Shown: positions 1-64,000 of the stretch, piece by piece
Layout: each line of letters starts with the position of its first letter
Position numbering within the stretch: position 1 is the stretch's first letter
Source: an uncultured bacterium
GTDB taxonomy: Bacteria; Bacillota_I; Bacilli_A; RFN20; CAG-826
Direction: 5' to 3'
Assembly: GCA_949293255.1 (NCBI GenBank)
Contig: CASFCL010000003.1
Span: 1 to 64,000 of the forward strand
DNA length: 64,000 nucleotides
Position numbers and translations under genes: made by a program
Notes under the pieces: generated by a model
What the model was told of the DNA's origin: nothing
The model's input: only the letters and a program-made list of their open reading frames with translations
Databases searched by the model: none

Positions 1-480
1 AGACCTAATTTATATATCATGTTCTAATTTATATTATGATATTAAACCTGCTTATGAATAAGTTTTACCCACAAAAACTATTGATGACTAAAAAAATTTA
101 AAAAAGTTTATCAAGATAGAAATAAGTACAATTCATTCTTCCTTAATAGATATATTTCTAGCTTGATTAGATAGACTTAATAAAGGTAAACATTCATCTA
201 TATATAAGATATATAAATAAAGCAGTAGTAAATAATATGGAAAGTCTATAAATATCTATATGTTTTTTTATATATTTTTTAATATATAAGAAAACATAGG
301 GATTTAAAAAAATAAAATGAATATATCAAACGAAATAGCTATTTGTTTCATTAAATATCTAAAAATTAGTTTTGTCTTTCATTAAAGTAGGATTCAGAGG
401 ATAAAAATGCAAATTATTTAAAAAACACTACCCTTAAACTCCATTTAACGATAAAATAAATTAAAAGGAGAAGAAAAGAT
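1..480. other. AT-rich intergenic region holding repeat copy 1
   Basis: No convincing gene is visible on either strand. The stretch is extremely AT-rich with many short stops. Its main content is the first copy of a direct repeat (from 93). The last bases before 481 carry a good ribosome binding site (AAAGGAGA) for the ATPase gene. Confidence 0.6.
93..285. repeat. Direct repeat, copy 1 (partner at 1845-2031)
   Basis: The first 75 bases (93-167) are identical to 1845-1919. Similarity continues with scattered changes to about 285/2031. Inside each copy, an arm reading ATCAAGATAGAAATA is followed about 30 bases later by TATTTCTAGCTTGAT, an almost perfect inverted repeat that could fold as a hairpin. 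The two copies bracket the ATPase gene at 481-1707. They could be the scar of an inserted cassette, a MITE-like element or a repeated structured RNA. No transposase is present. Confidence 0.75.
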
Positions 481-1707
481 ATGAAGAATGAAATTTATCC
501 TAGAGAAAAGTATTTATCAAAAATTAGGCCATTTTTCGATAGTGATATTATAAAAGTTATTACAGGCATTAGAAGATCTGGTAAAACTTCAATTTTAAAA
601 TCTATCATTAATGAATTAAATTTACGAAATTTGGCTGATAGAATCATATATTTGCCTTTAGATAATAGAGGGTTTAAGAATATTGTTACTCCAGAACAAC
701 TTGAAAATAAAATTGAAGAACAAATTCATGACCAAGATATGTATTATTTAATTATTGATGAAATTCAAAACGTTAAGGAATTTGAAAAGATAGTACTTCA
801 ATATCAAGAAGAGGGTTATTCACTATTTTTAACAGGTTCAAATTCATATCTTTTAAGCGATGAAATATCAACTAAATTAACTGGGAGATATTTAACTTTC
901 GAAACATATCCATTAGATTTTTATGAATATCTTGAAATGAAAAAGTTTTTTCAAAAAACAATTAGTGGAGATCTTTATGAGGAATTCAACTCTTATATCA
1001 TTGAGGGTGGCTTTCCAAAAGCATTAGAGTTTGATGACCTTAGTTCTAAACAATTATATACAAGCGAGATTATAAACGAAATATTCAATAAAGACGTGAA
1101 AACTAGAAATAGAGTTTCAAATAAAGCACTTTTTGAAAGAGTGCAATCTTATATTATTAATAATTACACTTCACAATTTTCTCTTAAAACATTCTATGAT
1201 TCATTATTAGTTGCGGGTATTAAAACAAAACTTAATACAATTAAAAATTATATTGAGATTTTAAAGAAAGCTAAAATAATATACGAATGTAATAGGTTCG
1301 ATTTAAAATCTAAGAAATCTTTATTAAGAGAACAGAAATATTATTTAGCTGATTTGGCATTTTATTTTTCAACTAATGTAAATAATAGTTTAAATTATGG
1401 GCCATCTTTAGAAAATATAGTCTATCTATACTTAGTTAGCAACGGATATAAAGTAAGTATAGGAAAAATTGGTGATTTAGAATGTGACTTTATTGTAAGA
1501 AAGCAAAGTGGTGACTATGCCTATGTTCAGGTTACATACACTATGACAGGTAATGAAAAAATTAAGGAAAGAGAGTATAGGCCATTTAGAAGAATAAGAG
1601 ATGGGTTTCCTCGCTATATTATTTCTCTTGATGTATTAAGAGACCAGCAAGAAGGAGTTCATCATATAAACGCAATTGATCTATTTCTTGGGAAAGAAGT
1701 TATCTAA
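481..1707 (+). CDS. AAA+ ATPase of the DUF4143 family (COG1373)
   Basis: This 408-residue protein has a Walker A motif at residues 29-36 (GIRRSGKT), a Walker B motif around 89-97 (YLIIDEIQN) and a sensor-like LFLTGSNS segment. This is the usual N-terminal AAA_14 domain of DUF4143 proteins. The C-terminal third contains a nuclease-fold-like stretch (DLECDFIV then YVQVTY, around residues 335-355) that resembles the PD-(D/E)XK-like end of this family. The start is supported by AAAGGAGA eight bases upstream. These ATPases are common in gut Firmicutes and Bacteroidetes, usually as solitary accessory genes, and their physiological role is not settled. The gene stands alone between two direct repeats, which suggests it was acquired or can be lost as a unit. 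Confidence 0.88.
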   Translation: MKNEIYPREKYLSKIRPFFDSDIIKVITGIRRSGKTSILKSIINELNLRNLADRIIYLPLDNRGFKNIVTPEQLENKIEEQIHDQDMYYLIIDEIQNVKEFEKIVLQYQEEGYSLFLTGSNSYLLSDEISTKLTGRYLTFETYPLDFYEYLEMKKFFQKTISGDLYEEFNSYIIEGGFPKALEFDDLSSKQLYTSEIINEIFNKDVKTRNRVSNKALFERVQSYIINNYTSQFSLKTFYDSLLVAGIKTKLNTIKNYIEILKKAKIIYECNRFDLKSKKSLLREQKYYLADLAFYFSTNVNNSLNYGPSLENIVYLYLVSNGYKVSIGKIGDLECDFIVRKQSGDYAYVQVTYTMTGNEKIKEREYRPFRRIRDGFPRYIISLDVLRDQQEGVHHINAIDLFLGKEVI

Positions 1708-2254
1708 TTTAGAATTGGTTAAGATGCAATAAATTATGAACAAATAATTTATATAGAAATTAAATTTAAATTGAACTTGTTAGGTCATAAGTAATTTTTC
1801 CTCCCTATATTAACAAGATTGCTCTAATTTCAAAAATTTACCATAAAATTTAAAAAAGTTTATCAAGATAGAAATAAGTACAATTCATTCTTCCTTAATA
1901 GATATATTTCTAGCTTGATAAGATAGACTTAATAAAGGTAAACACTCTTCTATATATAAGATATATATAAATAAAACAGTAGAAGATAATATAGAAAGTC
2001 TATCTATTTCTATATTTTTTTATATATATTTTTAAATAAATTTAAGAAAATATTAGGATTTCATATAAATTTGAGATTAAGATAACATTAAGATTAAGAA
2101 ATAATTATAAAGATTATAATTTCAAAAACCCTGCGAATTAAAGATAAAACCCCTAAACCATATATATAAAATATATATGTAGACCAAATTGATTACATTT
2201 TAAAACACTATGTTTATTTAAAAAAAATTAATAATAGTTTAAAATTATATCACT
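1708..2254. other. AT-rich intergenic region holding repeat copy 2
   Basis: I find no gene here. The stretch contains the second direct repeat (1845-2031) and runs of alternating TA. No clear terminator for the ATPase gene is visible. Confidence 0.6.
1845..2031. repeat. Direct repeat, copy 2
   Basis: This is the same sequence as 93-285, in the same orientation and 1752 bases downstream. 75 bases are identical before the first mismatch. Homologous recombination between the two copies would delete the intervening ATPase gene and leave a single repeat. Confidence 0.75.
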
Positions 2255-2797
2255 ATGAATTTAGATTTCTTCTTTATTTATATGCTTTTAATTTTAAAAG
2301 ATGCTTTACCATTTGTAGTATCTATATTTACATTTGAATTCTTCTATTTATTTATAGGCATCTTAATTAAAGATCAAAAAGCAAAAATATTTAACTCTAT
2401 AATCTCTTTAATGATTACAGTCTCTTTATACTTTGCAATAATATTCTTTTGCAAACTTTCTAGATTTGATTACTTCTTTGATTTTGTAACAGTGTTTTTA
2501 ACAAAATTAATGGAAACATCAATTCCATATACTCTTATTCCTATATTTAAATACAATTCATCTTTAACTCATTTAGGAATCTTTTATTGTTTAATTGGAG
2601 TAGTAAGAATCTACTTAAGAGCAAGAGAATATATTGATCCTAAATTAATTATTAAAGTACAAGTATGTAATGTTAAAGAATATATTAAAGGCGTTATTGT
2701 TAGAATTTACTCTTACATTGGTAAGGTTAAACCTAACATGATAAATATAATTATTGATAGAAATATCAAAAATGAATTATGTACTTTTAATTGTTAA
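2255..2797 (+). CDS. Hypothetical small membrane protein
   Basis: I do not recognise this 180-residue protein. It is rich in Phe, Ile and Leu and has about three hydrophobic segments (around residues 10-36, 48-68 and 100-118), followed by a basic C-terminal tail that would lie on one face of the membrane. There is no Shine-Dalgarno sequence before the ATG, and base composition is as extreme as the surrounding spacer. It may be a decayed or recently formed gene, although the reading frame is open for 540 bases, which is long for such AT-rich DNA. It lies alone between repeat copy 2 and the surface-protein operon. Confidence 0.45.
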   Translation: MNLDFFFIYMLLILKDALPFVVSIFTFEFFYLFIGILIKDQKAKIFNSIISLMITVSLYFAIIFFCKLSRFDYFFDFVTVFLTKLMETSIPYTLIPIFKYNSSLTHLGIFYCLIGVVRIYLRAREYIDPKLIIKVQVCNVKEYIKGVIVRIYSYIGKVKPNMINIIIDRNIKNELCTFNC

Positions 2798-3160
2798 ATA
2801 ATTAAAGGTATATTTGTTTTTGTTTTCTTTTAAACAATTAACTATATATTTGATATATAAATAGACTCTGATATCTATTAATTATTTATATATATGTATT
2901 TTTCAACTAAATGTATATATAAGTAAATCTATATATTAAAGATTGATCTCTACTCTTATATATCATCTCTATAATTCATTCTTTATTTGTATTTATACCC
3001 ATTTAACAAGTAAATGAATAATAAGTAGATATAACTATATAATTAATTGCAAAAAAATAAGAAAACAAAAACGAATAAGTATAATTTATTTTTTATGTAG
3101 TTATATTTACTTATTAATGAATTTAATAAAAAACTATTTTAAATATAAGGAGGATTAAAA
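2798..3160. other. Non-coding leader region of the surface-protein operon
   Basis: No gene is visible. The region contains a long imperfect inverted repeat (3022-3037 with 3098-3113) and ends in a strong ribosome binding site (AAGGAGG) just before 3161. It should hold the promoter of the operon, but the DNA is so AT-rich that I cannot pick one -35/-10 pair. Confidence 0.5.
3022..3113. promoter_or_regulatory. Imperfect inverted repeat upstream of the TasA-like genes
   Basis: TAAGTAGATATAACTA at 3022-3037 is the reverse complement of TAGTTATATTTACTTA at 3098-3113 with one mismatch, and pairing can extend several bases outward. The loop is about 60 bases. It could be a large operator, a structured 5' leader or the ends of a lost element. 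Confidence 0.45.
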
Positions 3161-3994
3161 ATGAGAAAACATATTAAAAATAGTTCAAAAAGAAAATGGG
3201 TAGTTGGTGGAGTTGCTTTTTTTGGAGCAGTCGCCTTACTTACAACCGGTTTTGCTAGCTGGGTAATCGGAATTAATCAAAGAGAAGGCTACCAACAATT
3301 TGGCGTTACTGTAGATACAGTTTCTAACGAAACATGTTACCTTGATTTTAAAATTGACGCAGGTCAAACAGTTAAAGCAGGTGAACATGAAGCAGTTAAT
3401 ACTGGTAAAGTCATGAGAACAGGCAGTGATTGGAGTGCTGAAAATGATTACGATTTCTCAATCACCTATAAATATAGAGTAGTTATCGGTGCTGCTGTTG
3501 CTGCAAAACCAAATCAAATTACTATTACAATGCCAACAACAATGCCAACAGATTCTGAACCAGCAACTGAGAATGTTAATACTTGGAATCATCCAGTATC
3601 AGGAGCAGTTGCAATTACTGCAGCTGACCTTAACGGTGAATTACAATCTGCACCTGGCACACATACAACTTCTGGTACATATATTGAATTATCAACAACT
3701 GAAAGAGGAGAAATTGCTTCATCAATTACTATTGATTTGACTGGACATGACGATTGGGGTACAACTGCTGGTGCTGAAACAGCTGCTGATTTTGATTCGG
3801 GTGAAGTAAGTGGAACATTATATTTCACATGGGGTTCATTCTTTAATAATCAAACTCCATGTACCTACTACAATAGCTTAAATTATAAAGACATTATGAG
3901 TGCTCCTACAAAAGTTCAAACTGAAATGAGTGCTTTCTCAGGTTTAAATAATCCTAAAATTACATTAAAAGCTGAATTAACAAATAAAGCTTAA
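3161..3994 (+). CDS. TasA-like secreted protein with SipW-type signal peptide (1)
   Basis: This 277-residue protein has a basic N-terminus (RKHIKNSSKRK), a hydrophobic core and the segment TTGFASWVIG at about residues 28-37. A hydrophobic stretch ending in a G-F/Y-x-x-W motif is the hallmark of signal peptides cut by SipW-type peptidases, as in TasA, TapA and camelysin. The mature part is Thr-, Ala- and Asn-rich with alternating beta-strand character and no obvious enzyme motif, as expected for a fibre subunit. The start is fixed by AAGGAGG about eight bases upstream. A second protein of the same class and the signal peptidase follow directly. The role as an extracellular fibre or matrix protein is inferred from the signal peptide and neighbours. 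Confidence 0.72.
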   Translation: MRKHIKNSSKRKWVVGGVAFFGAVALLTTGFASWVIGINQREGYQQFGVTVDTVSNETCYLDFKIDAGQTVKAGEHEAVNTGKVMRTGSDWSAENDYDFSITYKYRVVIGAAVAAKPNQITITMPTTMPTDSEPATENVNTWNHPVSGAVAITAADLNGELQSAPGTHTTSGTYIELSTTERGEIASSITIDLTGHDDWGTTAGAETAADFDSGEVSGTLYFTWGSFFNNQTPCTYYNSLNYKDIMSAPTKVQTEMSAFSGLNNPKITLKAELTNKA

Positions 3995-4056
3995 TAATTT
4001 AAAAATTAATTTTAATTAAGAAAGGACATATATAGAAATATATATGGTGAAATAAT

Positions 4057-4770
4057 ATGAAAAAGAAATTTAACAATAAAAAGAATATTACTTTATTAGT
4101 TGGTGGATTAGCAGCTTTATCAGTTCTCTCAGTTGGTTTCTCTGGGTGGGTTATCCAAGCTACAAATGCTTCAACTACCTCAAATGTTAGTGTAACTATT
4201 GGTGATGTTGTTGATAAAAGATTAACTTTTAAAGTTGATGATACCCATACTCCTGCAGCACTTAAGTTTGATCATGATGGTTACCAAGGTGGATCTGATT
4301 ATTATTTATCATCAGAAACTAATACCTCAAATGAAAATTTAGTAACATCTCTTAAATTCACAATTACTGGTGAAAGTTCAACAGTTATTGACGATTGTTT
4401 AGCAGGTGGAATTAAGATTACATATTCATCAACTGATATTGATAATTTAATCACTAATGGCGTTATCGTTAGTCCTGTTTTATCCGGAGATACTGGACTT
4501 ACAATTGCTTGGGCTGGTACAAATACAGCCGGAAGTATTGGTGGCGGCTATAATGTATCTGTAACTGGAGAAAAAGGAACAGGCAATTATGAATATACAG
4601 TTACAGTTACTCTTACTTATTCTTGGGGTACATCTGTAAACAACGCTAATCCTTCAAGAATTACAACTGAATGGTATAATGCTAATAAAACAGCTGTTGA
4701 TGACGCTATTGCTGCATTAAATGCTGCTCAAGATTCTCTTCAAGTAACATTTACAATTGCACAAGTTTAA
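4057..4770 (+). CDS. TasA-like secreted protein with SipW-type signal peptide (2)
   Basis: This protein has 237 residues. Its N-terminus is strongly basic (MKKKFNNKK), followed by a hydrophobic core ending in LSVGFSGWVI, with Trp at residue 31. Just after it comes VSVTIGDVVD, a segment that returns as VGDVID in the small proteins of the three cassettes downstream. All of them therefore belong to one family. The mature part is rich in Thr, Ser, Asn and Gly and probably all beta. It is probably cleaved by the peptidase encoded next and assembled on the surface. Translation starts after a weak GGTGA site. A strong hairpin separates this gene from the peptidase gene. Confidence 0.72.
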   Translation: MKKKFNNKKNITLLVGGLAALSVLSVGFSGWVIQATNASTTSNVSVTIGDVVDKRLTFKVDDTHTPAALKFDHDGYQGGSDYYLSSETNTSNENLVTSLKFTITGESSTVIDDCLAGGIKITYSSTDIDNLITNGVIVSPVLSGDTGLTIAWAGTNTAGSIGGGYNVSVTGEKGTGNYEYTVTVTLTYSWGTSVNNANPSRITTEWYNANKTAVDDAIAALNAAQDSLQVTFTIAQV

Positions 4771-4803
4771 TTAGCCATTTAATTAATTTATTTCACACTT
4801 CAT

Positions 4804-4834
4804 TTTAAGAGCCTACGCCTCGTAGGCTCTTAAA
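4804..4834 (+). terminator. Perfect hairpin between fibre gene and signal peptidase gene
   Basis: Two 14-base arms (4804-4817 and 4821-4834, core AGAGCCTACG / CGTAGGCTCT) enclose a three-base loop. The stem is the most GC-rich sequence in the area. It is not followed by a run of T, and its 3' arm ends at the ATG of the peptidase gene. It looks more like an attenuator, an mRNA-stabilising 3' end or a translational block than a simple intrinsic terminator. Confidence 0.7.
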
Positions 4835-6363
4835 TGCGTTTAACAATGAGTAATATTGAGATTATATCTTTAGTTGTTACCATTGTATGCCTAATAAGTT
4901 TTTGTTCAGTATTTACAATTTTATTTAGACATTACTATTTAACTAACATTGATGGAGTTAAAGAAGGTAATTATGATCATGATTTAATTTCTAATGCAAA
5001 AGAAGATGAATCAAGAGACTTAAAAACTGGAGAAAAAAAGAAAAAAGGTATACAAATAGGTATCAAAATTGGTTCATATCTAATATTAGGTTTAATATTA
5101 GTCTTTTTTGGTGTTTCTCTTTATTCTAGATTTACTGGTAATGTCATACCTTTTGGAGATTCTACTCTTATTGTTATAGGTAGTGGAAGTATGTCAGAAA
5201 GATACCAAACAAATACATATCTTTTTGAAAATGATCTCACAAATCAATTTAATGCTTATGATATTATTGGTATCACAAAATATGATAGTGAAGCTGATAT
5301 TGATTTATATGATGTTGTCGCTTTTAAAGATAAAGATGGAACAACAATTGTCCATAGAATCATCTCAATAAATAATCTTGAAGATGGAAGAGTTGGATAT
5401 ATCACTCAAGGTGATGCTAACTCTAGAAATGATGTTGGTAGTAGATATAGTGATTATGTTTACTATGATGATATCATTGGCTTCTACAATGAAACACGTA
5501 TAGAAACAGTTGGTATCTTTATTATATTTTTACAATCTAACGCCGGTATTATTACAATTGTTGCTATCGCTTATTGTCTTTTCATGTTTGATTACTATAA
5601 CACTCGTTATGATAATACGATTGAAGAAAGAACCCAGTTACTTTTAAAAGAATCTAGTTTCAATTTAGAAAGTGAATTAGATGTTTCTGAAGAAATTGAT
5701 ATTGTATACAAAGAAGAACTTATCTACAAAAACAGTGTATATACATTCTCAAGAGGAAAACTGATCAAAAAAGAAGTAATCGAAGATGAAAAGACACTTG
5801 AAGAAATGAAAGCTAATAGTAAAGAAGTAAACAAACTATTAGATGAAGATGAGAAAAAAGAAAAAGAAGAGCGAAAGAAAAATGGTTTCTTCTCAAGATT
5901 TAGAAAAAGTAGTGATGATGAATCTGAAGATGAAGAAAATAGTGAAGATTCCAACGAATCGATAAAAGTTATCAGTAAATCGAAAGAAAAATCTGAAATT
6001 AAAGAGATCGGAAATTCAGAGAATTCCAATTCAGTGATAAAAGTTATCAGTGAATCGAACGAAGAAAATGAAAATTCTGATAATCTAAATCAAGAAAATG
6101 ATAACGATTCCAATAAAATGATAAAAGTTATCAACGAATCGATAACTAACGAAGATAAATCTTCCCAGAATTCTGAAGAGGCTCTTGAAGAAAAACCCGC
6201 CCCTAAAAAAAGAAAAAGAACAACAAAGAAATCAAAGAAAGAAGATCAGAATTCTGATGCTAACGTAGACATCAATATTCCTGAGAATTCTCAAAAAAAA
6301 GTTGAGATTTGCAAGGATTTTGATATAAAAGAAGTAGGAAAAACTAATATGGAAGGAGAATAG
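4834..6363 (+). CDS. sipW: SipW-like signal peptidase I (ER/archaeal type) with long charged tail
   Basis: This 509-residue integral membrane peptidase has hydrophobic segments at about residues 8-31, 76-98 and 226-250. The catalytic Ser lies in GSGSM (Ser119). A His in TIVHRI (His174) replaces the Lys of ordinary bacterial peptidases, and GDANSRND (194-200) supplies the conserved Asp. This Ser/His pattern is typical of the SipW and archaeal/eukaryotic enzymes. Known SipW proteins are near 190 residues. Here about 230 extra residues follow the last membrane segment: highly charged, lysine- and glutamate-rich, with three IKVI repeats. The natural substrates are probably the two TasA-like proteins upstream and the cassette proteins at 18-29 kb. 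No Shine-Dalgarno sequence precedes ATG 4834 or the alternative ATG at 4846, and a hairpin occupies that space. Confidence 0.85.
   Translation: MRLTMSNIEIISLVVTIVCLISFCSVFTILFRHYYLTNIDGVKEGNYDHDLISNAKEDESRDLKTGEKKKKGIQIGIKIGSYLILGLILVFFGVSLYSRFTGNVIPFGDSTLIVIGSGSMSERYQTNTYLFENDLTNQFNAYDIIGITKYDSEADIDLYDVVAFKDKDGTTIVHRIISINNLEDGRVGYITQGDANSRNDVGSRYSDYVYYDDIIGFYNETRIETVGIFIIFLQSNAGIITIVAIAYCLFMFDYYNTRYDNTIEERTQLLLKESSFNLESELDVSEEIDIVYKEELIYKNSVYTFSRGKLIKKEVIEDEKTLEEMKANSKEVNKLLDEDEKKEKEERKKNGFFSRFRKSSDDESEDEENSEDSNESIKVISKSKEKSEIKEIGNSENSNSVIKVISESNEENENSDNLNQENDNDSNKMIKVINESITNEDKSSQNSEEALEEKPAPKKRKRTTKKSKKEDQNSDANVDINIPENSQKKVEICKDFDIKEVGKTNMEGE
5961..6132 (+). repeat. Three degenerate repeats inside the peptidase tail
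   Basis: GATAAAAGTTATC occurs at 5961-5973, 6036-6048 and 6120-6132, each time encoding IKVI followed by Ser/Asn and Glu/Lys-Ser. The DNA unit is itself a small palindrome (GATAA-AAG-TTATC). Asn/Ser/Glu-rich spacers separate the units. At the protein level the repeats could be short linear binding motifs in a disordered cytoplasmic tail. Confidence 0.6.
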
Positions 6364-6367
6364 TTTT

Positions 6368-8200
6368 ATGAAAAATAAGCTTCTTAAAACCCACTTTACA
6401 AGAAAGAACCTAATTTCGTTAGCGTTACTATTTTTGTATTTAGTGTTGGTTCTTATTTGTGCTATTGCTTGTGATAGAAACGGTATTATGGTTAAAGATA
6501 ACCCTATTCAAGCAATGGTTCCAGCTTTTGGATTCCCTTATGTAAACGGAGGAACTGCAAGCTACGTTTTAATTATTGTGTTTGTCATTTATTCATTCTT
6601 TACTCCAGCCGCAGTACTTTATGAATTTAGACTTGCAAAATTCTTTGAAGAAAAGATTTTTTCAAGAAAATGGCAAATTATCATTTGGTCAACAATTGGT
6701 GGTGGAATTGGACTTTGCTTACTTATTGGATGTTTAGCTCAATATCCTTATGATTTAGAAACAATGGGTAATGCTTTTGCTTTCTTAGGTCAATCTTATG
6801 TTGTTGCTTTTGTTATCTATGTTTTCTTATTTGCCTTAATTGGTGCTCCATTAATGATTTATATCAATATGAAAAACATTGATAAACCATTTAGATTCTT
6901 CTCAAATGAAGCAGATATTGCTATGGAAGAAAAACTTCAAGAAGAAGAGGAAGAAAAAGCAGAAGATCAAGATAACCTCGCTCATTCATTTGGAGAAGAA
7001 ACTCCTGATGAAAACGCTCTTGCTAGTGGAATTAGTGCTGGAATTGGAGCTAGAGTTGGAGGAGTTGGTTCTGGTCAACTTGAAGAAGAAAAAATTAGCG
7101 ATAAAGAAAAGGTATTTCCAGGACTTTGTACAATTGATTACATCATGGAAAACCGCGAAGCAGTCGATGAATTTGACGATAATCTTGCTTTAAAAGATTT
7201 GTGTGAAAACTTTAGAAATTATCTTGCTAAAGAAGAAAAAATATACTTCGATATTGATACTATTAGAGCATTTGTATCAGGTCTTGCAGCCTCTAGACTT
7301 ATCATTTTAGAAGGTTTAAGTGGTACAGGTAAATCATCTCTTGCTAGATATTTTAGTGAATATATTTCAGAAAAATCATTCTTTGAACCAGTTCAAGCTA
7401 CATGGCGTGATAGAACGTCAATATTAGGTTATTTTAATGATTTTTCACGTTCATATAATGAAACTGAATTTTTAAAGAAGTTATATGAAGCTACATTCCT
7501 TCCTAGACATATAAATATTATGGTTTTAGATGAACTTAACATCTCCCGTGTTGAATATTACTTTGCTGATTTCTTATCCATCATGGAATATCCTGAAGAT
7601 GAATGGAAACTTAAAATCATGCAACTTCCATATGATTTTGAGGCTCCAATGCATCTAGAAAATGGTATTTTAAATATTTCAAATACCACTTGGTTTATTG
7701 GTACAGCAAATAAAGATGATTCTACCTATACAATTACTGATAAGGTATACGATAGAGCTATCACAATTGCTTTTGATGATCGTAATGAACCATTTGAAGT
7801 TGAGGGAGATTGTAACAAAATTCATCTTTCATTTGATGGACTTCAAAATATGTTTAAAAATGCTAAAGCCAAAGAAGCAAATAGACTTTCTAAAGATGAT
7901 TACGATAAATTTAGAAAACTTACTTCATTTACTTACGATACATTTGATTTAACATTTGGTAACCGTATCATGCATCAAATTGAAGAATTAGTTCCAGTTT
8001 ATGTTGAATGTGGTGGTAAAAAAGAAGATGCTTTAGATTTCATGTTCTCTAGAAAAGTAGTCGCTAAATTAGAAGGTAGATTTGAAGATTACATCAAACA
8101 AGGTTTAAGTGAACTTGACCGTATAATTATAGATACATATGGAAAAGATTCATTTAAAAATACTAGACACGTCATTAGTAAACTTTTAAGAAAATTATAG
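6368..8200 (+). CDS. Membrane-anchored McrB-like AAA+ ATPase
   Basis: This 610-residue protein is built in two halves. Residues 14-35, 63-86, 104-124 and 143-167 are hydrophobic and should form four membrane helices. An acidic, Gly-rich linker (about 185-245) leads to an AAA+ domain of the McrB/dynein-like (AAA_5) type. That domain has Walker A GLSGTGKSS at 316-324, Walker B NIMVLDELN at 383-391, a sensor Asn in FIGTANKD (about 448) and a likely arginine finger in KVYDRAITI (463). The next gene, 17 bases on, looks like the McrC/DUF2357 partner. McrBC pairs are known as DNA restriction machines. Here the membrane anchor and the surface-secretion operon point to a remodelling role at the envelope, which is an inference. 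The start has AAGGAGAA upstream. Confidence 0.75.
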   Translation: MKNKLLKTHFTRKNLISLALLFLYLVLVLICAIACDRNGIMVKDNPIQAMVPAFGFPYVNGGTASYVLIIVFVIYSFFTPAAVLYEFRLAKFFEEKIFSRKWQIIIWSTIGGGIGLCLLIGCLAQYPYDLETMGNAFAFLGQSYVVAFVIYVFLFALIGAPLMIYINMKNIDKPFRFFSNEADIAMEEKLQEEEEEKAEDQDNLAHSFGEETPDENALASGISAGIGARVGGVGSGQLEEEKISDKEKVFPGLCTIDYIMENREAVDEFDDNLALKDLCENFRNYLAKEEKIYFDIDTIRAFVSGLAASRLIILEGLSGTGKSSLARYFSEYISEKSFFEPVQATWRDRTSILGYFNDFSRSYNETEFLKKLYEATFLPRHINIMVLDELNISRVEYYFADFLSIMEYPEDEWKLKIMQLPYDFEAPMHLENGILNISNTTWFIGTANKDDSTYTITDKVYDRAITIAFDDRNEPFEVEGDCNKIHLSFDGLQNMFKNAKAKEANRLSKDDYDKFRKLTSFTYDTFDLTFGNRIMHQIEELVPVYVECGGKKEDALDFMFSRKVVAKLEGRFEDYIKQGLSELDRIIIDTYGKDSFKNTRHVISKLLRKL

Positions 8201-8217
8201 AGTTTTGAAAGGGAAAT

Positions 8218-9705
8218 ATGTCAGAAATTAGAAGATTCTTAGATAGCATTACCAAAAAAATTAGCTCATATAACTCTTTTGAGTATCTTTTTAGTGAACT
8301 TCTAAATGAAGAAATTCCTTTACAAAATGAATATAGTTTTGAATCAATCGATAAAAAGATAAATGAAATAAAAGTAGTCTTAGATAAGATTACTTCAATC
8401 ATCTATTCACCTCATATTAAGGTAGATACTTCTCCAATTGTTGTAAGAAGTGAAACTAGTGGAGCAATCTCTAGAGATGATTTCCATCTTACAACATTAG
8501 ATCCAAAATTATGGAAGAAAAAAAGAGGTGAGATGACTCCTGAATATGTTCATTCATCTGAATATATCGATACAATTGATAATTATGAAAATCATTTTAT
8601 CGCTTTACTTATTGATTCTATTAGTGAAGAAATAGATGATTTAAAAACATCAATTAATTTTGTTAATGATTCTATTGAAGAATATTATCAAGCTAAAGAT
8701 ATTAATTTCTCTAATTATTCGATCTTTAATAATTATGATTTATCTAAAGCTCCATATAATGAAATATTTATTTATAATTCACCAATCATAAAAAATATTA
8801 CATTATTATTAAAGAAAGTTATTAAAAGAATTAAAAATATTAAAGGCTCATCATTTTATAAAGTATGTTCTAAAAAGAAGATCTCTAAAAATATTCTTCC
8901 TACAAACGTCCTTATTCATGATGAATTATATAATTATTGTTATAGATACTTTAAAGAGAATTATAGTATCGATGAAGATGAATCATTAATGATTGAATCT
9001 TTATATTATAACTATATTTATATATCTTTATTTAATTACCTTATTAGTAGTGAAATCTTAAATACCAAATATAAAGTAATTTCTTTAGAAGATGTAAATA
9101 AAGAATCTACACCTAAAAAGAAATCAAAAAATAGTAAAAAGAAAAATAAAGAAGAAGAAAAAGTAGATTTTAATAACATTAAACTTGATAAAGAATCTCA
9201 TAAATTAGTATTTGATACAATTGAATTTGAATACCATGGATTTAAATATAAAATCTCGGGAGAAAAAGACACAAATTCAATTCTTATCAATGTTTCAAAT
9301 AAATTTGATGAAGCAAATTATATTTTAAAAACTTCATCATTTATCTCAAAAGATAATTTAGATTCTTTAAATGAATTCAAGAAAAATAAACTTAAAAAAG
9401 TTGATAATGTTTATTTAATTACTTTATCTAATGAAGTAAGTAAATATAATGAAATCTTAAATTTATCAATTTATGATGATGATAAATCGCAATTTAAAGC
9501 ATTTAAAAATATCTTTACTTCATTTACTTTCATCTTCTTAGGAGATGAAGAAATTTATAAATCAACATGTCCAGTATGTGGAAAAGATAATGTTTATTTA
9601 AAAAATGGACATTATGCCTGCATGGAATGTAATTCAATATTTGATATATATCAAGACGGAAAATCTAGATCTTGTATTTGGATTAAATCTTTTAGGAGGA
9701 ACTAA
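8218..9705 (+). CDS. DUF2357/McrC-like protein with C-terminal zinc ribbon
   Basis: This 495-residue cytoplasmic protein lies directly downstream of the McrB-like gene. A segment near residue 120 (IDTIDNYENHFIALLI) resembles the 'YENRF' helix that marks DUF2357, the McrC-related partner of McrB-type ATPases. The middle is Lys/Asn-rich with a charged insert (about 300-320). The C-terminus has four cysteines, CPVC at 451-454 and CMEC at 468-471, a classic zinc ribbon. I cannot identify a full PD-(D/E)XK nuclease motif by eye, so nuclease activity is unproven. Gene order, spacing and partner logic suggest it forms a complex with the membrane ATPase. The family call is moderate and the zinc ribbon is clear. 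Confidence 0.6.
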   Translation: MSEIRRFLDSITKKISSYNSFEYLFSELLNEEIPLQNEYSFESIDKKINEIKVVLDKITSIIYSPHIKVDTSPIVVRSETSGAISRDDFHLTTLDPKLWKKKRGEMTPEYVHSSEYIDTIDNYENHFIALLIDSISEEIDDLKTSINFVNDSIEEYYQAKDINFSNYSIFNNYDLSKAPYNEIFIYNSPIIKNITLLLKKVIKRIKNIKGSSFYKVCSKKKISKNILPTNVLIHDELYNYCYRYFKENYSIDEDESLMIESLYYNYIYISLFNYLISSEILNTKYKVISLEDVNKESTPKKKSKNSKKKNKEEEKVDFNNIKLDKESHKLVFDTIEFEYHGFKYKISGEKDTNSILINVSNKFDEANYILKTSSFISKDNLDSLNEFKKNKLKKVDNVYLITLSNEVSKYNEILNLSIYDDDKSQFKAFKNIFTSFTFIFLGDEEIYKSTCPVCGKDNVYLKNGHYACMECNSIFDIYQDGKSRSCIWIKSFRRN

Positions 9706-9707
9706 TT

Positions 9708-10556
9708 ATGGCTAAAAATGATCAAACATTAGAGATGGCTAAAGTAGAAGAAGTTGAAGAAGAAATAAAAGAAGTTAACGAAGTTATCATTTTAGACCAC
9801 GTTGTTAAATCTTATGGAACAAAAGAGCATAAAAAAGAAGTCTTAAAAGATTTAAATTTAGTAGTTAAAAAAGGTGAAGTATTTGGTTTTATTGGAAGAA
9901 ATGGTATTGGTAAATCAACAACTATTGATTGTATGGTAGGTCTAAAAGAACAAGATAGTGGAAATATCATTATTAATGGCTATGATACTTTAAAAGAACC
10001 TTTATATGCTAAAGATAGTATTGGATATGTTCCTAGTGATCCTACATCATATGAAATGATGAGTGGAAATGAATATTTACAGTTTATTGCAAGTTGTTAT
10101 GGACTTACTCAAACTGCTTTTGAAAATAACTATAAATATTTAGCTTTTAAATTCACAATGTCTGAAGAAGATTTAAATAGAAAAATTAAAGAATACTCTC
10201 ATGGTATGAAGCAAAAGATTTGTTTAATGGCTTCTTTAATTCATAATCCTAAAATTTGGATTTTAGATGAACCTACTGTTGGTCTTGATATTATGGTTTA
10301 TGAAACATTAGTTTCAATGATTAAAGAATTTGCTAAAAACGGTAGAACTGTCTTTATTACATCTCATAATATTGATATGGTCGCTGCTATTTGTGATCGT
10401 GTAGCAATTATAAATAACGGAAAAGTAGAAAGATTATATGATCTTAATCTTGATCCAATTAAAAGAAGAGATTTATCAAAGATTTTCTTTAAAATCTATA
10501 ATGAAACAGTTCCTACTAATCCTATAAATAGTAGTAACCAAAGTGTAAGAAGCTAA
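9708..10556 (+). CDS. ABC transporter ATP-binding protein
   Basis: This 282-residue ATPase has Walker A GRNGIGKST at 63-71, a degenerate signature SHGMKQK at 164-170 and Walker B IWILDEP at 183-189, followed by the H-loop in ITSHN. About 28 acidic residues precede the domain. It belongs to the CcmA/ABC-2 type exporter class and pairs with the membrane protein encoded next. It begins two bases after the zinc-ribbon gene, inside the same operon. The substrate is unknown, and export or assembly of the surface proteins of this operon is plausible but only inferred. Confidence 0.9.
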   Translation: MAKNDQTLEMAKVEEVEEEIKEVNEVIILDHVVKSYGTKEHKKEVLKDLNLVVKKGEVFGFIGRNGIGKSTTIDCMVGLKEQDSGNIIINGYDTLKEPLYAKDSIGYVPSDPTSYEMMSGNEYLQFIASCYGLTQTAFENNYKYLAFKFTMSEEDLNRKIKEYSHGMKQKICLMASLIHNPKIWILDEPTVGLDIMVYETLVSMIKEFAKNGRTVFITSHNIDMVAAICDRVAIINNGKVERLYDLNLDPIKRRDLSKIFFKIYNETVPTNPINSSNQSVRS

Positions 10557-10587
10557 AAATTAATAAAAAGAAAAAAAGAAAAAAATT

Positions 10588-12204
10588 ATGTTAATTGAAT
10601 TAGTTAGAAAGGAAATTATCGAAAGTAAAGACGATAAGCCTTCAAGAAAGGTTAATCTTTTAAGATGGGCTATTAAATTACTTGTTATAGCAGCTTTTAT
10701 TGCTATAGAAGTTTTTGTCTACATTTCTTTAGATAATCAACTTATAGCTAATGCTTCAATTTCTTCTTCATTTGATTTTTTAATTACAATTTTATTTATA
10801 ACCCTGTTAATCTCAATTATTTATACAACTTTAAAAGCTAGAACTGTTTTATTTTCTAAAAATGATTATAGTGTTATAACTCCTCTTCCAGTCACTAGTG
10901 GAGAGATTGTATTTTCTAAAGTTAGCTATTTATATTTAAAACAAACTTTAATTAATATTTGTATATCTTCTCCAATTTTAATTACCTATTTTGTTTTAAG
11001 AGGATTTATGCCTCCATTTTATGTATTTGGTCTAGTTTATGGAGCACTTATTTCATTTTTTGGAGTTGGTATTAGTTTAATTTTTTCAATCGTAGTTGAA
11101 TTTATATATAGATTATTAAAGTTAAGTGATATTGTTCAATTTGTTTGTGCTTCAGCTATTGTTATTTTACTATGCTATGCTTATCAATTTGTTTTAAATG
11201 CTTATTTAAGTGCCTTATCAACTAATGAAGGAACTGGAATGATTTCATCTTCTTTAATTGAGATGATGAGAGGACTTGCTTCTTATTTATATCCTATTTA
11301 TCCTTTAATTTATCCTCTTTGTGCAGCGTTTAATAATTTTGTTCCAGGAATCTTAATTTTTGCTTCATTATCATTTATTAGTGTACTAGTTGGATGTTTT
11401 GTTGCATCTATTTCTTATAAATTTATTCATTTAAGAAGCAAGGAAATTCAACTTAAAAAGAAAGGTAATAGACATGTTAAAGTGTTAGATCCTTTTAAAG
11501 CCTTACTTTATAAAGAGTTTGTCCTGTTATTTAAAGATAGTAGTTATACTTTCTCATATACTGCTTTACTTATCATGGCTCCATTTTTAAGTTTTGTCGT
11601 TATATCATCTTTAAATGTAATTATTTATAACAATTTAAAAATGTTTGCAGTGTATTTCCCAGAACTTACAAATGGAATAAATATTTTACTTATTTTACTT
11701 TTTGTTGGAGTTATTAATTCTAGTGCAAGTATGTCAATATCTAGAGAAGGAAGAAGTGTACAAATCGTAAAATATTTACCTCTTAATCCTTTAAAACAAG
11801 TTGTTGCTAAAATTATTACTCCAATAGTCTTATCTTCTTTATCTTTAATTATTTCTTTAAGTGTTTTAATTTCGACTGGAAATATCGATTACAAGGTATT
11901 TTTAGTTACTTTAGTGATTGGAGTTATTTTAATTATTGCTACATCATATTATGGATTATATTTTGATATGCATGATAAGTCTCCAAATACTAAAAAGTTA
12001 GGATATTTAACTAATGTTATTTCAATTGGATTACCTTTATTTATTTTAATTATTCATTTTGTTTTAGCATTATCTATTCCTAACTTAGCTTGGTTAATGT
12101 ATATATTAGAAATTATAGTTAGTGGATGTATACTTATTCCTATCTTTATAAAACCTAAAGATAGATGGATAAAAGTATTTAGAAGAATGGAGGTTAATGG
12201 TTAA
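10588..12204 (+). CDS. ABC-2 type transporter permease
   Basis: This 538-residue protein has about a dozen hydrophobic segments spread over its whole length. A soluble N-terminal stretch contains ARTVLFSKNDYSVITPLPV, the 'lP(V/I)' region seen before the permease core of many ABC-2 exporters of this size. A second copy of the pattern (SREGRSVQIVKYLPL, about residue 390) suggests an internally duplicated permease. An A-rich leader precedes the ATG without a clear Shine-Dalgarno sequence. Its stop codon overlaps the start of the next gene (TAATG at 12202-12206), so translation of the two is probably coupled. It should form the membrane channel for the ATPase encoded upstream. Confidence 0.82.
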   Translation: MLIELVRKEIIESKDDKPSRKVNLLRWAIKLLVIAAFIAIEVFVYISLDNQLIANASISSSFDFLITILFITLLISIIYTTLKARTVLFSKNDYSVITPLPVTSGEIVFSKVSYLYLKQTLINICISSPILITYFVLRGFMPPFYVFGLVYGALISFFGVGISLIFSIVVEFIYRLLKLSDIVQFVCASAIVILLCYAYQFVLNAYLSALSTNEGTGMISSSLIEMMRGLASYLYPIYPLIYPLCAAFNNFVPGILIFASLSFISVLVGCFVASISYKFIHLRSKEIQLKKKGNRHVKVLDPFKALLYKEFVLLFKDSSYTFSYTALLIMAPFLSFVVISSLNVIIYNNLKMFAVYFPELTNGINILLILLFVGVINSSASMSISREGRSVQIVKYLPLNPLKQVVAKIITPIVLSSLSLIISLSVLISTGNIDYKVFLVTLVIGVILIIATSYYGLYFDMHDKSPNTKKLGYLTNVISIGLPLFILIIHFVLALSIPNLAWLMYILEIIVSGCILIPIFIKPKDRWIKVFRRMEVNG

Positions 12205-14720
12205 TGAAAAAGAATAAAACTTTAGTAATCTTATTATTAATTCCGTTTGTTATTGGTTTATTAACATTTGTTAGTGTTGTCGCTTTAACAAATAATTTTG
12301 CTTCATATATTGAATATATCATCTTTAATTATCAAGAAAATGAAGGCTTTAGAACTAATAATGAATATCTTTTAGAAGCTGAAGGTCATCAAGCAAGAGA
12401 AGATTTAGAACTTGCTCCAGGAAATAATCTTGTTTGGGAGATTGTAAGCTATGGAGAAAATAGTGAAGGATGTGCCGTAATTGAAGAAAAAGAAGAAGGT
12501 GAATTTTATTTAGTTACCAGCGATAAAGAAGGTGACTGTTTAGTTAGATGTAGAACAGAAAATAAACAAGTTAAAAGAGATTTTAGAGCTCATATTTATG
12601 ATAACGCTTTAATTTTAATTAATCCTGTTGCTATAAGTAGTGGCTCGCAAATTGATGAAACTAGATATTATGGAGAATATGATGTTGATAGTAATAACAC
12701 CTGTTCAAAAACTCCTGCCGAGGTAGCTTTAAATGTTAGTGTATTTGGAGAAGGAGAAGGTGGAGAGATTAGAGTAGGAAGTAACACTACAAGCAATGTT
12801 TCATTTAATTCATCAAGTAGTGTAATGACTTTTAATGGTTCAGGAAATGCAACTTTAGAGCTAGAAACTTACGTTAATTCTGTTAATATTTCAGCAACCT
12901 ATTCATTTAATATCGTCTCGCAAGGTTATAACGTTTACGATTATTTAGATTTACTTGCTTGTACAAATAGATCATCAAGTGGAGAGATTGTTTGTTTACA
13001 AACAAACCTTCAATCACTTGCAAATACTTATAGGGTAAATAGAGATGAGCAAGGAAAAGATACATATATTGAAGAACATATTAATAACAACACTAAATTA
13101 TTTGGCATTTTTGATTTTGCTTCTCAATCATACGATTTTAGCGATTTAATTTATTATCAAGATCCAAAATTAGAAACTAAATTTATCGATCAATTCTTAG
13201 CTAGTGATAAAGTTGTTGCTGGATTTAATTATTCAACTCAAATGAAAGTAGGAATTAGAGCTCAAAAAGATATTTATGGAAATGGATTTACCATTAATAT
13301 GAATGATCTAGCTTATCCAAATCATGGTTATATTGATGCAACAACTGGAAAAATGACTCCAGATAGAACTTTAGATTATTTCTTTGGACCATTAACATTT
13401 GTTTCAATTGGTGATATTGAAACAATGTCAGTTATTAGAGCATATTTATGTGATAATGTTGGATTACTTTTAGATGGTGATAATATCATTTTAAATGATA
13501 TAAAGGTAAGAAACGCAAATAACGTTGATAATATGTATAATCTTACCTTTACAGGAACAGTCGTAGAAGTTCAAGGAGATAATGTTACAGTTAAAAATTC
13601 AATTATTGAAAATGGTAGAACATGTTTAAGAGCATTTAGTACTGATAACTTATTAATTGATAATTGTTTACTTCAAAATGCTGCTGAATTTATCGTAAAG
13701 TTAGGTTCTAATCGAGTAAATTCAACAAATCATAATAAAGAAGTTACTGTTAGATATGGTTCAAATACCATCACAACTGATTTTGAAGATTTCTATAATT
13801 TAAGTGAAGATAGTACCAAAGTTAATGCTGATAATGTTTTAACTGATTTATTCTGGGGAGCTCAAAATGGAGGCAACACTTATACTTCAACAGAAGTAAT
13901 TAATGCCTTAAATGATATTCAAGAAGGATTAGATAATTATGATGGTATTATAAACTCTGATGGTAGTGTCAATTATGATGCTCATATCACAATAAATGAT
14001 TCATTATTTTATAATAGTGGAATTTATTCAATTGCTTTAGAATCAGCATTTAATGGAGCTTATTTATATAATGGAATGCCAGGGTTAGTATCAATGCTAG
14101 CTGAAATATTTGGAATTTTACCAAATGATGTTGGAGGAACATCTTTCCCAGTAGAGCTTAAAATTACAGGAGATACAAGATTCTATGATTATCAAAATAT
14201 TGATTCTTTAGATATTACCGCTTTAATTGAAGAAAATTTCTCAACCTTTATTGGTCAAGTTGGAGGTGGTAGTAGCGGTGGTAGCTTAGATGATATTTTA
14301 GGAGATTTTTCAGGTATTAATATTGATTCTTTTTTCCCACTAAAAGCGATTATTAAAGATTACGCTATTCAAAATGGCCTGGCTTATAGAGTAAGTGAAG
14401 AAGATGGAACGACTTCATATTATGTTAATAGACCAATTGCATGGTATGGAGGAGGCTATAATGCCAGCACAGTCCATTTTGAAACTACAAATGATTATTC
14501 TTATTCTGATGAAGTAATTGCTGATTTAACTAATGATATTATTAATGGAATTCATGTTCCAGCAACTGGTGAATTACTTTCATATTCAACACTTGCTAAA
14601 TGTGTCATTATGGCAATTGGTACTCATCCATTTAAGTTTATTATGAATGGTAGATTAAGTGGAAGTGGTGAGCCAGAATATTTTAATGAGGTTCCAAATA
14701 TTAGTTATTTAACTAATTAA
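12204..14720 (+). CDS. Large surface protein with beta-helix region and N-terminal anchor
   Basis: This 838-residue protein has one hydrophobic segment at residues 7-29, which would serve as a signal or signal anchor. Residues 60-240 look like Ig-like (Big) domains, with alternating strands rich in Ser, Asn and Gly. Around 410-500 come repeated short strands such as NVTVKNSIIENG and NLLIDNCLLQNA, the pattern of right-handed parallel beta-helices of the pectate-lyase type. A Gly/Ser linker (GGGSSGGS, about 690) precedes the C-terminal part. It lacks the SipW-type Trp motif. Start overlap (TAATG) couples it to the permease gene. A structural or adhesive role at the cell surface is inferred; no catalytic motif is visible. 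Confidence 0.7.
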   Translation: MKKNKTLVILLLIPFVIGLLTFVSVVALTNNFASYIEYIIFNYQENEGFRTNNEYLLEAEGHQAREDLELAPGNNLVWEIVSYGENSEGCAVIEEKEEGEFYLVTSDKEGDCLVRCRTENKQVKRDFRAHIYDNALILINPVAISSGSQIDETRYYGEYDVDSNNTCSKTPAEVALNVSVFGEGEGGEIRVGSNTTSNVSFNSSSSVMTFNGSGNATLELETYVNSVNISATYSFNIVSQGYNVYDYLDLLACTNRSSSGEIVCLQTNLQSLANTYRVNRDEQGKDTYIEEHINNNTKLFGIFDFASQSYDFSDLIYYQDPKLETKFIDQFLASDKVVAGFNYSTQMKVGIRAQKDIYGNGFTINMNDLAYPNHGYIDATTGKMTPDRTLDYFFGPLTFVSIGDIETMSVIRAYLCDNVGLLLDGDNIILNDIKVRNANNVDNMYNLTFTGTVVEVQGDNVTVKNSIIENGRTCLRAFSTDNLLIDNCLLQNAAEFIVKLGSNRVNSTNHNKEVTVRYGSNTITTDFEDFYNLSEDSTKVNADNVLTDLFWGAQNGGNTYTSTEVINALNDIQEGLDNYDGIINSDGSVNYDAHITINDSLFYNSGIYSIALESAFNGAYLYNGMPGLVSMLAEIFGILPNDVGGTSFPVELKITGDTRFYDYQNIDSLDITALIEENFSTFIGQVGGGSSGGSLDDILGDFSGINIDSFFPLKAIIKDYAIQNGLAYRVSEEDGTTSYYVNRPIAWYGGGYNASTVHFETTNDYSYSDEVIADLTNDIINGIHVPATGELLSYSTLAKCVIMAIGTHPFKFIMNGRLSGSGEPEYFNEVPNISYLTN

Positions 14721-14740
14721 ATATATAGGAGATATAGGTT

Positions 14741-15901
14741 ATGAAAAAAGGTATGTTTAAAAGATTAGGTAAATGTTTATTATTAAGTAGTGCTTTAGTT
14801 TTTGGAAGCGTGTCACTAGCATCTTGTGATATGTTTTTTGGAAGCGATGGGACTGCAGTTTTAAATTATGAAGTAACTGTTGATGAAACAACTGGAGATA
14901 CAACAGTTGTTGTTAGTTTTGTTGATGATTCAATGGAAGATCTTACTTTTACAATCCCTGCTGATGCTTTAGATGGAGTTGGAATTGAAAGTATTATTCC
15001 TACATATAACGCCGAGGATTCTTCAATAATCTTAACAATTACCTATACCGATTCTTCCTATCAAGATACCGTCATTACCGTTCCTGTTTTAAAAGGTGAA
15101 GATGGAGAAAATGGCGTTAGTGTCACTGGAGTAGAAGTTGGAAGTGATGAAAATGGAAATACCACAATTCAATTTACATATAGTGATGAAACAACAAGTG
15201 AATTAATTACCATTCCTAAAGGTATCGATGGAGTTGATGGAGTTGGAATTGCTGATATTGATGCTTTTACTTATCCAGAAGGAATGACTGAAGTTACAAT
15301 TACTTATACCAATGAAGAAACAGAAACATTTTTCCTTCCAGGAGTAACTTCAATTGCTGATATTAGTTATGATCAAAGTTCATCAACTGAAACTGAATAT
15401 GGATTAATTATTAATTTTACAGATGGAACAAGTACGTCAATTACTCTTCCTAGACCTCAAGCAACTGAGTGGTTTTATGGAGCTCTTCCACCCTCAGATA
15501 CTTTAGGAAGTGATGGAGATTTCTATTTAAATATTTCTAATGGTGAAGTTTATACAAAAGCAAATGGAGTATGGGCAGCTATATTTTCTATTCAAGGTAG
15601 TGGAAGTAGTGCAAGCGTAAATAGATATTATGTTTCATTTGTTTTAAATGATGGTAGTGAAAGCTTTGTTGATCCAAATCCAGATGATAATATTACTTTT
15701 AGTGGAACTTCAATCTCTCAAAGAGTTGATGAAGGATATGTATTTACTTTAGATGAAATACCTTTAGTAAGTAAAGAAGGATATACATTTGAAGGATGGT
15801 ATACCACAGCTGATAATAATCCTAACGCTGGAAAATTAAGCGATATTACCCCTGTATTTTCAAATCTTACTTTATATCCTCGTTGGAGCCAAAACGCATA
15901 A
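14741..15901 (+). CDS. Surface lipoprotein with collagen-like segments and an InlB-type repeat
   Basis: This 386-residue lipoprotein has a basic N-terminus, a hydrophobic stretch and the lipobox SLASC, so it is lipidated at Cys29. Two short collagen-like pieces (KGEDGENG, about 121; KGIDGVDGVG, about 163) alternate with beta-rich segments that resemble each other (a VTITYTNEET / ILTITYTDSS pattern). The C-terminal 70 residues match the Listeria-Bacteroides (InlB B) repeat, ending in GYTFEGWYTT and LYPRWS. Such repeats occur in Gram-positive surface adhesins. AGGAGA and TAGG lie before the ATG. This is the last gene of the operon; a strong terminator follows. Confidence 0.82.
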   Translation: MKKGMFKRLGKCLLLSSALVFGSVSLASCDMFFGSDGTAVLNYEVTVDETTGDTTVVVSFVDDSMEDLTFTIPADALDGVGIESIIPTYNAEDSSIILTITYTDSSYQDTVITVPVLKGEDGENGVSVTGVEVGSDENGNTTIQFTYSDETTSELITIPKGIDGVDGVGIADIDAFTYPEGMTEVTITYTNEETETFFLPGVTSIADISYDQSSSTETEYGLIINFTDGTSTSITLPRPQATEWFYGALPPSDTLGSDGDFYLNISNGEVYTKANGVWAAIFSIQGSGSSASVNRYYVSFVLNDGSESFVDPNPDDNITFSGTSISQRVDEGYVFTLDEIPLVSKEGYTFEGWYTTADNNPNAGKLSDITPVFSNLTLYPRWSQNA

Positions 15902-15916
15902 AATAATTGATTTTAG

Positions 15917-15950
15917 AAGGGATTTTAATTCAAAAATCCCTTTTTATTTT
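15917..15950 (+). terminator. Rho-independent terminator of the surface-protein operon
   Basis: Arms AAGGGATTTT (15917-15926) and AAAATCCCTT (15933-15942) are followed by a T-rich tail up to 15950, 16 bases after the lipoprotein stop codon. Confidence 0.88.
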
Positions 15951-16074
15951 GTTTTAAATTTAAATTTTATTCTACATTTATTTCACACTTTTACGAATTC
16001 ATTTTTTTCTTGTTACTCATTACTTATTAAATTTAAGAAACTTAAAAATTAAAAATTTAAACTTTTTAAAGTAT

Positions 16075-16119
16075 TTTGGTAAGTTTTTGAAACTATTGGC
16101 ATCTTGTTAGTAAGGAGGT
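16075..16119 (+). promoter_or_regulatory. Conserved 5' leader element, copy A
   Basis: The block TTTGGTAA...TTTTTGAAA...CATCTTGTTAGTAAGGAGGT precedes the broken AlbA gene. The last 20 bases (16100-16119) are identical to 30068-30087 (copy B), and the whole block resembles 35199-35244 (copy C). It ends in a near-perfect Shine-Dalgarno sequence, so it is more likely part of the transcribed leader than a promoter. Confidence 0.6.
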
Positions 16120-17288
16120 GATTTTCTCAACTATCAAGAAACAGGAAATATAGAACTAAAAAGAAATTTAAATAAAGATTTTGTAAAGAAAGTTGTTGCT
16201 TTTTTAAATACTCATGATGGAACTATTTATATTGGCGTGGATAATGATGGAGATATTATAGGCGTTGAAAATGTAGATATGTTAATGAGGCAAGTTTGTG
16301 ACATTATTAGAGATCAAATCCTTCCTTCAACGGAAGCCTTGTGTGAAATTTCCTCTTTATTACAAGAAGATAAAACAATAATCTTGGTTAGAGTAAATAA
16401 AGGTAATAAGCTTTTTTATATAAAAAAGAAGGAAGAAGTGCAACAGGGTTTTTCATAGAGATGGAACATCGTCAGTCCCAATGAGTGAAGAAGAAATAGA
16501 AAGAAGATTTATATCCTCATTAACCTATAAAAGAACTCAATTAAGTGAAATTTCTATTGCTAAAAATAATTTAGATTTCAGTATTTTAAAAGGAAAACTA
16601 CACTCAAATAATATTCATATTAATGACGATACCTTTTTAAACAATTTTTCTTTAATAACTAAAGATGAAAGATTCAACTTATTGGCAGAATTATTAGCAG
16701 ATGAAAATAGGGTTTCATTAGCTATTTATGTATTTAAAGGTAAAGATAAAACAGATTATGTTATGAGAAATGAATATGGAAATAAATCACTAATACAGGC
16801 ATATAAAGATGCTTTAAATTATTGTGAAGCTATAAATCCAACATTTGTTGATGTCAACACAAGACCTCGCCAAGAAAAGAGAATGTTTGATAATAAAGCT
16901 TTTGAAGAAGCATGGATTAATGCATGTGTCCATAATTTATCGATACGCATATTTCACCGCAGATTTATATATCTGAGGATAGAATATAAATTGAGTCTCA
17001 AGGAGGGATACCATATGGATTAACTGAAAAAGATTTTTGTCTGGTATTTCTAAACCTGAAAATCCAGATTTAATGGATGTATTTAAGTCGTGTGGGATTA
17101 CTGAGCACTCGGGTCACGGTGTTCCTGAAGTTGTAAAAGTATATGGCGAAAAAGCATATAAATTTTCTACTAATACAATAACTGTAACCATACCATTTGA
17201 TTTACAAAAATTTTATAAAAATGGCATAATGAATGGCATCATAAATGATTATGTAAGTTCTTATTTTAAGGGTTATGAAATTAGTTAG
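16120..17288 (+). pseudogene. Broken AlbA_2/HATPase-type ATP-binding regulator
   Basis: Three reading-frame pieces follow one another: about 16120-16458, 16481-17023 and 17037-17288. Together they resemble the AlbA_2 (Schlafen-like) plus HATPase family seen intact at 30372-31619. The first has NIELKRN and GTIYIGVDNDGDIIGV, typical of the AlbA_2 domain. The second carries the middle domain. The third has the C-terminal GISKPENPDLMDVF and EHSGHGVPEV segment. No ATG, GTG or TTG stands in frame after the perfect ribosome binding site at 16112-16119; the expected start position reads CTC. At least two frameshifts, a lost start and a truncated C-terminus make a functional product unlikely. Confidence 0.8.
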
Positions 17289-17631
17289 ATTATTAAAATT
17301 GAGAAAGAGAAATTGGAGATTTAGAAGTGTTAGATTGTGGATTTATTGGATTAATAAAACCATTTTGAATATATGTATTTACACAAAGTACAAATTGAAT
17401 CTAAATAATTGACAACATTAAATTTAAAAGGCTTGATTGTACTCTAATTTAATAATCTTAAAACCTAATAGATTAGATGAAGTTATAAATGATAACAATG
17501 AAGTCTAAAAAGATATTCTAACGACCATTGATGACTATAATAGAAATTGCAAAACAAATATATTTAATTCTATATCGGCAAAAAAAATATTAACATTATT
17601 TATTTTTGCCGATAAATGATAATATATTTAT
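17289..17631. other. Intergenic region upstream of the Fic gene
   Basis: No gene is visible. The only distinct structure is the perfect inverted repeat at 17573-17614, close to the Fic reading frame. Confidence 0.5.
17573..17614. promoter_or_regulatory. Perfect 12-base inverted repeat upstream of the Fic gene
   Basis: TATCGGCAAAAA (17573-17584) pairs with TTTTTGCCGATA (17603-17614) across an 18-base loop. It lies 17 bases before the Fic frame. It could be an operator for the helix-turn-helix domain of the Fic protein or a terminator-like attenuator. Confidence 0.6.
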
Positions 17632-18525
17632 ATAAAATATTTATCATCAAAAGAAATAGCAAAATTATGGAATGTTTCAGAAAGATCGATTAGGAATTAT
17701 TGTCTTAATAATCAAATTAATGATGCTTATAAAAAAGGGAGAAAATGGTATATTCCTATAGATGCAGTTAAACCATTAAGAATAAATAGTTCTTTAGAAA
17801 ATAAGAATCCTTTATTAAAAAGATTATTAGAAGAAAAAAGGATTAATTAAAAAGGTGGAATATATCATAAAACACAAATTCTTTTTGCTTATAATTCTAA
17901 TCATATAGAAGGTAGTACATTAACAATTGAAGAAACACAATATATATTTGATGAAAATAAAATCATAAAAAGTGGAGCGATATATATTGATGATATTATT
18001 GAAACTGTTAATCATTTTAAATGTTTTGATTATATATTAGATAATGCTAATAAAGATTTAACAGAATCATTTATTAAAAAACTTCATTCAATATTAAAAG
18101 AAAATACAAGTGATTCAAGATTAAGCTATTTTAAGGTAGGAGAATATAAAACTCTAGCTAATGAAGTTAATGGAATTGTTACTAGTGATCCAAAAGAAGT
18201 TAAAAAGGATATAACAAAATTTTTAAAAGAATATAAAGAAAAAGAAAATATAGGATTAAAAGATATTATTGATTTCCATTATAAATTTGAAAAGATTCAT
18301 CCATTTCAAGATGGTAACGGTAGAGTAGGAAGACTCATCATGTTTAAAGAATGTTTAAAAAATAATTTAACGCCATTTATTATTGATGATGAATTAAAGA
18401 TTCCTTATTTAAGTGGAATAAAAAATTATAATGAAGAAAAAGAATTTTTAAGAGGAACCATAGAAGAAGCAGTAGATAAATATAAAAAGATTATTGATTA
18501 TTTTGGGGTGAAAACAAATAATTAA
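17632..18525 (+). pseudogene. Fic-domain AMP-transferase with N-terminal HTH, interrupted
   Basis: The frame reads through 298 codons with one in-frame TAA at 17848-17850. Before it lies an HTH domain (KEIAKLWNVSERSIRNYC then GRKWYIP). After it come the Fic-family inhibitory-helix motif SNHIEG and, at about 18298, the full catalytic signature HPFQDGNGRVGR. Homologues I know begin MKYL; here the matching codon at 17632 is ATA. Two lesions, a lost start and a nonsense codon, make it a likely pseudogene. Everything else is intact, so the damage is recent. Fic enzymes of this type transfer AMP to proteins and restrain themselves through the (S/T)xxxE(G/N) helix. Confidence 0.82.
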
Positions 18526-18666
18526 AATCTTTGTTTGTTAGGTAAAACTTGTTTTATTGATTTAGGAATAATGTGAAATTATATTGAAAATGATTAATTA
18601 ATAAATAAGTCAATTTATTATTAAATATATAGATAAAAATATATAACGATAGTGGTGGTTTTTTAA

Positions 18667-18682
18667 GTATACATTTATGTAC
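18667..18682 (+). other. Candidate recombination site, left (L)
   Basis: GTATACATTTATGTAC stands here on the plus strand, 35 bases before the cassette 1 small gene. The identical 16 bases occur on the minus strand at 24320-24305, next to the serine recombinase, and a variant occurs at 25413-25428. The central TA with flanking half-sites fits a serine recombinase site, but crossover has not been shown. Confidence 0.5.
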
Positions 18683-18716
18683 AAATCTTGATTTTAAAAG
18701 GATATCCACTGCAAAA

Positions 18717-19463
18717 ATGTATCAAAAAATAAAAATTCAAAATATTGTTATTCTTGAAAATTTAGATGTATTTTTAGATTCTAATATTTGTTTTGAATGT
18801 TTAAATAATGTACTTCCATTGCTTCTTTCTTTAATATCTATTTTTTGTGTTGGATATGCTGGATGGACATTATCAGGAACAGGAGTTTCTACTAGTGTTA
18901 ATGCAAGTGTTGGGGATGTAATTGACACATCAAATTATATATATTTTGATTCTACATACGGAAGCAATAACTCAGGTATTGATCCATTTTCATACGTTCA
19001 AGATAGTGCTGTAAATGGCTTTGTAGATGAAAACGGAATGGTCAATTCTAGTGCTGTGTTAAAATTTTATTTAATATTTGATTTTGGTAACTATTATTTT
19101 TATGATACATCTTTTAAAGACAATGGAGCTTTTAATTTTTATTTATCATTGAGCTCAAATTCGTATTTGTCCTCAACATACTTAGATTCAGCCATTTTAA
19201 ACTTAAATAATTCACAATATGCTAGTGGAAATTATGTAGGTTCTGCTCCTAGATTCAGTTTTAACGGCATAACAAATACAACTAATTTCTCTATTTTTAA
19301 TTGCAATTTACAAGTAAGCAATATTCCTTCAAATTTTTCACAATCTTATACCTTACGTTATAGATTAACATTTTCTCTTGTTTTTAATTTTAAATCTTCT
19401 ATGGTTGAAGAAGTAATTTCAAATATTTCTAATTTTTCTCTTGCTTTGGGGGTTTATTTCTAA
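18717..19463 (+). CDS. Cassette 1 small SipW-type surface protein, start region altered
   Basis: The frame encodes 248 residues. From residue 33 on, it matches the cassette 2 small protein: LPLLLSLISIFCVGYAGWTLSG, then a nearly identical VNASVGDVIDTSNYI stretch, then divergence. Compared with the cassette 2 gene it lacks about 43 bases that hold the Shine-Dalgarno sequence, the ATG and the basic first residues. A 16-base insertion just upstream supplies a new ATG at 18717. The product would carry a 32-residue leader translated from what is untranslated DNA in cassette 2, with acidic residues before the hydrophobic core. No usable Shine-Dalgarno sequence precedes 18717. It is therefore either silent or poorly secreted in this form. 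Its stop overlaps the next start (TAATG at 19461-19465). Confidence 0.62.
   Translation: MYQKIKIQNIVILENLDVFLDSNICFECLNNVLPLLLSLISIFCVGYAGWTLSGTGVSTSVNASVGDVIDTSNYIYFDSTYGSNNSGIDPFSYVQDSAVNGFVDENGMVNSSAVLKFYLIFDFGNYYFYDTSFKDNGAFNFYLSLSSNSYLSSTYLDSAILNLNNSQYASGNYVGSAPRFSFNGITNTTNFSIFNCNLQVSNIPSNFSQSYTLRYRLTFSLVFNFKSSMVEEVISNISNFSLALGVYF
18721..18811 (+). repeat. Inverted repeat arm, left (partner 24191-24281)
   Basis: These 91 bases are identical to the reverse complement of 24191-24281. Weaker similarity extends outward to the L/M sites and inward through the signal-peptide region to about 18942 (partner about 24020). The repeat bounds a segment of about 5.6 kb carrying two convergent gene pairs. 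Confidence 0.85.
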
Positions 19464-21625
19464 TGAGAGTTAAAAAATACCGTTTAAGGAAATTGCTAGC
19501 TGTTGAATTATTTGCTTTTTCCTGCTCGCTTGCTTATAGCGATTGGAGGATTCCTTCTAATAATTCTCAAATGCCTACACCATTAAAGCAAGATTCAGTT
19601 TGCTATGTTAAACGAAATGGTTCTATACTTGGTTATTTTGTATCTCTTTCGGGAGCAATGAAATATTGCTATCAAAATAATGAGAATGATTCGATATATG
19701 TTATTCCGGGAGGAACAAATGCTTGTAATACAATTACGATAGAAAACGAAACTTTAAATATAGAAGCTGGAGACTCTTTAATTTTACCTCACACAGGTGA
19801 ATATTGGGGAGATACTCAAAGCTCAAATGATCAAAATAATTCAAACGCATCAGTTTCTTTTGGAAATTCTACTTATAAGAAAATACAACTTAATTTAGTA
19901 AATACAACTATTAACGTTAACGGATTATTAGGTGTCGGTGGATTATGGGGAGGACTAAGCTCAAAAAAACATGGTTTTACTGGCGGAAATTATTCTGAAA
20001 TTATAATGGATAGCTCATCAAAATTAAATATATATGGAAACATGAGGGTTTATGGTTATATTGGAAAAAGTACAAATTTTACTTCTACAATCTCGATAAA
20101 TGTTTATTCAGGCGGAAGTGTGTCAGAACCTCTAGTTGTTTATGACTTTGAAGGTGGAACTAATACAGTAACAGGTTTAATGGGAAAAGCATTCTTTTTT
20201 AATTGCTATGACATGCCATCAATTGAAGTTCCGATGTTATTAAATTATGGATCAACTTTAGTTGGAAAAGCAGCAATATACATGAGTGATGCTCATAGGT
20301 ATACTGATGGTACAATCTTTTCAACATCAAGCGCAGCTTTTTTAACCGCTAACTCTTCTGATGCGTCACTTTTATGGGACTATAATAGAAACTCAACTTC
20401 ATATGCTCATACAAATTACTTAAATCATAAAACAACATTAACAACATACGGAAATATTACATTTAATAAATTGGTGGTAAGTATCTTTTTCCTTATTAAC
20501 TATACCGTGGATTCATCTGACTATTTTTTACCGGTGAGTTCAATGTACTCTTTTATAGTAAATGGAACTTTAAATATTAATAATAAAATACAATTTTTAC
20601 CAGGAGCTTCTGTCAAGATTAATGAAACAGGTTTTGTATATATAAACGCAAATGTGGTTGCTCATGAAAACAACAATTTAACAATTGCAGAGCACAATGT
20701 TTCCTCTACTAGAGCAGAAATCATTAATAATGGAACGATTGTACTAAATTCTGGCTTTCAAGGATATATACAACCTGAAAACAGCGATTATACCTCTATG
20801 GTAGTAACTGGAGGAAATTATTCTTCAAGTGTTTCTACATGTAATGTTAAAACTGGGGGAAAGGAATATGAAGCGGTATCATTTTCTTCAATAATTAAAG
20901 AAGAAACATCAGACACTAACTTACAAACCAATTCTTATTATACTTCCAATGCTTCTTTAACAAATTCATTTTATCGTCTTTATGGAGGTCAAACAGCTTC
21001 TATAACATTCAATACTATTGAAGAAACAGGAGATTTTTATTATTCTCCAGTATTTTATGTTGATGTGTCTTTTTCTTCATCTGAACTTACTTTTTCGTAT
21101 GTAGTTACTTCTCCTACAACATTATACTTACCTATAGGTTCATCTTATAGCATTTATAAAGATGATGATGATATCACTGTGAATAGAATTATTTTAGGCT
21201 CAACCCAACTCGACCTCCTTAATCCTACATCTCAAACTCTTTCAAATACAATAACAGCTGATGTATATCCAACATTTGAAAGAGAATCAACACCTATTAA
21301 AAGCATTACTTTGTATTCAAATGACGTACCATCTGGAAATTTAAGTTCTGATGGAGGCCAACTATTTTCAATTTTTATAACTACAGATCCTTCCGATTTA
21401 AGTAATTCAAAATATAATAATTTTAGTTGGACTGTATCAAATGCTACAACTCCCGCAGTCGCAGATTTTACTAGCGAAGCAATACCTATTGTTGTTGAAA
21501 AGAATTCGACGCCGTTCATCAGCACCTCCAGGAATGTTAAAATCAAATTATCTGTTTTCGACTTTAAGAGCGGAAACATCATTTCTTCCAATGAGTTTAG
21601 CAAACGTCAAGATGGGTGGCGGTAG
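19463..21625 (+). CDS. Cassette 1 large beta-solenoid surface protein
   Basis: This 720-residue protein has a basic start, a short hydrophobic stretch and SLAYSDWRI, a SipW-like Trp motif at about residue 28. It shares blocks with the other two large cassette proteins: an opening CYV...G...YFVSLSGAM...YVIPGG segment, then VVYDFEGGTNTVTG, a 'mlLNYGSTL' block and a 'FLPGASVKINETG' block. Together these suggest a parallel beta-solenoid stalk. An Ig-like domain is likely near 600-700. The last residues (FSKRQDGWR) look unlike a natural end, and the +1 frame stays open for eight more codons, so the C-terminus may be shortened. GGGGGT serves as its ribosome binding site. A surface adhesin or fibre role is inferred. 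Confidence 0.7.
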   Translation: MRVKKYRLRKLLAVELFAFSCSLAYSDWRIPSNNSQMPTPLKQDSVCYVKRNGSILGYFVSLSGAMKYCYQNNENDSIYVIPGGTNACNTITIENETLNIEAGDSLILPHTGEYWGDTQSSNDQNNSNASVSFGNSTYKKIQLNLVNTTINVNGLLGVGGLWGGLSSKKHGFTGGNYSEIIMDSSSKLNIYGNMRVYGYIGKSTNFTSTISINVYSGGSVSEPLVVYDFEGGTNTVTGLMGKAFFFNCYDMPSIEVPMLLNYGSTLVGKAAIYMSDAHRYTDGTIFSTSSAAFLTANSSDASLLWDYNRNSTSYAHTNYLNHKTTLTTYGNITFNKLVVSIFFLINYTVDSSDYFLPVSSMYSFIVNGTLNINNKIQFLPGASVKINETGFVYINANVVAHENNNLTIAEHNVSSTRAEIINNGTIVLNSGFQGYIQPENSDYTSMVVTGGNYSSSVSTCNVKTGGKEYEAVSFSSIIKEETSDTNLQTNSYYTSNASLTNSFYRLYGGQTASITFNTIEETGDFYYSPVFYVDVSFSSSELTFSYVVTSPTTLYLPIGSSYSIYKDDDDITVNRIILGSTQLDLLNPTSQTLSNTITADVYPTFERESTPIKSITLYSNDVPSGNLSSDGGQLFSIFITTDPSDLSNSKYNNFSWTVSNATTPAVADFTSEAIPIVVEKNSTPFISTSRNVKIKLSVFDFKSGNIISSNEFSKRQDGWR

Positions 21626-21680
21626 TTTTACACTTGTGACAGGTTTTTAGATATAAATTTGAACATAATTTCAGCTTTAT

Positions 21681-21718
21681 AAATGCGATATTCATCGGAA
21701 AAATCGCATTTTTTCATT
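21681..21718 (+). terminator. Terminator after cassette 1
   Basis: Arms AAATGCGAT (21681-21689) and ATCGCATTT (21703-21711) are followed by a T-rich tail. It closes cassette 1, which converges with cassette 2 across about 240 bases of spacer. Confidence 0.85.
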
Positions 21719-21862
21719 TTTGCAAATTTGGTCTCACATCATTTGTTATTAAACAGATTGATTATCTTTGTATTGATGATAAAAGCTATATAAAAAGTGA
21801 ATAAAAAGTATAAGTTTAATTATTACTATTAAATTAGTAAATGTAATATTTTAAAAGAGTAA

Positions 21863-23554
21863 TTAATTTGTCCAATAGGCATTAGAATCAGCGTCTAGTA
21901 CACTTGTATATGTAGAACTCCCATTAAAGTTAGTTAGATTTGTTGCACTGGAAATATAACCCTGGGCATTGTATGTGACATTATTAGGAGTAACATCTGG
22001 CAACGTTCCAAGAAAACCGGTCTTTAATTTAGATAATATAGGCATAGAAACGCTAGCTTTTGTAATAAAATTTATTATAGAATTTGCTTTCTCTGTTTTA
22101 ATAAAACCACCTAAACCATGACTAGAATTATTTGATGAATATATGATTCCATTATTTATTAAAACTCCATCTGACATATCTGAAGGATAATATGTATAGT
22201 TTGACCACGAATCAAAAATAGTTTCTCTTTGCTGAAAATAAGAAGGAAAATCACTGCTCTTAATTATACCAGTGTTCCAGTTAAAGTATACCTGTGCACC
22301 TTCATCAATATTAATTGAACTCCCAGGCATAATTTTCAGTTGGACATGAAAGTTATATGTTCCTTCGAATAGATTTAGTCTTAATCTATGAGATAGCGGA
22401 AACATTTTTCCACTGGTTGTTATATCATATGCTGCAACTGTTAATGAAATATCGTTAACAGTCACTCCCCCATAACAATTAACATTTGTATAAGAATTTA
22501 TATAATGTTCAGCTGAGTAATTATTACTATGCACTGTATGTGCAAAATAAGAAGAATTAAATTTATAATCTATATAGCCTCCATCAAGAATTTTAATAAT
22601 TCCAGCCGAAGCTGTTTTTGTTCCATCATTAGAAGCCTCATAACCAATTAGGGTAACTTCAGTATTATACATTAAATCCCCGGTTGTAACATATACGCTG
22701 GAATAGGCATTTAATAAGGAGCCATAATTTAATATTACATTTGTATGAGAATTAGGAAAATCAAATAGGTTAATCGGGAAGAAAGTTGAATCTTTTAAAG
22801 CATTAGTGATTGTTCCACCGGCGTAATCATAAAAAACTATAGGTTGATATAGAATACAATTATCGTTAACAATTAGTTTAGAATTATTATTATCTGAAAC
22901 TGGTTTAATATAACCCCTTAGATCCAAAGTAGGTGTACCTGTAACATTTCTTTCCAGTACTATAGAAGCTGATGTACCTAATTGGACTTCAGCATATGAT
23001 GATGTAGTAGCACCAGCTAATCTACCCCCTCTATGGCCTATAATCCCTCCGATATTCATTCTTCCATTAATTGTTAGCTTTTGGCCACTTTCAATTCTTA
23101 AAATTATTTTTCTATTTGTTGCAATTAAAGCATCAGTTTGGTCAGCAAAATTATAATTGGAAGGATACCCGGATGATGTATCTAAGGTTTGAGCATAAGT
23201 CTCTCCTTCATAAGGTAAAGTCAAAATGTCTGTACTTTCAAGTGTGTGTGACTCTTTCATAGTAACGAGAGTGTGAGTGTTACTAGAAGAGTCGTCATTA
23301 TTAAGACTTGGGATTACATACAAAGTATCGTCAATTCCATTTCCGTAAATATTTTTTAAAGCAGAATCAATATTCGTATAATATGTCGTGCCTTTAGAAT
23401 TTGTTGAATAACAAACAGCTATTCCAGAATCTGCAGTTGTCGTCTTAGTAGTAGATGAGAGAACCCAATCAGATACTCCAACAACACATAATAAAATTGG
23501 AATAATTAAAAGGAGGAATCTAAACGTTTTGGACGATACTAATTTATTGAACAT
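21863..23554 (-). CDS. Cassette 2 large beta-solenoid surface protein
   Basis: This 563-residue protein has a SipW-type signal: hydrophobic core FLLLIIPILLCVVG followed by VSDWVL, with Trp near residue 30. It shares with the cassette 1 and 3 proteins the block 'IVFYDYAGGTITNAL', then 'FDFPNSHTNVILNYGSLL', and 'LKIMPGSSINIDEGAQVYF'. The order and spacing of these blocks match, so the three are paralogues. It is shorter than both and ends soon after the last block without an Ig-like tail. AGGAG stands nine bases before the ATG. The gene overlaps the end of the small-protein gene by 11 bases, so the pair is translated together. It points toward cassette 1. Confidence 0.72.
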   Translation of the reverse strand: MFNKLVSSKTFRFLLLIIPILLCVVGVSDWVLSSTTKTTTADSGIAVCYSTNSKGTTYYTNIDSALKNIYGNGIDDTLYVIPSLNNDDSSSNTHTLVTMKESHTLESTDILTLPYEGETYAQTLDTSSGYPSNYNFADQTDALIATNRKIILRIESGQKLTINGRMNIGGIIGHRGGRLAGATTSSYAEVQLGTSASIVLERNVTGTPTLDLRGYIKPVSDNNNSKLIVNDNCILYQPIVFYDYAGGTITNALKDSTFFPINLFDFPNSHTNVILNYGSLLNAYSSVYVTTGDLMYNTEVTLIGYEASNDGTKTASAGIIKILDGGYIDYKFNSSYFAHTVHSNNYSAEHYINSYTNVNCYGGVTVNDISLTVAAYDITTSGKMFPLSHRLRLNLFEGTYNFHVQLKIMPGSSINIDEGAQVYFNWNTGIIKSSDFPSYFQQRETIFDSWSNYTYYPSDMSDGVLINNGIIYSSNNSSHGLGGFIKTEKANSIINFITKASVSMPILSKLKTGFLGTLPDVTPNNVTYNAQGYISSATNLTNFNGSSTYTSVLDADSNAYWTN

Positions 23555-24170
23555 TTATGTATGCTCCTATATTCAATGATATTCCATTTGTTACATTAAT
23601 TGATGAATAAATAGATGTATAATCACTAACTTCAAATGTAACTAAAATTCCAAAATAGATGGTTTCTATCGATCCGTTTGTATTTAAAATTGAGGCGATA
23701 TTTAATGTACTGTTTGAAACTGATGGAGTTAAAAATAAGCTTGTATTACTAGCTCCAAGAATTCCATAGGAAGCTTGAGTTGCAGCAATTTTTGAATTTG
23801 TTATTAAATCATAAGACCCTGAATTTTTAATTTCTACTTTAAAAACAAGTTGATTATTTGTTATAAGTTTAGCGTTATTACATGTATTAAGATTGATTTG
23901 ATAATGAATTGTTAAAGAAGCCGTATTACCAATTATTCCTTCGTTAGCAAAACCCTTATCTGTATATACAATATTTGAAATGCCTGAATTGTTGTCCCCT
24001 CTAACTGAATTATAAGAAATATAATTCGAAGTATCGATTACATCTCCAACACTCGCATTAACACTAGTAGAAACTCTTGTTCCAGAAAGTGTCCATCCAG
24101 CATATCCAACACAAAAAATAGATGTTAAAGAAAGAAACAATGGAAGTAGTAATTTAGCTTTCTTAACCAT
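23544..24170 (-). CDS. Cassette 2 small SipW-type surface protein
   Basis: This is the best preserved small protein of the two facing cassettes, with 208 residues. The start at 24170 is chosen because GGAGAA lies at a proper distance; the resulting MVKKAKLLLPLFLSLTSIFCVGYAGW is a textbook SipW-type signal with basic start, hydrophobic core and G-Y-x-G-W. The following VNASVGDVIDTSNYI is shared with cassette 1, then the sequences part company. The mature protein is Ser/Asn/Ile-rich and probably all beta. It is likely a fibre or anchor subunit that works with the large protein encoded downstream and overlapping it. Confidence 0.75.
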   Translation of the reverse strand: MVKKAKLLLPLFLSLTSIFCVGYAGWTLSGTRVSTSVNASVGDVIDTSNYISYNSVRGDNNSGISNIVYTDKGFANEGIIGNTASLTIHYQINLNTCNNAKLITNNQLVFKVEIKNSGSYDLITNSKIAATQASYGILGASNTSLFLTPSVSNSTLNIASILNTNGSIETIYFGILVTFEVSDYTSIYSSINVTNGISLNIGAYINVQ

Positions 24171-24190
24171 TGTTTTCTCCCGATAAATTG

Positions 24191-24281
24191 ACATTATTTA
24201 AACATTCAAAACAAATATTAGAATCTAAAAATACATCTAAATTTTCAAGAATAACAATATTTTGAATTTTTATTTTTTGAT
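24191..24281 (-). repeat. Inverted repeat arm, right (partner 18721-18811)
   Basis: This arm is identical over 91 bases to 18721-18811 on the opposite strand. Here it lies entirely in the untranslated leader of the cassette 2 small gene. Full identity in a non-coding leader, next to coding sequence that has drifted, suggests recent exchange or selection on the DNA itself. Confidence 0.85.
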
Positions 24282-24304
24282 TATCCTTTTTAAAATCAAG
24301 ATTA

Positions 24305-24328
24305 GTACATAAATGTATACATTTATGT
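24305..24328. other. Candidate recombination site, middle (M), perfect palindrome
   Basis: Bases 24307-24328 form a perfect 22-base palindrome (half ACATAAATGTA). The minus-strand reading of 24320-24305 equals site L exactly. The site lies 72 bases from the recombinase stop codon, between the recombinase gene and cassette 2. Confidence 0.55.
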
Positions 24329-24400
24329 CGTATTAATAATACCACCATTAATATTTTTTGTAAATACCAAATAAAATAGTCAATTTATTCAAGAAAACAA

Positions 24401-25000
24401 TTATTTTTTTGTTTCAATTGATCTTAAAAAATTATAGAAAGCAGTTCTTGATATACCTAGTCTAGTAGTAGCTTCTTTAACAGTAATTTCTTTATTTTTA
24501 TATAGCGATGCAACTTCATAATATTCATCAGTAATCACTAAAGATGGTCTACCAAATTTAACACCTTTTTCTTTAGCGATCTTAATTCCTTCAGCTTGTC
24601 TTTGTCTAATGGTATCTCTTTCATTTTCAGCAATAAAAGATAGAAGTTGGAGAACAAGATCTGAGACAAATCTTCCCCATAAATTCGAAGGTTTATCTCT
24701 TGTATCTAGTATTGGCATATCTATTACAAATATATCAGCTTTGATATCTTGAGTGATTACTTTCCGTTGTTCTCCAATTTCTCTATAGTTTCTTCCTAAC
24801 CTATCAATTGATTTGATAACTAGAAGATCTTTTTCTTTTAATTTTCTTATTAATCTACGATACGATTTTCTATTAAAATCTTTCCCTGATTGTTTATCGA
24901 TAAATATGTTTTTATCTTCAATTCCAAGTTTATACATTTCTTCAACTTGTCTGTCGGTTTTTTGAGTAACTGACGATACTCTTACATATCCATAATTCAT
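24401..25000 (-). CDS. Serine recombinase (resolvase/invertase family)
   Basis: The start at 25000 gives a 199-residue protein beginning MNYGYVRVSS, as in Hin/Pin/TnpR-type enzymes. AAGGAG stands ten bases upstream. The catalytic Ser is Ser9 of RVSS. Further signatures are KSIDRLGRNYREI (residues about 64-76), the long E-helix region (LLSFIAENERDTIRQRQAEGI) and KGVKFGRPS, then a C-terminal helix-turn-helix (ITVKEATTRLGISRTAFYNFL). The length is that of small invertases and resolvases, not of large integrases. Its position between inverted and direct copies of the same 16-base site makes DNA inversion of the surface cassettes the natural reading. No resolvase-type transposon genes are nearby. 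Confidence 0.92.
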   Translation of the reverse strand: MNYGYVRVSSVTQKTDRQVEEMYKLGIEDKNIFIDKQSGKDFNRKSYRRLIRKLKEKDLLVIKSIDRLGRNYREIGEQRKVITQDIKADIFVIDMPILDTRDKPSNLWGRFVSDLVLQLLSFIAENERDTIRQRQAEGIKIAKEKGVKFGRPSLVITDEYYEVASLYKNKEITVKEATTRLGISRTAFYNFLRSIETKK

Positions 25001-25400
25001 ATAAAACATTCTCCTTATGAATATATTTTAAAGTAGCAGTTATTTATCGTGATTTTATTAGGATGGTTGCGTTTAAAGTAATAAATTTAAATAACTTAAA
25101 AGCTTATTTATAAAAAACATATGTTTTCCTACATATTTTAATGTTACGCTAAACTTTTGTGTGACAATTGCTATTAATTCTTAGTTTTTACAATGAATTT
25201 TAACCATGCATATTTGTGATAAGAATAGTTATGATTTTAGGCCTCTAGGTCCTGACTTCATAATGACTGTCAGTAGGGAAATCGCCGATTTAATAAATCG
25301 TTTTTTATATCAAAAATTTTAAAAGTTAATTAGATATAAAATGTTAATATTTAAGTCAATTTATTATTTTTAAATTGAATTAAATCTATAGTATTTTACC
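25001..25400. other. Intergenic region between recombinase and cassette 3
   Basis: No gene is visible in these 400 bases. The stretch contains the recombinase ribosome binding site (about 25011-25016), a small palindrome CGATTTAATAAATCG followed by six T (about 25287-25307) that could be a weak terminator, and a sequence AGTCAATTTATTATT near 25354. That last sequence also occurs about 60 bases before site L (18608). A -10-like TATAGT lies at 25387-25392. Confidence 0.5.
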
Positions 25401-25412
25401 ATGTTTATTTTT

Positions 25413-25428
25413 GTATACATTTATATAC
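25413..25428 (+). other. Candidate recombination site, right (R)
   Basis: GTATACATTTATATAC differs from sites L and M by one base and is in the same orientation as L. It lies at the head of cassette 3. Confidence 0.45.
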
Positions 25429-25451
25429 GAAAGTTAATTATTTTCTTACAT

Positions 25452-26102
25452 ATGAATCTAAAACCCATTAAAAATTCACTAAAAATAGTAAATAAAAAAA
25501 GCAGCGGAATCTTACTTTTGCTCTCAATTTTTAGCCTTTTTAGTGTAGGATTTTCATCATGGATTTTAGTCAACGAAAATGAAAATTCAATGTCAGTTAA
25601 TGTTGATGGAACAGTAGGTGATGTTATTGATCTTACAGGATTAGTAACATTAGATACTTCTAATGTAACAATCACTGATTATGGTTATTCAGGGTTTATA
25701 AAAAATGGAATATATTCAACATTAGGATATGTTGCTTTACCAGTTACTATTAATCCAAAAGAAGGTGAAAATTATACACTTTATCCTTCTTTATCTTATA
25801 CTTGGGATGAAATAACGGAATCAACAGCAGTTGCTTTTAGGGAGAATTTTTACAGATGTTCATTTGATACAACTTTAGATTATGGAACATCAGTTTTATA
25901 TGGTACTTTTTCATCAAGTTTAAGTACAAAATATTCTGCAGCATATTCTTTTGATTATTCATCTAATAGTTCATCATTAGGAACAAATTTTTATATTATT
26001 TTTGAACTTGGTCCATTTAGTGAGTCTTTATATGAAAGATTATCAGATTCTTCTTTAAGGTTTTCTTTTTCGTTAAATATAGGAGTTGATACAAATGCTT
26101 AG
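25452..26102 (+). CDS. Cassette 3 small SipW-type surface protein
   Basis: The ATG at 25452 gives 216 residues beginning MNLKPIKNSLKIVNKK, then a hydrophobic core and FSVGFSSWIL: a SipW-type signal with Trp at about residue 37. VDGTVGDVIDLTG follows, the family signature shared with cassettes 1 and 2 and with the operon protein at 4057. The rest has diverged. No Shine-Dalgarno sequence precedes this ATG. An in-frame ATG at 25401 would add 17 residues, and a -10-like TATAGT ends nine bases before it, so a leaderless transcript is possible. The stop overlaps the start of the large-protein gene. Confidence 0.68.
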   Translation: MNLKPIKNSLKIVNKKSSGILLLLSIFSLFSVGFSSWILVNENENSMSVNVDGTVGDVIDLTGLVTLDTSNVTITDYGYSGFIKNGIYSTLGYVALPVTINPKEGENYTLYPSLSYTWDEITESTAVAFRENFYRCSFDTTLDYGTSVLYGTFSSSLSTKYSAAYSFDYSSNSSSLGTNFYIIFELGPFSESLYERLSDSSLRFSFSLNIGVDTNA

Positions 26103-29100
26103 TATGAAAAATAAAAAGAGAGTTTATAGAAGATCGATATTTTATTATCTATTTTTCTTTATGCTCTTTTTTGTTACACCTATTGCAATATGTTCATGGA
26201 TATTATCTGATGTAGTTATTTATGAAAATATTAAGGCTGATTTTAAACCTAGTGGTTTAACTGATTATATTAATGGTCTTAGTAGTGGAACAAGTAATTA
26301 CATTTACGATAATAGTGTGAATTATAATGATGATAATTATCGAAATGAAAATGCTTCATATTTAGCAACGGCTCAGAGTGCATCTGATACATACGTTTCG
26401 AATTATGTTTTAGCTGCTGAAGATGAATCGTCCTATAGAGGCTACGATATAGATAGCGACTTTACATATATTGGTGGTAAAACAAAAACGATTGAATTAG
26501 GAAATCCATTTTCTACAACAACAATTAATAAAAATGTTCATTTTACTCATACAAATAGTGAAATTAATTATTCATGGAGCAGTATAAGTTCTTTTTCTGT
26601 AAACGATAACGCAGAAGATGAAGCTGGAACATCTAGTAATTTAAGTTCTAATAGTTTTTTCCAATATAGAGTCTACAATAGTTCTCAATCACGTATGGAG
26701 TATCGATACTCTAATAGATTTAATAAAAACGTAAATTTTTATTGGGGAATTAATGCAAATTATGATGGAACATCCCATACAAAGCACGGTACAGTAACTG
26801 CTATCCATTACTATGGCGACCAAGGTGCCTCTAGGATTACTGTAACTTCCGCTGTACCTTATGGAAGACTTTATACAGTTAAACTTGTCGGAGATTTACT
26901 AATTACTGATAATTCAACCTTATCAATTGGTGCATTAATTGGAGCAATTTCAACTACATTTTCAGGTGGCGTCATTAATGGGGATTTTGTGTGTTTAGAT
27001 TTGAATGGCCATACAATTACTATTGACAGTGGTTCAACTTTAAATGCTTGGGGATATGTAATTGATTCTTCATTAGATGAAAATGGTAATCATTTAGGGC
27101 AAATTGTTAATAATGGAACAATTTATACAAGTTTTGTTGTTGAAGATTATGGTGGAGGTGGTAATACTGTTGGTAGAGGATTCACTAATACAATGCCTTT
27201 TTCACTATATTCCTTACCTTATTTAGCTTGCAAAGTAAAGACGAATTATGGTGGTAGCATTATTTGTGGAACAATGCTTTATGCTAGTGATACACAAAAT
27301 AGAACCTTATTAAATTGGATAGGGAATACAAGTAGTTATTTTATTCAAATGACTACATCTGGAGATTACATTACTATTGATACATATAATAATTGTTCAT
27401 CGAACATGAACACACATGTTAAAGGATCATCAACACTGCAACCATTCCATTCTAATTATTATCTAAACGGTACAATCAATATTAATAGTTTAACGCTTAA
27501 TTTAAGTGTTTCTGTTATTAGTGCTACTATCAATATGTCTCAATATCCATTTCAAATTCCTCCATATGCTCGAATTACAATTTCTTCATCTAGCACTATA
27601 ACTTTACCTATTCATCTAGAGTTGAATCCTGGTTCAACTCTAGTAGCTTATGAAGGAAGCAAGATAAACTTTACTTCTGTTACTTATCAGACTTCCGCAA
27701 CTGCCCTGGGAAGTACTAAAGTAATTGCTAGTGGGACATCTTATGGTGGAATAAGTGTGCCAACTCAGATGCCACCTACTGGGAATACTTCTTTTGCAAT
27801 TACTGGTGCATCAGGTCAAAGTAACGGCTTATATGGATATACATCATCCTATTATACAGATTATGAATCAGCTGAAAAAAATTTGATATTACAAAATAAT
27901 CCAAGAGTTAAAATTAATAGCACTTTAAACTTTAGCGGTAACGGTCATATATTAAGTGGATTAATGTCTTTAGGTGCAGAAACTCTAAATTCAATTACGA
28001 ATGCAGTAAATCAAGGAAAATTAACTACTTTTTATAGAAATGCACAAACATTCGAGAATTTTGGAACAAATACTAGCGATGCTATTTCTTTTGTTAACAC
28101 AGGTGCTAATCCCGGAAATATTTCTTATGGAGGTTATACTATTCAGCCTCTTGCAACTTCAAGCAGTCAAGTTTCTATTAATTATACTGACGCTACAATT
28201 GATGATAGCGGAAATAGCGATAGTGAAGCTTTAGTTTTATATAAAGTTGTTTCTCCAAGTTCATTTAATGCTAACTTTGATGCTAATACTTATTATGATT
28301 TTAGAAATGGTTTTTATTATAATTCAAAAACAAGTAAATATTATATTTATAAATTAGTTAGCGGAAGCGGAACGCCTGTAACATCAATAGGAAGGATTCA
28401 AACACTTGGTAATTTTGTTGAAGTAGAATCAATAAATAAAGACCATAGTGTAACATATAATAGTGCCAAATATTTGTTTTTCGAGGATACTTTTGTTTCC
28501 ACAAATATATCAAGTCCTTCTACTTCTGGTAATGGTTTATATCTTTATGATAATTCAACAAAAGCTTATAATTTGATTAGTAACTTATCAGCAAATTACA
28601 CATTTGAGGCTAGTGTTCGTAGAAGAAGATATAGAGGTGCAACTTCTGTTACAAGTAGTTCAGCTAATACTACTTATGCTGCAAGTGGAACTGCCAGTAA
28701 ATCCTATATTGCTTGGATTCCAGGAAGTATTACTTATCCTACTTCATGGACGAATTTACCTAATTTTGAAGAAGATGCTTATGATGATGTTAGATATACA
28801 GGAGAACAAGTTGATCAGGGCACTGTGCCAACAAAAGGTATAGTTTATGTTTCTAATGTATCACTTAATTCTTTTACTGTTTCAAATGTAAATACTTCTA
28901 GTCAAAGAGTAGATTTAACAGTTATTTCTCAAAGTGCGACATATAGTTCTACCTATAATTTAATAGGTACATGCGATATCAGTTATAGCAATGAATCCGG
29001 ATATACATATTCATATTCCGATCCTTGGCAGACTGATAGCGCTTCAAGTGGTTTTCCTGATAGTAGTTGGAAAGCTCCAACAATTGGTACAGGAACAGTT

Positions 29101-29256
29101 AGTAGAACTCGGTATTTAGATCACTATTATTTTTATAGATATTCATATTTTGTTTCAGGCAATTATAACGAGACTGGTGCTAATTTGTATACAAATGTAT
29201 TAAGTTCTGGGAGCAATATTAAATACACCTCTTCAACAGGCTTATGGACAAAATAA
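26095..29256 (+). CDS. Cassette 3 large beta-solenoid surface protein
   Basis: With 1053 residues this is the largest protein of the family. The start at 26095 is preferred because AGGAG lies nine bases upstream. The N-terminus is basic, then hydrophobic, ending in PIAICSWIL, again a SipW-like Trp motif. About residues 340-540 contain the blocks shared with cassettes 1 and 2 ('FVVEDYGGGGNTVG', 'FSLYSLPYLACKVKTNYGGS', 'LELNPGSTLVAYEGSKINF'). The C-terminal 400 residues are unique: Tyr-, Ser- and Thr-rich with aromatic patches, ending in repeated strand-like segments. It overlaps the small-protein gene. It is probably a surface fibre or adhesin whose tip differs between cassettes (inference). 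Confidence 0.72.
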   Translation: MLSMKNKKRVYRRSIFYYLFFFMLFFVTPIAICSWILSDVVIYENIKADFKPSGLTDYINGLSSGTSNYIYDNSVNYNDDNYRNENASYLATAQSASDTYVSNYVLAAEDESSYRGYDIDSDFTYIGGKTKTIELGNPFSTTTINKNVHFTHTNSEINYSWSSISSFSVNDNAEDEAGTSSNLSSNSFFQYRVYNSSQSRMEYRYSNRFNKNVNFYWGINANYDGTSHTKHGTVTAIHYYGDQGASRITVTSAVPYGRLYTVKLVGDLLITDNSTLSIGALIGAISTTFSGGVINGDFVCLDLNGHTITIDSGSTLNAWGYVIDSSLDENGNHLGQIVNNGTIYTSFVVEDYGGGGNTVGRGFTNTMPFSLYSLPYLACKVKTNYGGSIICGTMLYASDTQNRTLLNWIGNTSSYFIQMTTSGDYITIDTYNNCSSNMNTHVKGSSTLQPFHSNYYLNGTININSLTLNLSVSVISATINMSQYPFQIPPYARITISSSSTITLPIHLELNPGSTLVAYEGSKINFTSVTYQTSATALGSTKVIASGTSYGGISVPTQMPPTGNTSFAITGASGQSNGLYGYTSSYYTDYESAEKNLILQNNPRVKINSTLNFSGNGHILSGLMSLGAETLNSITNAVNQGKLTTFYRNAQTFENFGTNTSDAISFVNTGANPGNISYGGYTIQPLATSSSQVSINYTDATIDDSGNSDSEALVLYKVVSPSSFNANFDANTYYDFRNGFYYNSKTSKYYIYKLVSGSGTPVTSIGRIQTLGNFVEVESINKDHSVTYNSAKYLFFEDTFVSTNISSPSTSGNGLYLYDNSTKAYNLISNLSANYTFEASVRRRRYRGATSVTSSSANTTYAASGTASKSYIAWIPGSITYPTSWTNLPNFEEDAYDDVRYTGEQVDQGTVPTKGIVYVSNVSLNSFTVSNVNTSSQRVDLTVISQSATYSSTYNLIGTCDISYSNESGYTYSYSDPWQTDSASSGFPDSSWKAPTIGTGTVSRTRYLDHYYFYRYSYFVSGNYNETGANLYTNVLSSGSNIKYTSSTGLWTK

Positions 29257-29268
29257 GGGTGACCTATT

Positions 29269-29919
29269 ATGACTATTGAAAATAATTCAAAGATATTAAA
29301 TAGAACAATTTCATACTTTAATAAATTTGAAAATAATGTCTTTAAATACGAGTTAGTTATTCGAGAAAATAATTGTCTCAATAATTCTTATAATAAATCT
29401 ATAATCAAAGTATATCCTGAAAAGATATCAAAAACTAAAGCACTTTTGTATAAGAATAAAAACATATCTAGAAGTAAAAACTCTTCTATAATTCCTCTTC
29501 GACAAAGGGATAAGGTTTATTTATTTAATTTAGTTATTGATGTCACTAAACTTAAAGAAGAATTATCTTTAGGTAAAATTGTTCTTTCAACAGCTTTATC
29601 ACTCTTTATTGAAGCGTTAGCTGGAATAGGAACAACAGTGATGGTTTCTTATTTATCCAATGCGGTGCTTAAATCAGTATCTTCATTAAAGCATAGTTAT
29701 GCACTAGTGCTTTATTGGATTCATCTAAATGAACCTGTAACAAAAACAGTTGCATGTAGAAAAATCTTAAATGATAAAAATATTAACTTTAAAGATAAAA
29801 CCAAATCGACTATTGACAAAATCATTGATGATTTATTAGCAAAAACTTTAATATGTAAAATAGAAAATAAGTATATTTCTAATGTTCGAGTATTTAAGAT
29901 ATGTAGTAGACTATTATAA
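29269..29919 (+). CDS. Hypothetical protein with one membrane segment, cassette 3 operon
   Basis: I do not recognise this 216-residue protein. The first 100 residues are soluble and Lys/Asn-rich. Residues about 104-135 (KIVLSTALSLFIEALAGIG...) form one long hydrophobic helix or hairpin. The last 75 residues (CRKILNDKNINFKDKTKSTI, IDDLLAKTLI, YISNVRVFKI) look like a winged-helix fold. It starts 12 bases after the cassette 3 large gene with AAGGGTGA as ribosome binding site, so it belongs to that transcript. A membrane-bound regulator or assembly factor of the cassette is possible, but only context suggests it. Confidence 0.5.
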   Translation: MTIENNSKILNRTISYFNKFENNVFKYELVIRENNCLNNSYNKSIIKVYPEKISKTKALLYKNKNISRSKNSSIIPLRQRDKVYLFNLVIDVTKLKEELSLGKIVLSTALSLFIEALAGIGTTVMVSYLSNAVLKSVSSLKHSYALVLYWIHLNEPVTKTVACRKILNDKNINFKDKTKSTIDKIIDDLLAKTLICKIENKYISNVRVFKICSRLL

Positions 29920-30042
29920 ATAAAATTTTATTAAAGTATCGATTAAAAAAATTATTAAGAATAAATAGTTTATACATTATCAAATATCATTTTCCCTGCA
30001 AAACTCAACTTTTTTTATAAATTTTTATTTTTTTCATTTTCT

Positions 30043-30087
30043 TTGGTAAATTTTTCTCTTTGCTGACATCTTGTTAGTAAGGAGGTA
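30043..30087 (+). promoter_or_regulatory. Conserved 5' leader element, copy B
   Basis: This element reads TTTGGTAAATTTTT...GACATCTTGTTAGTAAGGAGGT. Its last 20 bases are identical to copy A (16100-16119). No intact gene follows directly. Confidence 0.6.
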
Positions 30088-30287
30088 ATAATGATGACTT
30101 AACAAATTTTAAATGATGACCTAGAGCAAGAGATTTTATTGATGCGATTATTAATAAATAAAGAAGAAATTTACATATTTAAAAATAGCCTATTTTAAAA
30201 TAGGTAAATCATTAAACTTTAAAAAGATGAAAAAATTTTCAGTTAGGAGGAAGATCTTAGGCTTAATAAAATTGAGTAATTTGATTC

Positions 30288-30330
30288 ATTATGCAACGTA
30301 TTTGCAACGAAAATAAATGCGTTGCATAAT
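30288..30330. promoter_or_regulatory. TGCAACG operator upstream of the AlbA/HATPase gene
   Basis: ATTATGCAACG (30288-30298) and its exact reverse complement CGTTGCATAAT (30320-30330) flank a third, directly repeated half-site TGCAACG (30303-30309). The cluster ends about 40 bases before the gene. Three half-sites next to a gene with a C-terminal winged helix suggest autoregulation. Confidence 0.65.
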
Positions 30331-30371
30331 CAAAGAATTTATTTTATTATCAAAACATGAGGAGTATAAAG

Positions 30372-31619
30372 TTGAAAGAAACAAAAACATTAAAATTTAA
30401 AGTAGATTTATCTAACTCATTTTTAAAAACTGTCAGTGCCTTTGCAAATTTTGGTACTGGAGTGGTTAAATTTGGAGTTGATAATGATGGTTTTATTATT
30501 GGAATTGATGATTTAGAGAAGAAATGTTTAGATATTGCAAATAAGATTAATGATAGTATATCTCCTAACCCTAATTATAAACTTGAAATAGATTATAAAA
30601 ATAAAACTATAGATTTAATTGTTTATGAAGGATTAAATAAACCATATTTTTATAAATCAAAAGCTTATAAAAGGAATGATTCATCAACAATAGAGGTAGA
30701 TATAATTGAACTTCAAAGACTTATTTTAGAAGGTAGAAATATGTTTTATGAAGAAGTAGAAACTATTGAAGAAGATTTAAGTTTTGAGATATTAAAAGAT
30801 AAACTAAAAAAAGAAATAGGTGTTGATCTATCTAAAGATATATTAAAAACTTTAGGACTTATAAATGACAATAATAAATATAATAATGGTGCAAAAATCT
30901 TATCAGATTCAAATTGTCTTTTAGGAATCGAGATTATTAAATTTGGTAACAATATTAATGAAATAAAAGAAAGAATCGCTATAAGTAATTGTTCAATTTT
31001 AAAACAATATGATTTAACTTATGAAATTTTTAAAAAGAATTACAGTTATGAATTAATTGATGGACAAGCAAGAAAAACTATTAACTTAATCCCTTTAAAT
31101 GCCTTTAGAGAAGCTTTAGCTAACGCTATAATTCATAGGGTATATGATGAAAATATTAATATTAGAATAATGATGTTTTTAGATAAGGTAATTATAACTT
31201 CGCCTGGTGGATTACCTAGTGGAATAAGTAAAGAAGAATATTTAGATGGCAAAATTTCTAAATTAAGAAACCCAATGATTGCTAATATATTTTATAGATT
31301 TAAATATATTGAAAAATTTGGTACTGGAATATTAAGAATCAAAGATTTATATAAAGAGTTAAATGTTAAACCAGATTTTAAAGTTTATGAAAATAGTATT
31401 AGCGTAATTCTTCCTTCTATAAATATGAAATTATCTTTAACAGAAGATGAAAAGAAAATAATGGATCATTTAAATGAAGGATATAGAGCTTCAAGTAAAG
31501 ATTTATCTAATGTAACAGGGTTTAATAAAGATAAAGTTTTAAGAACTATAAAAGGATTAAAAGAAAAAGATTATATAAAAATTAGTGGTGTAGGTAAGGC
31601 AACTAAATATTATGTTTAG
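30372..31619 (+). CDS. AlbA_2/HATPase-type ATP-binding transcriptional regulator
   Basis: The TTG at 30372 is chosen because GAGGAG stands seven bases before it; the in-frame ATG at 30357 overlaps that site. The protein has about 415 residues. The N-terminal AlbA_2 (Schlafen-like) domain shows FANFGTGVVKFGVDNDGFIIGI. The middle part carries the HATPase_c_4 motifs (PLNAFREALANAIIHR, then IITSPGGLP). The C-terminal 60 residues form a winged helix (SSKDLSNVTGFNKDKVLRTI). This is the COG2865-type family, often annotated as RecG-like or as a putative transcriptional regulator. It is an intact relative of the pseudogene at 16120-17288, and the pair flanks the surface cassettes. Autoregulation through the upstream palindrome is likely. 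Confidence 0.85.
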   Translation: MKETKTLKFKVDLSNSFLKTVSAFANFGTGVVKFGVDNDGFIIGIDDLEKKCLDIANKINDSISPNPNYKLEIDYKNKTIDLIVYEGLNKPYFYKSKAYKRNDSSTIEVDIIELQRLILEGRNMFYEEVETIEEDLSFEILKDKLKKEIGVDLSKDILKTLGLINDNNKYNNGAKILSDSNCLLGIEIIKFGNNINEIKERIAISNCSILKQYDLTYEIFKKNYSYELIDGQARKTINLIPLNAFREALANAIIHRVYDENINIRIMMFLDKVIITSPGGLPSGISKEEYLDGKISKLRNPMIANIFYRFKYIEKFGTGILRIKDLYKELNVKPDFKVYENSISVILPSINMKLSLTEDEKKIMDHLNEGYRASSKDLSNVTGFNKDKVLRTIKGLKEKDYIKISGVGKATKYYV

Positions 31620-31685
31620 TTAGTCTTGTTAACTATTCATAAGAAACTAATATAATTTAAAAAAGTAGAATTCTATTAAAAATTA

Positions 31686-31700
31686 TTGAAAACGATTACA
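31686..31700. promoter_or_regulatory. cre-like / LacI-family operator
   Basis: TTGAAAACGATTACA matches the catabolite-responsive-element consensus WTGNAANCGNWNNCW at every position. Such sites bind CcpA or related LacI-family repressors. It lies about 225 bases upstream of the promoter I favour, so it may instead serve a promoter closer to it. Confidence 0.55.
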
Positions 31701-31912
31701 AATTTATTACTTTGTTTTTTTGTATTAAGTAATGCTTATTATTTTAGGGAAACCAATTTTTTCTAAACTAAATAATATTTGATTTAACATAAAGTAAAAA
31801 AATCACTTATCTGTAAAGTTTTTAAATATTGAAAAACACAATATTTTAAAGTAAAATCCTTGTAAAAACTAAATATTTTTTAAAAATTATTCATTTTGTT
31901 GAAATGATTTCT

Positions 31913-31941
31913 TTGAAAATAGATGCTATTAAATGTATTAT
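31913..31941 (+). promoter_or_regulatory. Sigma-A type promoter of the transporter-glycosidase gene
   Basis: TTGAAA (31913-31918) and TATTAT (31936-31941) are separated by 17 bases, about 70 bases before the ATG at 32011. Confidence 0.6.
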
Positions 31942-32010
31942 ATTAATAATCGAAATTTATTTTTATTTTAAAAATAAAAAGATTCAAAAATAATTTGAGG
32001 AACTAAGTTT

Positions 32011-35000
32011 ATGGAAGCAGCTATTAAAAAAGAATCCAGTAAAGTTGGTGTTAGAAAATGGTTTATTTTCATCCTTGTTGGACTTATTGGTCAGTTTGCC
32101 TGGGCAATAGAAAATATGTATATAAATACATATATCACTTATTTAAATTTTACGGATGTAAGTGGAGTCGGTTTTAATTATTCGATGTTAATTGCAATAA
32201 CTACTGCATTAAGTGCAATTGTTGCAACGTTAACTACGATTTTTATGGGTAGTTTAACTGATAGAGTTAATAAAAGAAAAATATTTATCTCTATTGGTTA
32301 TATTGTTTGGGGTATTTCGACTGCAAGTTTTGGATTATTAAATGTTGGTGGAGGAAGTGCAAATAACTTAATCCCTATTTCAATAACTGCTTTCCAAGCT
32401 GCAATCATGGTAATTGTTATTGATTGTATTATGACTTTCTTTGGATCAACTAGTAACGATGCTGCTTTTAATTCTTATGTTACGAAAAATACAAATAGTT
32501 TAAATAGAGGAAAAGTTGAAGGCGTTTTAGCTGTTTTACCACTCATTGCTATGTTAATTATTTTTGTTGGTCTAAATGGTTTAACAACAGAAGCAATGGG
32601 TTATAGATGGGATTTATTTTTCTATATTGTTGGGGCTTTAGTTTTATTTGTTGGTCTTATTTCAACTATTTTGATTCCTAAAGAAGATACGATAAAAGTA
32701 GAAGATTTATCTTATACAAGATTATTATTTGATGGATTTAAACCAAAAACTGTTAAAGAAAATAAGCTTTTATATTTAGTTTTAGTTGGATATTTCATTT
32801 ATGGAGTTGCAATACAAGTATATTTCCCATATTTGATGGTTTATGTTCAATATACTTGTAATATTGCAAATAGTGGCGAAGGATTTTTAACTCCATTTGC
32901 AATTGTTATGGCAATTGCTTTACTTGGAGGAAGTTTGCTTTCTGTAATAATTGGAATCTTCTCTGATAAATTTTCAAAAGAAAAGATGATGATTCCAGTA
33001 GTTACAATCTTAATTATTGGATGCTTAATGATGTTTTTTGCCCCATTTATTAAAGATGACACTATTAGAATTGTTTATTCATCAATTAGTGGACTAATTA
33101 TGATTTTAGGATATGTTTCAGTTCCAACTATCTTTAATGCGATGGTAAAAGATAATATTCCTAAAGGTAAAGAAGGATCATTTATGGGAGTAAGAATGAT
33201 TTTCGTTGTTGCTTTACCAATGTGTATTGGACCGTTTATTGGAGATGCTTTAAATGCAAGTTTAGGAAGTACTTACTTATCTGATTTTGGAGTTGAAAGT
33301 AATATTCCTAGTGAATATGGATATATAGTTGCTATCTTTATTTTATTATTAACCTTTATCCCAATCTTCTTTATTTTGAAAATGAATAAAGATAAAGGAA
33401 TCAAAAAAGCATATAAAAACAAAGGTTATTTATATAGTGATTTAAAGAAAGAATACACAAAAGAAGAGCTAGATTTTGATTTATCTAAACATCCTAGACC
33501 TCAACTTGAAAGAGCTGATTTTATGTCAATCAATGGAGAATGGGATATCGAAATTTCTAAAAATCCTGATATTGATGAGATTAATTTTTCTTCAAAAGGA
33601 ATGGTGCCTTTTGCAGTTGAATCACCTATTAGTCAAGTGAATCATCTTTTAGAATCTGATGAGTTTATTTACTATAAAAAAGTGGTTTCTTTAACTAAAT
33701 CCTTGCAAAAAGAGCATATTTTCTTAAATTTTGAAGGTGTTGATCAAGAGTGTTGGGTCTATATAAATAAAAAATTGGCTACTTATCATGTAGGTGCTTA
33801 TACTCGTTTTAAAGTAGATATTAAAGAATTTATTGAAGATGAAAATTACGAAAATATTGAAATTACAATTAAGGTAAAAGATGTAACTGACGATAGCTAT
33901 CACATGGTAGGAAAACAAAGATTACATCCAAGTGGATGGTTTTATTCTTCAAGTAGTGGAATTTATAAACCTGTTTATATAGAAAGTATTGACGGAGATT
34001 ATATTGAATCAGTTTTATATACTTCTTTATATGATGAAGAATCAGTTTTAGTTAATGTTAAAACAAATGTTGATGGAGAAGTTAAATTATTTATTAATGA
34101 AAAAGAATATTTAATTGAAGCAAATAAAGAAACAAAAATTAAACTTGATCCATTCATAGCTTGGGATATTAATAATCCTTATTTATATGATGTAAAAATT
34201 GTCTTTAACAAAGATGAAGTTAAATCTTATTTTGGAGTAAGAAAAATAGAGATTAAAGGGGATGAAAATAAAGGAATTTATTTAAATAATAGAAGAATTA
34301 TTTTAAATGGATTACTTGATCAAGGATATTATTATTTAGGTGGACTTACTCCTAGAAGTTATGATGAATATTTAAATGATATAAAAAATGCTAAAGAATT
34401 AGGTTATAACTGTTTAAGAAAGCATATTAAAGTAGAAAATGATTATTACTATTATTATGCAGATAAATTAGGAGTTTTATTAATTCAAGATATCCCTAAT
34501 GGTGGTGATAGAATTAAATTCTTAAATGTTGTCTTCCCTAGATTTTCTATTAAATTATTTAATAAAGAGAAATTTAATACTTATGAAAGTTATGGAAGAA
34601 CAAATGATGAAGGTAGAGAATTATTTAAAAAAGATTTACTAGAAATTATAAATAATACTTCTTCTTTTCCATCAGTAATTATTTATACTTTATTTAATGA
34701 AGCCTGGGGACAATTTGATGGATCAAAAATTTATGAATATGTAAAACCATTAGTTAAAAACCAACTCATTGATACTGCTAGTGGATGGCTTGATTGTGTT
34801 AAGAGCGATTTTTATTCAATTCATTCATATACATTTCCTGCTTTTAAAAGAAAAGATGATAAAGGATATAATAGACCTTATGTTTTAACTGAAATTGGTG
34901 GAGCCTCATTAAAAGTTAAAGGTCATTATGATTATCCAAAATTATATGGTCATCATATCTGTTTATCTCAAAAAGCATATGAAAAAAGATATGTTTCCTT

Positions 35001-35175
35001 ATATAAAAAGATGATTAAGAGAATGAAAGATAACAATTTAAATGGAATTATTTATACTGAATTATCTGATTGTGAAACTGAAGCAAACGGAATTTATACT
35101 CTTGATAGAGAAGTTTTAAAGATTGATAAAGAAATTATTAAAGCTATTAATAAAGAGATTGATGATATTTATTAA
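32011..35175 (+). CDS. Fusion of an MFS/GPH sugar transporter and a GH2 glycosidase
   Basis: This is one uninterrupted frame of 1054 residues. Residues about 17-470 are a 12-helix transporter of the GPH/MFS sugar type, with the loop motif GSLTDRVNKRK between helices 2 and 3. Residues about 500-1054 are a glycoside hydrolase family 2 enzyme: sugar-binding jelly roll (SINGEWDIEISKNP, GVDQECWVYINKKLA), Ig-like domain and TIM barrel with the acid/base Glu897 in TLFNEAWGQ and the nucleophile Glu961 in LTEIGG. Beta-galactosidases, glucuronidases and mannosidases share this fold; the sequence resembles the beta-glucuronidase/galactosidase group, and I cannot fix the substrate. The transporter's C-terminus would place the enzyme in the cytoplasm, so uptake and hydrolysis are physically linked. 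A promoter and a cre-like site lie upstream. Confidence 0.87.
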   Translation: MEAAIKKESSKVGVRKWFIFILVGLIGQFAWAIENMYINTYITYLNFTDVSGVGFNYSMLIAITTALSAIVATLTTIFMGSLTDRVNKRKIFISIGYIVWGISTASFGLLNVGGGSANNLIPISITAFQAAIMVIVIDCIMTFFGSTSNDAAFNSYVTKNTNSLNRGKVEGVLAVLPLIAMLIIFVGLNGLTTEAMGYRWDLFFYIVGALVLFVGLISTILIPKEDTIKVEDLSYTRLLFDGFKPKTVKENKLLYLVLVGYFIYGVAIQVYFPYLMVYVQYTCNIANSGEGFLTPFAIVMAIALLGGSLLSVIIGIFSDKFSKEKMMIPVVTILIIGCLMMFFAPFIKDDTIRIVYSSISGLIMILGYVSVPTIFNAMVKDNIPKGKEGSFMGVRMIFVVALPMCIGPFIGDALNASLGSTYLSDFGVESNIPSEYGYIVAIFILLLTFIPIFFILKMNKDKGIKKAYKNKGYLYSDLKKEYTKEELDFDLSKHPRPQLERADFMSINGEWDIEISKNPDIDEINFSSKGMVPFAVESPISQVNHLLESDEFIYYKKVVSLTKSLQKEHIFLNFEGVDQECWVYINKKLATYHVGAYTRFKVDIKEFIEDENYENIEITIKVKDVTDDSYHMVGKQRLHPSGWFYSSSSGIYKPVYIESIDGDYIESVLYTSLYDEESVLVNVKTNVDGEVKLFINEKEYLIEANKETKIKLDPFIAWDINNPYLYDVKIVFNKDEVKSYFGVRKIEIKGDENKGIYLNNRRIILNGLLDQGYYYLGGLTPRSYDEYLNDIKNAKELGYNCLRKHIKVENDYYYYYADKLGVLLIQDIPNGGDRIKFLNVVFPRFSIKLFNKEKFNTYESYGRTNDEGRELFKKDLLEIINNTSSFPSVIIYTLFNEAWGQFDGSKIYEYVKPLVKNQLIDTASGWLDCVKSDFYSIHSYTFPAFKRKDDKGYNRPYVLTEIGGASLKVKGHYDYPKLYGHHICLSQKAYEKRYVSLYKKMIKRMKDNNLNGIIYTELSDCETEANGIYTLDREVLKIDKEIIKAINKEIDDIY

Positions 35176-35198
35176 AATTTTTAAAAAAATACAAAAAG

Positions 35199-35244
35199 TT
35201 TGGTAAATTTTTGAAATTGCGGCAATCTTGTTAGTATAAGGGGG
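35199..35244 (+). promoter_or_regulatory. Conserved 5' leader element, copy C
   Basis: The block TTTGGTAAATTTTTGAAA...GGCAATCTTGTTAGTATAAGGGGG resembles copies A and B, with a two-base insertion and a G-rich Shine-Dalgarno sequence. It precedes an 11-codon leader frame and the flippase-like gene. Confidence 0.55.
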
Positions 35245-35252
35245 AAAATAAT

Positions 35253-35288
35253 ATGTTTACCCTTTATAAAAGAATGATGTTTTTATAA
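35253..35288 (+). CDS. Putative 11-residue leader peptide
   Basis: ATG at 35253 stands nine bases after the strong AAGGGGG site and encodes MFTLYKRMMFL before TAA. The flippase gene starts 12 bases later in the same frame, without its own Shine-Dalgarno sequence. Either this is a leader peptide that couples translation, or the flippase gene once began here and gained a stop codon. Confidence 0.35.
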   Translation: MFTLYKRMMFL

Positions 35289-35300
35289 AATATCATTTAT

Positions 35301-36878
35301 ATGAATTTGAAGGAAGAAGAAACCAAAAAAGAAGAGCTTAACCTCAACGAATCAATTGAAGAAGATGTTCAAGAGGTTAAAGAAGAAAAAGAAAAAGAAG
35401 AGAAAGAAAAAAAGGATAAAGATCAAAATAAAGGCAATAAATATGTTCTTTATTTAGGAATTATTCTCATTATTACCATTGCTGTTTTATGTTTTAACCT
35501 TTTAAGTGGAACAAACATTTTATCAGAAGATGGTAAAACTTATTTAAAGGTCTATCAAACTTTTCCAATGATCTTTGAAGAAATGAATTATGGATATTTT
35601 GCTTTTACTATATTCATAATTATATTTTCATTGATGTTAAATGGGTTTATTCTCTTTTGTTTTGCTAGACTTTATACAAAAAGATACCGATATCATCAAG
35701 CGATGGCGAATTTATTGATTGGTGATTTCTATCAAGCAATTACTCCAGGAGGAGTTGGGGGACATTTTGCTCAAGTTTACACATTTAAAAAACAAGAGAT
35801 TAATATCTCGGTTGGTACTTCGATTGTTGTAATGATTTTCATCGTTTATCAAACAGTCTTATTAATTTGTGGATTTATCTCGATGTTTAAAATTGGCGAT
35901 ATTTTAGCTATCAATACAATCACACTTGGTGCAGGTGAAAGTGGAGAAGCTATTAATACAATTAACATTCCTCTTGTTATTTTTGTTATTGCTGGGTATT
36001 TACTTAACGCAATTGTTATCTTAGCCTTAATTTTTATGTCTTATTCAAGAAGATTACACAATTTCGTTATCAATAAAGGAATCCGATTTTTAGGGAAATT
36101 ACATTTAATTAAAGATCCTGATAAAAAAAGAGAAGAATTAATAATTAAAGTTGCTAATTATCGAGTTGAATTAAGACGTTTACAAACTAATATTCCTTTT
36201 ACAATTTTAGTTTCAGTTTTAACTTTTGGGTTTATTTTTTTCTCTGGAGCAATTCCAGCTTTATGTGGATATTCTTTAAATGCTTTTATTGAAACAAGCC
36301 AATTAGATGTATTAGATAAATGTTTTACATCGTTTTGTTATTATAATTTCCATCAAATGACCTGTGGTCTTCTTCCAATTCCAGGAATGAGTGGTATATC
36401 AGAATTTGTTTTTGCAAAACTTTATACAGTTCCTGGAGAAGAAGTTGTAAATCCATTTTTTACAAATCCTGAGTTCATAGATAAAGGAGGCTTGCCAATT
36501 CTTTTATTATTATGGAGAATTGGAACTTTCTATATTCCTTTCTTAGTTGATGGACTTATTGCTGCATTATATAAATCAAGAGGTCTTAGAGGAGAAAGTA
36601 GATTCTATAACATTTCAAATCCAAGACAAACATTCCTTACTATCCAAATTGAAACATATGAAGAAAGAAAAACTTCAAGTGATACAAGATATGTAACAGT
36701 TGCAATGGAAAGAAAGCAATTATTGCATTCTCTTTCACCAAAAGGTAGAAAAGAAAAGAAGCAAAAGAAGAAAGAAGATCAGGCTCAAAATATTAAGAAA
36801 AACGAAGAGAATATTAATTCTCAAAAAACTACATATGTTAAAATCGGAAATCAAGAAGATAAAGGAGAAGAAAAGTAA
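35301..36878 (+). CDS. Flippase-like membrane protein (LPG synthase TM / YbhN family)
   Basis: This 525-residue protein has a charged cytoplasmic start (about residues 1-48), then about eight membrane helices. It carries the family segment GDFYQAITPGGVGGHFAQVY near residue 145 and a second conserved stretch LPIPGMSGISEFVF near 357. Proteins of this family (UPF0104, related to the membrane half of MprF/AglD) move or modify lipid-linked molecules. A long Lys/Glu-rich tail follows the last helix. The glycosyltransferase gene starts three bases after its stop, so a role in making or moving glycolipids is the natural inference. No Shine-Dalgarno sequence precedes 35301. Confidence 0.8.
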   Translation: MNLKEEETKKEELNLNESIEEDVQEVKEEKEKEEKEKKDKDQNKGNKYVLYLGIILIITIAVLCFNLLSGTNILSEDGKTYLKVYQTFPMIFEEMNYGYFAFTIFIIIFSLMLNGFILFCFARLYTKRYRYHQAMANLLIGDFYQAITPGGVGGHFAQVYTFKKQEINISVGTSIVVMIFIVYQTVLLICGFISMFKIGDILAINTITLGAGESGEAINTINIPLVIFVIAGYLLNAIVILALIFMSYSRRLHNFVINKGIRFLGKLHLIKDPDKKREELIIKVANYRVELRRLQTNIPFTILVSVLTFGFIFFSGAIPALCGYSLNAFIETSQLDVLDKCFTSFCYYNFHQMTCGLLPIPGMSGISEFVFAKLYTVPGEEVVNPFFTNPEFIDKGGLPILLLLWRIGTFYIPFLVDGLIAALYKSRGLRGESRFYNISNPRQTFLTIQIETYEERKTSSDTRYVTVAMERKQLLHSLSPKGRKEKKQKKKEDQAQNIKKNEENINSQKTTYVKIGNQEDKGEEK

Positions 36879-36881
36879 CTT

Positions 36882-38051
36882 ATGAATATAGGATTATTTT
36901 CTGATACTTATATCCCTGAAATTAATGGTGTAGCTACAAGTGTCAATTCTTTATATAAAATCTTAAAAAAGTATGGACACAACGTATATGTAATCACCAC
37001 AAGTGATAAAAAAGAAGTTACATTTGAAAATGATATTATTCGTATTCCAGGAGTTGAATTAAAAAAACTTTACGGATACAGAATGGCTTTTGTCTTTAAT
37101 TCAAAAGCATTTAAAATCATTAAGAATTTACATTTAGATGTAGTTCATGTTAATACCGAATTTGGTATTGGAAAATTTGGATTTATAGTTGCTTCAAGAT
37201 TAAAGATAGCTTCTGTTTATACTTATCATACAATGTATGAAGATTATACTTATTATATGACAAAAGGTTATTTCGACCGCGTTTCAAAATGGGTAATTAG
37301 AGAATTTTGCAAGACTAATATGGTTAGAGCAAATGAAATAATTACACCTAGTGAAAAGACAAAAGTTTATCTTAGATCGATAGGAATTGAATCATATATC
37401 AACGTTGTACCAACCGGTTTTGATATTTCTGGATTTGCAAATATTGATAAAAACTGTGAATATTTGCAGGCTTTTAAAGAAAAATACAAGCTTTCAGATA
37501 AGAGTAAAATTCTTTTATGTCTTGGTCGACTTGCAAAAGAAAAGAGCTTCGATATTGTAATTGATGGTTATAAACAATTTAAAGAGACATTTAATTATGA
37601 TACTAAATTATTGTTTGTAGGTGATGGTCCTGCGGCAAGTTCATTAAAAAGACAAGCTGAAAGATTAGGGTTAAAGGATGATGTAATTTTTGTTGGCAAA
37701 GTTCCACAAAAAGAAACTAAATATTTTTATGCACTCGCTGATGTATTTTTAAATGCTTCAGTTAGTGAAACACAAGGTTTAACTTTTATGGAAGCAATGG
37801 CAGGAGGAGATATTATTCTTTGTAGATTTGATAATAACTTAATTGGAATTATCAACAATAAAATTAACGGCTTCTTTTTTATAGATGCTGATGATTTTAA
37901 ATATAAATTAAAAGAAATTTTAGAACTTGAAGAAGAGAAGAAGAAAGAAATTCTCGATAATGCTTTAAAATCAATTGATGGTTTTGGAGAGAATTCGTTT
38001 TATAATAATATAATAGAGGTATATACACGTGCGATACGAAGAAATTGGTAA
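36882..38051 (+). CDS. GT4 glycosyltransferase, probably diacylglycerol glucosyltransferase type
   Basis: This 389-residue protein has the two-domain GT-B layout. The N-terminal domain opens IGLFSDTYIPEINGVATSV, the signature of Gram-positive diacylglycerol glucosyltransferases and mannosyltransferases. The C-terminal domain has LLFVGDGPAASSLK and the nucleotide-sugar motif SVSETQGLTFMEAMA (E-x7-E, about 286-300). It would add a sugar from a nucleotide donor to a membrane lipid at the inner face. GGAGAAG precedes its ATG. The 3' end overlaps recX by 23 bases. Membrane glycolipids matter in wall-poor Bacilli; the exact acceptor is inferred. Confidence 0.85.
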   Translation: MNIGLFSDTYIPEINGVATSVNSLYKILKKYGHNVYVITTSDKKEVTFENDIIRIPGVELKKLYGYRMAFVFNSKAFKIIKNLHLDVVHVNTEFGIGKFGFIVASRLKIASVYTYHTMYEDYTYYMTKGYFDRVSKWVIREFCKTNMVRANEIITPSEKTKVYLRSIGIESYINVVPTGFDISGFANIDKNCEYLQAFKEKYKLSDKSKILLCLGRLAKEKSFDIVIDGYKQFKETFNYDTKLLFVGDGPAASSLKRQAERLGLKDDVIFVGKVPQKETKYFYALADVFLNASVSETQGLTFMEAMAGGDIILCRFDNNLIGIINNKINGFFFIDADDFKYKLKEILELEEEKKKEILDNALKSIDGFGENSFYNNIIEVYTRAIRRNW

Positions 38052-38838
38052 TGACAATTATTTAAAAAATGTTAAGCAAAAAGGAAATTGCTTTATCTAT
38101 AATTTTGGCGAATTTACAGTTAGAATTCCTCTTTCATCTTATAGTGAAGTAAAATTATCCCCTGAAAATACATACTCAAAAGAAGAATTAAGGGAACTTT
38201 TTGATCTAGGAACACTCTATAAAATTGAAACATATGTTAAAAAATTAACTTCAAAAAAAGTTTATTCCTCATATGATTTAAAAATTAAATTAATGAAAAA
38301 ATATAATAACTCAAGACTTGTAAATAAAGTAGTTGAGGAATATAAAGAAATGAATGTTGTTAATGATGAAATATTTGCAAAAGAGTGTTATGAGATTTTA
38401 GATGAGAAATTATATGGTAAATATTTTATAGTTGATTATTTAAAAAAACGTGGGATTTGCGACGATTTTATTAAAAATATGAATTTTTCCGAAGAAAGAG
38501 AAATCGAAAAATGTACCGTCTATTTTGAATCAATAAAGAATAAATTCGTCTCTAAAAATTTTACAAAACAAAAGAAAAGCCTATTTAATTTAATGATTAA
38601 AAGAGGATTCGAATTGAATGTTATTGATAGTGTTTTAAATAATTTAAAAATTAATCCTGAACACGAAATAACAAGTTTAAAGAAAGATTATCAAAAATAT
38701 AGTTATAAATATTCAGCTAAATTTGTTGGTTATAAATTAAGAAACAAAATCGTTAATGCTTTAGTTACCAAAGGTTATCCTTACCAAATGATTTCTACAG
38801 TATTAAATGAAATGGGAGAGGAGAATACAAATGATTAA
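38029..38838 (+). CDS. recX: Regulatory protein RecX
   Basis: This 269-residue protein starts with GTG (38029) after AGAGGT at eight bases. The length and pattern fit the long RecX of Bacilli: three-helix repeats with motifs such as LTSKKVYSSYDLKIKLMKK, VVNDEIFAKECYEIL and GYPYQMISTVLNEM. RecX binds RecA filaments and limits or modulates recombination. The gene overlaps the end of the glycosyltransferase gene and the start of the nuclease gene, so all three are probably one transcript. recA is not in this window. Confidence 0.85.
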   Translation: MRYEEIGNDNYLKNVKQKGNCFIYNFGEFTVRIPLSSYSEVKLSPENTYSKEELRELFDLGTLYKIETYVKKLTSKKVYSSYDLKIKLMKKYNNSRLVNKVVEEYKEMNVVNDEIFAKECYEILDEKLYGKYFIVDYLKKRGICDDFIKNMNFSEEREIEKCTVYFESIKNKFVSKNFTKQKKSLFNLMIKRGFELNVIDSVLNNLKINPEHEITSLKKDYQKYSYKYSAKFVGYKLRNKIVNALVTKGYPYQMISTVLNEMGEENTND

Positions 38839-39757
38839 AGATTTACGAAATGGTATGTCAGCTGATGGAACATACCTTGTTAAAGATTGCTCTTGTTTAA
38901 CTGGGTCAAATGGCAATAGCTATTTTAGTTTAACCCTTCAAGATGCTAGCGGAACAATCGATGCTAAAAAATTTGATGTATATGAAAAAGATGAAATGAT
39001 TTTAGCCCCTGGAAATTTTATTGAAATCGAAGGTGTAGTTAATGTTTATCGTGAAAAAATGCAAATTATTGTTCGTTATGCTTCAAAATTAGATAAAAAT
39101 AAAGTAGATTATTCTCACTTTATCCCTTCAGCTCCTATCTCTCAAAGCGTTTTAGAAAAAGATTTAAAATCTTTTATTGAATCTATTAAAGATGAAGATT
39201 GTTATAAAATTGTAAAAACTATTTTTGATAGAAATTATAATCAATTTATTGTTCATCCAGCTGCTGTAAGAAATCATCATGATTTTAACAATGGTCTTTT
39301 ATATCACACTGTTACAATGTGTAAACTTGCTGATCATATCGCATCTTTATATCCTAATATTAATAGAGACATTTTAATTAGTGGATGTTTACTACATGAT
39401 ATTGGTAAATTAAAAGAATTAAGTGGAGCAGTTGGTTGCCATTATACTGTTGAAGGAAATTTATTAGGCCATTTAGTAATTGGAACAATGATGGTTAATG
39501 AAGTAGCTAAGGAACTTCAAATTACATCTGAAGTACCTTTACTTTTAGAACATATGATTGCTTCACATCATGGAAAACTTGAATATGGTGCTGCAATATT
39601 ACCTCAAACTCAAGAAGCTTTACTTCTTAGTATGATTGATGATATGGATGCAAAAGCCAATTCTTTAAGCAAGAATTTAAGTAATATAAAAGAGGGAACA
39701 TTTACTGAAAAAATATTCCCTCTCGATAATAGAAGTTTTTATAAACCAGGTAAATAA
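38831..39757 (+). CDS. yhaM: 3'-5' exoribonuclease YhaM family (OB fold + HD)
   Basis: The ATG at 38831 is preferred over an in-frame ATG at 38807, because GGAGAGGAG precedes it. The 308-residue protein has an N-terminal OB-fold (GTYLVKDCSCLTGSNGNSYFSLTLQDASG) and an HD domain: NHHDFNNGLLYHTVTMC, LLHDIGKLKEL with the metal-binding HD pair, and ASHHGKLEYG. YhaM trims RNA (and DNA) 3' ends in Gram-positive bacteria. It is somewhat shorter at the C-terminus than its relatives. It overlaps the end of recX by eight bases. Its stop codon abuts the end of the HIT gene on the other strand. Confidence 0.9.
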   Translation: MIKDLRNGMSADGTYLVKDCSCLTGSNGNSYFSLTLQDASGTIDAKKFDVYEKDEMILAPGNFIEIEGVVNVYREKMQIIVRYASKLDKNKVDYSHFIPSAPISQSVLEKDLKSFIESIKDEDCYKIVKTIFDRNYNQFIVHPAAVRNHHDFNNGLLYHTVTMCKLADHIASLYPNINRDILISGCLLHDIGKLKELSGAVGCHYTVEGNLLGHLVIGTMMVNEVAKELQITSEVPLLLEHMIASHHGKLEYGAAILPQTQEALLLSMIDDMDAKANSLSKNLSNIKEGTFTEKIFPLDNRSFYKPGK

Positions 39758-40171
39758 TTAATCAATTTTAATTTTTTCTAAAACTTGTGGAAGATTAACA
39801 TCTTTTAAGTCTTTCATTTCGAGTTTGAAACCATCTGTTGATTCATAACGTGGTATTACATGAACGTGGAAATGTTTTACAACTTGACCAGCAGCTTCAT
39901 AACAATTAATTAAAATATTTACGCCTTTAGCTCCTAATTGTTCCATTTGGACTTGTCCAATTCTTTGAGCAACGTTCATTACTTTGTTCATAATATCTTT
40001 TGGAGTTGATAAGAAAGATACATAGTGATCTTTAGGAACAACTAAAGTGTGACCATAAGTAACAGGATTGACATCTAAAAAGGCTAAAACATCATTATCT
40101 TCATAAATTTTATAAGCTGGTATTTTGCCATCAATGATTTTGCAAAAAACACAATTTACATCGAATTTCAT
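39758..40171 (-). CDS. HIT family nucleotide hydrolase
   Basis: This 137-residue protein has the HIT motif HFHVHVIPRY at about 98-107 and a CxxC at the start (CVFCKII). It is of the HinT/Fhit-like group in Bacilli that hydrolyses nucleoside phosphoramidates or dinucleotides. GGAGGT lies before its ATG. It is a single gene, converging with yhaM and separated from the upstream lipoprotein operon by a terminator. Confidence 0.93.
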   Translation of the reverse strand: MKFDVNCVFCKIIDGKIPAYKIYEDNDVLAFLDVNPVTYGHTLVVPKDHYVSFLSTPKDIMNKVMNVAQRIGQVQMEQLGAKGVNILINCYEAAGQVVKHFHVHVIPRYESTDGFKLEMKDLKDVNLPQVLEKIKID

Positions 40172-40201
40172 AATAAATTATTTACCTCCAAATAAATAAA
40201 A

Positions 40202-40224
40202 AGAAGAGTCTTTTCGACTCTTCT
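40202..40224 (-). terminator. Terminator of the lipoprotein operon (minus strand)
   Basis: Arms AGAAGAGTC (40202-40210) and GACTCTTCT (40216-40224). On the minus strand the stem is followed by TTTTTATTTATTT, so it ends transcription of the two lipoprotein genes before the HIT gene. Confidence 0.85.
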
Positions 40225-40250
40225 ATTATACCATATTTAGTGATTAGTGA

Positions 40251-42146
40251 TTAATCAAATAAACCTGGATATGTGCTTACAAAGTAATCAAATACGTCTT
40301 GATCAAAGTATGTAAGTGCTGATTCTTCAATGAAGTATTCAATTGCTGAAGAGGTAAATGTTGAACCACTTGCAATTTCATAACCAACATCGATTGCGTA
40401 TTGTTCGATTTCAAGGAAATCAGAAGCAGTTGTAGAATCATCAGAGGTTAACTTTGATGGAGTAATATAATCATAGATGGCAACAATATAATAGGTATTA
40501 TCTGAATTCCAGATGATACTATCATATGGATCCCAAAGATTATATGATGATTTCTTTAAGAAGGTAACTCCGCCAGCAGCGAATGATTTTAAATAGTTCC
40601 AATCAATAGCTGAACTTTGACCAGCTGTTTGAGCGTTGTTTAATTCATTAATAATTGAAGCAGAGAATAATCTATCAGTTACAGCTGAAGGTAAGTCTGA
40701 ATAATCTGAACTTGTTCCCCAACCATATCTTGTATAGTCTTCAACTCTAATTTCATTAGTTTTGATTTGTAAACCTTCTTTAGGAGAATAAATCTTACTA
40801 TTGATGTTTGTAAATGTGTCGTAGTTGGTTTCGTTATTAGTATTTGGATTTGTTGTTAATGTTGAATAATCACCGATTAAATCACCATAAACTGATCCAT
40901 CATAATAGGTGTAACCATTGTTTGGTGTTCCATCAATATAAGTAACTGAATTTCTATTTTCATCTGTTAAGACGACTTGAGAATTTTGCCATTCTGTTGA
41001 TACATTTCCGAATGTTTCACCAGCAATTGCTTTTGCATCAGCATTATCAGCTTGATCTAAATCTTCTGGAATACCCATCCAAGCAGTTGCAGCAGGAGAG
41101 AAATCTAAGTTATCTTCTGTAACAACAGTAGAACCATCGATAATGTTTCTTGCATATGATCTTAAGAGTGAATATGCATCGTTATCTTCGTTGTTAGCGA
41201 TTTGGATGTACTCAATCTTTCTTTGTTGAGTTCTACCAATAGCAGCATATTGATTTCTTAAAATGTATTGTTCGGTTAATAAGTTATTAATAATGCCTGG
41301 AACAATAGTTGAATTGATGTATTGAGTGTAGTGTTCTAAGTGTAATAAAGGTTCATTTCCATCGATAATGTTGGATGTATCTTTATTTGGATCATAGCTA
41401 CTATCAATAAATACGCCTTGAGTGAATTCACCATTAGCGGAAACATGATTGTCTCCAACTTCATAGTCGATTTCTTCAAGTGCTTCAACTTGACTATAAA
41501 TATCAGCTAATTTAAGAGTAGTTGTTCCATCAACTGAGTAAATAACATTTAATGAATCCATTAATGATTGAACATAAAGGATTTCATAGAAAGCACTGTT
41601 ATATTTGTAGGCAGAGGAGTTGATGTTATCAAACATAGTGATAACAATTTCTTTCTTAATTAATTCTTTATAGGAGTTAATTCTGCCTTCGTAGGTTGAT
41701 AATTGAGAAGCTGTAACATCTTCAGCATCTTCATAAGTGATTCTGATACCGGCATCAACCCAGTTCCAGTACATTTGATGATTTTGAATGAAAGCGATCT
41801 TTTGTTCATTGGTGACATTGGTTTGTCTTGTACCATATTCATCAAGAACATAATCCCAACCTTCAAGTTCGATTTCACCATTACTATTAATTGTGTAATT
41901 ACCAACATAGTTTTTGGCAATTTCATAATTTAACATTGAAGCGATTTCGCTTGAGAAGCTTGAATCTTCTCTAACGATATCATAAAGATCTTGTAATGTA
42001 TCTTTATCAACAGCAGCAGTATAACCAGTATAGCTATATCCTTTATCAGTTCCATTTGAGATTGGAGCGTGAGCAACATCACAAGAAGCAATGAGGACTA
42101 ATGAAGCAGCTAATGCTAATGAATTAACAATATTACGTTTTTTCAT
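40251..42146 (-). CDS. Large lipoprotein, possible foldase relative
   Basis: The ATG at 42146 is preferred: AGGAGG lies eight bases before it, and the protein begins MKKRNIVNS. A hydrophobic stretch ends in the lipobox LIASC, so Cys23 would be lipidated. The 631 mature residues are Asp-, Ser-, Tyr- and Asn-rich. I see no clear catalytic motif. The N-terminal 'LQDLYDIVREDSSFSSEIASMLNYEIAKNY' region and the tandem arrangement with the next lipoprotein recall the helical N-domain of PrsA/SurA chaperones, but this is weak. It lies four-codon-close behind the neighbour at 42159, in one operon that ends at a terminator. Confidence 0.65.
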   Translation of the reverse strand: MKKRNIVNSLALAASLVLIASCDVAHAPISNGTDKGYSYTGYTAAVDKDTLQDLYDIVREDSSFSSEIASMLNYEIAKNYVGNYTINSNGEIELEGWDYVLDEYGTRQTNVTNEQKIAFIQNHQMYWNWVDAGIRITYEDAEDVTASQLSTYEGRINSYKELIKKEIVITMFDNINSSAYKYNSAFYEILYVQSLMDSLNVIYSVDGTTTLKLADIYSQVEALEEIDYEVGDNHVSANGEFTQGVFIDSSYDPNKDTSNIIDGNEPLLHLEHYTQYINSTIVPGIINNLLTEQYILRNQYAAIGRTQQRKIEYIQIANNEDNDAYSLLRSYARNIIDGSTVVTEDNLDFSPAATAWMGIPEDLDQADNADAKAIAGETFGNVSTEWQNSQVVLTDENRNSVTYIDGTPNNGYTYYDGSVYGDLIGDYSTLTTNPNTNNETNYDTFTNINSKIYSPKEGLQIKTNEIRVEDYTRYGWGTSSDYSDLPSAVTDRLFSASIINELNNAQTAGQSSAIDWNYLKSFAAGGVTFLKKSSYNLWDPYDSIIWNSDNTYYIVAIYDYITPSKLTSDDSTTASDFLEIEQYAIDVGYEIASGSTFTSSAIEYFIEESALTYFDQDVFDYFVSTYPGLFD

Positions 42147-42158
42147 ATATTCCACCTC

Positions 42159-44297
42159 CTAGTCTGTAGTGGAAGAAGAACTTCCACTTGATGTTGATTG
42201 ATCTGCTGATGATGAGTAGTAACAGATTCCGTTAGTTCCATAGTAATTTGAATCTCCGAAGTGGAGAGCACATGTTTCTGGAATTAAACCTGTTTCTCTT
42301 TCTCTTTCTTGGTTAACAATTGTGTTATATAAAGAATCCCAAGCAGTTTTAAGTGTATCAGCAACGCCGTTGCTATATGAAACTTCGATTTGTTCTTCAT
42401 ATCTAGCGATTAAATCGTTAATCTTATCGTTAGTAGATGTAACGCTAACTGAAACATTAGCAGATTCATTTAACCAATCGATAATAACCATATCTTTAAT
42501 ACCAGTTGATGAACTTCCTGAACTTTCTTGATAACCTTTGTAGTTTTCTTCAAGACCGCCAGAAGCACCGATGATATCACTATAACCATTAAGGTTTGTA
42601 ATAGTATCGGAATAGACATAAGTCATCTTTGGATAGCCATCTTCGCTAACACCTGGGAAATCAGAATTGTAATCTGGTCCTAATGTTCCGTTCTTGCTAA
42701 CAAGTGAATTTGAATTTAATGGATTTTCTGGAGCGAAGTATTCTGCAAGAGTAACATCTCTTTCAGTTTTTCCGTCATATCTAACTTCTTTTTTAACTTC
42801 ATCAAGAGCTGAACGTTCAACAACGATGAAGTGGATACCACCTGAACTCGTTGCATTTAAAACCATCATGATTGGGTTTCCGTTTTCATCACATAAAACA
42901 TTCTTTGTATCACCGTTGATTGTTAATGGATGGAAGTTTTGGGTATTTAATCCAGCGTATTGGCTACCAGTATCATATTTACCATTTTTTAAATCTGAAA
43001 CACCAGTTGTTCCATCAGTAAATGTGATTTTTGTTCCGCCGTTATTAACAAATTCTTCTTCAGTAGCACCATCTGTATATTTTACATCTTCATCAGTAAG
43101 GAATGCGATGTTGTGTCTATTGAAGTATTTGTTGAAGATGATATTTCTTGGATAGTAAGCAGCAGAACCATCGTTAACTGTTTGACCTGAAGAGGTAGTA
43201 GTTATTGATTTATAGGTATTCATTTCTACAAGAGCACCATATGGGATAAATGCTGCACCAAGATTTGATAAATATTCAGCAACACTTCCTGATGTAAATC
43301 CTGAGGTTGTATAACCTGGAATATTGAATGATGACTTGTTGGTATATGTGCCTGATGAAACTCTATCAGCATAAGCAGCTTTTGTTTCAGCATTTGTTGT
43401 GGCAGCATCTGTAGCACTTGAATCTTGGATATCAAGTAAGACTTCGTAAGTATAAACGCCTAATTTGAATTCGTTAACGAATGAAGTGCTTAAATCCATG
43501 AGATAACCATTTGGATTATTTGTGATACCTGAATCATCTGTCCAAATCTTTGCAACTGAGTTAAATGTTATGTTGTTTGATGGATCTACATTGATTAATG
43601 CGTTAACTGCATTATAGAGTTTGGTAACACCATCTTCTGTAACTTCAGATCTTGTAAATTCATCTGTTGAACTTCCGATTTGAATAAGAAGATGCTTTAC
43701 GTTATAAGGCATACGTGTTTTTAAGTATCCGTTTTCTCCCCAAACAAGATTGTACTTTTGTTGAAGTGTATAATCTTCATCAGCAGCAGTTGATTCTTGC
43801 CAGACATTGAATCTATCGTAATATTCGTCTTCGATTTTTTCTTGCATGATAGCATATTGACGATCTGCCCAGTATGCAGCTTCTTTTTCAGCTACATCCA
43901 TGTTAGGATCATCATAGCCTAAACCTTCAAGATGGTCTTCCCAATCTTCTCCGTTTTCATCAGCAGTGTCTTGTTCTTCTTGAACATCGATGTCGGTTTC
44001 ACGATTAACCTCAGCTAAACGATGGTGCATTGTACCATTCTCATCAAGGAATGAAAGTTTAATTTGAATTTCATTCATTGCATTGTAGAAGGCTGCAGCA
44101 TGGTTGCTTGGGTTTTGCTCAAGATATCTATCAAAGACATCATCAGCTGTGATTTCTTTTGTTTCAACCTTACCATTTGGAGCAACGTAATTATATTCGA
44201 TAATTATGTTGTCTTTTGTGGTAACTCCACAACCGGCTAAAGAAATAAGACCTAATGCACAAATAGCGATAGATAAAGGTTTCTTATATTTCTTCAT
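42159..44297 (-). CDS. PrsA-like lipoprotein with degenerate parvulin domain
   Basis: The ATG at 44297 (MKKYKKPLSI) is favoured by AAAGG at eight bases; an ATG six bases upstream is too close. The lipobox is SLAGC. The first 200 residues are acidic and helical. Around 205-295 the order VKHLLIQIG...FNSVAKIWTDDSGITNNPNGYLMDL...FVNEFKLGVYTYE follows the pattern of PPIC/parvulin domains (HILV, lA...S.D...GG.LG, mv.eF..A). The second half contains more Gly/Asn-rich beta segments. It probably assists folding of secreted proteins outside the membrane. At 712 residues it is more than twice the usual PrsA length. Confidence 0.65.
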   Translation of the reverse strand: MKKYKKPLSIAICALGLISLAGCGVTTKDNIIIEYNYVAPNGKVETKEITADDVFDRYLEQNPSNHAAAFYNAMNEIQIKLSFLDENGTMHHRLAEVNRETDIDVQEEQDTADENGEDWEDHLEGLGYDDPNMDVAEKEAAYWADRQYAIMQEKIEDEYYDRFNVWQESTAADEDYTLQQKYNLVWGENGYLKTRMPYNVKHLLIQIGSSTDEFTRSEVTEDGVTKLYNAVNALINVDPSNNITFNSVAKIWTDDSGITNNPNGYLMDLSTSFVNEFKLGVYTYEVLLDIQDSSATDAATTNAETKAAYADRVSSGTYTNKSSFNIPGYTTSGFTSGSVAEYLSNLGAAFIPYGALVEMNTYKSITTTSSGQTVNDGSAAYYPRNIIFNKYFNRHNIAFLTDEDVKYTDGATEEEFVNNGGTKITFTDGTTGVSDLKNGKYDTGSQYAGLNTQNFHPLTINGDTKNVLCDENGNPIMMVLNATSSGGIHFIVVERSALDEVKKEVRYDGKTERDVTLAEYFAPENPLNSNSLVSKNGTLGPDYNSDFPGVSEDGYPKMTYVYSDTITNLNGYSDIIGASGGLEENYKGYQESSGSSSTGIKDMVIIDWLNESANVSVSVTSTNDKINDLIARYEEQIEVSYSNGVADTLKTAWDSLYNTIVNQERERETGLIPETCALHFGDSNYYGTNGICYYSSSADQSTSSGSSSSTTD

Positions 44298-44346
44298 ACT
44301 CATTTCCTTTCATAAAAAAATGCTATAAAAATAAATAGCGTTAATA

Positions 44347-44375
44347 ATTTTATACTAACGTATAATTAAAAACAA
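44347..44375 (-). promoter_or_regulatory. Promoter of the lipoprotein operon
   Basis: On the minus strand TTGTTT (44375-44370) and TAAAAT (44352-44347) are 17 bases apart, about 50 bases before the lipoprotein start. Confidence 0.5.
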
Positions 44376-44449
44376 TAGAAAAAATTAGCACTAAGTTATT
44401 ATATAACTTGTCTTCTCAAAACCTGAGAAAAATAGGCTTATCATATCAT

Positions 44450-44478
44450 TTGTCTAACAAAGAAATTTGGTATAGAAT
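44450..44478 (+). promoter_or_regulatory. Promoter of the suf operon
   Basis: TTGTCT (44450-44455) and TAGAAT (44473-44478) are 17 bases apart, 30 bases before the sufC start. No iron-sulfur-sensing regulator gene (IscR/SufR) is seen nearby. Confidence 0.55.
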
Positions 44479-44508
44479 AAACCCGCTAAAAGAAAAAGGA
44501 TTTTAATT

Positions 44509-45339
44509 ATGAACGAATTGATTATTAAAAATTTACATGTAGAAGTTGAAGGAAAAGAAATTTTAAAAGGTGTTGATCTTACTGTTTCAAAAAACGAAGT
44601 AATCGCACTTTTAGGCCCTAATGGACATGGAAAATCAACTCTTTTAGCTGCAATTATGGGTAATCCAAAGTATAAAGTTACCGAAGGAAGTATTACTTTT
44701 AATGGAAAAGATGTTCTTGCGATGAGCGTAGATGAAAGAAGTAGAAACGGACTTTTCTTAGCTTTTCAAAATCCATATGAAATCCCAGGATTAGTCTCTG
44801 CTGAGTTTTATAAATCAGCTTTAAATGCAAGAAGTCAAAAAAGAATTCCTCTTTTCCAATTTTATCGTAAGTTAGAAGAAGCCTCAAAAGAGGTCAAAAT
44901 TCCTTTTGAACTTGTAAATAGAAGTTTAAATGATGGATTTAGCGGTGGTGAAAAGAAAAGAAATGAAATTCTTCAAATGATTTTACTTAATCCAGAAATT
45001 GCTATGCTTGATGAAATTGATAGTGGTCTCGATGTTGATGCTATCAATATTGTTAGTGAAGCAATCAATAAGCAAAAAGAAGAAAAAGAAACAGGATTTT
45101 TAGTAATTTCACATTACGCAAGATTATTTGATTTAATTCATCCAACTAAAACTGCTGTCATGATTAATGGAAGAATTGCATGTGTTGGTGGACCAGAAAT
45201 TTTTAAGAAGATTGATGAATTTGGGTATGAATGGGTCAAAAAAGAATATGGTGTTTCAATTGAAAAAGAAGATGTCCAAATGAATCAAGTAAGCATTGGA
45301 GTTTGTGCAACAAAAGAAGTAATTAAAAATGAAAATTAA
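44509..45339 (+). CDS. sufC: Fe-S cluster assembly ATPase SufC
   Basis: This 276-residue ABC-type ATPase is not part of a membrane transporter. Walker A is GPNGHGKST (36-44), the signature is DGFSGGEKKRNE and Walker B is AMLDEIDSGLD, whose DSGLD ending is typical of SufC. It works with SufB and SufD in the scaffold complex that builds Fe-S clusters in the cytoplasm. It opens the operon sufC-sufD-sufS-sufU-sufB, the usual Gram-positive order. AAAAGGA precedes the ATG. About 25 residues follow the normal SufC end and overlap the sufD start by 11 bases. Confidence 0.96.
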   Translation: MNELIIKNLHVEVEGKEILKGVDLTVSKNEVIALLGPNGHGKSTLLAAIMGNPKYKVTEGSITFNGKDVLAMSVDERSRNGLFLAFQNPYEIPGLVSAEFYKSALNARSQKRIPLFQFYRKLEEASKEVKIPFELVNRSLNDGFSGGEKKRNEILQMILLNPEIAMLDEIDSGLDVDAINIVSEAINKQKEEKETGFLVISHYARLFDLIHPTKTAVMINGRIACVGGPEIFKKIDEFGYEWVKKEYGVSIEKEDVQMNQVSIGVCATKEVIKNEN

Positions 45340-46132
45340 TGATTTGATTGAAAATTTTGAGTTTGATTTTACTAATGATGGTGAGTACTATTTAGCACTT
45401 GCTAATTTTGATCAACCATTATTTTTTAACGTTGCATCAAACAAAAAAATTAATCTCATCATTAAAGATTTTAATGATAAAAATGAGATTAATTTTTTCC
45501 TTCAAGAAGGTGCAAGTTGCTCATTAAAATTAATCAATAGTTTTAAAGAAAAAACCGTAATTTTAAGAGAAAACCTTGCTAAAACCGCAAATTTTAATTG
45601 TTTTATCGCAGATTTTGCTAAAGAAAATTTAAAAATTGAAAACAATTCTATCTTACTTGGAGAAGGTGCAAGTGCTTACTTTGATGTAGCTTCTTTAAGC
45701 TTTGATTCAGATAAAAAAATATACGATATTTCAATTGATCACATTGGTCAAAAAACTGAATCTAATTTTACTTTCCATGGTGTTTCTACATCTACTAGCG
45801 AGATTATTGTTAGAGGTGTTTCACACATTGAACAAGACTCAATTAAATCACAAGCAAGTCAAGCTTGTAACGTAATTTTATTTGATAAAGAAAGTAGAGC
45901 AAAGGCATCTCCAACTTTAAAGATTGACTGCGATGACATCAAGGCATCACATGGATGTGCAATTGGTTCATTGAATGATAATCATATTTTTTACTTATTA
46001 AGTAGAGGCTTAACTTTAAAAGAAGCAAGAAGATTAATTACTTTAGGTTATCTTGAACCAATTAAGAATCATTTTAATGAAGAAGATGCAAATTATATTG
46101 ATAGTTTGATAAGAAAGGGGATGGACTTATGA
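45329..46132 (+). CDS. sufD: SufD-like scaffold protein, shortened
   Basis: This 267-residue protein is much shorter than typical SufD (more than 400 residues). It keeps the C-terminal half of the beta-helix core: KASHGCAIGSL, with the conserved His near residue 210, and the helical end RGLTLKEARRLITLGYLEPI. The N-terminal helical domain is missing. There is no sign of a frameshift upstream, and the start overlaps sufC, so the short form appears to be natural. It would pair with SufB in the SufBC2D complex. The reduction agrees with a streamlined genome. Confidence 0.87.
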   Translation: MKINDLIENFEFDFTNDGEYYLALANFDQPLFFNVASNKKINLIIKDFNDKNEINFFLQEGASCSLKLINSFKEKTVILRENLAKTANFNCFIADFAKENLKIENNSILLGEGASAYFDVASLSFDSDKKIYDISIDHIGQKTESNFTFHGVSTSTSEIIVRGVSHIEQDSIKSQASQACNVILFDKESRAKASPTLKIDCDDIKASHGCAIGSLNDNHIFYLLSRGLTLKEARRLITLGYLEPIKNHFNEEDANYIDSLIRKGMDL

Positions 46133-47361
46133 TAGATGTAAGTAAAATAAGAAAAGATTTCCCAATGTTTAATAACAAAACTCAACAAGGACATACTCTT
46201 TGTTATCTTGATAATGCAGCTACAACATTTAAACCATATAGTGTAATTGAAGCTTGTAATGAATATTATTTAAATGATAATGCTAATGCACATCGTGGAG
46301 ATTATGATTTAGCATATAAAGTTGATAAAAAAGTTGATGAAGTTAGACAAAAAGTTGCTAATTTTATTAATGCTGAAAAGATTGAAATTGTTTTTACAAG
46401 CGGTACATCAATGTCTATGAACATGATTGCTTTCGGGTATGGTATTAAATTTTTAAATAAAGGTGATGAAATCTTATTAACAGAAGCAGAGCATGCTTCA
46501 AATGTTTTGCCTTGGTTTAAAGTTGCTGAAATGACTGGTGCAGTTATTAAATATATTCCATTAACTGATGAAGGCAGATTAACCGTTGAAAATTTAAAAA
46601 GTGTATTAACTGAAAAAACAAAAGTTGTTTCAGTTGCTCAAGTTACAAATGTTTTAGGATTTTTATCTGACATGAAAGCAATTTGTAAATTAGTTCATGA
46701 AACAACTGATGCAATTGTAATTTGTGATGGTGCTCAATCAGTTCCTCATATAAAAGTTGATGTTAAAGATATGGATTGTGACTTCTTATCCTTTAGTGCT
46801 CATAAAATGTGTGGACCTACTGGAATTGGAGTTTTATATGGAAAATATAGCTTACTTCAAAAGACTGATGTCTTAATGAGTGGAGGTGGAGATAATGCTA
46901 GATTTGATATGTGTGGCAATGTTGCCTACCTTCAACCACCAGCAAAATTTGAAGCCGGAACCATGAATCTAGAAGGTATTTATGGATTTGGAGCAGCCAT
47001 TGATTATCTTAATTCTATCGGTATGGAAAATATTGAAAGTTATGAAAAAGAATTAAGAAAATATGCGATTTCTAAGTTAAAAACCCTGCAAAACCTCATT
47101 ATTTATAACGAAAACGCTGATTCTGGAATCATTACACTTAATGTAAAAGGAGTATTTCCTCAAGATGAAGCAAGTTATTTAAATAGTAAAGGTATATGTG
47201 TAAGAAGTGGTGAGCACTGTGCAAAATTATTAAAAGATAGACTTGGTGCTGGAGGCACAATTAGAGTGAGTATTTATTTTTACAATACTAAAGAAGAAAT
47301 CGATCAGCTTTACGAAGCACTTAAAAATGGAGGTGATTTTTTAGATGCCTATTTCAATTAA
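46129..47361 (+). CDS. sufS: Cysteine desulfurase SufS
   Basis: This 410-residue PLP enzyme has its lysine in FSAHKMCGPTGIGVLYG and its catalytic cysteine in the RSGEHCAK loop, typical of group II desulfurases. It takes sulfur from cysteine and passes it to SufU. The ATG at 46129 overlaps the sufD stop (ATGA). GGGGATGG serves as ribosome binding site. Length and motifs match the full family. Confidence 0.96.
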   Translation: MIDVSKIRKDFPMFNNKTQQGHTLCYLDNAATTFKPYSVIEACNEYYLNDNANAHRGDYDLAYKVDKKVDEVRQKVANFINAEKIEIVFTSGTSMSMNMIAFGYGIKFLNKGDEILLTEAEHASNVLPWFKVAEMTGAVIKYIPLTDEGRLTVENLKSVLTEKTKVVSVAQVTNVLGFLSDMKAICKLVHETTDAIVICDGAQSVPHIKVDVKDMDCDFLSFSAHKMCGPTGIGVLYGKYSLLQKTDVLMSGGGDNARFDMCGNVAYLQPPAKFEAGTMNLEGIYGFGAAIDYLNSIGMENIESYEKELRKYAISKLKTLQNLIIYNENADSGIITLNVKGVFPQDEASYLNSKGICVRSGEHCAKLLKDRLGAGGTIRVSIYFYNTKEEIDQLYEALKNGGDFLDAYFN

Positions 47362-47788
47362 TCCTCAAATAATGAGAGAAATTATTATGGATCATTATTC
47401 AAATCCAATTCATAAAGGTGTCCCTGAAAACAAGGATGATTTTTTAAGTGTTCGTATGGATAGTGATAGTTGTATTGATGATATAACAATTTATTTAAAA
47501 GTCGAAAACGATGTCGTAAAAGAAAGTTATTTTGAAGGAATTGCATGTACAATTTCAACCGCTTCAACAGATATTTTATGTGATTTAGTTTTAGATAAAT
47601 CAAAAAAAGATGCATTATATGTAATTGAGCAATATCAAAACATGATTTATGAAAAAGAGTTTGATGAAGAAGCAGTTGGCGAACTTATTGCTTTTGTAAA
47701 CACACATAAACAAGCTGCAAGAATTAAATGCGCAACTTTAGGAAGTTTAGGAATTAAAGAATTATTAGAGGATAAAAAAGATGTCTAA
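47345..47788 (+). CDS. sufU: Sulfur-transfer protein SufU
   Basis: This 147-residue zinc-binding sulfur shuttle accepts persulfide from SufS. The expected ligands are visible: Cys43 and Asp45 (DSDSCIDD), Cys68 (GIACTIS) and Cys129 (RIKCATL). The usual NPxCGD loop reads DSDSCID here, a notable variation around the first ligand. The region before the last cysteine is the characteristic SufU insert compared with IscU. It overlaps sufS by 17 bases and sufB by eight. Confidence 0.93.
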
Positions 47789-49181
47789 AAAAGTTGAAAT
47801 TAAAGACACAAGAGAAAAGTACGATTTTAAAGACGATGTTGAGTCTATTTTTTCAACTGGCCAAGGTTTAAACGAAGAAATTGTTAGAGCAATTTCAAAA
47901 GCTAAAAACGAACCTGATTGGATGCTTGAATTTCGTTTAAGAAGCTACAAGATTTTTGAAAAATTCCCATTCCCAAATTTTGGACCAGATGTATCACATT
48001 TAGATTTTAATTCTTATACATATTTCACTCGTTATGTTAAAGGAGAGAAAGAAAGCTGGGAAAACGTACCAGAAACTATCAAAAATACATTTCAAAAGTT
48101 AGGAATTCCTGAAGCAGAGCAAAAATACCTTGCCGGAGCAGCTACTCAATATGAATCTGAAATGGTTTATCATAACATGCTTCAAGAAGTTGAAGAAAAG
48201 GGTGTTATCTTTTTATCAACTGATATGGCTTTACAAATGTATCCAGATTTGGTTAGGAAATATTTTGGGACAGTTGTTCCTACTAGCGATAACAAATTTT
48301 CGGCATTGAATGGTGCTTGTTGGTCAGGTGGATCATTTATTTATGTTCCAAAAGGCGTAAAACTTGAAAAACCTCTTCAATCTTATTTTAGAATCAATAA
48401 TCAAAAAACTGGTCAATTTGAAAGAACCTTGATTATTTGTGATGAAGATAGTGAAGTTCATTATATTGAAGGATGCACAGCTCCAATTTATTCAAAAGAA
48501 TCATTACATGCTGCAGTTGTTGAAATTGTAGTTTTAAAAGGAGCAAAATGCAGATATTCAACAGTTCAAAACTGGTCAAATAACATTGTTAATTTAGTTA
48601 CAAAAAGAGCTTTTGTCTATGAAGGCGGCTCAATGGAATGGATTGATGGAAACATCGGTTCACAAGTAAATATGAAATATCCTGCATGCGTTTTAAAAGG
48701 TGAAAATGCAAAAGGTGTTTGTATTTCAATTGCGGTTGCTGGAAAAGGTCAATATCAAGATGCAGGAGCAAGAATGATTCATGAAGCTCCTAACACTTCA
48801 TCTCAAATTATTTCAAAAAGTATTGTTAGAGGTGGTGGAACTAGTAACTATAGAGGAACAGTTAGAATCCATAAAGATGCAATCAATTCAAAAACACATA
48901 TTGAATGTGATACTTTAATTTTAGATGATATTTCTAAATCAGATACCATACCAAAGAATGAATGCTTTAATAATTCAAGTTTTATTGAACATGAAGCAAC
49001 GGTCAGTAAAATTGATGAAGAATTACTTTTCTATTTAATGTCTAGAGGAATTAAAAAAGAAGATGCAGTTCAAATGGTAATTATGGGATTTATTGAACCA
49101 TTCTCAAGAGAACTCCCAATGGAATATGCAGTTGAATTAAATCAACTTATTAAAATGGATATGGAAGGAAGTGTTGGCTAG
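47781..49181 (+). CDS. sufB: Fe-S cluster scaffold SufB
   Basis: This 466-residue protein is full length. Typical segments include [74 protein letters not shown] and the C-terminal [19 protein letters not shown]. It is the main scaffold on which new Fe-S clusters form, with SufC and SufD. Clients in this window include the ferredoxin at 54157 and endonuclease III at 59402. The start overlaps sufU; AGAGGA precedes it. Confidence 0.97.
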
Positions 49182-49183
49182 AA

Positions 49184-51067
49184 ATGGACAATTTTTATGA
49201 TGTTATTGTCGTAGGTGGTGGCCACGCTGGAAGTGAAGCAAGTTTAGCTAGTGCAAAACTTGGATCCAAAACTGCTCTTATTTCTTTAAATATAAAGATG
49301 ATGGCAAATATGCCTTGTAACCCTTCAATTGGAGGAAGTGCTAAAGGAATTGTTGTTAGAGAAATCGATGCACTTGGAGGTTACATGGGTATTTGTGCTG
49401 ACCATGAATATCTTCAAATGAAGATGTTAAATACAGCAAAAGGTCCTGGAGTTCAATGTTTAAGAGCTCAAGCTGATAAAAAAAGATATCCAGCTTTAAT
49501 GCAAATAAAGCTACTAAACACGCCTAATTTATCAGTTATTGAAGGAGAAGTAGTTGAAATTCTTCATGATGAAAATAAAGTTTTAGGTGTTAAATTAAAA
49601 GACGGAAGAGAGTTGAATTCTAAAGCAGTAATTTTAGCAACTGGAACTTATATGGAAAGCGAACTCTTAGTTGGGCACACTAAAACCAAAGGTGGCCCTG
49701 ATGGAGAAAAATCATCGATTGGTTTATCTTCATCGCTTTTAAGCATGGGTATCAAACTTCAAAGACTTAAAACCGGGACTCCTCAAAGAATCGCAAAAGA
49801 ATCGATTGATTTTTCTAAAACCGAAATTCAATATGGAAATGTTGAAGATCAAGGATTTTCATATACATCAAAAGAATTTATCCCATTAAAAGATCAAATT
49901 CCTTGTTATTTAATTTATACAAATTCGAAAACTCACGAGATTATAAATAACCATTTACTTGATAGTGCAATGTATGGAGGCATCGTTAATGGAGTTGGTC
50001 CAAGATATTGTCCATCAATTGAAGATAAAATTGTTCGTTTTTCAGATAAACCAAGACATCAACTCTTTTTAGAACCCGAAAGTTACGATACAAACTCAAT
50101 TTATCTTCAAGGTTTTTCAACTTCGATGCCAAAAGAAGTGCAAGAAGAGATGGTTCATTCATTGAGCGGATTAGAAAATGCTAAAATTTTAAAATATGCT
50201 TATGCTATTGAATATGATTCTATCGATGAATTCCAATTTGATGCTACTTTAATGATTAAAAAGTGGCCTGGATTATTTATTTCAGGACAAATTTGTGGAA
50301 CAAGTGGCTATGAAGAAGCCGCCGGATTAGGTTTAATGGCTGGAATTAACGCTCATCGATTTATAAATAATTTATCTCCGTTTATTTTAGGAAGAGACGA
50401 AGCTTATATTGGAGTTATGATTGATGATTTAGTTACAAAAGGAACTAAAGAACCATATAGATTATTGTCTAGTCGAGCAGAATATAGACTTCTTTTAAGA
50501 AGTGATAATGCTGACTTAAGATTAACTGAATATGGTCATGAATTAGGATTGATTGATGATGATAGATATCAAGAGTTTTTAACTAAAAAAGAGACTATTG
50601 AAAAGGTCTTAAAGATACTTGATAAAACTTACTTAGGAGAAACAAGTCCTATTAATGAAGCACTTCCATCTTTAGGCTTTGAAAAATTAAATAATGGCGT
50701 TTCTGCAAGGAATTTGTTAAAAAGGAACGGAATTACATATTCTTTTTTAAAGAAATACATTGATATTCCTGAAGATTTAAAACTAGATAAATTAGGTGAA
50801 GATGAAGTGGAAATTATTGCTAAATATGAAGGCTATATCGAAGGTCAAAGAAGAGAAGTTTTAAAATTTAGAAAGTTAGAAAATATATCTTTACCTGATG
50901 ATTTAGATTATATTCATATGGATGGTTTAGCTTTAGAGGCTAGACAAAAACTTGATAAAGTTAGACCTACAAATATTGGACAAGCTTCAAGAATTAGTGG
51001 AGTTAACCCTAGCGATATTAACTGTCTTGTTTTAAACTTAAAAAAGAGAAAACTTTATGACAATTAA
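49184..51067 (+). CDS. mnmG: tRNA uridine-5-carboxymethylaminomethyl modification enzyme MnmG
   Basis: This 627-residue flavoprotein has the FAD-binding start VVGGGHAGSEASLASAKLG, the MnmG signatures GPRYCPSIEDKIVRF and SGQICGTSGYEEAAGLGLMAGINA, and the C-terminal helical domain (EARQKLDKVRPTNIGQASRISGV). With MnmE it modifies the wobble uridine of several tRNAs. It begins two bases after sufB, so the Suf operon runs straight into the oriC-type cluster mnmG-rsmG-parA-parB. AAGGAAG serves as ribosome binding site. Confidence 0.97.
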   Translation: MDNFYDVIVVGGGHAGSEASLASAKLGSKTALISLNIKMMANMPCNPSIGGSAKGIVVREIDALGGYMGICADHEYLQMKMLNTAKGPGVQCLRAQADKKRYPALMQIKLLNTPNLSVIEGEVVEILHDENKVLGVKLKDGRELNSKAVILATGTYMESELLVGHTKTKGGPDGEKSSIGLSSSLLSMGIKLQRLKTGTPQRIAKESIDFSKTEIQYGNVEDQGFSYTSKEFIPLKDQIPCYLIYTNSKTHEIINNHLLDSAMYGGIVNGVGPRYCPSIEDKIVRFSDKPRHQLFLEPESYDTNSIYLQGFSTSMPKEVQEEMVHSLSGLENAKILKYAYAIEYDSIDEFQFDATLMIKKWPGLFISGQICGTSGYEEAAGLGLMAGINAHRFINNLSPFILGRDEAYIGVMIDDLVTKGTKEPYRLLSSRAEYRLLLRSDNADLRLTEYGHELGLIDDDRYQEFLTKKETIEKVLKILDKTYLGETSPINEALPSLGFEKLNNGVSARNLLKRNGITYSFLKKYIDIPEDLKLDKLGEDEVEIIAKYEGYIEGQRREVLKFRKLENISLPDDLDYIHMDGLALEARQKLDKVRPTNIGQASRISGVNPSDINCLVLNLKKRKLYDN

Positions 51068-51722
51068 TGATATAAAATCAAACGAAACTTTAAAAAAATA
51101 CATGGATCTTGTTTTAAAAGAAAATGAGGTCATGAATTTAACTTCGATTACTGATGAAGAAGAGTTTTATGATAAGCATTTTTATGACTCTCTTTTTGTT
51201 ATCGATTCATTTGATTTCAAAAATAAAGTTGTTATGGATTTAGGAAGCGGAGCTGGATTTCCAGGAATTCCACTTGCAATTGTTTTAAAAGATACGACTT
51301 TTTATTTAGTTGAACCAATGACAAAAAGATGTAATTTTTTAAATAAAGTTGTTCAAGAATTAGATTTAAAAAATGTAATCGTTGTTAATAAAAGAGCAGA
51401 AGATTTAGATGATAGTTTTATTGAAAAATTTGATTTTATAACCTCTAGAGCAGTATCAAAATTAAATATCTTACTTGAATTATCTGCTAAATTTTTAAAA
51501 ATTGGTGGGAACATGATTTTTTTAAAAGGATTAAAGTATCAAGAAGAGGTTGAACAATCAAAAAATGCCTTCAAAATATTAAATTTAAATTATATTAAGA
51601 CTTTAGAAGCAACCCTTCCATTTTCAAAAGAAACAAGATTTTATATAATTGTTAAAAAGTTAGGGAAAACCAATCCACAATATCCACGTCCTTATCAAAA
51701 AATTAAAAAGAAACCATTATAA
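51057..51722 (+). CDS. rsmG: 16S rRNA (guanine527-N7)-methyltransferase RsmG
   Basis: This 221-residue methyltransferase has the SAM-binding loop VMDLGSGAGFPGIPLAI and VNKRAEDL, then FITSRAVSKL, typical of RsmG (GidB). It methylates G527 of 16S rRNA. It overlaps the end of mnmG by 11 bases, as in many Firmicutes where the two genes lie next to the replication origin. Confidence 0.95.
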   Translation: MTINDIKSNETLKKYMDLVLKENEVMNLTSITDEEEFYDKHFYDSLFVIDSFDFKNKVVMDLGSGAGFPGIPLAIVLKDTTFYLVEPMTKRCNFLNKVVQELDLKNVIVVNKRAEDLDDSFIEKFDFITSRAVSKLNILLELSAKFLKIGGNMIFLKGLKYQEEVEQSKNAFKILNLNYIKTLEATLPFSKETRFYIIVKKLGKTNPQYPRPYQKIKKKPL

Positions 51723-51725
51723 GAT

Positions 51726-52490
51726 ATGAAAATTATTGCAATCGCTAATCAAAAAGGCGGTGTAGGAAAAACTACGACCGCAATCAACCTTGCAGCCGGT
51801 TTAGAAATGATGAAAAGAAAGGTTCTTCTCATCGATTTAGACCCTCAAGGTAATTCATCAAGAGGTTTAGGTCTTGATATTTCTTTGATCAACAAGAATA
51901 TTTTTGATGCTTTAATTTTAGATACAGATGTAAATAAAGTTATTAAAAAAACAATGTTAAAAAACCTCGATTTAATTCCTGCTAACTTAAAATTATCAAA
52001 CTTAGAAAGTGAGATTAATCAAAAAAGTTTAACTCCTTTTTTAACTTTGAAAAATTGTATTAAAAATATTAAGAAAAGTTACGATTACATCTTAATTGAT
52101 TGTCCTCCTTCTTTAGGAATTTTATGTATTAATGCTTTAAGTGCAGCAACTTCTGTATTAATTCCTGTTCAATGTGAATTTTTTGCTCTTGAAGCAGTTG
52201 CTCAAATGCTTGCAACAATCTCAAATGTTCAAAAAGATTACAATCAAAGTTTAGAAATCGAAGGATTTTTATTAACAATGTTTGAACCTCGTTCTCAACT
52301 TGGAGTTGAAGTAGTGAATCAAGTTAGAGAATTATTTAGAGAAAATACTTTTGCAGTTCAAATTCCTAGAAACATATCCTTAAGTGAAGCAAGTGCTAAA
52401 GGTTTACCTGCGCTTTTATATAGACCAAATAGTGCTGGAAGTATAGCTTATAAACAACTTGCAAAAGAGGTTATTGAGAATGAAAAATAA
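51726..52490 (+). CDS. parA: Chromosome partitioning ATPase ParA/Soj
   Basis: This 254-residue protein has the deviant Walker A KGGVGKTT (10-17), [13 protein letters not shown], and [15 protein letters not shown]. It is the chromosomal Soj type, without an N-terminal HTH. It works with ParB to segregate origins. It is followed by parB with an 11-base overlap and lies three bases after rsmG. Confidence 0.95.
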
Positions 52491-53301
52491 AGAAAAATTA
52501 ATAACTTCTGATTTAAAAACTTTAATTAAAAGATATTCAAAAAACGACGTAATTTCTAATATTGAAAAGAATTACTCAAAAGACAACATAAAGTACATTT
52601 CTTCCGATTTAATCGAAGATAACCGCTTTTTAAAGAATATAAAAATTAATCAAAATGATTTAAAAGATGTCGCAGATTCTTTAAAAGAAAATGGTTTTTA
52701 TAATCCTTTAATTGTTAGAACAATAGAAGAGGATAAATTTGAAGTAATTTTAGGAAGAAAAAGATTTTTATCAACAAGTTTAATTGGAAAAATGGATATC
52801 CCAGTAATCGTTACAAAATTTAACGATGAAGAAGTTTTATTAACTTTACTTGCTGATTGTAGAGAAAGAAGAAATGTTAGTGCTTATGAAACAGCAGTAA
52901 TTTTAGATAGATTGATTCATGATTATAAATATAAAAGCAAGGACCTTGCTCTAATTTTAGATCAATCTCCATCTCAAGTTTCTAACCTAATTTGTATCTT
53001 AAATTTACCAAAATATATTCTTGATGATTTAAGTTACAATAAAATTAGTTATGGTCATGCAAAATGCATTGCTCGACTTGAACCTAATTTAATTGATGAA
53101 ACCTATACAAAAATCATTGATGAAAAGATGAGTGTTAGAGAACTTGAAGATTATGTAAATTCTTTGAAAACTACAAAAAAAGTTGAAAATTGCAGCGTTT
53201 TTATAAAAAATAACAAGATTATTATCAAAGTAAATAACGAAGATTTACTTGAAGAAGTTGAAAAAGATATTAAAAATTATATTAATTTAAAGAATAAGTG
53301 A
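52480..53301 (+). CDS. parB: Chromosome partitioning protein ParB/Spo0J
   Basis: The start at 52480 follows AAAGAGG at nine bases and gives 273 residues. The protein shows the CTP-binding N-domain with [23 protein letters not shown] and [17 protein letters not shown], then the HTH ([23 protein letters not shown]) and a short C-terminal dimerisation end. It loads as a clamp at parS sites. I found no canonical TGTTTCACGTGAAACA site within the window. The TGA stop overlaps the extended -10 of the riboswitch transcript. Confidence 0.95.
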
Positions 53302-53307
53302 TATAAT
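53299..53307 (+). promoter_or_regulatory. Extended -10 promoter of ribU, overlapping the parB stop
   Basis: TGATATAAT is a perfect extended -10 (TGnTATAAT). No good -35 lies at the right distance, as is common for extended -10 promoters. The predicted transcript begins just before the riboswitch. Confidence 0.6.
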
Positions 53308-53313
53308 TGTTTT

Positions 53314-53430
53314 GCTTCAGGGAGAGGTGTGATTCCTTACTGGTGGTATACTCCACGAAATCTATTTGAGATAGATTTGAATTAGTGAAATTCTAATAGC
53401 AACAGTTAAAGTCTGGATGAAAGAAGTTAG
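53314..53430 (+). ncRNA. FMN riboswitch (RFN element)
   Basis: The conserved RFN blocks appear in order: TCAGGGAGAGGTG, GATTCC, ACTGGTGGTATACTCCACGA, a variable stem around ATCTATTTGAGATAGAT, GTGAAATTC, AACAGTTAAAGTCTGGATG and AAAGAAG. This aptamer binds FMN. It stands upstream of the riboflavin transporter RibU, as expected for feedback control of vitamin uptake. Confidence 0.95.
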
Positions 53431-53441
53431 TTTTTTCCTTG

Positions 53442-53470
53442 AAGACCTATATTATCGGAGGTCTTTTTTT
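53442..53470 (+). terminator. Riboswitch expression platform: terminator that also hides the ribosome binding site
   Basis: Arms AAGACCT (53442-53448) and AGGTCTT (53459-53465) are followed by a T run to 53470. The only Shine-Dalgarno sequence, CGGAGG (53456-53461), lies partly in the 3' arm, and the T run touches the ATG at 53471. The same hairpin can stop transcription and block translation. Confidence 0.8.
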
Positions 53471-54115
53471 ATGACAATTAACAAGAACAGGGTAATTCAA
53501 ATTATTTCAGTTAGTGCGATATTTGGAGCCCTCGCAATTATTCTATATTGCGTACCAATTTTTCAATTCTCGTTACCTTTTGCGCCATCTTTTTTAAAGA
53601 TGCATTTTGATGAGATCCCAATTTTTATTGCTGGATTTGCTTATGGCCCAATTCCTGCAATTATTATCATCATTTTAAAAGCTTTATTTAAACTTATTCA
53701 AGATATTGGAGAAACAGGTGGAATAGGAGTTTTAGCAGATGTTATTTATACTTGTGCATTCGTCTTACCAGCGATATTTATTTATAAATTTAATAAAACT
53801 TTAAAAGGTGCACTTATTGGATTAGGTGTTTCATTAATTGTTCAATTATTATTTTCTTGTGTAGTTGGATTATATACAATCTATCCTCTTTATGGATTTT
53901 ATTTTAATCCTCAAGCATCTTCTTATGATGATGCAATGGTTACAATAGGAAGTTTATTTGGAGCATTGGATAATTCAATAACAACAGCTGCAGATCCAAA
54001 AGTTATGTATGAATTTTTACTTCCTTTCAACCTTATAAAAGATGCAATTGTTATTGTTTTTGTAATTTTAACTTATAAACCATTAAGTATTTATATTGAA
54101 AGAAGGCAAAAATAA
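53471..54115 (+). CDS. ribU: Riboflavin ECF transporter substrate-binding protein RibU
   Basis: The ATG at 53471 is chosen because CGGAGG precedes it and the longer frame from 53417 would run through the riboswitch terminator. The 214-residue product has about six membrane helices. It shows SLPFAPSFLKMHFDEIPIFIAGFAYGP, the segment shared by RibU-type S components that includes the riboflavin pocket. It docks on a common energy-coupling module (EcfAA'T) encoded elsewhere. No other riboflavin biosynthesis gene is in the window, so the cell may depend on uptake. Confidence 0.93.
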   Translation: MTINKNRVIQIISVSAIFGALAIILYCVPIFQFSLPFAPSFLKMHFDEIPIFIAGFAYGPIPAIIIIILKALFKLIQDIGETGGIGVLADVIYTCAFVLPAIFIYKFNKTLKGALIGLGVSLIVQLLFSCVVGLYTIYPLYGFYFNPQASSYDDAMVTIGSLFGALDNSITTAADPKVMYEFLLPFNLIKDAIVIVFVILTYKPLSIYIERRQK

Positions 54116-54134
54116 AAGTCTCAGACGAGACTTT
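54115..54134. terminator. Bidirectional terminator between ribU and ferredoxin
   Basis: Arms AAAGTCTC (54115-54122) and GAGACTTT (54127-54134). T-rich tails follow on both strands, so it serves ribU and the convergent ferredoxin gene. Confidence 0.82.
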
Positions 54135-54156
54135 TAAGTTTGTTTTTTTTGGTTAA

Positions 54157-54333
54157 TTATTTTGAAATTGCACCGACTGGGCATGTTGCAACTACTTCAT
54201 CAGCACTTGCTTCATCGATGTCATCGATGACAGTTGCTTTACCTTCATCATTGAAAGCAAAAGCAGTTGAATATGAACCTACACAAAGTCCGCATCCGAT
54301 GCATGTATCAGCATCAACAGTTAATCTTACCAT
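54157..54333 (-). CDS. Ferredoxin, single [4Fe-4S] cluster
   Basis: The start at 54333 (MVRLTVDADTC) is favoured by GGAGG at eight bases; the longer frame adds five residues that overlap this site. The 58-residue protein has CIGCGLC near the N-terminus and CPVGAI near the C-terminus, one complete cluster of four cysteines. It is an electron carrier of the small clostridial/Bacillus type. Its cluster would come from the Suf system encoded 5 kb away. Confidence 0.93.
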   Translation of the reverse strand: MVRLTVDADTCIGCGLCVGSYSTAFAFNDEGKATVIDDIDEASADEVVATCPVGAISK

Positions 54334-54431
54334 TTTTAGTTCCTCCAAACGTATTTATATTATACTTTTTAATTATTCTTTTTCAATATCTTTAATGAAT
54401 ATTAAAGGGGATTTATGATAATATATTTAAC

Positions 54432-54731
54432 ATGAGTAGGAAATCAAAATTAACTAGAATGGAATTATATAAAGAATATCGTAAGAGTATTCAAAAGTAT
54501 GATTTTATCGATATTAATGAAGATACAAAAATGGAAAAACCTACTTATGCAAGAAGAGTTTTTAAGATTGATAGCAAAAGAAATCGAAAAGTAAAAAAAG
54601 TTGAAGACAATATTTACAAATCTTACATTAGAAAAAGAAGAGTTAATTTATTTCTTTATATACTTGCAAGTGTCTTACTTATCGGATTATTAGTTACAAT
54701 TATCGTTATTTGTGGAGTTATTTATTTATGA
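54432..54731 (+). CDS. Small basic membrane protein of unknown function
   Basis: This 99-residue protein has a very basic soluble part (residues 1-72, many Lys/Arg) and one membrane helix at about 73-97 (LFLYILASVLLIGLLVTIIVI). I do not recognise it. It ends in TGA inside ATGA, overlapping the cmk start, which shows translational coupling and that TGA is a stop in this organism. No Shine-Dalgarno sequence stands close to its ATG, while a -10-like GATAAT lies ten bases before it, so its mRNA may be leaderless. Confidence 0.65.
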   Translation: MSRKSKLTRMELYKEYRKSIQKYDFIDINEDTKMEKPTYARRVFKIDSKRNRKVKKVEDNIYKSYIRKRRVNLFLYILASVLLIGLLVTIIVICGVIYL

Positions 54732-55405
54732 TCAAAAAGAATATTTCAATCGCAATTGATGGCCCAAGTGCTAGCGGAAAATCAACAATCGCTAAAATTT
54801 TAGCTGAAAAACTTAATTTTATTTATATTGATACTGGTGCGATGTATCGTGCTTTTACTTTGGGATGCATAAATAATGGAATCGATTGTACTAATGAAGA
54901 AGAATGCTGCAAATTAATTGGTAAAATCATGATTGGTTTTAATGAAAAAAATCATGTAACTTTAAATGGCATAGATGTAGAAAAAGAAATTAGAGGCAAC
55001 AAAGTTGCGGATAATGTTTCTTATATTGCTTCATATAAAGATATTCGACTTGAATTAGTCAATCAACAAAGACTTTTAGCTCAAAATAATGATGTTGTAA
55101 TGGATGGTAGAGACATTGGAACATATGTTTTACAAGATGCTGATGTTAAATTCTTCCAAATTGCTGATGTTGAAGAAAGAGCTAAAAGAAGATATAAAGA
55201 AAACTTAGAAAAAGGCATTGAAACCTCTTATGAAGAATGTTTAGAAAACCTTAAAAAACGTGATTATATCGACTCTCATAGAGAATTTTGTCCACTTAGA
55301 CCAGCAAAAGATAGCATTGAAATTAATACAACTAATTTAGGTATAAATGAAGTAAGTGATATGCTTATTGCTTTACTTAAATCAAAAGGAATCGAAAGAA
55401 GATGA
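54728..55405 (+). CDS. cmk: Cytidylate kinase
   Basis: The ATG at 54728 overlaps the previous stop (ATGA) and gives a 225-residue protein starting MIKKNISIAIDGPSASGKST, with the P-loop directly at the N-terminus. Further signatures are YIDTGAMYRAFTLG, VMDGRDIGTYVLQDAD and RAKRRYKENLEKG. It phosphorylates CMP and dCMP. cmk next to der is a common Firmicutes pairing; the two overlap by four bases. Confidence 0.96.
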   Translation: MIKKNISIAIDGPSASGKSTIAKILAEKLNFIYIDTGAMYRAFTLGCINNGIDCTNEEECCKLIGKIMIGFNEKNHVTLNGIDVEKEIRGNKVADNVSYIASYKDIRLELVNQQRLLAQNNDVVMDGRDIGTYVLQDADVKFFQIADVEERAKRRYKENLEKGIETSYEECLENLKKRDYIDSHREFCPLRPAKDSIEINTTNLGINEVSDMLIALLKSKGIERR

Positions 55406-56712
55406 AACAAAGTTTAGTTGCAATTGTCGGAGCACCTAGCGTAGGAAAATCTACAATTTTTAATCGAATTATTGGCGAAAGAAAGTCAATCATCGAAACT
55501 CAAAGAGGTGTTACAAGAGATAGAATTTATAGTAAGACAAGTTGGCTTACTAAGAATTTTAATGTTGTCGATACTGGTGGAATTGAACTTGAAAATCGTC
55601 CATTTCAAGAACAAATTAGAATGCAAGCTGAAATCGCAATTGATGAAGCTGACGTTATTGTTTTTGTAACTGATGGAAAATTAGGTTTAACAGATGATGA
55701 TAATTTTATTGCTTCTATTTTATATAGATGTAATAAACCTATCATTGTAGCAGTTAATAAAATTGATAGCGGTGAATTAAAAAACAATATTTATGAATTT
55801 TATTCACTTGGATTAGGTGGTCCAATTGCAGTAAGTGGAGTTCATGGTATTGGAATTGGTGATTTACTTGATGAAGTAATCAAAAATTTACCAAAAGAAA
55901 GTGAAGAAGAAGTAGAAGATGATGAAATTAAATTTTGTATCATTGGAAGACCAAATGTTGGTAAATCATCTTTATATAATGCTTTATTAAATGAAACTAG
56001 AGTTATTGTTTCAAATATTGAAGGCACAACAAGAGATGCAATTGATACTCACTTCATTCATGATGAGCAAAAATATTGCGTAATTGATACTGCTGGATTA
56101 AAAAAACGTGGAAAAATATATGAATCTATCGATAAATATGCAGCAATTAGATGCTTAAAAGCTATTGATGATTCTGATGTTGCTATTTTAGTAATCGATG
56201 GAGAAAAAGGTATAACTGAACAAGATAAACACGTTGTTGGTTATGCAATGGAATCGAAAAAAGCTATTATTATTTGTGTTAATAAATGGGATTTAGTTAA
56301 AAAAGATAACAATACAATGAATGAATTTACAAAACAAATTCGTGCACATTTTAAATTCTTAGATTATGTCCCTGTCGTTTATGTTAGTGCTTTAACTAAA
56401 TCAAGAGTTAACAACTTATTCCCATTAATTGATCAAGTTTATGAATCATATTGTTTTAAGATTCAAACCTCAACTTTAAATACCATTCTTCAAGAAGCTC
56501 AAATTATGAATGAAACACCTGAATTTAATGGTGGTAGATGTAAAATTTATTTTGGTCAACAAGTTGGAAGCAAACCTTTAACAATTGCTTTATTCTGTAA
56601 TGATCCTGAATATATGCATTTTTCATATTTAAGATATTTAGAAAATAAAATTAGAGATTCATTTGAATTAATTGGTTCTCCCATTAACTTTGTTTTAAGG
56701 AAGAGAAAATAA
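55402..56712 (+). CDS. der: Ribosome biogenesis GTPase Der (EngA)
   Basis: This 436-residue protein has the double GTPase layout that defines Der. The first G domain carries GAPSVGKST (about 10-18) and VDTGG; the second carries GRPNVGKSS (about 181-189), DTAG and NKWD. A KH-like C-terminal domain follows. It is needed for 50S ribosome assembly. The first P-loop reads GAPSVGKS where many homologues have GRPNVGKS. Confidence 0.97.
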   Translation: MKQSLVAIVGAPSVGKSTIFNRIIGERKSIIETQRGVTRDRIYSKTSWLTKNFNVVDTGGIELENRPFQEQIRMQAEIAIDEADVIVFVTDGKLGLTDDDNFIASILYRCNKPIIVAVNKIDSGELKNNIYEFYSLGLGGPIAVSGVHGIGIGDLLDEVIKNLPKESEEEVEDDEIKFCIIGRPNVGKSSLYNALLNETRVIVSNIEGTTRDAIDTHFIHDEQKYCVIDTAGLKKRGKIYESIDKYAAIRCLKAIDDSDVAILVIDGEKGITEQDKHVVGYAMESKKAIIICVNKWDLVKKDNNTMNEFTKQIRAHFKFLDYVPVVYVSALTKSRVNNLFPLIDQVYESYCFKIQTSTLNTILQEAQIMNETPEFNGGRCKIYFGQQVGSKPLTIALFCNDPEYMHFSYLRYLENKIRDSFELIGSPINFVLRKRK

Positions 56713-56713
56713 T

Positions 56714-57718
56714 ATGAATTATGGTGTAATTGGTAGCGGAGCAATGGGTTTAGCACTTGCTAATGTTTTAGCAAATAATGATAAAAAAGTCTTTATTTAT
56801 GGAAGAAACCCTGCAGAAGTTGAGGAAATTAATAAATTTCATACAAATAAAAAGTATTTAAATGATACTAAACTTGATGAAAAAATTAAGGCAACTAATG
56901 ATATAAAAGAAGTTATCGATTTTGCTGATTCTTTAATTATTGCCGTTCCAACTCCATCGGTTATCAGTGTTATAAAAGAGATAAATAAATATTTAAATAA
57001 ACCTATTGTTATTATTAACGCTAGTAAAGGATTAGATATTAATACTAATGAAGGAATGCAATCAGTCATTTATAAACATATTAATAAAGATTATTTATTA
57101 GGAATCATCTCCTTATTAGGACCTGGATTTGCTAAAGAAATCATTGAAAAAAATATTACCTTAATTTGTGCAGTATCTGAAAATGAAGAAATTGCAAAAA
57201 AAGTTCAATTAGATTTTTCTAATGATTATTTTAGAGTTTATCTTCTCGATGATATTAATGGTGCTGAAATTGGTTCAGCTATGAAAAACGCAATTGCTAT
57301 TGCAAGTGGAATTTTAAAAGGTTTAGGGTATGGAGAAAATTCTAAAGCTGCATTAATTACTAGAGGGTTAATAGAAATTAATAAAGTTGGTAAAATTTTT
57401 AACTCAAAAGAATCAACATTTTTAGGATTAACTGGAGTTGGAGATTTAATTTTAACTTGTAATACTTTTGAATCTAGAAACTTTAAAGCAGGATATGAAA
57501 TTGGTTTAAAAGATGATGCAAAAGAATTTTTAAATAACAATAAAACGACAGTTGAAGGTATCTATACAATTAAAGTTATCTATGAAATTGCTAAGAAAAA
57601 TAATCTAGATTTACCTATCATAGATGCCTTATACCAAGTTCTTTATTTATATGAAAAACCATCTCTAGTTGTAAAAAATGTAATGAATCGACCACTAAAG
57701 AAAGAACAAAAACAATAA
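56714..57718 (+). CDS. gpsA: Glycerol-3-phosphate dehydrogenase [NAD(P)+]
   Basis: This 334-residue protein starts MNYGVIGSGAMGLALANVLANN, the NAD(P)-binding motif, and has the catalytic region KNAIAIASGILKGLGYGENSKAALITRGL and the LTGVGDLILTC segment. It makes glycerol-3-phosphate for phospholipids. It follows der by one base in the cmk-der-gpsA order common in Firmicutes. A terminator follows at once. Confidence 0.96.
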   Translation: MNYGVIGSGAMGLALANVLANNDKKVFIYGRNPAEVEEINKFHTNKKYLNDTKLDEKIKATNDIKEVIDFADSLIIAVPTPSVISVIKEINKYLNKPIVIINASKGLDINTNEGMQSVIYKHINKDYLLGIISLLGPGFAKEIIEKNITLICAVSENEEIAKKVQLDFSNDYFRVYLLDDINGAEIGSAMKNAIAIASGILKGLGYGENSKAALITRGLIEINKVGKIFNSKESTFLGLTGVGDLILTCNTFESRNFKAGYEIGLKDDAKEFLNNNKTTVEGIYTIKVIYEIAKKNNLDLPIIDALYQVLYLYEKPSLVVKNVMNRPLKKEQKQ

Positions 57719-57742
57719 AATGCGATATAATCGCATTTTTTT
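57717..57742 (+). terminator. Terminator after gpsA
   Basis: Arms AAAATGCGA (57717-57725) and TCGCATTTT (57731-57739) with a T tail. The stem begins inside the gpsA stop codon and closely resembles the terminator after cassette 1 (21681). Confidence 0.85.
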
Positions 57743-57811
57743 CTACTTTTTAGAGATTGCATAAAATCGTCCTATATGTTAACTTATAATCAAAGAAAGG
57801 GGCATAGACCA

Positions 57812-58084
57812 ATGAATAAACAAGAATTAGCAGTCGCTGTTGCAAACGAGTGCGAATTATTAAAAAAAGATGCTGAATTAGCAGTTGCAGCCGTTTTTGA
57901 TCAAATTGCTAGAGCTCTCGAAGAGGGCGATACCGTTAAAATTTCTGGTTTCGGAGTTTTTGCTGTTAAAACAAGACAAGCAAGAAATGGAACAGTTCCA
58001 GGAACATCACAAAAAATTGAAATTCCTGAAACTAAAACAGTTGGTTTTAAACCATCAAAATCCTTAAAGGAAGCTGTTAATTAA
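57812..58084 (+). CDS. hup: DNA-binding protein HU
   Basis: The start at 57812 is chosen because AAAGGGGC precedes it; the frame from 57776 would include the leader. The 90-residue protein has the HU/IHF pattern MNKQELAVAVANE, GDTVKISGFGVFAVKTRQARNG and the C-terminal IPETKTVGFKPSKSLKEAV. It bends and packs DNA. A perfect -10 TATAAT lies at 57785-57790, so it has its own promoter. It is separated from gpsA by a terminator. Confidence 0.96.
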   Translation: MNKQELAVAVANECELLKKDAELAVAAVFDQIARALEEGDTVKISGFGVFAVKTRQARNGTVPGTSQKIEIPETKTVGFKPSKSLKEAVN

Positions 58085-58106
58085 TCTTTTAGTTAATAAT
58101 TATTTT

Positions 58107-58145
58107 AAAACCCACTTCAATAATTAAAAAAGTGGGTTTTAATTT
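58107..58145 (+). terminator. Terminator after HU
   Basis: Arms AAAACCCACT (58107-58116) and AGTGGGTTTT (58131-58140), followed by a short AATTTT tail. Confidence 0.85.
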
Positions 58146-58200
58146 TGAAAATATATTTCTAAATTAGTATAAATCTTACTCAATAACTTGCCCTTTTATA

Positions 58201-58209
58201 TGTTATAAT
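58201..58209 (+). promoter_or_regulatory. Extended -10 promoter of cca
   Basis: TGTTATAAT is a perfect extended -10. Transcription would begin about seven bases later, at 58215-58217, next to the ATG at 58218, with no room for a Shine-Dalgarno sequence. Confidence 0.6.
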
Positions 58210-58217
58210 CTACTAAC

Positions 58218-58838
58218 ATGAATGAGATTTTCGATTCCTTAAAAAAGATTTTTAATGATAACGGTTTTAGGCTTTATATGATAGGCTCTACAAGTAGAGA
58301 TTACTTATTAAATAAAGAAATAACTGATTATGATTTTGTTAGTGATGCTACACCAAAAGAAGTTTCAAAATTTATCGCTGTAGACACAACTTTCTCAAAA
58401 TATGGGATAACAAATTTTCATTTCAAAGGAATCAAAATTGATTTAGCAACTTTAAGAAAAGAAACCAATTATGAAGATTATCGACATCCTAGTAAAATAG
58501 AATTTATTAAAGATATTAATATTGATTATCTTCGAAGAGACTTTACAATTAATGCAATTTATATTGATGAAAACTATCAAATTATTGATCCATCTAAAGG
58601 AGTTATTGATTTAAAAAATAAAGTTCTTAAAATGATAGGAGATCCATATAAAAGAATTAAAGAAGATCCTTTAAGAATATTAAGAGCAAAAAGATTTGAA
58701 TTCGAATATAATTTAACTATTGAAGAAACTTTAAAAAAAGCTCTTAAAGAAAATGAATATTTATTAAAGGAATTAAATCCTGATAAAATTCATATGGAGT
58801 TATTAAAATTAGAAAAGATTAAAAAGGAGGAGAAGTAA
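58218..58838 (+). CDS. cca: Short CCA tRNA nucleotidyltransferase / poly(A) polymerase head domain
   Basis: This 206-residue protein equals only the N-terminal half of class II CCA-adding enzymes (usually near 400 residues). It has the nucleotidyltransferase signature with the metal-binding Asp pair (SRDYLLNKEITDYDF), the YEDYRHP loop, the RRDFTINAIYI segment that recognises the incoming base, and the DPLRILRAKRFEFEY neck. The body and tail domains are absent. Catalytic parts look intact, so it may be a minimal CCA or A-adding enzyme. The following gene starts two bases after its stop and has its own GGAGGAG, so no continuation is lost in another frame. Confidence 0.82.
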   Translation: MNEIFDSLKKIFNDNGFRLYMIGSTSRDYLLNKEITDYDFVSDATPKEVSKFIAVDTTFSKYGITNFHFKGIKIDLATLRKETNYEDYRHPSKIEFIKDINIDYLRRDFTINAIYIDENYQIIDPSKGVIDLKNKVLKMIGDPYKRIKEDPLRILRAKRFEFEYNLTIEETLKKALKENEYLLKELNPDKIHMELLKLEKIKKEEK

Positions 58839-58839
58839 A

Positions 58840-59412
58840 ATGAATTTAGAAAGTAGTGCAGTAAATTTCTCATATTTATTATTAGATTATTATAAATCCT
58901 TAAATATTAAAGAAGATGAACTTGCAGTTATCTTAATGATTGACCATTTATTAGCATCAACTGATGATTTTATTACAACTGATTTACTTGCTATGAAAAT
59001 GAATCTTGATGAAAGACGAATTGATGAAATTATGGCTAATCTTTTAAACAAAAAATATATTGAATTTGAATTAACTAAAGATAAAGCCCTCCTTACTTTA
59101 AATCCTTTAAAAAAGATTTTATATTCTTTCTTCAAACAATCAATTTTTACCCAAGAAGAACTTGATCAACAAGAAGGAATCGATCAAAAAAGAACTGAAT
59201 ATTTTGAAATGATAGAAGAGTTTTTTGGCAGAACTCTTTCTCCTTTTGAAATGTCGATTGTTGATGAATGGATTGCTCAAGATATCGATGAAGATATTGT
59301 TACAAATGCAATAAAAGATGCAATTAGATATGATAAAAAATCAGTAAGAACTATCGATAAATACGTAATTTCTCGTCTTAAAAAAGAAGATAATTTAGGT
59401 AATGCAAAATAA
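58840..59412 (+). CDS. dnaD: DnaD-like replication initiation protein
   Basis: This 190-residue protein has an N-terminal winged helix (STDDFITTDLLAMKMNLDERRIDEIMANL) and a C-terminal DnaD/DnaB2 domain ending in the SPFEMSIVDEWI...IVTNAIKDAI...SVRTIDKYVISRL pattern (the YxxxI-type motif). In Firmicutes DnaD helps load the replicative helicase. dnaD followed by nth is the arrangement known from Bacillus. Strong GGAGGAG stands before the ATG. It overlaps nth by 11 bases. Confidence 0.92.
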   Translation: MNLESSAVNFSYLLLDYYKSLNIKEDELAVILMIDHLLASTDDFITTDLLAMKMNLDERRIDEIMANLLNKKYIEFELTKDKALLTLNPLKKILYSFFKQSIFTQEELDQQEGIDQKRTEYFEMIEEFFGRTLSPFEMSIVDEWIAQDIDEDIVTNAIKDAIRYDKKSVRTIDKYVISRLKKEDNLGNAK

Positions 59413-60034
59413 AGAAAAAATTAAATTAATTGAAGATTATTTTAATGAAATTCTTCCTCAAGCTGGATGTGAATTGACATATAGTAGCGACTATGGTCTT
59501 TTAATTGCAGTCATGTTATCAGCTCAATGCACTGATAAGAAAGTAAATAAAGTTACCCATGTTTTATTTTCTAAATACAAAACTTTAAAAGAACTTGATG
59601 AAGCTCCTTTAGAAGATATTGAAAGCATAATAAAGTTTTTAGGATTATATAAAAATAAAGCTAAAAATATTAAATTAATTACAAGAAGATTGATTAATTT
59701 TTATGATGGAAAAGTTCCATCAAGTAAAGAAGAACTCACTACATTAGCAGGAGTAGGAAATAAAACAGCTAACGTAGTTCGAATTGAAATTTTTAAAGAA
59801 CCTGAATTCCCTGTTGATACTCATGTTAAAAGAATCTCAAATAGACTAGGGTTAGTTAATGAAGAAGATCCAGATAAAATTGAACAAATTTTAAGAAGAA
59901 AATTTCCTAAAGATAAATGGATTTTACTTCATCATCAAATGATTCATTTTGGTAGATATTATTGTAAAGCAATGAATCCGATGTGTGAAAATTGTAAATT
60001 AAAAGGTATTTGCAAAGATTATAAAAATCACTAA
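59402..60034 (+). CDS. nth: Endonuclease III
   Basis: This 210-residue DNA glycosylase/lyase has the helix-hairpin-helix LTTLAGVGNKTANVV with its catalytic Lys, the catalytic Asp in FPVDTHVKRISNRLGL and a C-terminal [4Fe-4S] motif (CKAMNPMCENCKLKGIC, C-x6-C-x2-C-x5-C). It removes oxidised pyrimidines. It is fully conserved and overlaps dnaD. Confidence 0.97.
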   Translation: MQNKEKIKLIEDYFNEILPQAGCELTYSSDYGLLIAVMLSAQCTDKKVNKVTHVLFSKYKTLKELDEAPLEDIESIIKFLGLYKNKAKNIKLITRRLINFYDGKVPSSKEELTTLAGVGNKTANVVRIEIFKEPEFPVDTHVKRISNRLGLVNEEDPDKIEQILRRKFPKDKWILLHHQMIHFGRYYCKAMNPMCENCKLKGICKDYKNH

Positions 60035-60067
60035 TTTAAAGTAAAAACCCTGCAAAAACCTATTATT

Positions 60068-60607
60068 TTATAAATATTTAATATAATTAATTGGATATTT
60101 TATCGTTGGACGTATCTCTTTTACATATGTTTTAAAATAAGAAATTGGAATAGATTTAGAGAAATGGGTTTTTAAAAATTCATCATATTGTTCTATAGGT
60201 AAAAGATAGATTTTTTCTAATGTTGAAAAATAAATGATAAAAAAAGCAATGCCACCATGTTTTTTAATTTCTCTTAAATGACTGATTTGATATGACTTGA
60301 TATTTAATAAAGGAAAAGAAGTTTTGGATTTAGTTTCTTTGGCTTCAAAATCAATATATTTTCCTTTATAAACTCCATAATAATCGGTAGTAGATTTCTT
60401 TTCATAAAAAGCTTTTGTTATTTCGTTATCTTTATTAACTCTAGCAACTTTTATAGGAGTTGGTCGTTTATAAATATAGGCGATATTATCTTTAATATAG
60501 TTTTCGTTTGTTCTATTAATTAAATCTTCTAAAGTCATTCCTCGATTTTTATAGGAATATGGGTTAGAGGTGATCACTAAATCTTCATCGATTTTAAATT
60601 CAGACAT
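60068..60607 (-). CDS. recU: Holliday junction resolvase RecU
   Basis: This 179-residue protein opens with NRGMTLEDLINRTNENYI, the RecU signature, and carries the nuclease core TDYYGVYKGKYIDFEAKETKS (Asp, Glu-x-Lys) plus ISHLREIKKHGGIAFFIIYF. RecU cuts Holliday junctions in Firmicutes. It usually stands next to ponA, but here it shares an operon with a DEDDh exonuclease whose end it overlaps by one base. Confidence 0.93.
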   Translation of the reverse strand: MSEFKIDEDLVITSNPYSYKNRGMTLEDLINRTNENYIKDNIAYIYKRPTPIKVARVNKDNEITKAFYEKKSTTDYYGVYKGKYIDFEAKETKSKTSFPLLNIKSYQISHLREIKKHGGIAFFIIYFSTLEKIYLLPIEQYDEFLKTHFSKSIPISYFKTYVKEIRPTIKYPINYIKYL

Positions 60608-61326
60608 TAAATCTCCTCCTCAATATATTTAATAAGAACACTTTCATCAACAGTTTTTCCTTTTTTGATGTCTCTTAAAATTTTTGCAAAAGGAGCTGGA
60701 AGTTTAGGATTTGAATATAAAACTTTAAGATATTGTTCTCTTAAAATTCCTCTTTCTTTTATAAAAGCTTTATATAAAAGCATTAAATTAATTGCATCAT
60801 ATTTAGGATCATGAAAATCACCGTTTGGTGTAACATTAAAAACTCTTAATCCATCTCTTAAAGAAACAGTATGATTATGTTCATCTCTAACAAAATGAGA
60901 GACAATTTGAGAAAAATCAATATAGTTATGATAAATTTTTTGAATAAATGGTGTTTCGTTTATTAAATTTATGACACTAGAAGAATGAAGCATCTTTAAA
61001 TCGAAGTTACCATAAGAAATAAATTTGATATTTTCTTCATTACCAACATATTTTTCAAAGTTTTTAATTGCATCTAAAAAGTGGATGCCTTCTTTAGCTA
61101 ATAAGTTATCATTTATTCCTGTTAAATCTTCAATATAACTTCCAACTATATCTTTTGCTTTGACAAAACATTTAAATGGTTTAGAAGTAGACTTAACCTG
61201 AAACTTATTATCTAATTGTACTTTTATAGCACCTATAGCAATAATTTCTTGCGAAAATTGTGTCCCCTCAAAATCAAAGAAGACAACAACTCGAGAATCT
61301 TTTAAATATGGATTTAAGTATTTCAT
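60607..61326 (-). CDS. DEDDh-family 3'-5' exonuclease
   Basis: This 239-residue protein has the exonuclease motifs in order: Exo I VVFFDFEGTQF (Asp-x-Glu), Exo II FISYGNFDLKML (Asp) and Exo III HDPKYDAINLM (His-x4-Asp). This is the proofreading-like fold of DNA polymerase III epsilon, RNase T and KapD. No polymerase domain is attached. A role in trimming RNA or DNA ends together with RecU is possible, and the substrate is unknown. Confidence 0.87.
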   Translation of the reverse strand: MKYLNPYLKDSRVVVFFDFEGTQFSQEIIAIGAIKVQLDNKFQVKSTSKPFKCFVKAKDIVGSYIEDLTGINDNLLAKEGIHFLDAIKNFEKYVGNEENIKFISYGNFDLKMLHSSSVINLINETPFIQKIYHNYIDFSQIVSHFVRDEHNHTVSLRDGLRVFNVTPNGDFHDPKYDAINLMLLYKAFIKERGILREQYLKVLYSNPKLPAPFAKILRDIKKGKTVDESVLIKYIEEEI

Positions 61327-61329
61327 GCT

Positions 61330-61920
61330 TTATTTATCTTTTTGAATAACAGCTAAGAATTCTTTAACAGCGCCTTCATTCATTTTAATGATAAGGTTAG
61401 TCATATAATCAAGTTTAGATGGATCAGGATTTTTTGCATACTCAATCATAAAAGAAAGAGTACCATTAATTGTATAAGTTGATAAATGATTAATTTCATC
61501 TTCACTTAAAAATGGGAACATTGTAGTAAAATCAGATAAATATTTTTCTTTTGTATAATCAATTAAATTTGATAACAACTTACTTTGGCTTCTTGAGTCT
61601 TCTAAAATAATTTTAACAATAGTAGGAAATTCAAAAACAAATAAAAGAATTTGTTTAAAATATTGACCATCGATACTTGTAACTGATTTTGTTTCTAACT
61701 TTTCAATGATGTAATTATAAAAATCAACTTGAATACTTTCATAGACATCAATGATATCGTTAAAGTGGTTATAAAAAGTACCGCGATTAATTTTAGCAAG
61801 AGTGCATAATTCAGTGACTGAAATTTTAGTAATTGATTTAGTTTCTAATAACTTTTTTAATGCATCTTTGATTACGTTTTTTGAATATCTGCTTCTAAGG
61901 TCTAAATTCTCTTTTTTCAT
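61330..61920 (-). CDS. TetR family transcriptional regulator
   Basis: This 196-residue protein has an N-terminal TetR DNA-binding domain (TKISVTELCTLAKINRGTFYNHFNDIIDVYESI, residues about 28-60) and a mostly helical ligand domain. It is transcribed away from the ABC exporter at 62075 across a 154-base spacer, so it probably controls that exporter and itself. AGGACAC serves as a weak ribosome binding site. Confidence 0.9.
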   Translation of the reverse strand: MKKENLDLRSRYSKNVIKDALKKLLETKSITKISVTELCTLAKINRGTFYNHFNDIIDVYESIQVDFYNYIIEKLETKSVTSIDGQYFKQILLFVFEFPTIVKIILEDSRSQSKLLSNLIDYTKEKYLSDFTTMFPFLSEDEINHLSTYTINGTLSFMIEYAKNPDPSKLDYMTNLIIKMNEGAVKEFLAVIQKDK

Positions 61921-62074
61921 AAAGTGTCCTCCAAATCGACATTTTTACTTTTTTTGTTGATTTCTTGAATATTCTAACATTTTTCTATGATTTGTAGAAT
62001 AATTTTTTCAAACAAGTGTTGAATTTTTTAACATTTATTGTAAATTGATAATAGTTTAAAAAAGGGAGTTAGTT
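61921..62074. promoter_or_regulatory. Divergent control region between tetR and the ABC exporter
   Basis: Two short palindromes are candidate TetR operators: ATTCTAACA (61971-61979) with TGTAGAAT (61993-62000), and TGTTGAATTTTTTAACA (62017-62033). AAAGGGA stands before the exporter ATG. Confidence 0.4.
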
Positions 62075-62785
62075 ATGAGTGAAAAAGTAATTATTAGAGC
62101 AGAAAACCTTACACGTATATATCAAGTCGGTGGAAGTGAGATTTACGCACTTAATAATTTATCTTTTGAAGCAAAAGAGGGTGATTTTATTATCATTTTA
62201 GGTCAATCTGGTGCAGGAAAGACCACTTTATTAAATATTATTGGTGGAATGGATCATGCTACAAGTGGATCTTTATATATAGATGATATTGATATAACTA
62301 AATATAGTAAAAAACAACTTACAAATTATCGTAGAAATGATGTTGGTTTTGTTTTCCAATTTTATAATTTAATGCCAAATTTAACAGCTATTGAAAATGT
62401 TGAATTATCGGTAGAAATGTGCAAAAACGCTTTAAAACCTGAAGATATTTTAAATAAAGTTGGTTTAGGAGGGAGATTTAATAACTTCCCAGGACAACTT
62501 AGCGGAGGCGAACAACAAAGAGTTTCAATCGCTAGAGCCATCGCAAAAAATCCAAAAATTTTACTTTGTGATGAACCAACTGGTGCCTTAGATTATCAAA
62601 CTGGTAAACAAATTTTAAAGTTACTTTTTGATATGTGTAAAGAAGAAAAGAAAACTGTAATTATTGTTACTCATAACTCTGCAATTAAAGATATGGCAGA
62701 TAAAATTATTCATATTAAAAATGGAACTGTTGAAAGTGTTGAAAATAACGACAATCCAGTCAACATCGAGGAAATTGAATGGTAA
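62075..62785 (+). CDS. ABC exporter ATP-binding protein (MacB/LolD type)
   Basis: This 236-residue ATPase has Walker A GQSGAGKTT, the Q-loop in VGFVFQFYNLMPNLTAIENV (typical of the FtsE/LolD/MacB group), signature LSGGEQQRVSIARA and Walker B LLCDEPTGALD. It partners with the FtsX-like permease that follows, whose start overlaps its stop codon. The exporter faces a TetR gene, a common layout for drug- or peptide-responsive transporters. Confidence 0.94.
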   Translation: MSEKVIIRAENLTRIYQVGGSEIYALNNLSFEAKEGDFIIILGQSGAGKTTLLNIIGGMDHATSGSLYIDDIDITKYSKKQLTNYRRNDVGFVFQFYNLMPNLTAIENVELSVEMCKNALKPEDILNKVGLGGRFNNFPGQLSGGEQQRVSIARAIAKNPKILLCDEPTGALDYQTGKQILKLLFDMCKEEKKTVIIVTHNSAIKDMADKIIHIKNGTVESVENNDNPVNIEEIEW

Positions 62786-64000
62786 AACCTAGTAGCTATT
62801 TTAAGACAATTTATAGGTCTGTTTGGAACAATTTAGGCCGTATTATCTCGATTATTTCGATTATTTTAATTGCGATTGTTTGCTATGCAGGACTAGGAAC
62901 TTTATCTTCAACAGTTGAAGCATCGTTCAATGTTTTCTTTGTTGATTCAAATTTAAGTGATATCACTATAAAAGCTACTTCAGAAAGTGGTTTTTCTACT
63001 CAAGATCAAATCACTGAAGATGGGCAATTGATATATAGTGATGTCAATTATTTTAAAAATTCTTGTAGCGTTGAAGAAGTTGATGCATTTACTTCATTAG
63101 AGTTTGAAAATTATGGAGAAAATACAAGATTATATATTTTTAATCCTGATGATATGCAACTTAATAAATTAAAAGTTGTTGAAGGAAGGATGCCAGAAAA
63201 TGTTAATGAAGTTGTTGTTGAACAAGCTTCATTGACAATTGCTCCAACTGAATTAAATAGCACAATTCGTATCAATATTATGGGAATGTATCCTATTGAT
63301 GTAACAGTTGTAGGAATTGTTCAAAATCCTTTAATGTTTACTCCTGATGGAGATGTAGATTTAGTAAATCAAGAAACTTTAGATAAAGTAGTTTATTGTT
63401 ATCAAGAAACAATTCCTTCTTTAATTTCATCACTGCTTCCAGTCACTGATCTATATGTTCAACTTGTAAAATATAATGATAGAATCGACTATTTTAGCAA
63501 TAGTTATCTTAATGATGTTCAAGAAGCTATCGATGAGTTTGAAGCAGATGGTTACACTGATTTTGCTTATTTAACTTTAGAAGAAAATAAAGCTTATAAC
63601 ATTCTTTCATCATATATGGAAAAAGTTGATGTAATTGCGCTTGTTGTTCCAATATTTTTCCTTGTTGTTGCAGCATTAGTTGTTTTAACAACAATGACTA
63701 GAATGATTGATGAAGATCGAGCTTCAATTGGATGTTATTCATCTTTAGGGGTATCAAACTTCAAAATTAAGTTTAAATATATGCTAATTTGTGGAGTATT
63801 TACTACTTTAGGATGTGTTTTAGGTATGATTTTAGGTTTAACTGTCCTTCCAGCAGTTATTTATCCAGGATTTGAAACGATTGTTTTCTTACCTGCAAAA
63901 GTTATGTTTGTTGATGTAGTTCCTGGAATAATTGCGTCATTAATAGTTATTGTTTCAGCGATGGCGATTACTTTTTATCAAATTAGTATGGAACTTAAAA
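62779..64000 (+). CDS. FtsX/MacB-like ABC permease, cut by the window end
   Basis: The frame starts with ATG at 62779 (MVKPSSYFKTIYRSVWNNLGRI), overlapping the ATPase stop, and is still open at base 64000 (407 codons seen). The first membrane helix is at about 22-45. A large extracellular domain (about 46-285) follows, then the FtsX-type permease helices begin (VIALVVPIFFLVVAALVVL, with TRMIDEDRASIGCYSSLGVSNFKI, the usual cytoplasmic loop, and ICGVFTTLGCVLGMILGL). The substrate is unknown. Confidence 0.88.
   Translation, partial: MVKPSSYFKTIYRSVWNNLGRIISIISIILIAIVCYAGLGTLSSTVEASFNVFFVDSNLSDITIKATSESGFSTQDQITEDGQLIYSDVNYFKNSCSVEEVDAFTSLEFENYGENTRLYIFNPDDMQLNKLKVVEGRMPENVNEVVVEQASLTIAPTELNSTIRINIMGMYPIDVTVVGIVQNPLMFTPDGDVDLVNQETLDKVVYCYQETIPSLISSLLPVTDLYVQLVKYNDRIDYFSNSYLNDVQEAIDEFEADGYTDFAYLTLEENKAYNILSSYMEKVDVIALVVPIFFLVVAALVVLTTMTRMIDEDRASIGCYSSLGVSNFKIKFKYMLICGVFTTLGCVLGMILGLTVLPAVIYPGFETIVFLPAKVMFVDVVPGIIASLIVIVSAMAITFYQISMELK

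What the first reader, a model, noticed from the sequence alone, without database searches (positions are those of the whole stretch)
18660..25430. Candidate invertible surface-protein locus with its own serine recombinase
Two paralogous gene pairs (18717-21625 plus, 21863-24170 minus) face each other between inverted repeats: 91 identical bases (18721-18811 / 24191-24281) preceded by an identical 16-base site (18667-18682 / 24320-24305). A Hin/Pin-size serine recombinase gene (24401-25000) lies directly outside. A third, one-base-different copy of the site (25413-25428) heads a third cassette. Recombination L x M would swap which cassette lies behind each outside flank. M x R would flip the recombinase segment, and L x R would delete the lot. 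This would be a surface phase-variation switch acting on whole two-gene cassettes rather than on a promoter alone.
Basis: partly seen in the sequence, partly recalled or inferred. Interest (0 to 1): 0.88.

Follow-up and report, generated by a model that had tools for sequence, protein, structure and literature searches.

The report
Self-flipping promoter for alternative surface operons
A Bacilli bacterium carries a DNA-flipping enzyme beside a promoter inside a short invertible segment, which by all signs points that promoter at one or another of several alternative surface-protein operons; it is a known kind of switch in a new arrangement and lineage, supported by a relative in which the same promoter flank is joined to two different operons exactly at the predicted cut site.

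Summary
The interpretation needs re-centring. Four same-genus genomes carry this recombinase in the same chromosomal context; their recombinases form one clade (100/96). In the two where both sides are readable (G019, G025), inverted GTATAC-centred sites flank the recombinase gene itself, with divergent cassettes outside. So the recombinase is not outside the switch: the conserved invertible unit is the ~1.1-kb M-R segment (about 24318-25415), carrying the recombinase and, at its 3' end, the best outward promoter match. In 8 of 10 cassettes the start codon lies 4-33 nt from the crossover, leaving no room for a cassette promoter. In congener G001 an identical 127-nt recombinase-3' flank is joined to two different cassettes, diverging exactly at GTATA|; 127 nt is that assembly's graph overlap. 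The recombinase points opposite ways in different relatives. Several congeners without it have an ordinary co-directional cassette. Cassette L is an extra option seen only here; its first gene has lost its start region. No inversion was shown within this genome. New variant of a known kind.

The parts
24318..25415 (.). Proposed core invertible segment (site M centre to site R centre), carrying the recombinase and an outward promoter at its recombinase-3' end
   Evidence: Inverted GTATAC sites flank the recombinase here and in G019 and G025
24401..25009 (-). Serine recombinase, 202 aa, resolvase/invertase family, nearest solved relative Sin/Tn552
   Evidence: PF00239 E 2.7e-25; 2r0q E 1.1e-26; single copy
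24308..24327 (-). Site M: perfect palindrome CATAAAT-GTATAC-ATTTATG; GTATAC at 24315-24320
18667..18682 (+). Site L: GTATAC core 18667-18672 with cassette half-site ATTTATG
25413..25428 (+). Site R: GTATAC core 25413-25418 with cassette half-site ATTTATA
24336..24364 (-). Predicted promoter facing cassette M: TTTACA-17-TATTAT with extended -10 TGG, -10 ends 15 nt before GTATAC (same spacing in G019)
   Evidence: consensus match only
18600..18619 (+). Accessory-like dyad AATAAAT-AAGTCA-ATTTATT, centre 60 bp outside core L
   Evidence: chance estimate
24370..24389 (+). Accessory-like dyad AATAAAA-TAGTCA-ATTTATT, centre 62 bp outside core M
25346..25365 (+). Accessory-like dyad AATATTT-AAGTCA-ATTTATT, centre 60 bp outside core R
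23544..24170 (-). Cassette M gene 1 (208 aa, N-terminal hydrophobic export signal)
   Evidence: no Pfam or NCBIfam match
21863..23554 (-). Cassette M gene 2 (563 aa, beta-helix-like model, pTM 0.65)
18717..19463 (+). Cassette L gene 1 ORF, start region deleted relative to M, probably defective
19463..21625 (+). Cassette L gene 2 (720 aa), closest to G001 cassette A gene 2 (28%)
25452..26102 (+). Cassette R gene 1 (216 aa from the ATG 33 nt after the core)
26086..29256 (+). Cassette R gene 2 (1056 aa)
18721..18811 (+). 91-nt repeat arm, L leader
24191..24281 (-). 91-nt repeat arm, M leader
10588..15901 (+). Conserved anchor genes: membrane protein, 838-aa protein, lipoprotein; precede the cassette locus in relatives

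Best explanation
A self-contained promoter-inversion switch. The serine recombinase (24401-25009) recognises GTATAC-centred dyads and inverts the ~1.1-kb segment between sites M and R that contains its own gene. A promoter at the recombinase-3' end of the segment points outwards, so in one orientation it drives cassette M (the state assembled here) and in the other cassette R. Each cassette is a two-gene operon for exported, probably surface, proteins. Cassette L carries the same site inverted relative to M and could in principle be exchanged with M by L x M inversion, but its first gene looks broken now. Shown: anatomy, conserved site/recombinase/cassette arrangement, one recombinase clade, opposite recombinase orientations in relatives, and one flank joined to two cassettes exactly at the core in G001. 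Inferred: promoter identity and activity, ON/OFF assignment, surface location, ongoing inversion in this organism.
For: Syntenic loci in G019, G025 and G001: anchor, convergent cassette, recombinase, and in G019 and G025 a second cassette beyond it. GTATAC sites flank the recombinase in inverted orientation in G019 (21-nt perfect repeat) and G025. In G019 the cassette halves of both sites are identical over about 18 nt while the flank halves differ. The recombinase points towards the anchor in the window and G019, away from it in G025 and in the G001 recombinase contig. G001 contigs C28, C10 and C61 share exactly 127 nt (recombinase 3' end plus flank); C28 ends there and the other two diverge at GTATA|C vs GTATA|G into cassettes X and Y; other contig pairs of that assembly also share exactly 127 nt, so it is the graph overlap. 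Gene 2 of Y is 45% identical to that of G025's anchor-proximal cassette, which lies on the recombinase-5' side in G025 but the homologue on the recombinase-3' side in G001. Start codons lie 4-33 nt from the core in 8 of 10 cassettes. Best promoter score is higher on the recombinase-3' than the -5' flank in 4 of 4 genomes. GTATAC is the most enriched palindromic hexamer within 300 bp of 79 family members (32 vs 9.3 expected, p 5e-9). Recombinase clade 100/96.
Against: Only one arrangement is assembled in the window's genome. G001 is a 2.0-Mb, 80%-complete MAG with two lipoprotein alleles, implying at least two strains, so its branch may reflect differences between strains rather than switching within a clone; its recombinase contig has an in-frame TGA. 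Promoter scores are individually not significant. One cassette family (G019_A, G025_B, G001_X) stays on the recombinase-3' side while changing side relative to the anchor, so part of the orientation difference is older rearrangement or cassette replacement. Cassettes are mostly 20-45% identical, not allelic copies.
Confidence: 0.75

Rival explanations
1. One reading: the main reaction is L x M inversion, swapping whole two-gene cassettes between the two outside flanks, with the recombinase outside.
For: L and M share the longest inverted repeat (91 nt perfect plus 142 nt at 89%) and sites in inverted orientation 5.6 kb apart; the M flank carries a promoter match and the L flank none.
Against: L is absent at this position from G019, G025 and G001, where the recombinase-flanking sites persist. 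L gene 1 lacks its start region. The long L/M identity lies inside the cassettes, not at the crossover, and fits gene conversion or duplication better than site-specific inversion.
Confidence: 0.12
2. A relic: the recombinase is a resolvase-type enzyme left by a mobile element, and shared sequences reflect past duplication and rearrangement, with no current switching.
For: Closest solved relative is Sin, a resolvase; many family members lie in unrelated contexts; G001's recombinase has an in-frame stop; pseudogenes lie beside L.
Against: Recombinase open and conserved at this locus in the window, G019 and G025 with flanking dyads; exact joining of one flank to two cassettes at the core in G001.
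Confidence: 0.1
3. The sites and dyads are mainly operators through which the recombinase or another protein represses the cassettes, and recombination is incidental.
For: Dyads overlap the expected transcription start; accessory-like dyads lie about 60 bp outside each core.
Against: An operator does not explain divergence of the G001 contigs exactly at the dyad centre, nor flank/cassette half-site exchange.
Confidence: 0.03

Closest known systems
Salmonella Hin / fljBA invertible H segment (own knowledge)
   Same: Serine recombinase gene inside the invertible segment together with an outward promoter; controls a surface protein
   Different: Here the promoter would alternate between two divergent operons instead of plain ON/OFF; the core centre TA is palindromic; the recombinase is nearer Sin than the invertases of known structure; no enhancer was tested
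Campylobacter fetus sap and Lactobacillus acidophilus slpA/slpB S-layer gene inversions (own knowledge; slpB called silent in PMC6015585)
   Same: One promoter region serves alternative surface-protein genes in opposite orientation that share 5' sequence
   Different: Here the recombinase is encoded inside the flipping segment and the cassettes are two-gene operons sharing little beyond the site
Bacteroides Mpi-controlled promoters and gut invertons (PMC11892184, PMC8748976)
   Same: Promoter inversion between short inverted repeats near surface genes
   Different: Mpi model matched far below its cut-off (50 vs 272 bits); one dedicated locus; PMC11892184 reports a median of 0 invertons per genome in Bacillus-like Firmicutes
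Sin/Tn552 resolvase and resH (PMC2428073, PMC2764113)
   Same: Closest solved relative; a second element about 60 bp from each crossover recalls a site I / site II layout
   Different: Sin sites act in direct repeat and site II is head-to-tail; here M and R are inverted and the accessory-like elements are inverted dyads

Membership tests
Small serine recombinase (resolvase/invertase) family | Resolvase catalytic domain with C-terminal HTH, about 180-210 aa | tested here: met
   PF00239 89.6 bits (cut-off 23.3); HTH_7 20.1 bits, just under its 23.8 cut-off; RVSS and SIDRLGRNY aligned with Sin
Invertible-promoter switch (inverton) | Promoter flanked by inverted recombination sites | tested here: inconclusive
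   Sites M and R inverted around 24318-25415; the promoter is only a consensus match
Invertible-promoter switch (inverton) | Both orientations observed | tested here: inconclusive
   Opposite orientations among relatives and one flank joined to two cassettes in a mixed-strain MAG; only one in the window's genome
Hin/Gin/Pin-type DNA invertase | Asymmetric central dinucleotide giving sites a direction | tested here: not met
   Core GTATAC has a palindromic central TA at every site of the window, G019 and G025; that TA is the cut position is inferred
Hin/Gin/Pin-type DNA invertase | Fis-bound recombinational enhancer | not testable with these tools
   No enhancer consensus for this clade
Mpi family | NCBIfam NF009949 score at cut-off | tested here: not met
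   50.2 bits against 272
Sin/resH resolution system | Crossover sites in direct repeat with head-to-tail site II | tested here: not met
   M and R are inverted; accessory-like elements are inverted dyads

The most novel reading that the evidence does not exclude
A one-of-three selector: a single recombinase-linked promoter is routed to cassette L, M or R by two overlapping inversions at GTATAC dyads with palindromic cores, helped by accessory dyads about 60 bp outside each core, and over evolution the same sites let the locus take up and exchange two-gene surface cassettes.
Probability: 0.3. Interest if true: 0.7.

Novelty: new variant of a known kind. Interest (0 to 1): 0.56.

Why it matters
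It would be a dedicated antigenic or surface switch in an uncultured Bacilli genus, a group in which few invertons are reported (median 0 per genome in Bacillus-like Firmicutes, PMC11892184). It gives a compact, testable design: recombinase, promoter and two sites in 1.1 kb. It also links a large family of Bacillota serine recombinases to GTATAC-centred sites, which gives a handle for finding more such switches. The contrast between congeners with one fixed, co-directional cassette and those with a recombinase and divergent cassettes shows how a fixed surface operon may become a switch.

Tried and rejected
Recombinase homologues across the order (25 genomes): all outside the four-genome clade sit in other contexts, so they inform site preference at most, not this switch. 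Viral contigs: no relative above about 60% identity, none close enough to help. Fourth site on contig C16: no cassette gene nearby, judged chance. Accessory dyads: not clearly found in G019, G025 or G001, so kept as a feature of the window only. Promoter scoring: the recombinase-3' flank wins in 4 of 4 genomes, but no single score is significant. Structure of gene 1: model useless (pLDDT 37). Gene 2: beta-helix-like, but best Foldseek match (antigen 43) only E 3.9e-3 with TM about 0.1, so no fold claim. A site-orientation rule (L x R deletes) was rejected as unsafe because of the palindromic centre.

Full report
Observation. Two gene pairs converge between 18717 and 24170; their upstream ends share a site (GTATACATTTATGTAC), a 33-nt 97% repeat around it, a 91-nt perfect repeat and 142 nt at 89%, all inverted. 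A 202-aa serine recombinase (PF00239) lies at 24401-25009 and a third site at 25413. The recombinase and these sites occur nowhere else in the 1.25-Mb genome in this form. The site is best read as a dyad centred on GTATAC; at M it is a 20-bp perfect palindrome.

Comparative anatomy. A search of 279 genomes of the order and 26 of the genus found the recombinase at this locus in four congeners. In all, the locus follows the same anchor genes (membrane protein, ~840-aa protein, ~370-aa lipoprotein). G019 (L001, recombinase 72% identical): anchor, cassette (-), recombinase (-), cassette (+). G025 (L101, 60%): anchor, cassette (-), recombinase (+), cassette (+). G001 (L102, 60%, one in-frame TGA): anchor, cassette (-), recombinase (+), contig end. 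The window: anchor, degenerate AlbA_2-like and Fic-like genes, cassette L (+), cassette M (-), recombinase (-), cassette R (+). The four recombinases form one clade (100/96). In six congeners without the recombinase the cassette family follows the anchor in the same direction, as an ordinary operon. The shared unit is therefore the recombinase flanked by inverted sites between divergent cassettes; L is an addition.

The site. In G019 both sites carry TAAAAGTTCATAAATGTATAC, and the cassette halves of the two sites are identical while flank halves differ; in G025 the core is AAAAGTATACTTTT. Across 79 other loci with recombinases of this family, GTATAC is the most enriched palindromic hexamer within 300 bp of the gene (32 seen, 9.3 expected, p 5e-9), often with extended dyads. 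This supports GTATAC as the recognition core of the family, with the usual cut at the central TA inferred from serine-recombinase chemistry. Because TA is palindromic, the core gives no direction; with an AT centre both resolution and inversion are possible for Sin (PMC2764113).

Evidence for exchange. In G001, contigs C10 and C61 begin with the same 127 nt, which are also the last 127 nt of the recombinase contig C28: the recombinase 3' end and its flank up to GTATA. They then diverge into two different two-gene cassettes, X (...GTATAC ATTTATG) and Y (...GTATAG ATTTACG). Two other pairs of contigs in that assembly also share exactly 127 nt, so this is the assembler's overlap at a graph branch. 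The branch lies at the predicted crossover. The caveat is that G001 mixes strains: C28 and C61 carry different alleles of the anchor lipoprotein. A further pointer: cassette Y is homologous (gene 2, 45%) to the anchor-proximal cassette of G025, yet it joins the recombinase-3' flank while in G025 it joins the recombinase-5' flank. Against over-reading, another family (G019_A, G025_B, G001_X) stays with the recombinase-3' flank but changes side relative to the anchor.

Mechanism. In 8 of 10 cassettes the start codon is 4-33 nt from the core, too close for a promoter on the cassette side. Transcription must then start on the flank side. In the window the recombinase-3' flank has TTTACA-17-TATTAT with an extended -10, ending 15 nt from GTATAC; G019 has TGC-TAAAAT at the same distance, G025 TGA-TAAAAT at 17 nt. 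G001 has TATAAT 6 nt before the core, though the scan's best-scoring match there lies elsewhere. The best score on the -3' flank beats the -5' flank in all four genomes, though none is significant alone; flank L scores lowest among the three window flanks. The likely state here is M on, R off, L off. Inversion of M-R would turn R on. L x M inversion would place L behind the promoter, but L gene 1 has lost its ribosome-binding site and start codon, so L is probably a silent or decaying cassette.

Accessory elements. In the window a second dyad of similar arms (AATAAAT-N6-ATTTATT) lies 60, 62 and 60 bp outside cores L, M and R. Background density is 0.25 per kb, so three such coincidences are unlikely, although L and R flanks may be related by descent (42 of 80 nt identical). 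They are not clearly present in the relatives. They may be accessory recombinase sites, regulator operators, or partly chance.

Cassette proteins. Gene 1 (about 210 aa) and gene 2 (560-1180 aa) have hydrophobic N-termini typical of exported proteins and no Pfam or NCBIfam match in the window. Gene 2 models as a beta-rich, helix-like repeat fold of moderate confidence (pTM 0.65) without a convincing structural match. Surface location is inferred.

Verdict. The locus is most likely a promoter-inversion switch with its recombinase inside the flipping segment. It resembles Hin in logic, S-layer promoter inversion in outcome, and Sin in enzyme relationship, but meets the full definition of none.

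Noticed in passing
L001:9355-12267, L101:6363-8780 and 10874-13810: Gene 2 of the relatives carries a C-terminal Hint-like region (weak Pfam Hint matches in two of three, shared sequence in all), absent from the window's cassettes; may be self-processing.
   Followed up: partly
window 16052-18525: Frame-broken AlbA_2-like gene and a Fic-like gene (HPFQDGNGR motif) with an in-frame stop, between the anchor and cassette L; an intact AlbA_2/HATPase_c_4 gene lies beyond cassette R at 30357-31619.
   Followed up: partly
window 16052-16122 and 30019-30089: 71-nt direct repeat (73%) upstream of both AlbA_2-like genes, ending in CATCTTGTTAGTAAGGAGGT.
   Followed up: no
L028, L036, L026, L053 downstream of the recombinase: Pairs of GTATAC-centred dyads about 120-175 bp apart just downstream of recombinase homologues in Lachnospiraceae and other Bacillota; possible small invertible promoters.
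   Followed up: partly
L103 and L104: A GTATAC dyad lies about 165 bp upstream of the recombinase, at the start of a divergent 490-aa gene; a large protein with a TIR-like N-terminus lies downstream.
   Followed up: no
L135 and L141: Recombinase homologues directly beside genes that look like type III restriction-modification subunits (judged by eye).
   Followed up: no
L142, L147, L149: Congeners carry further paralogous lipoprotein and exported-protein gene sets near the anchor operon, suggesting a large variable exported-protein repertoire.
   Followed up: no
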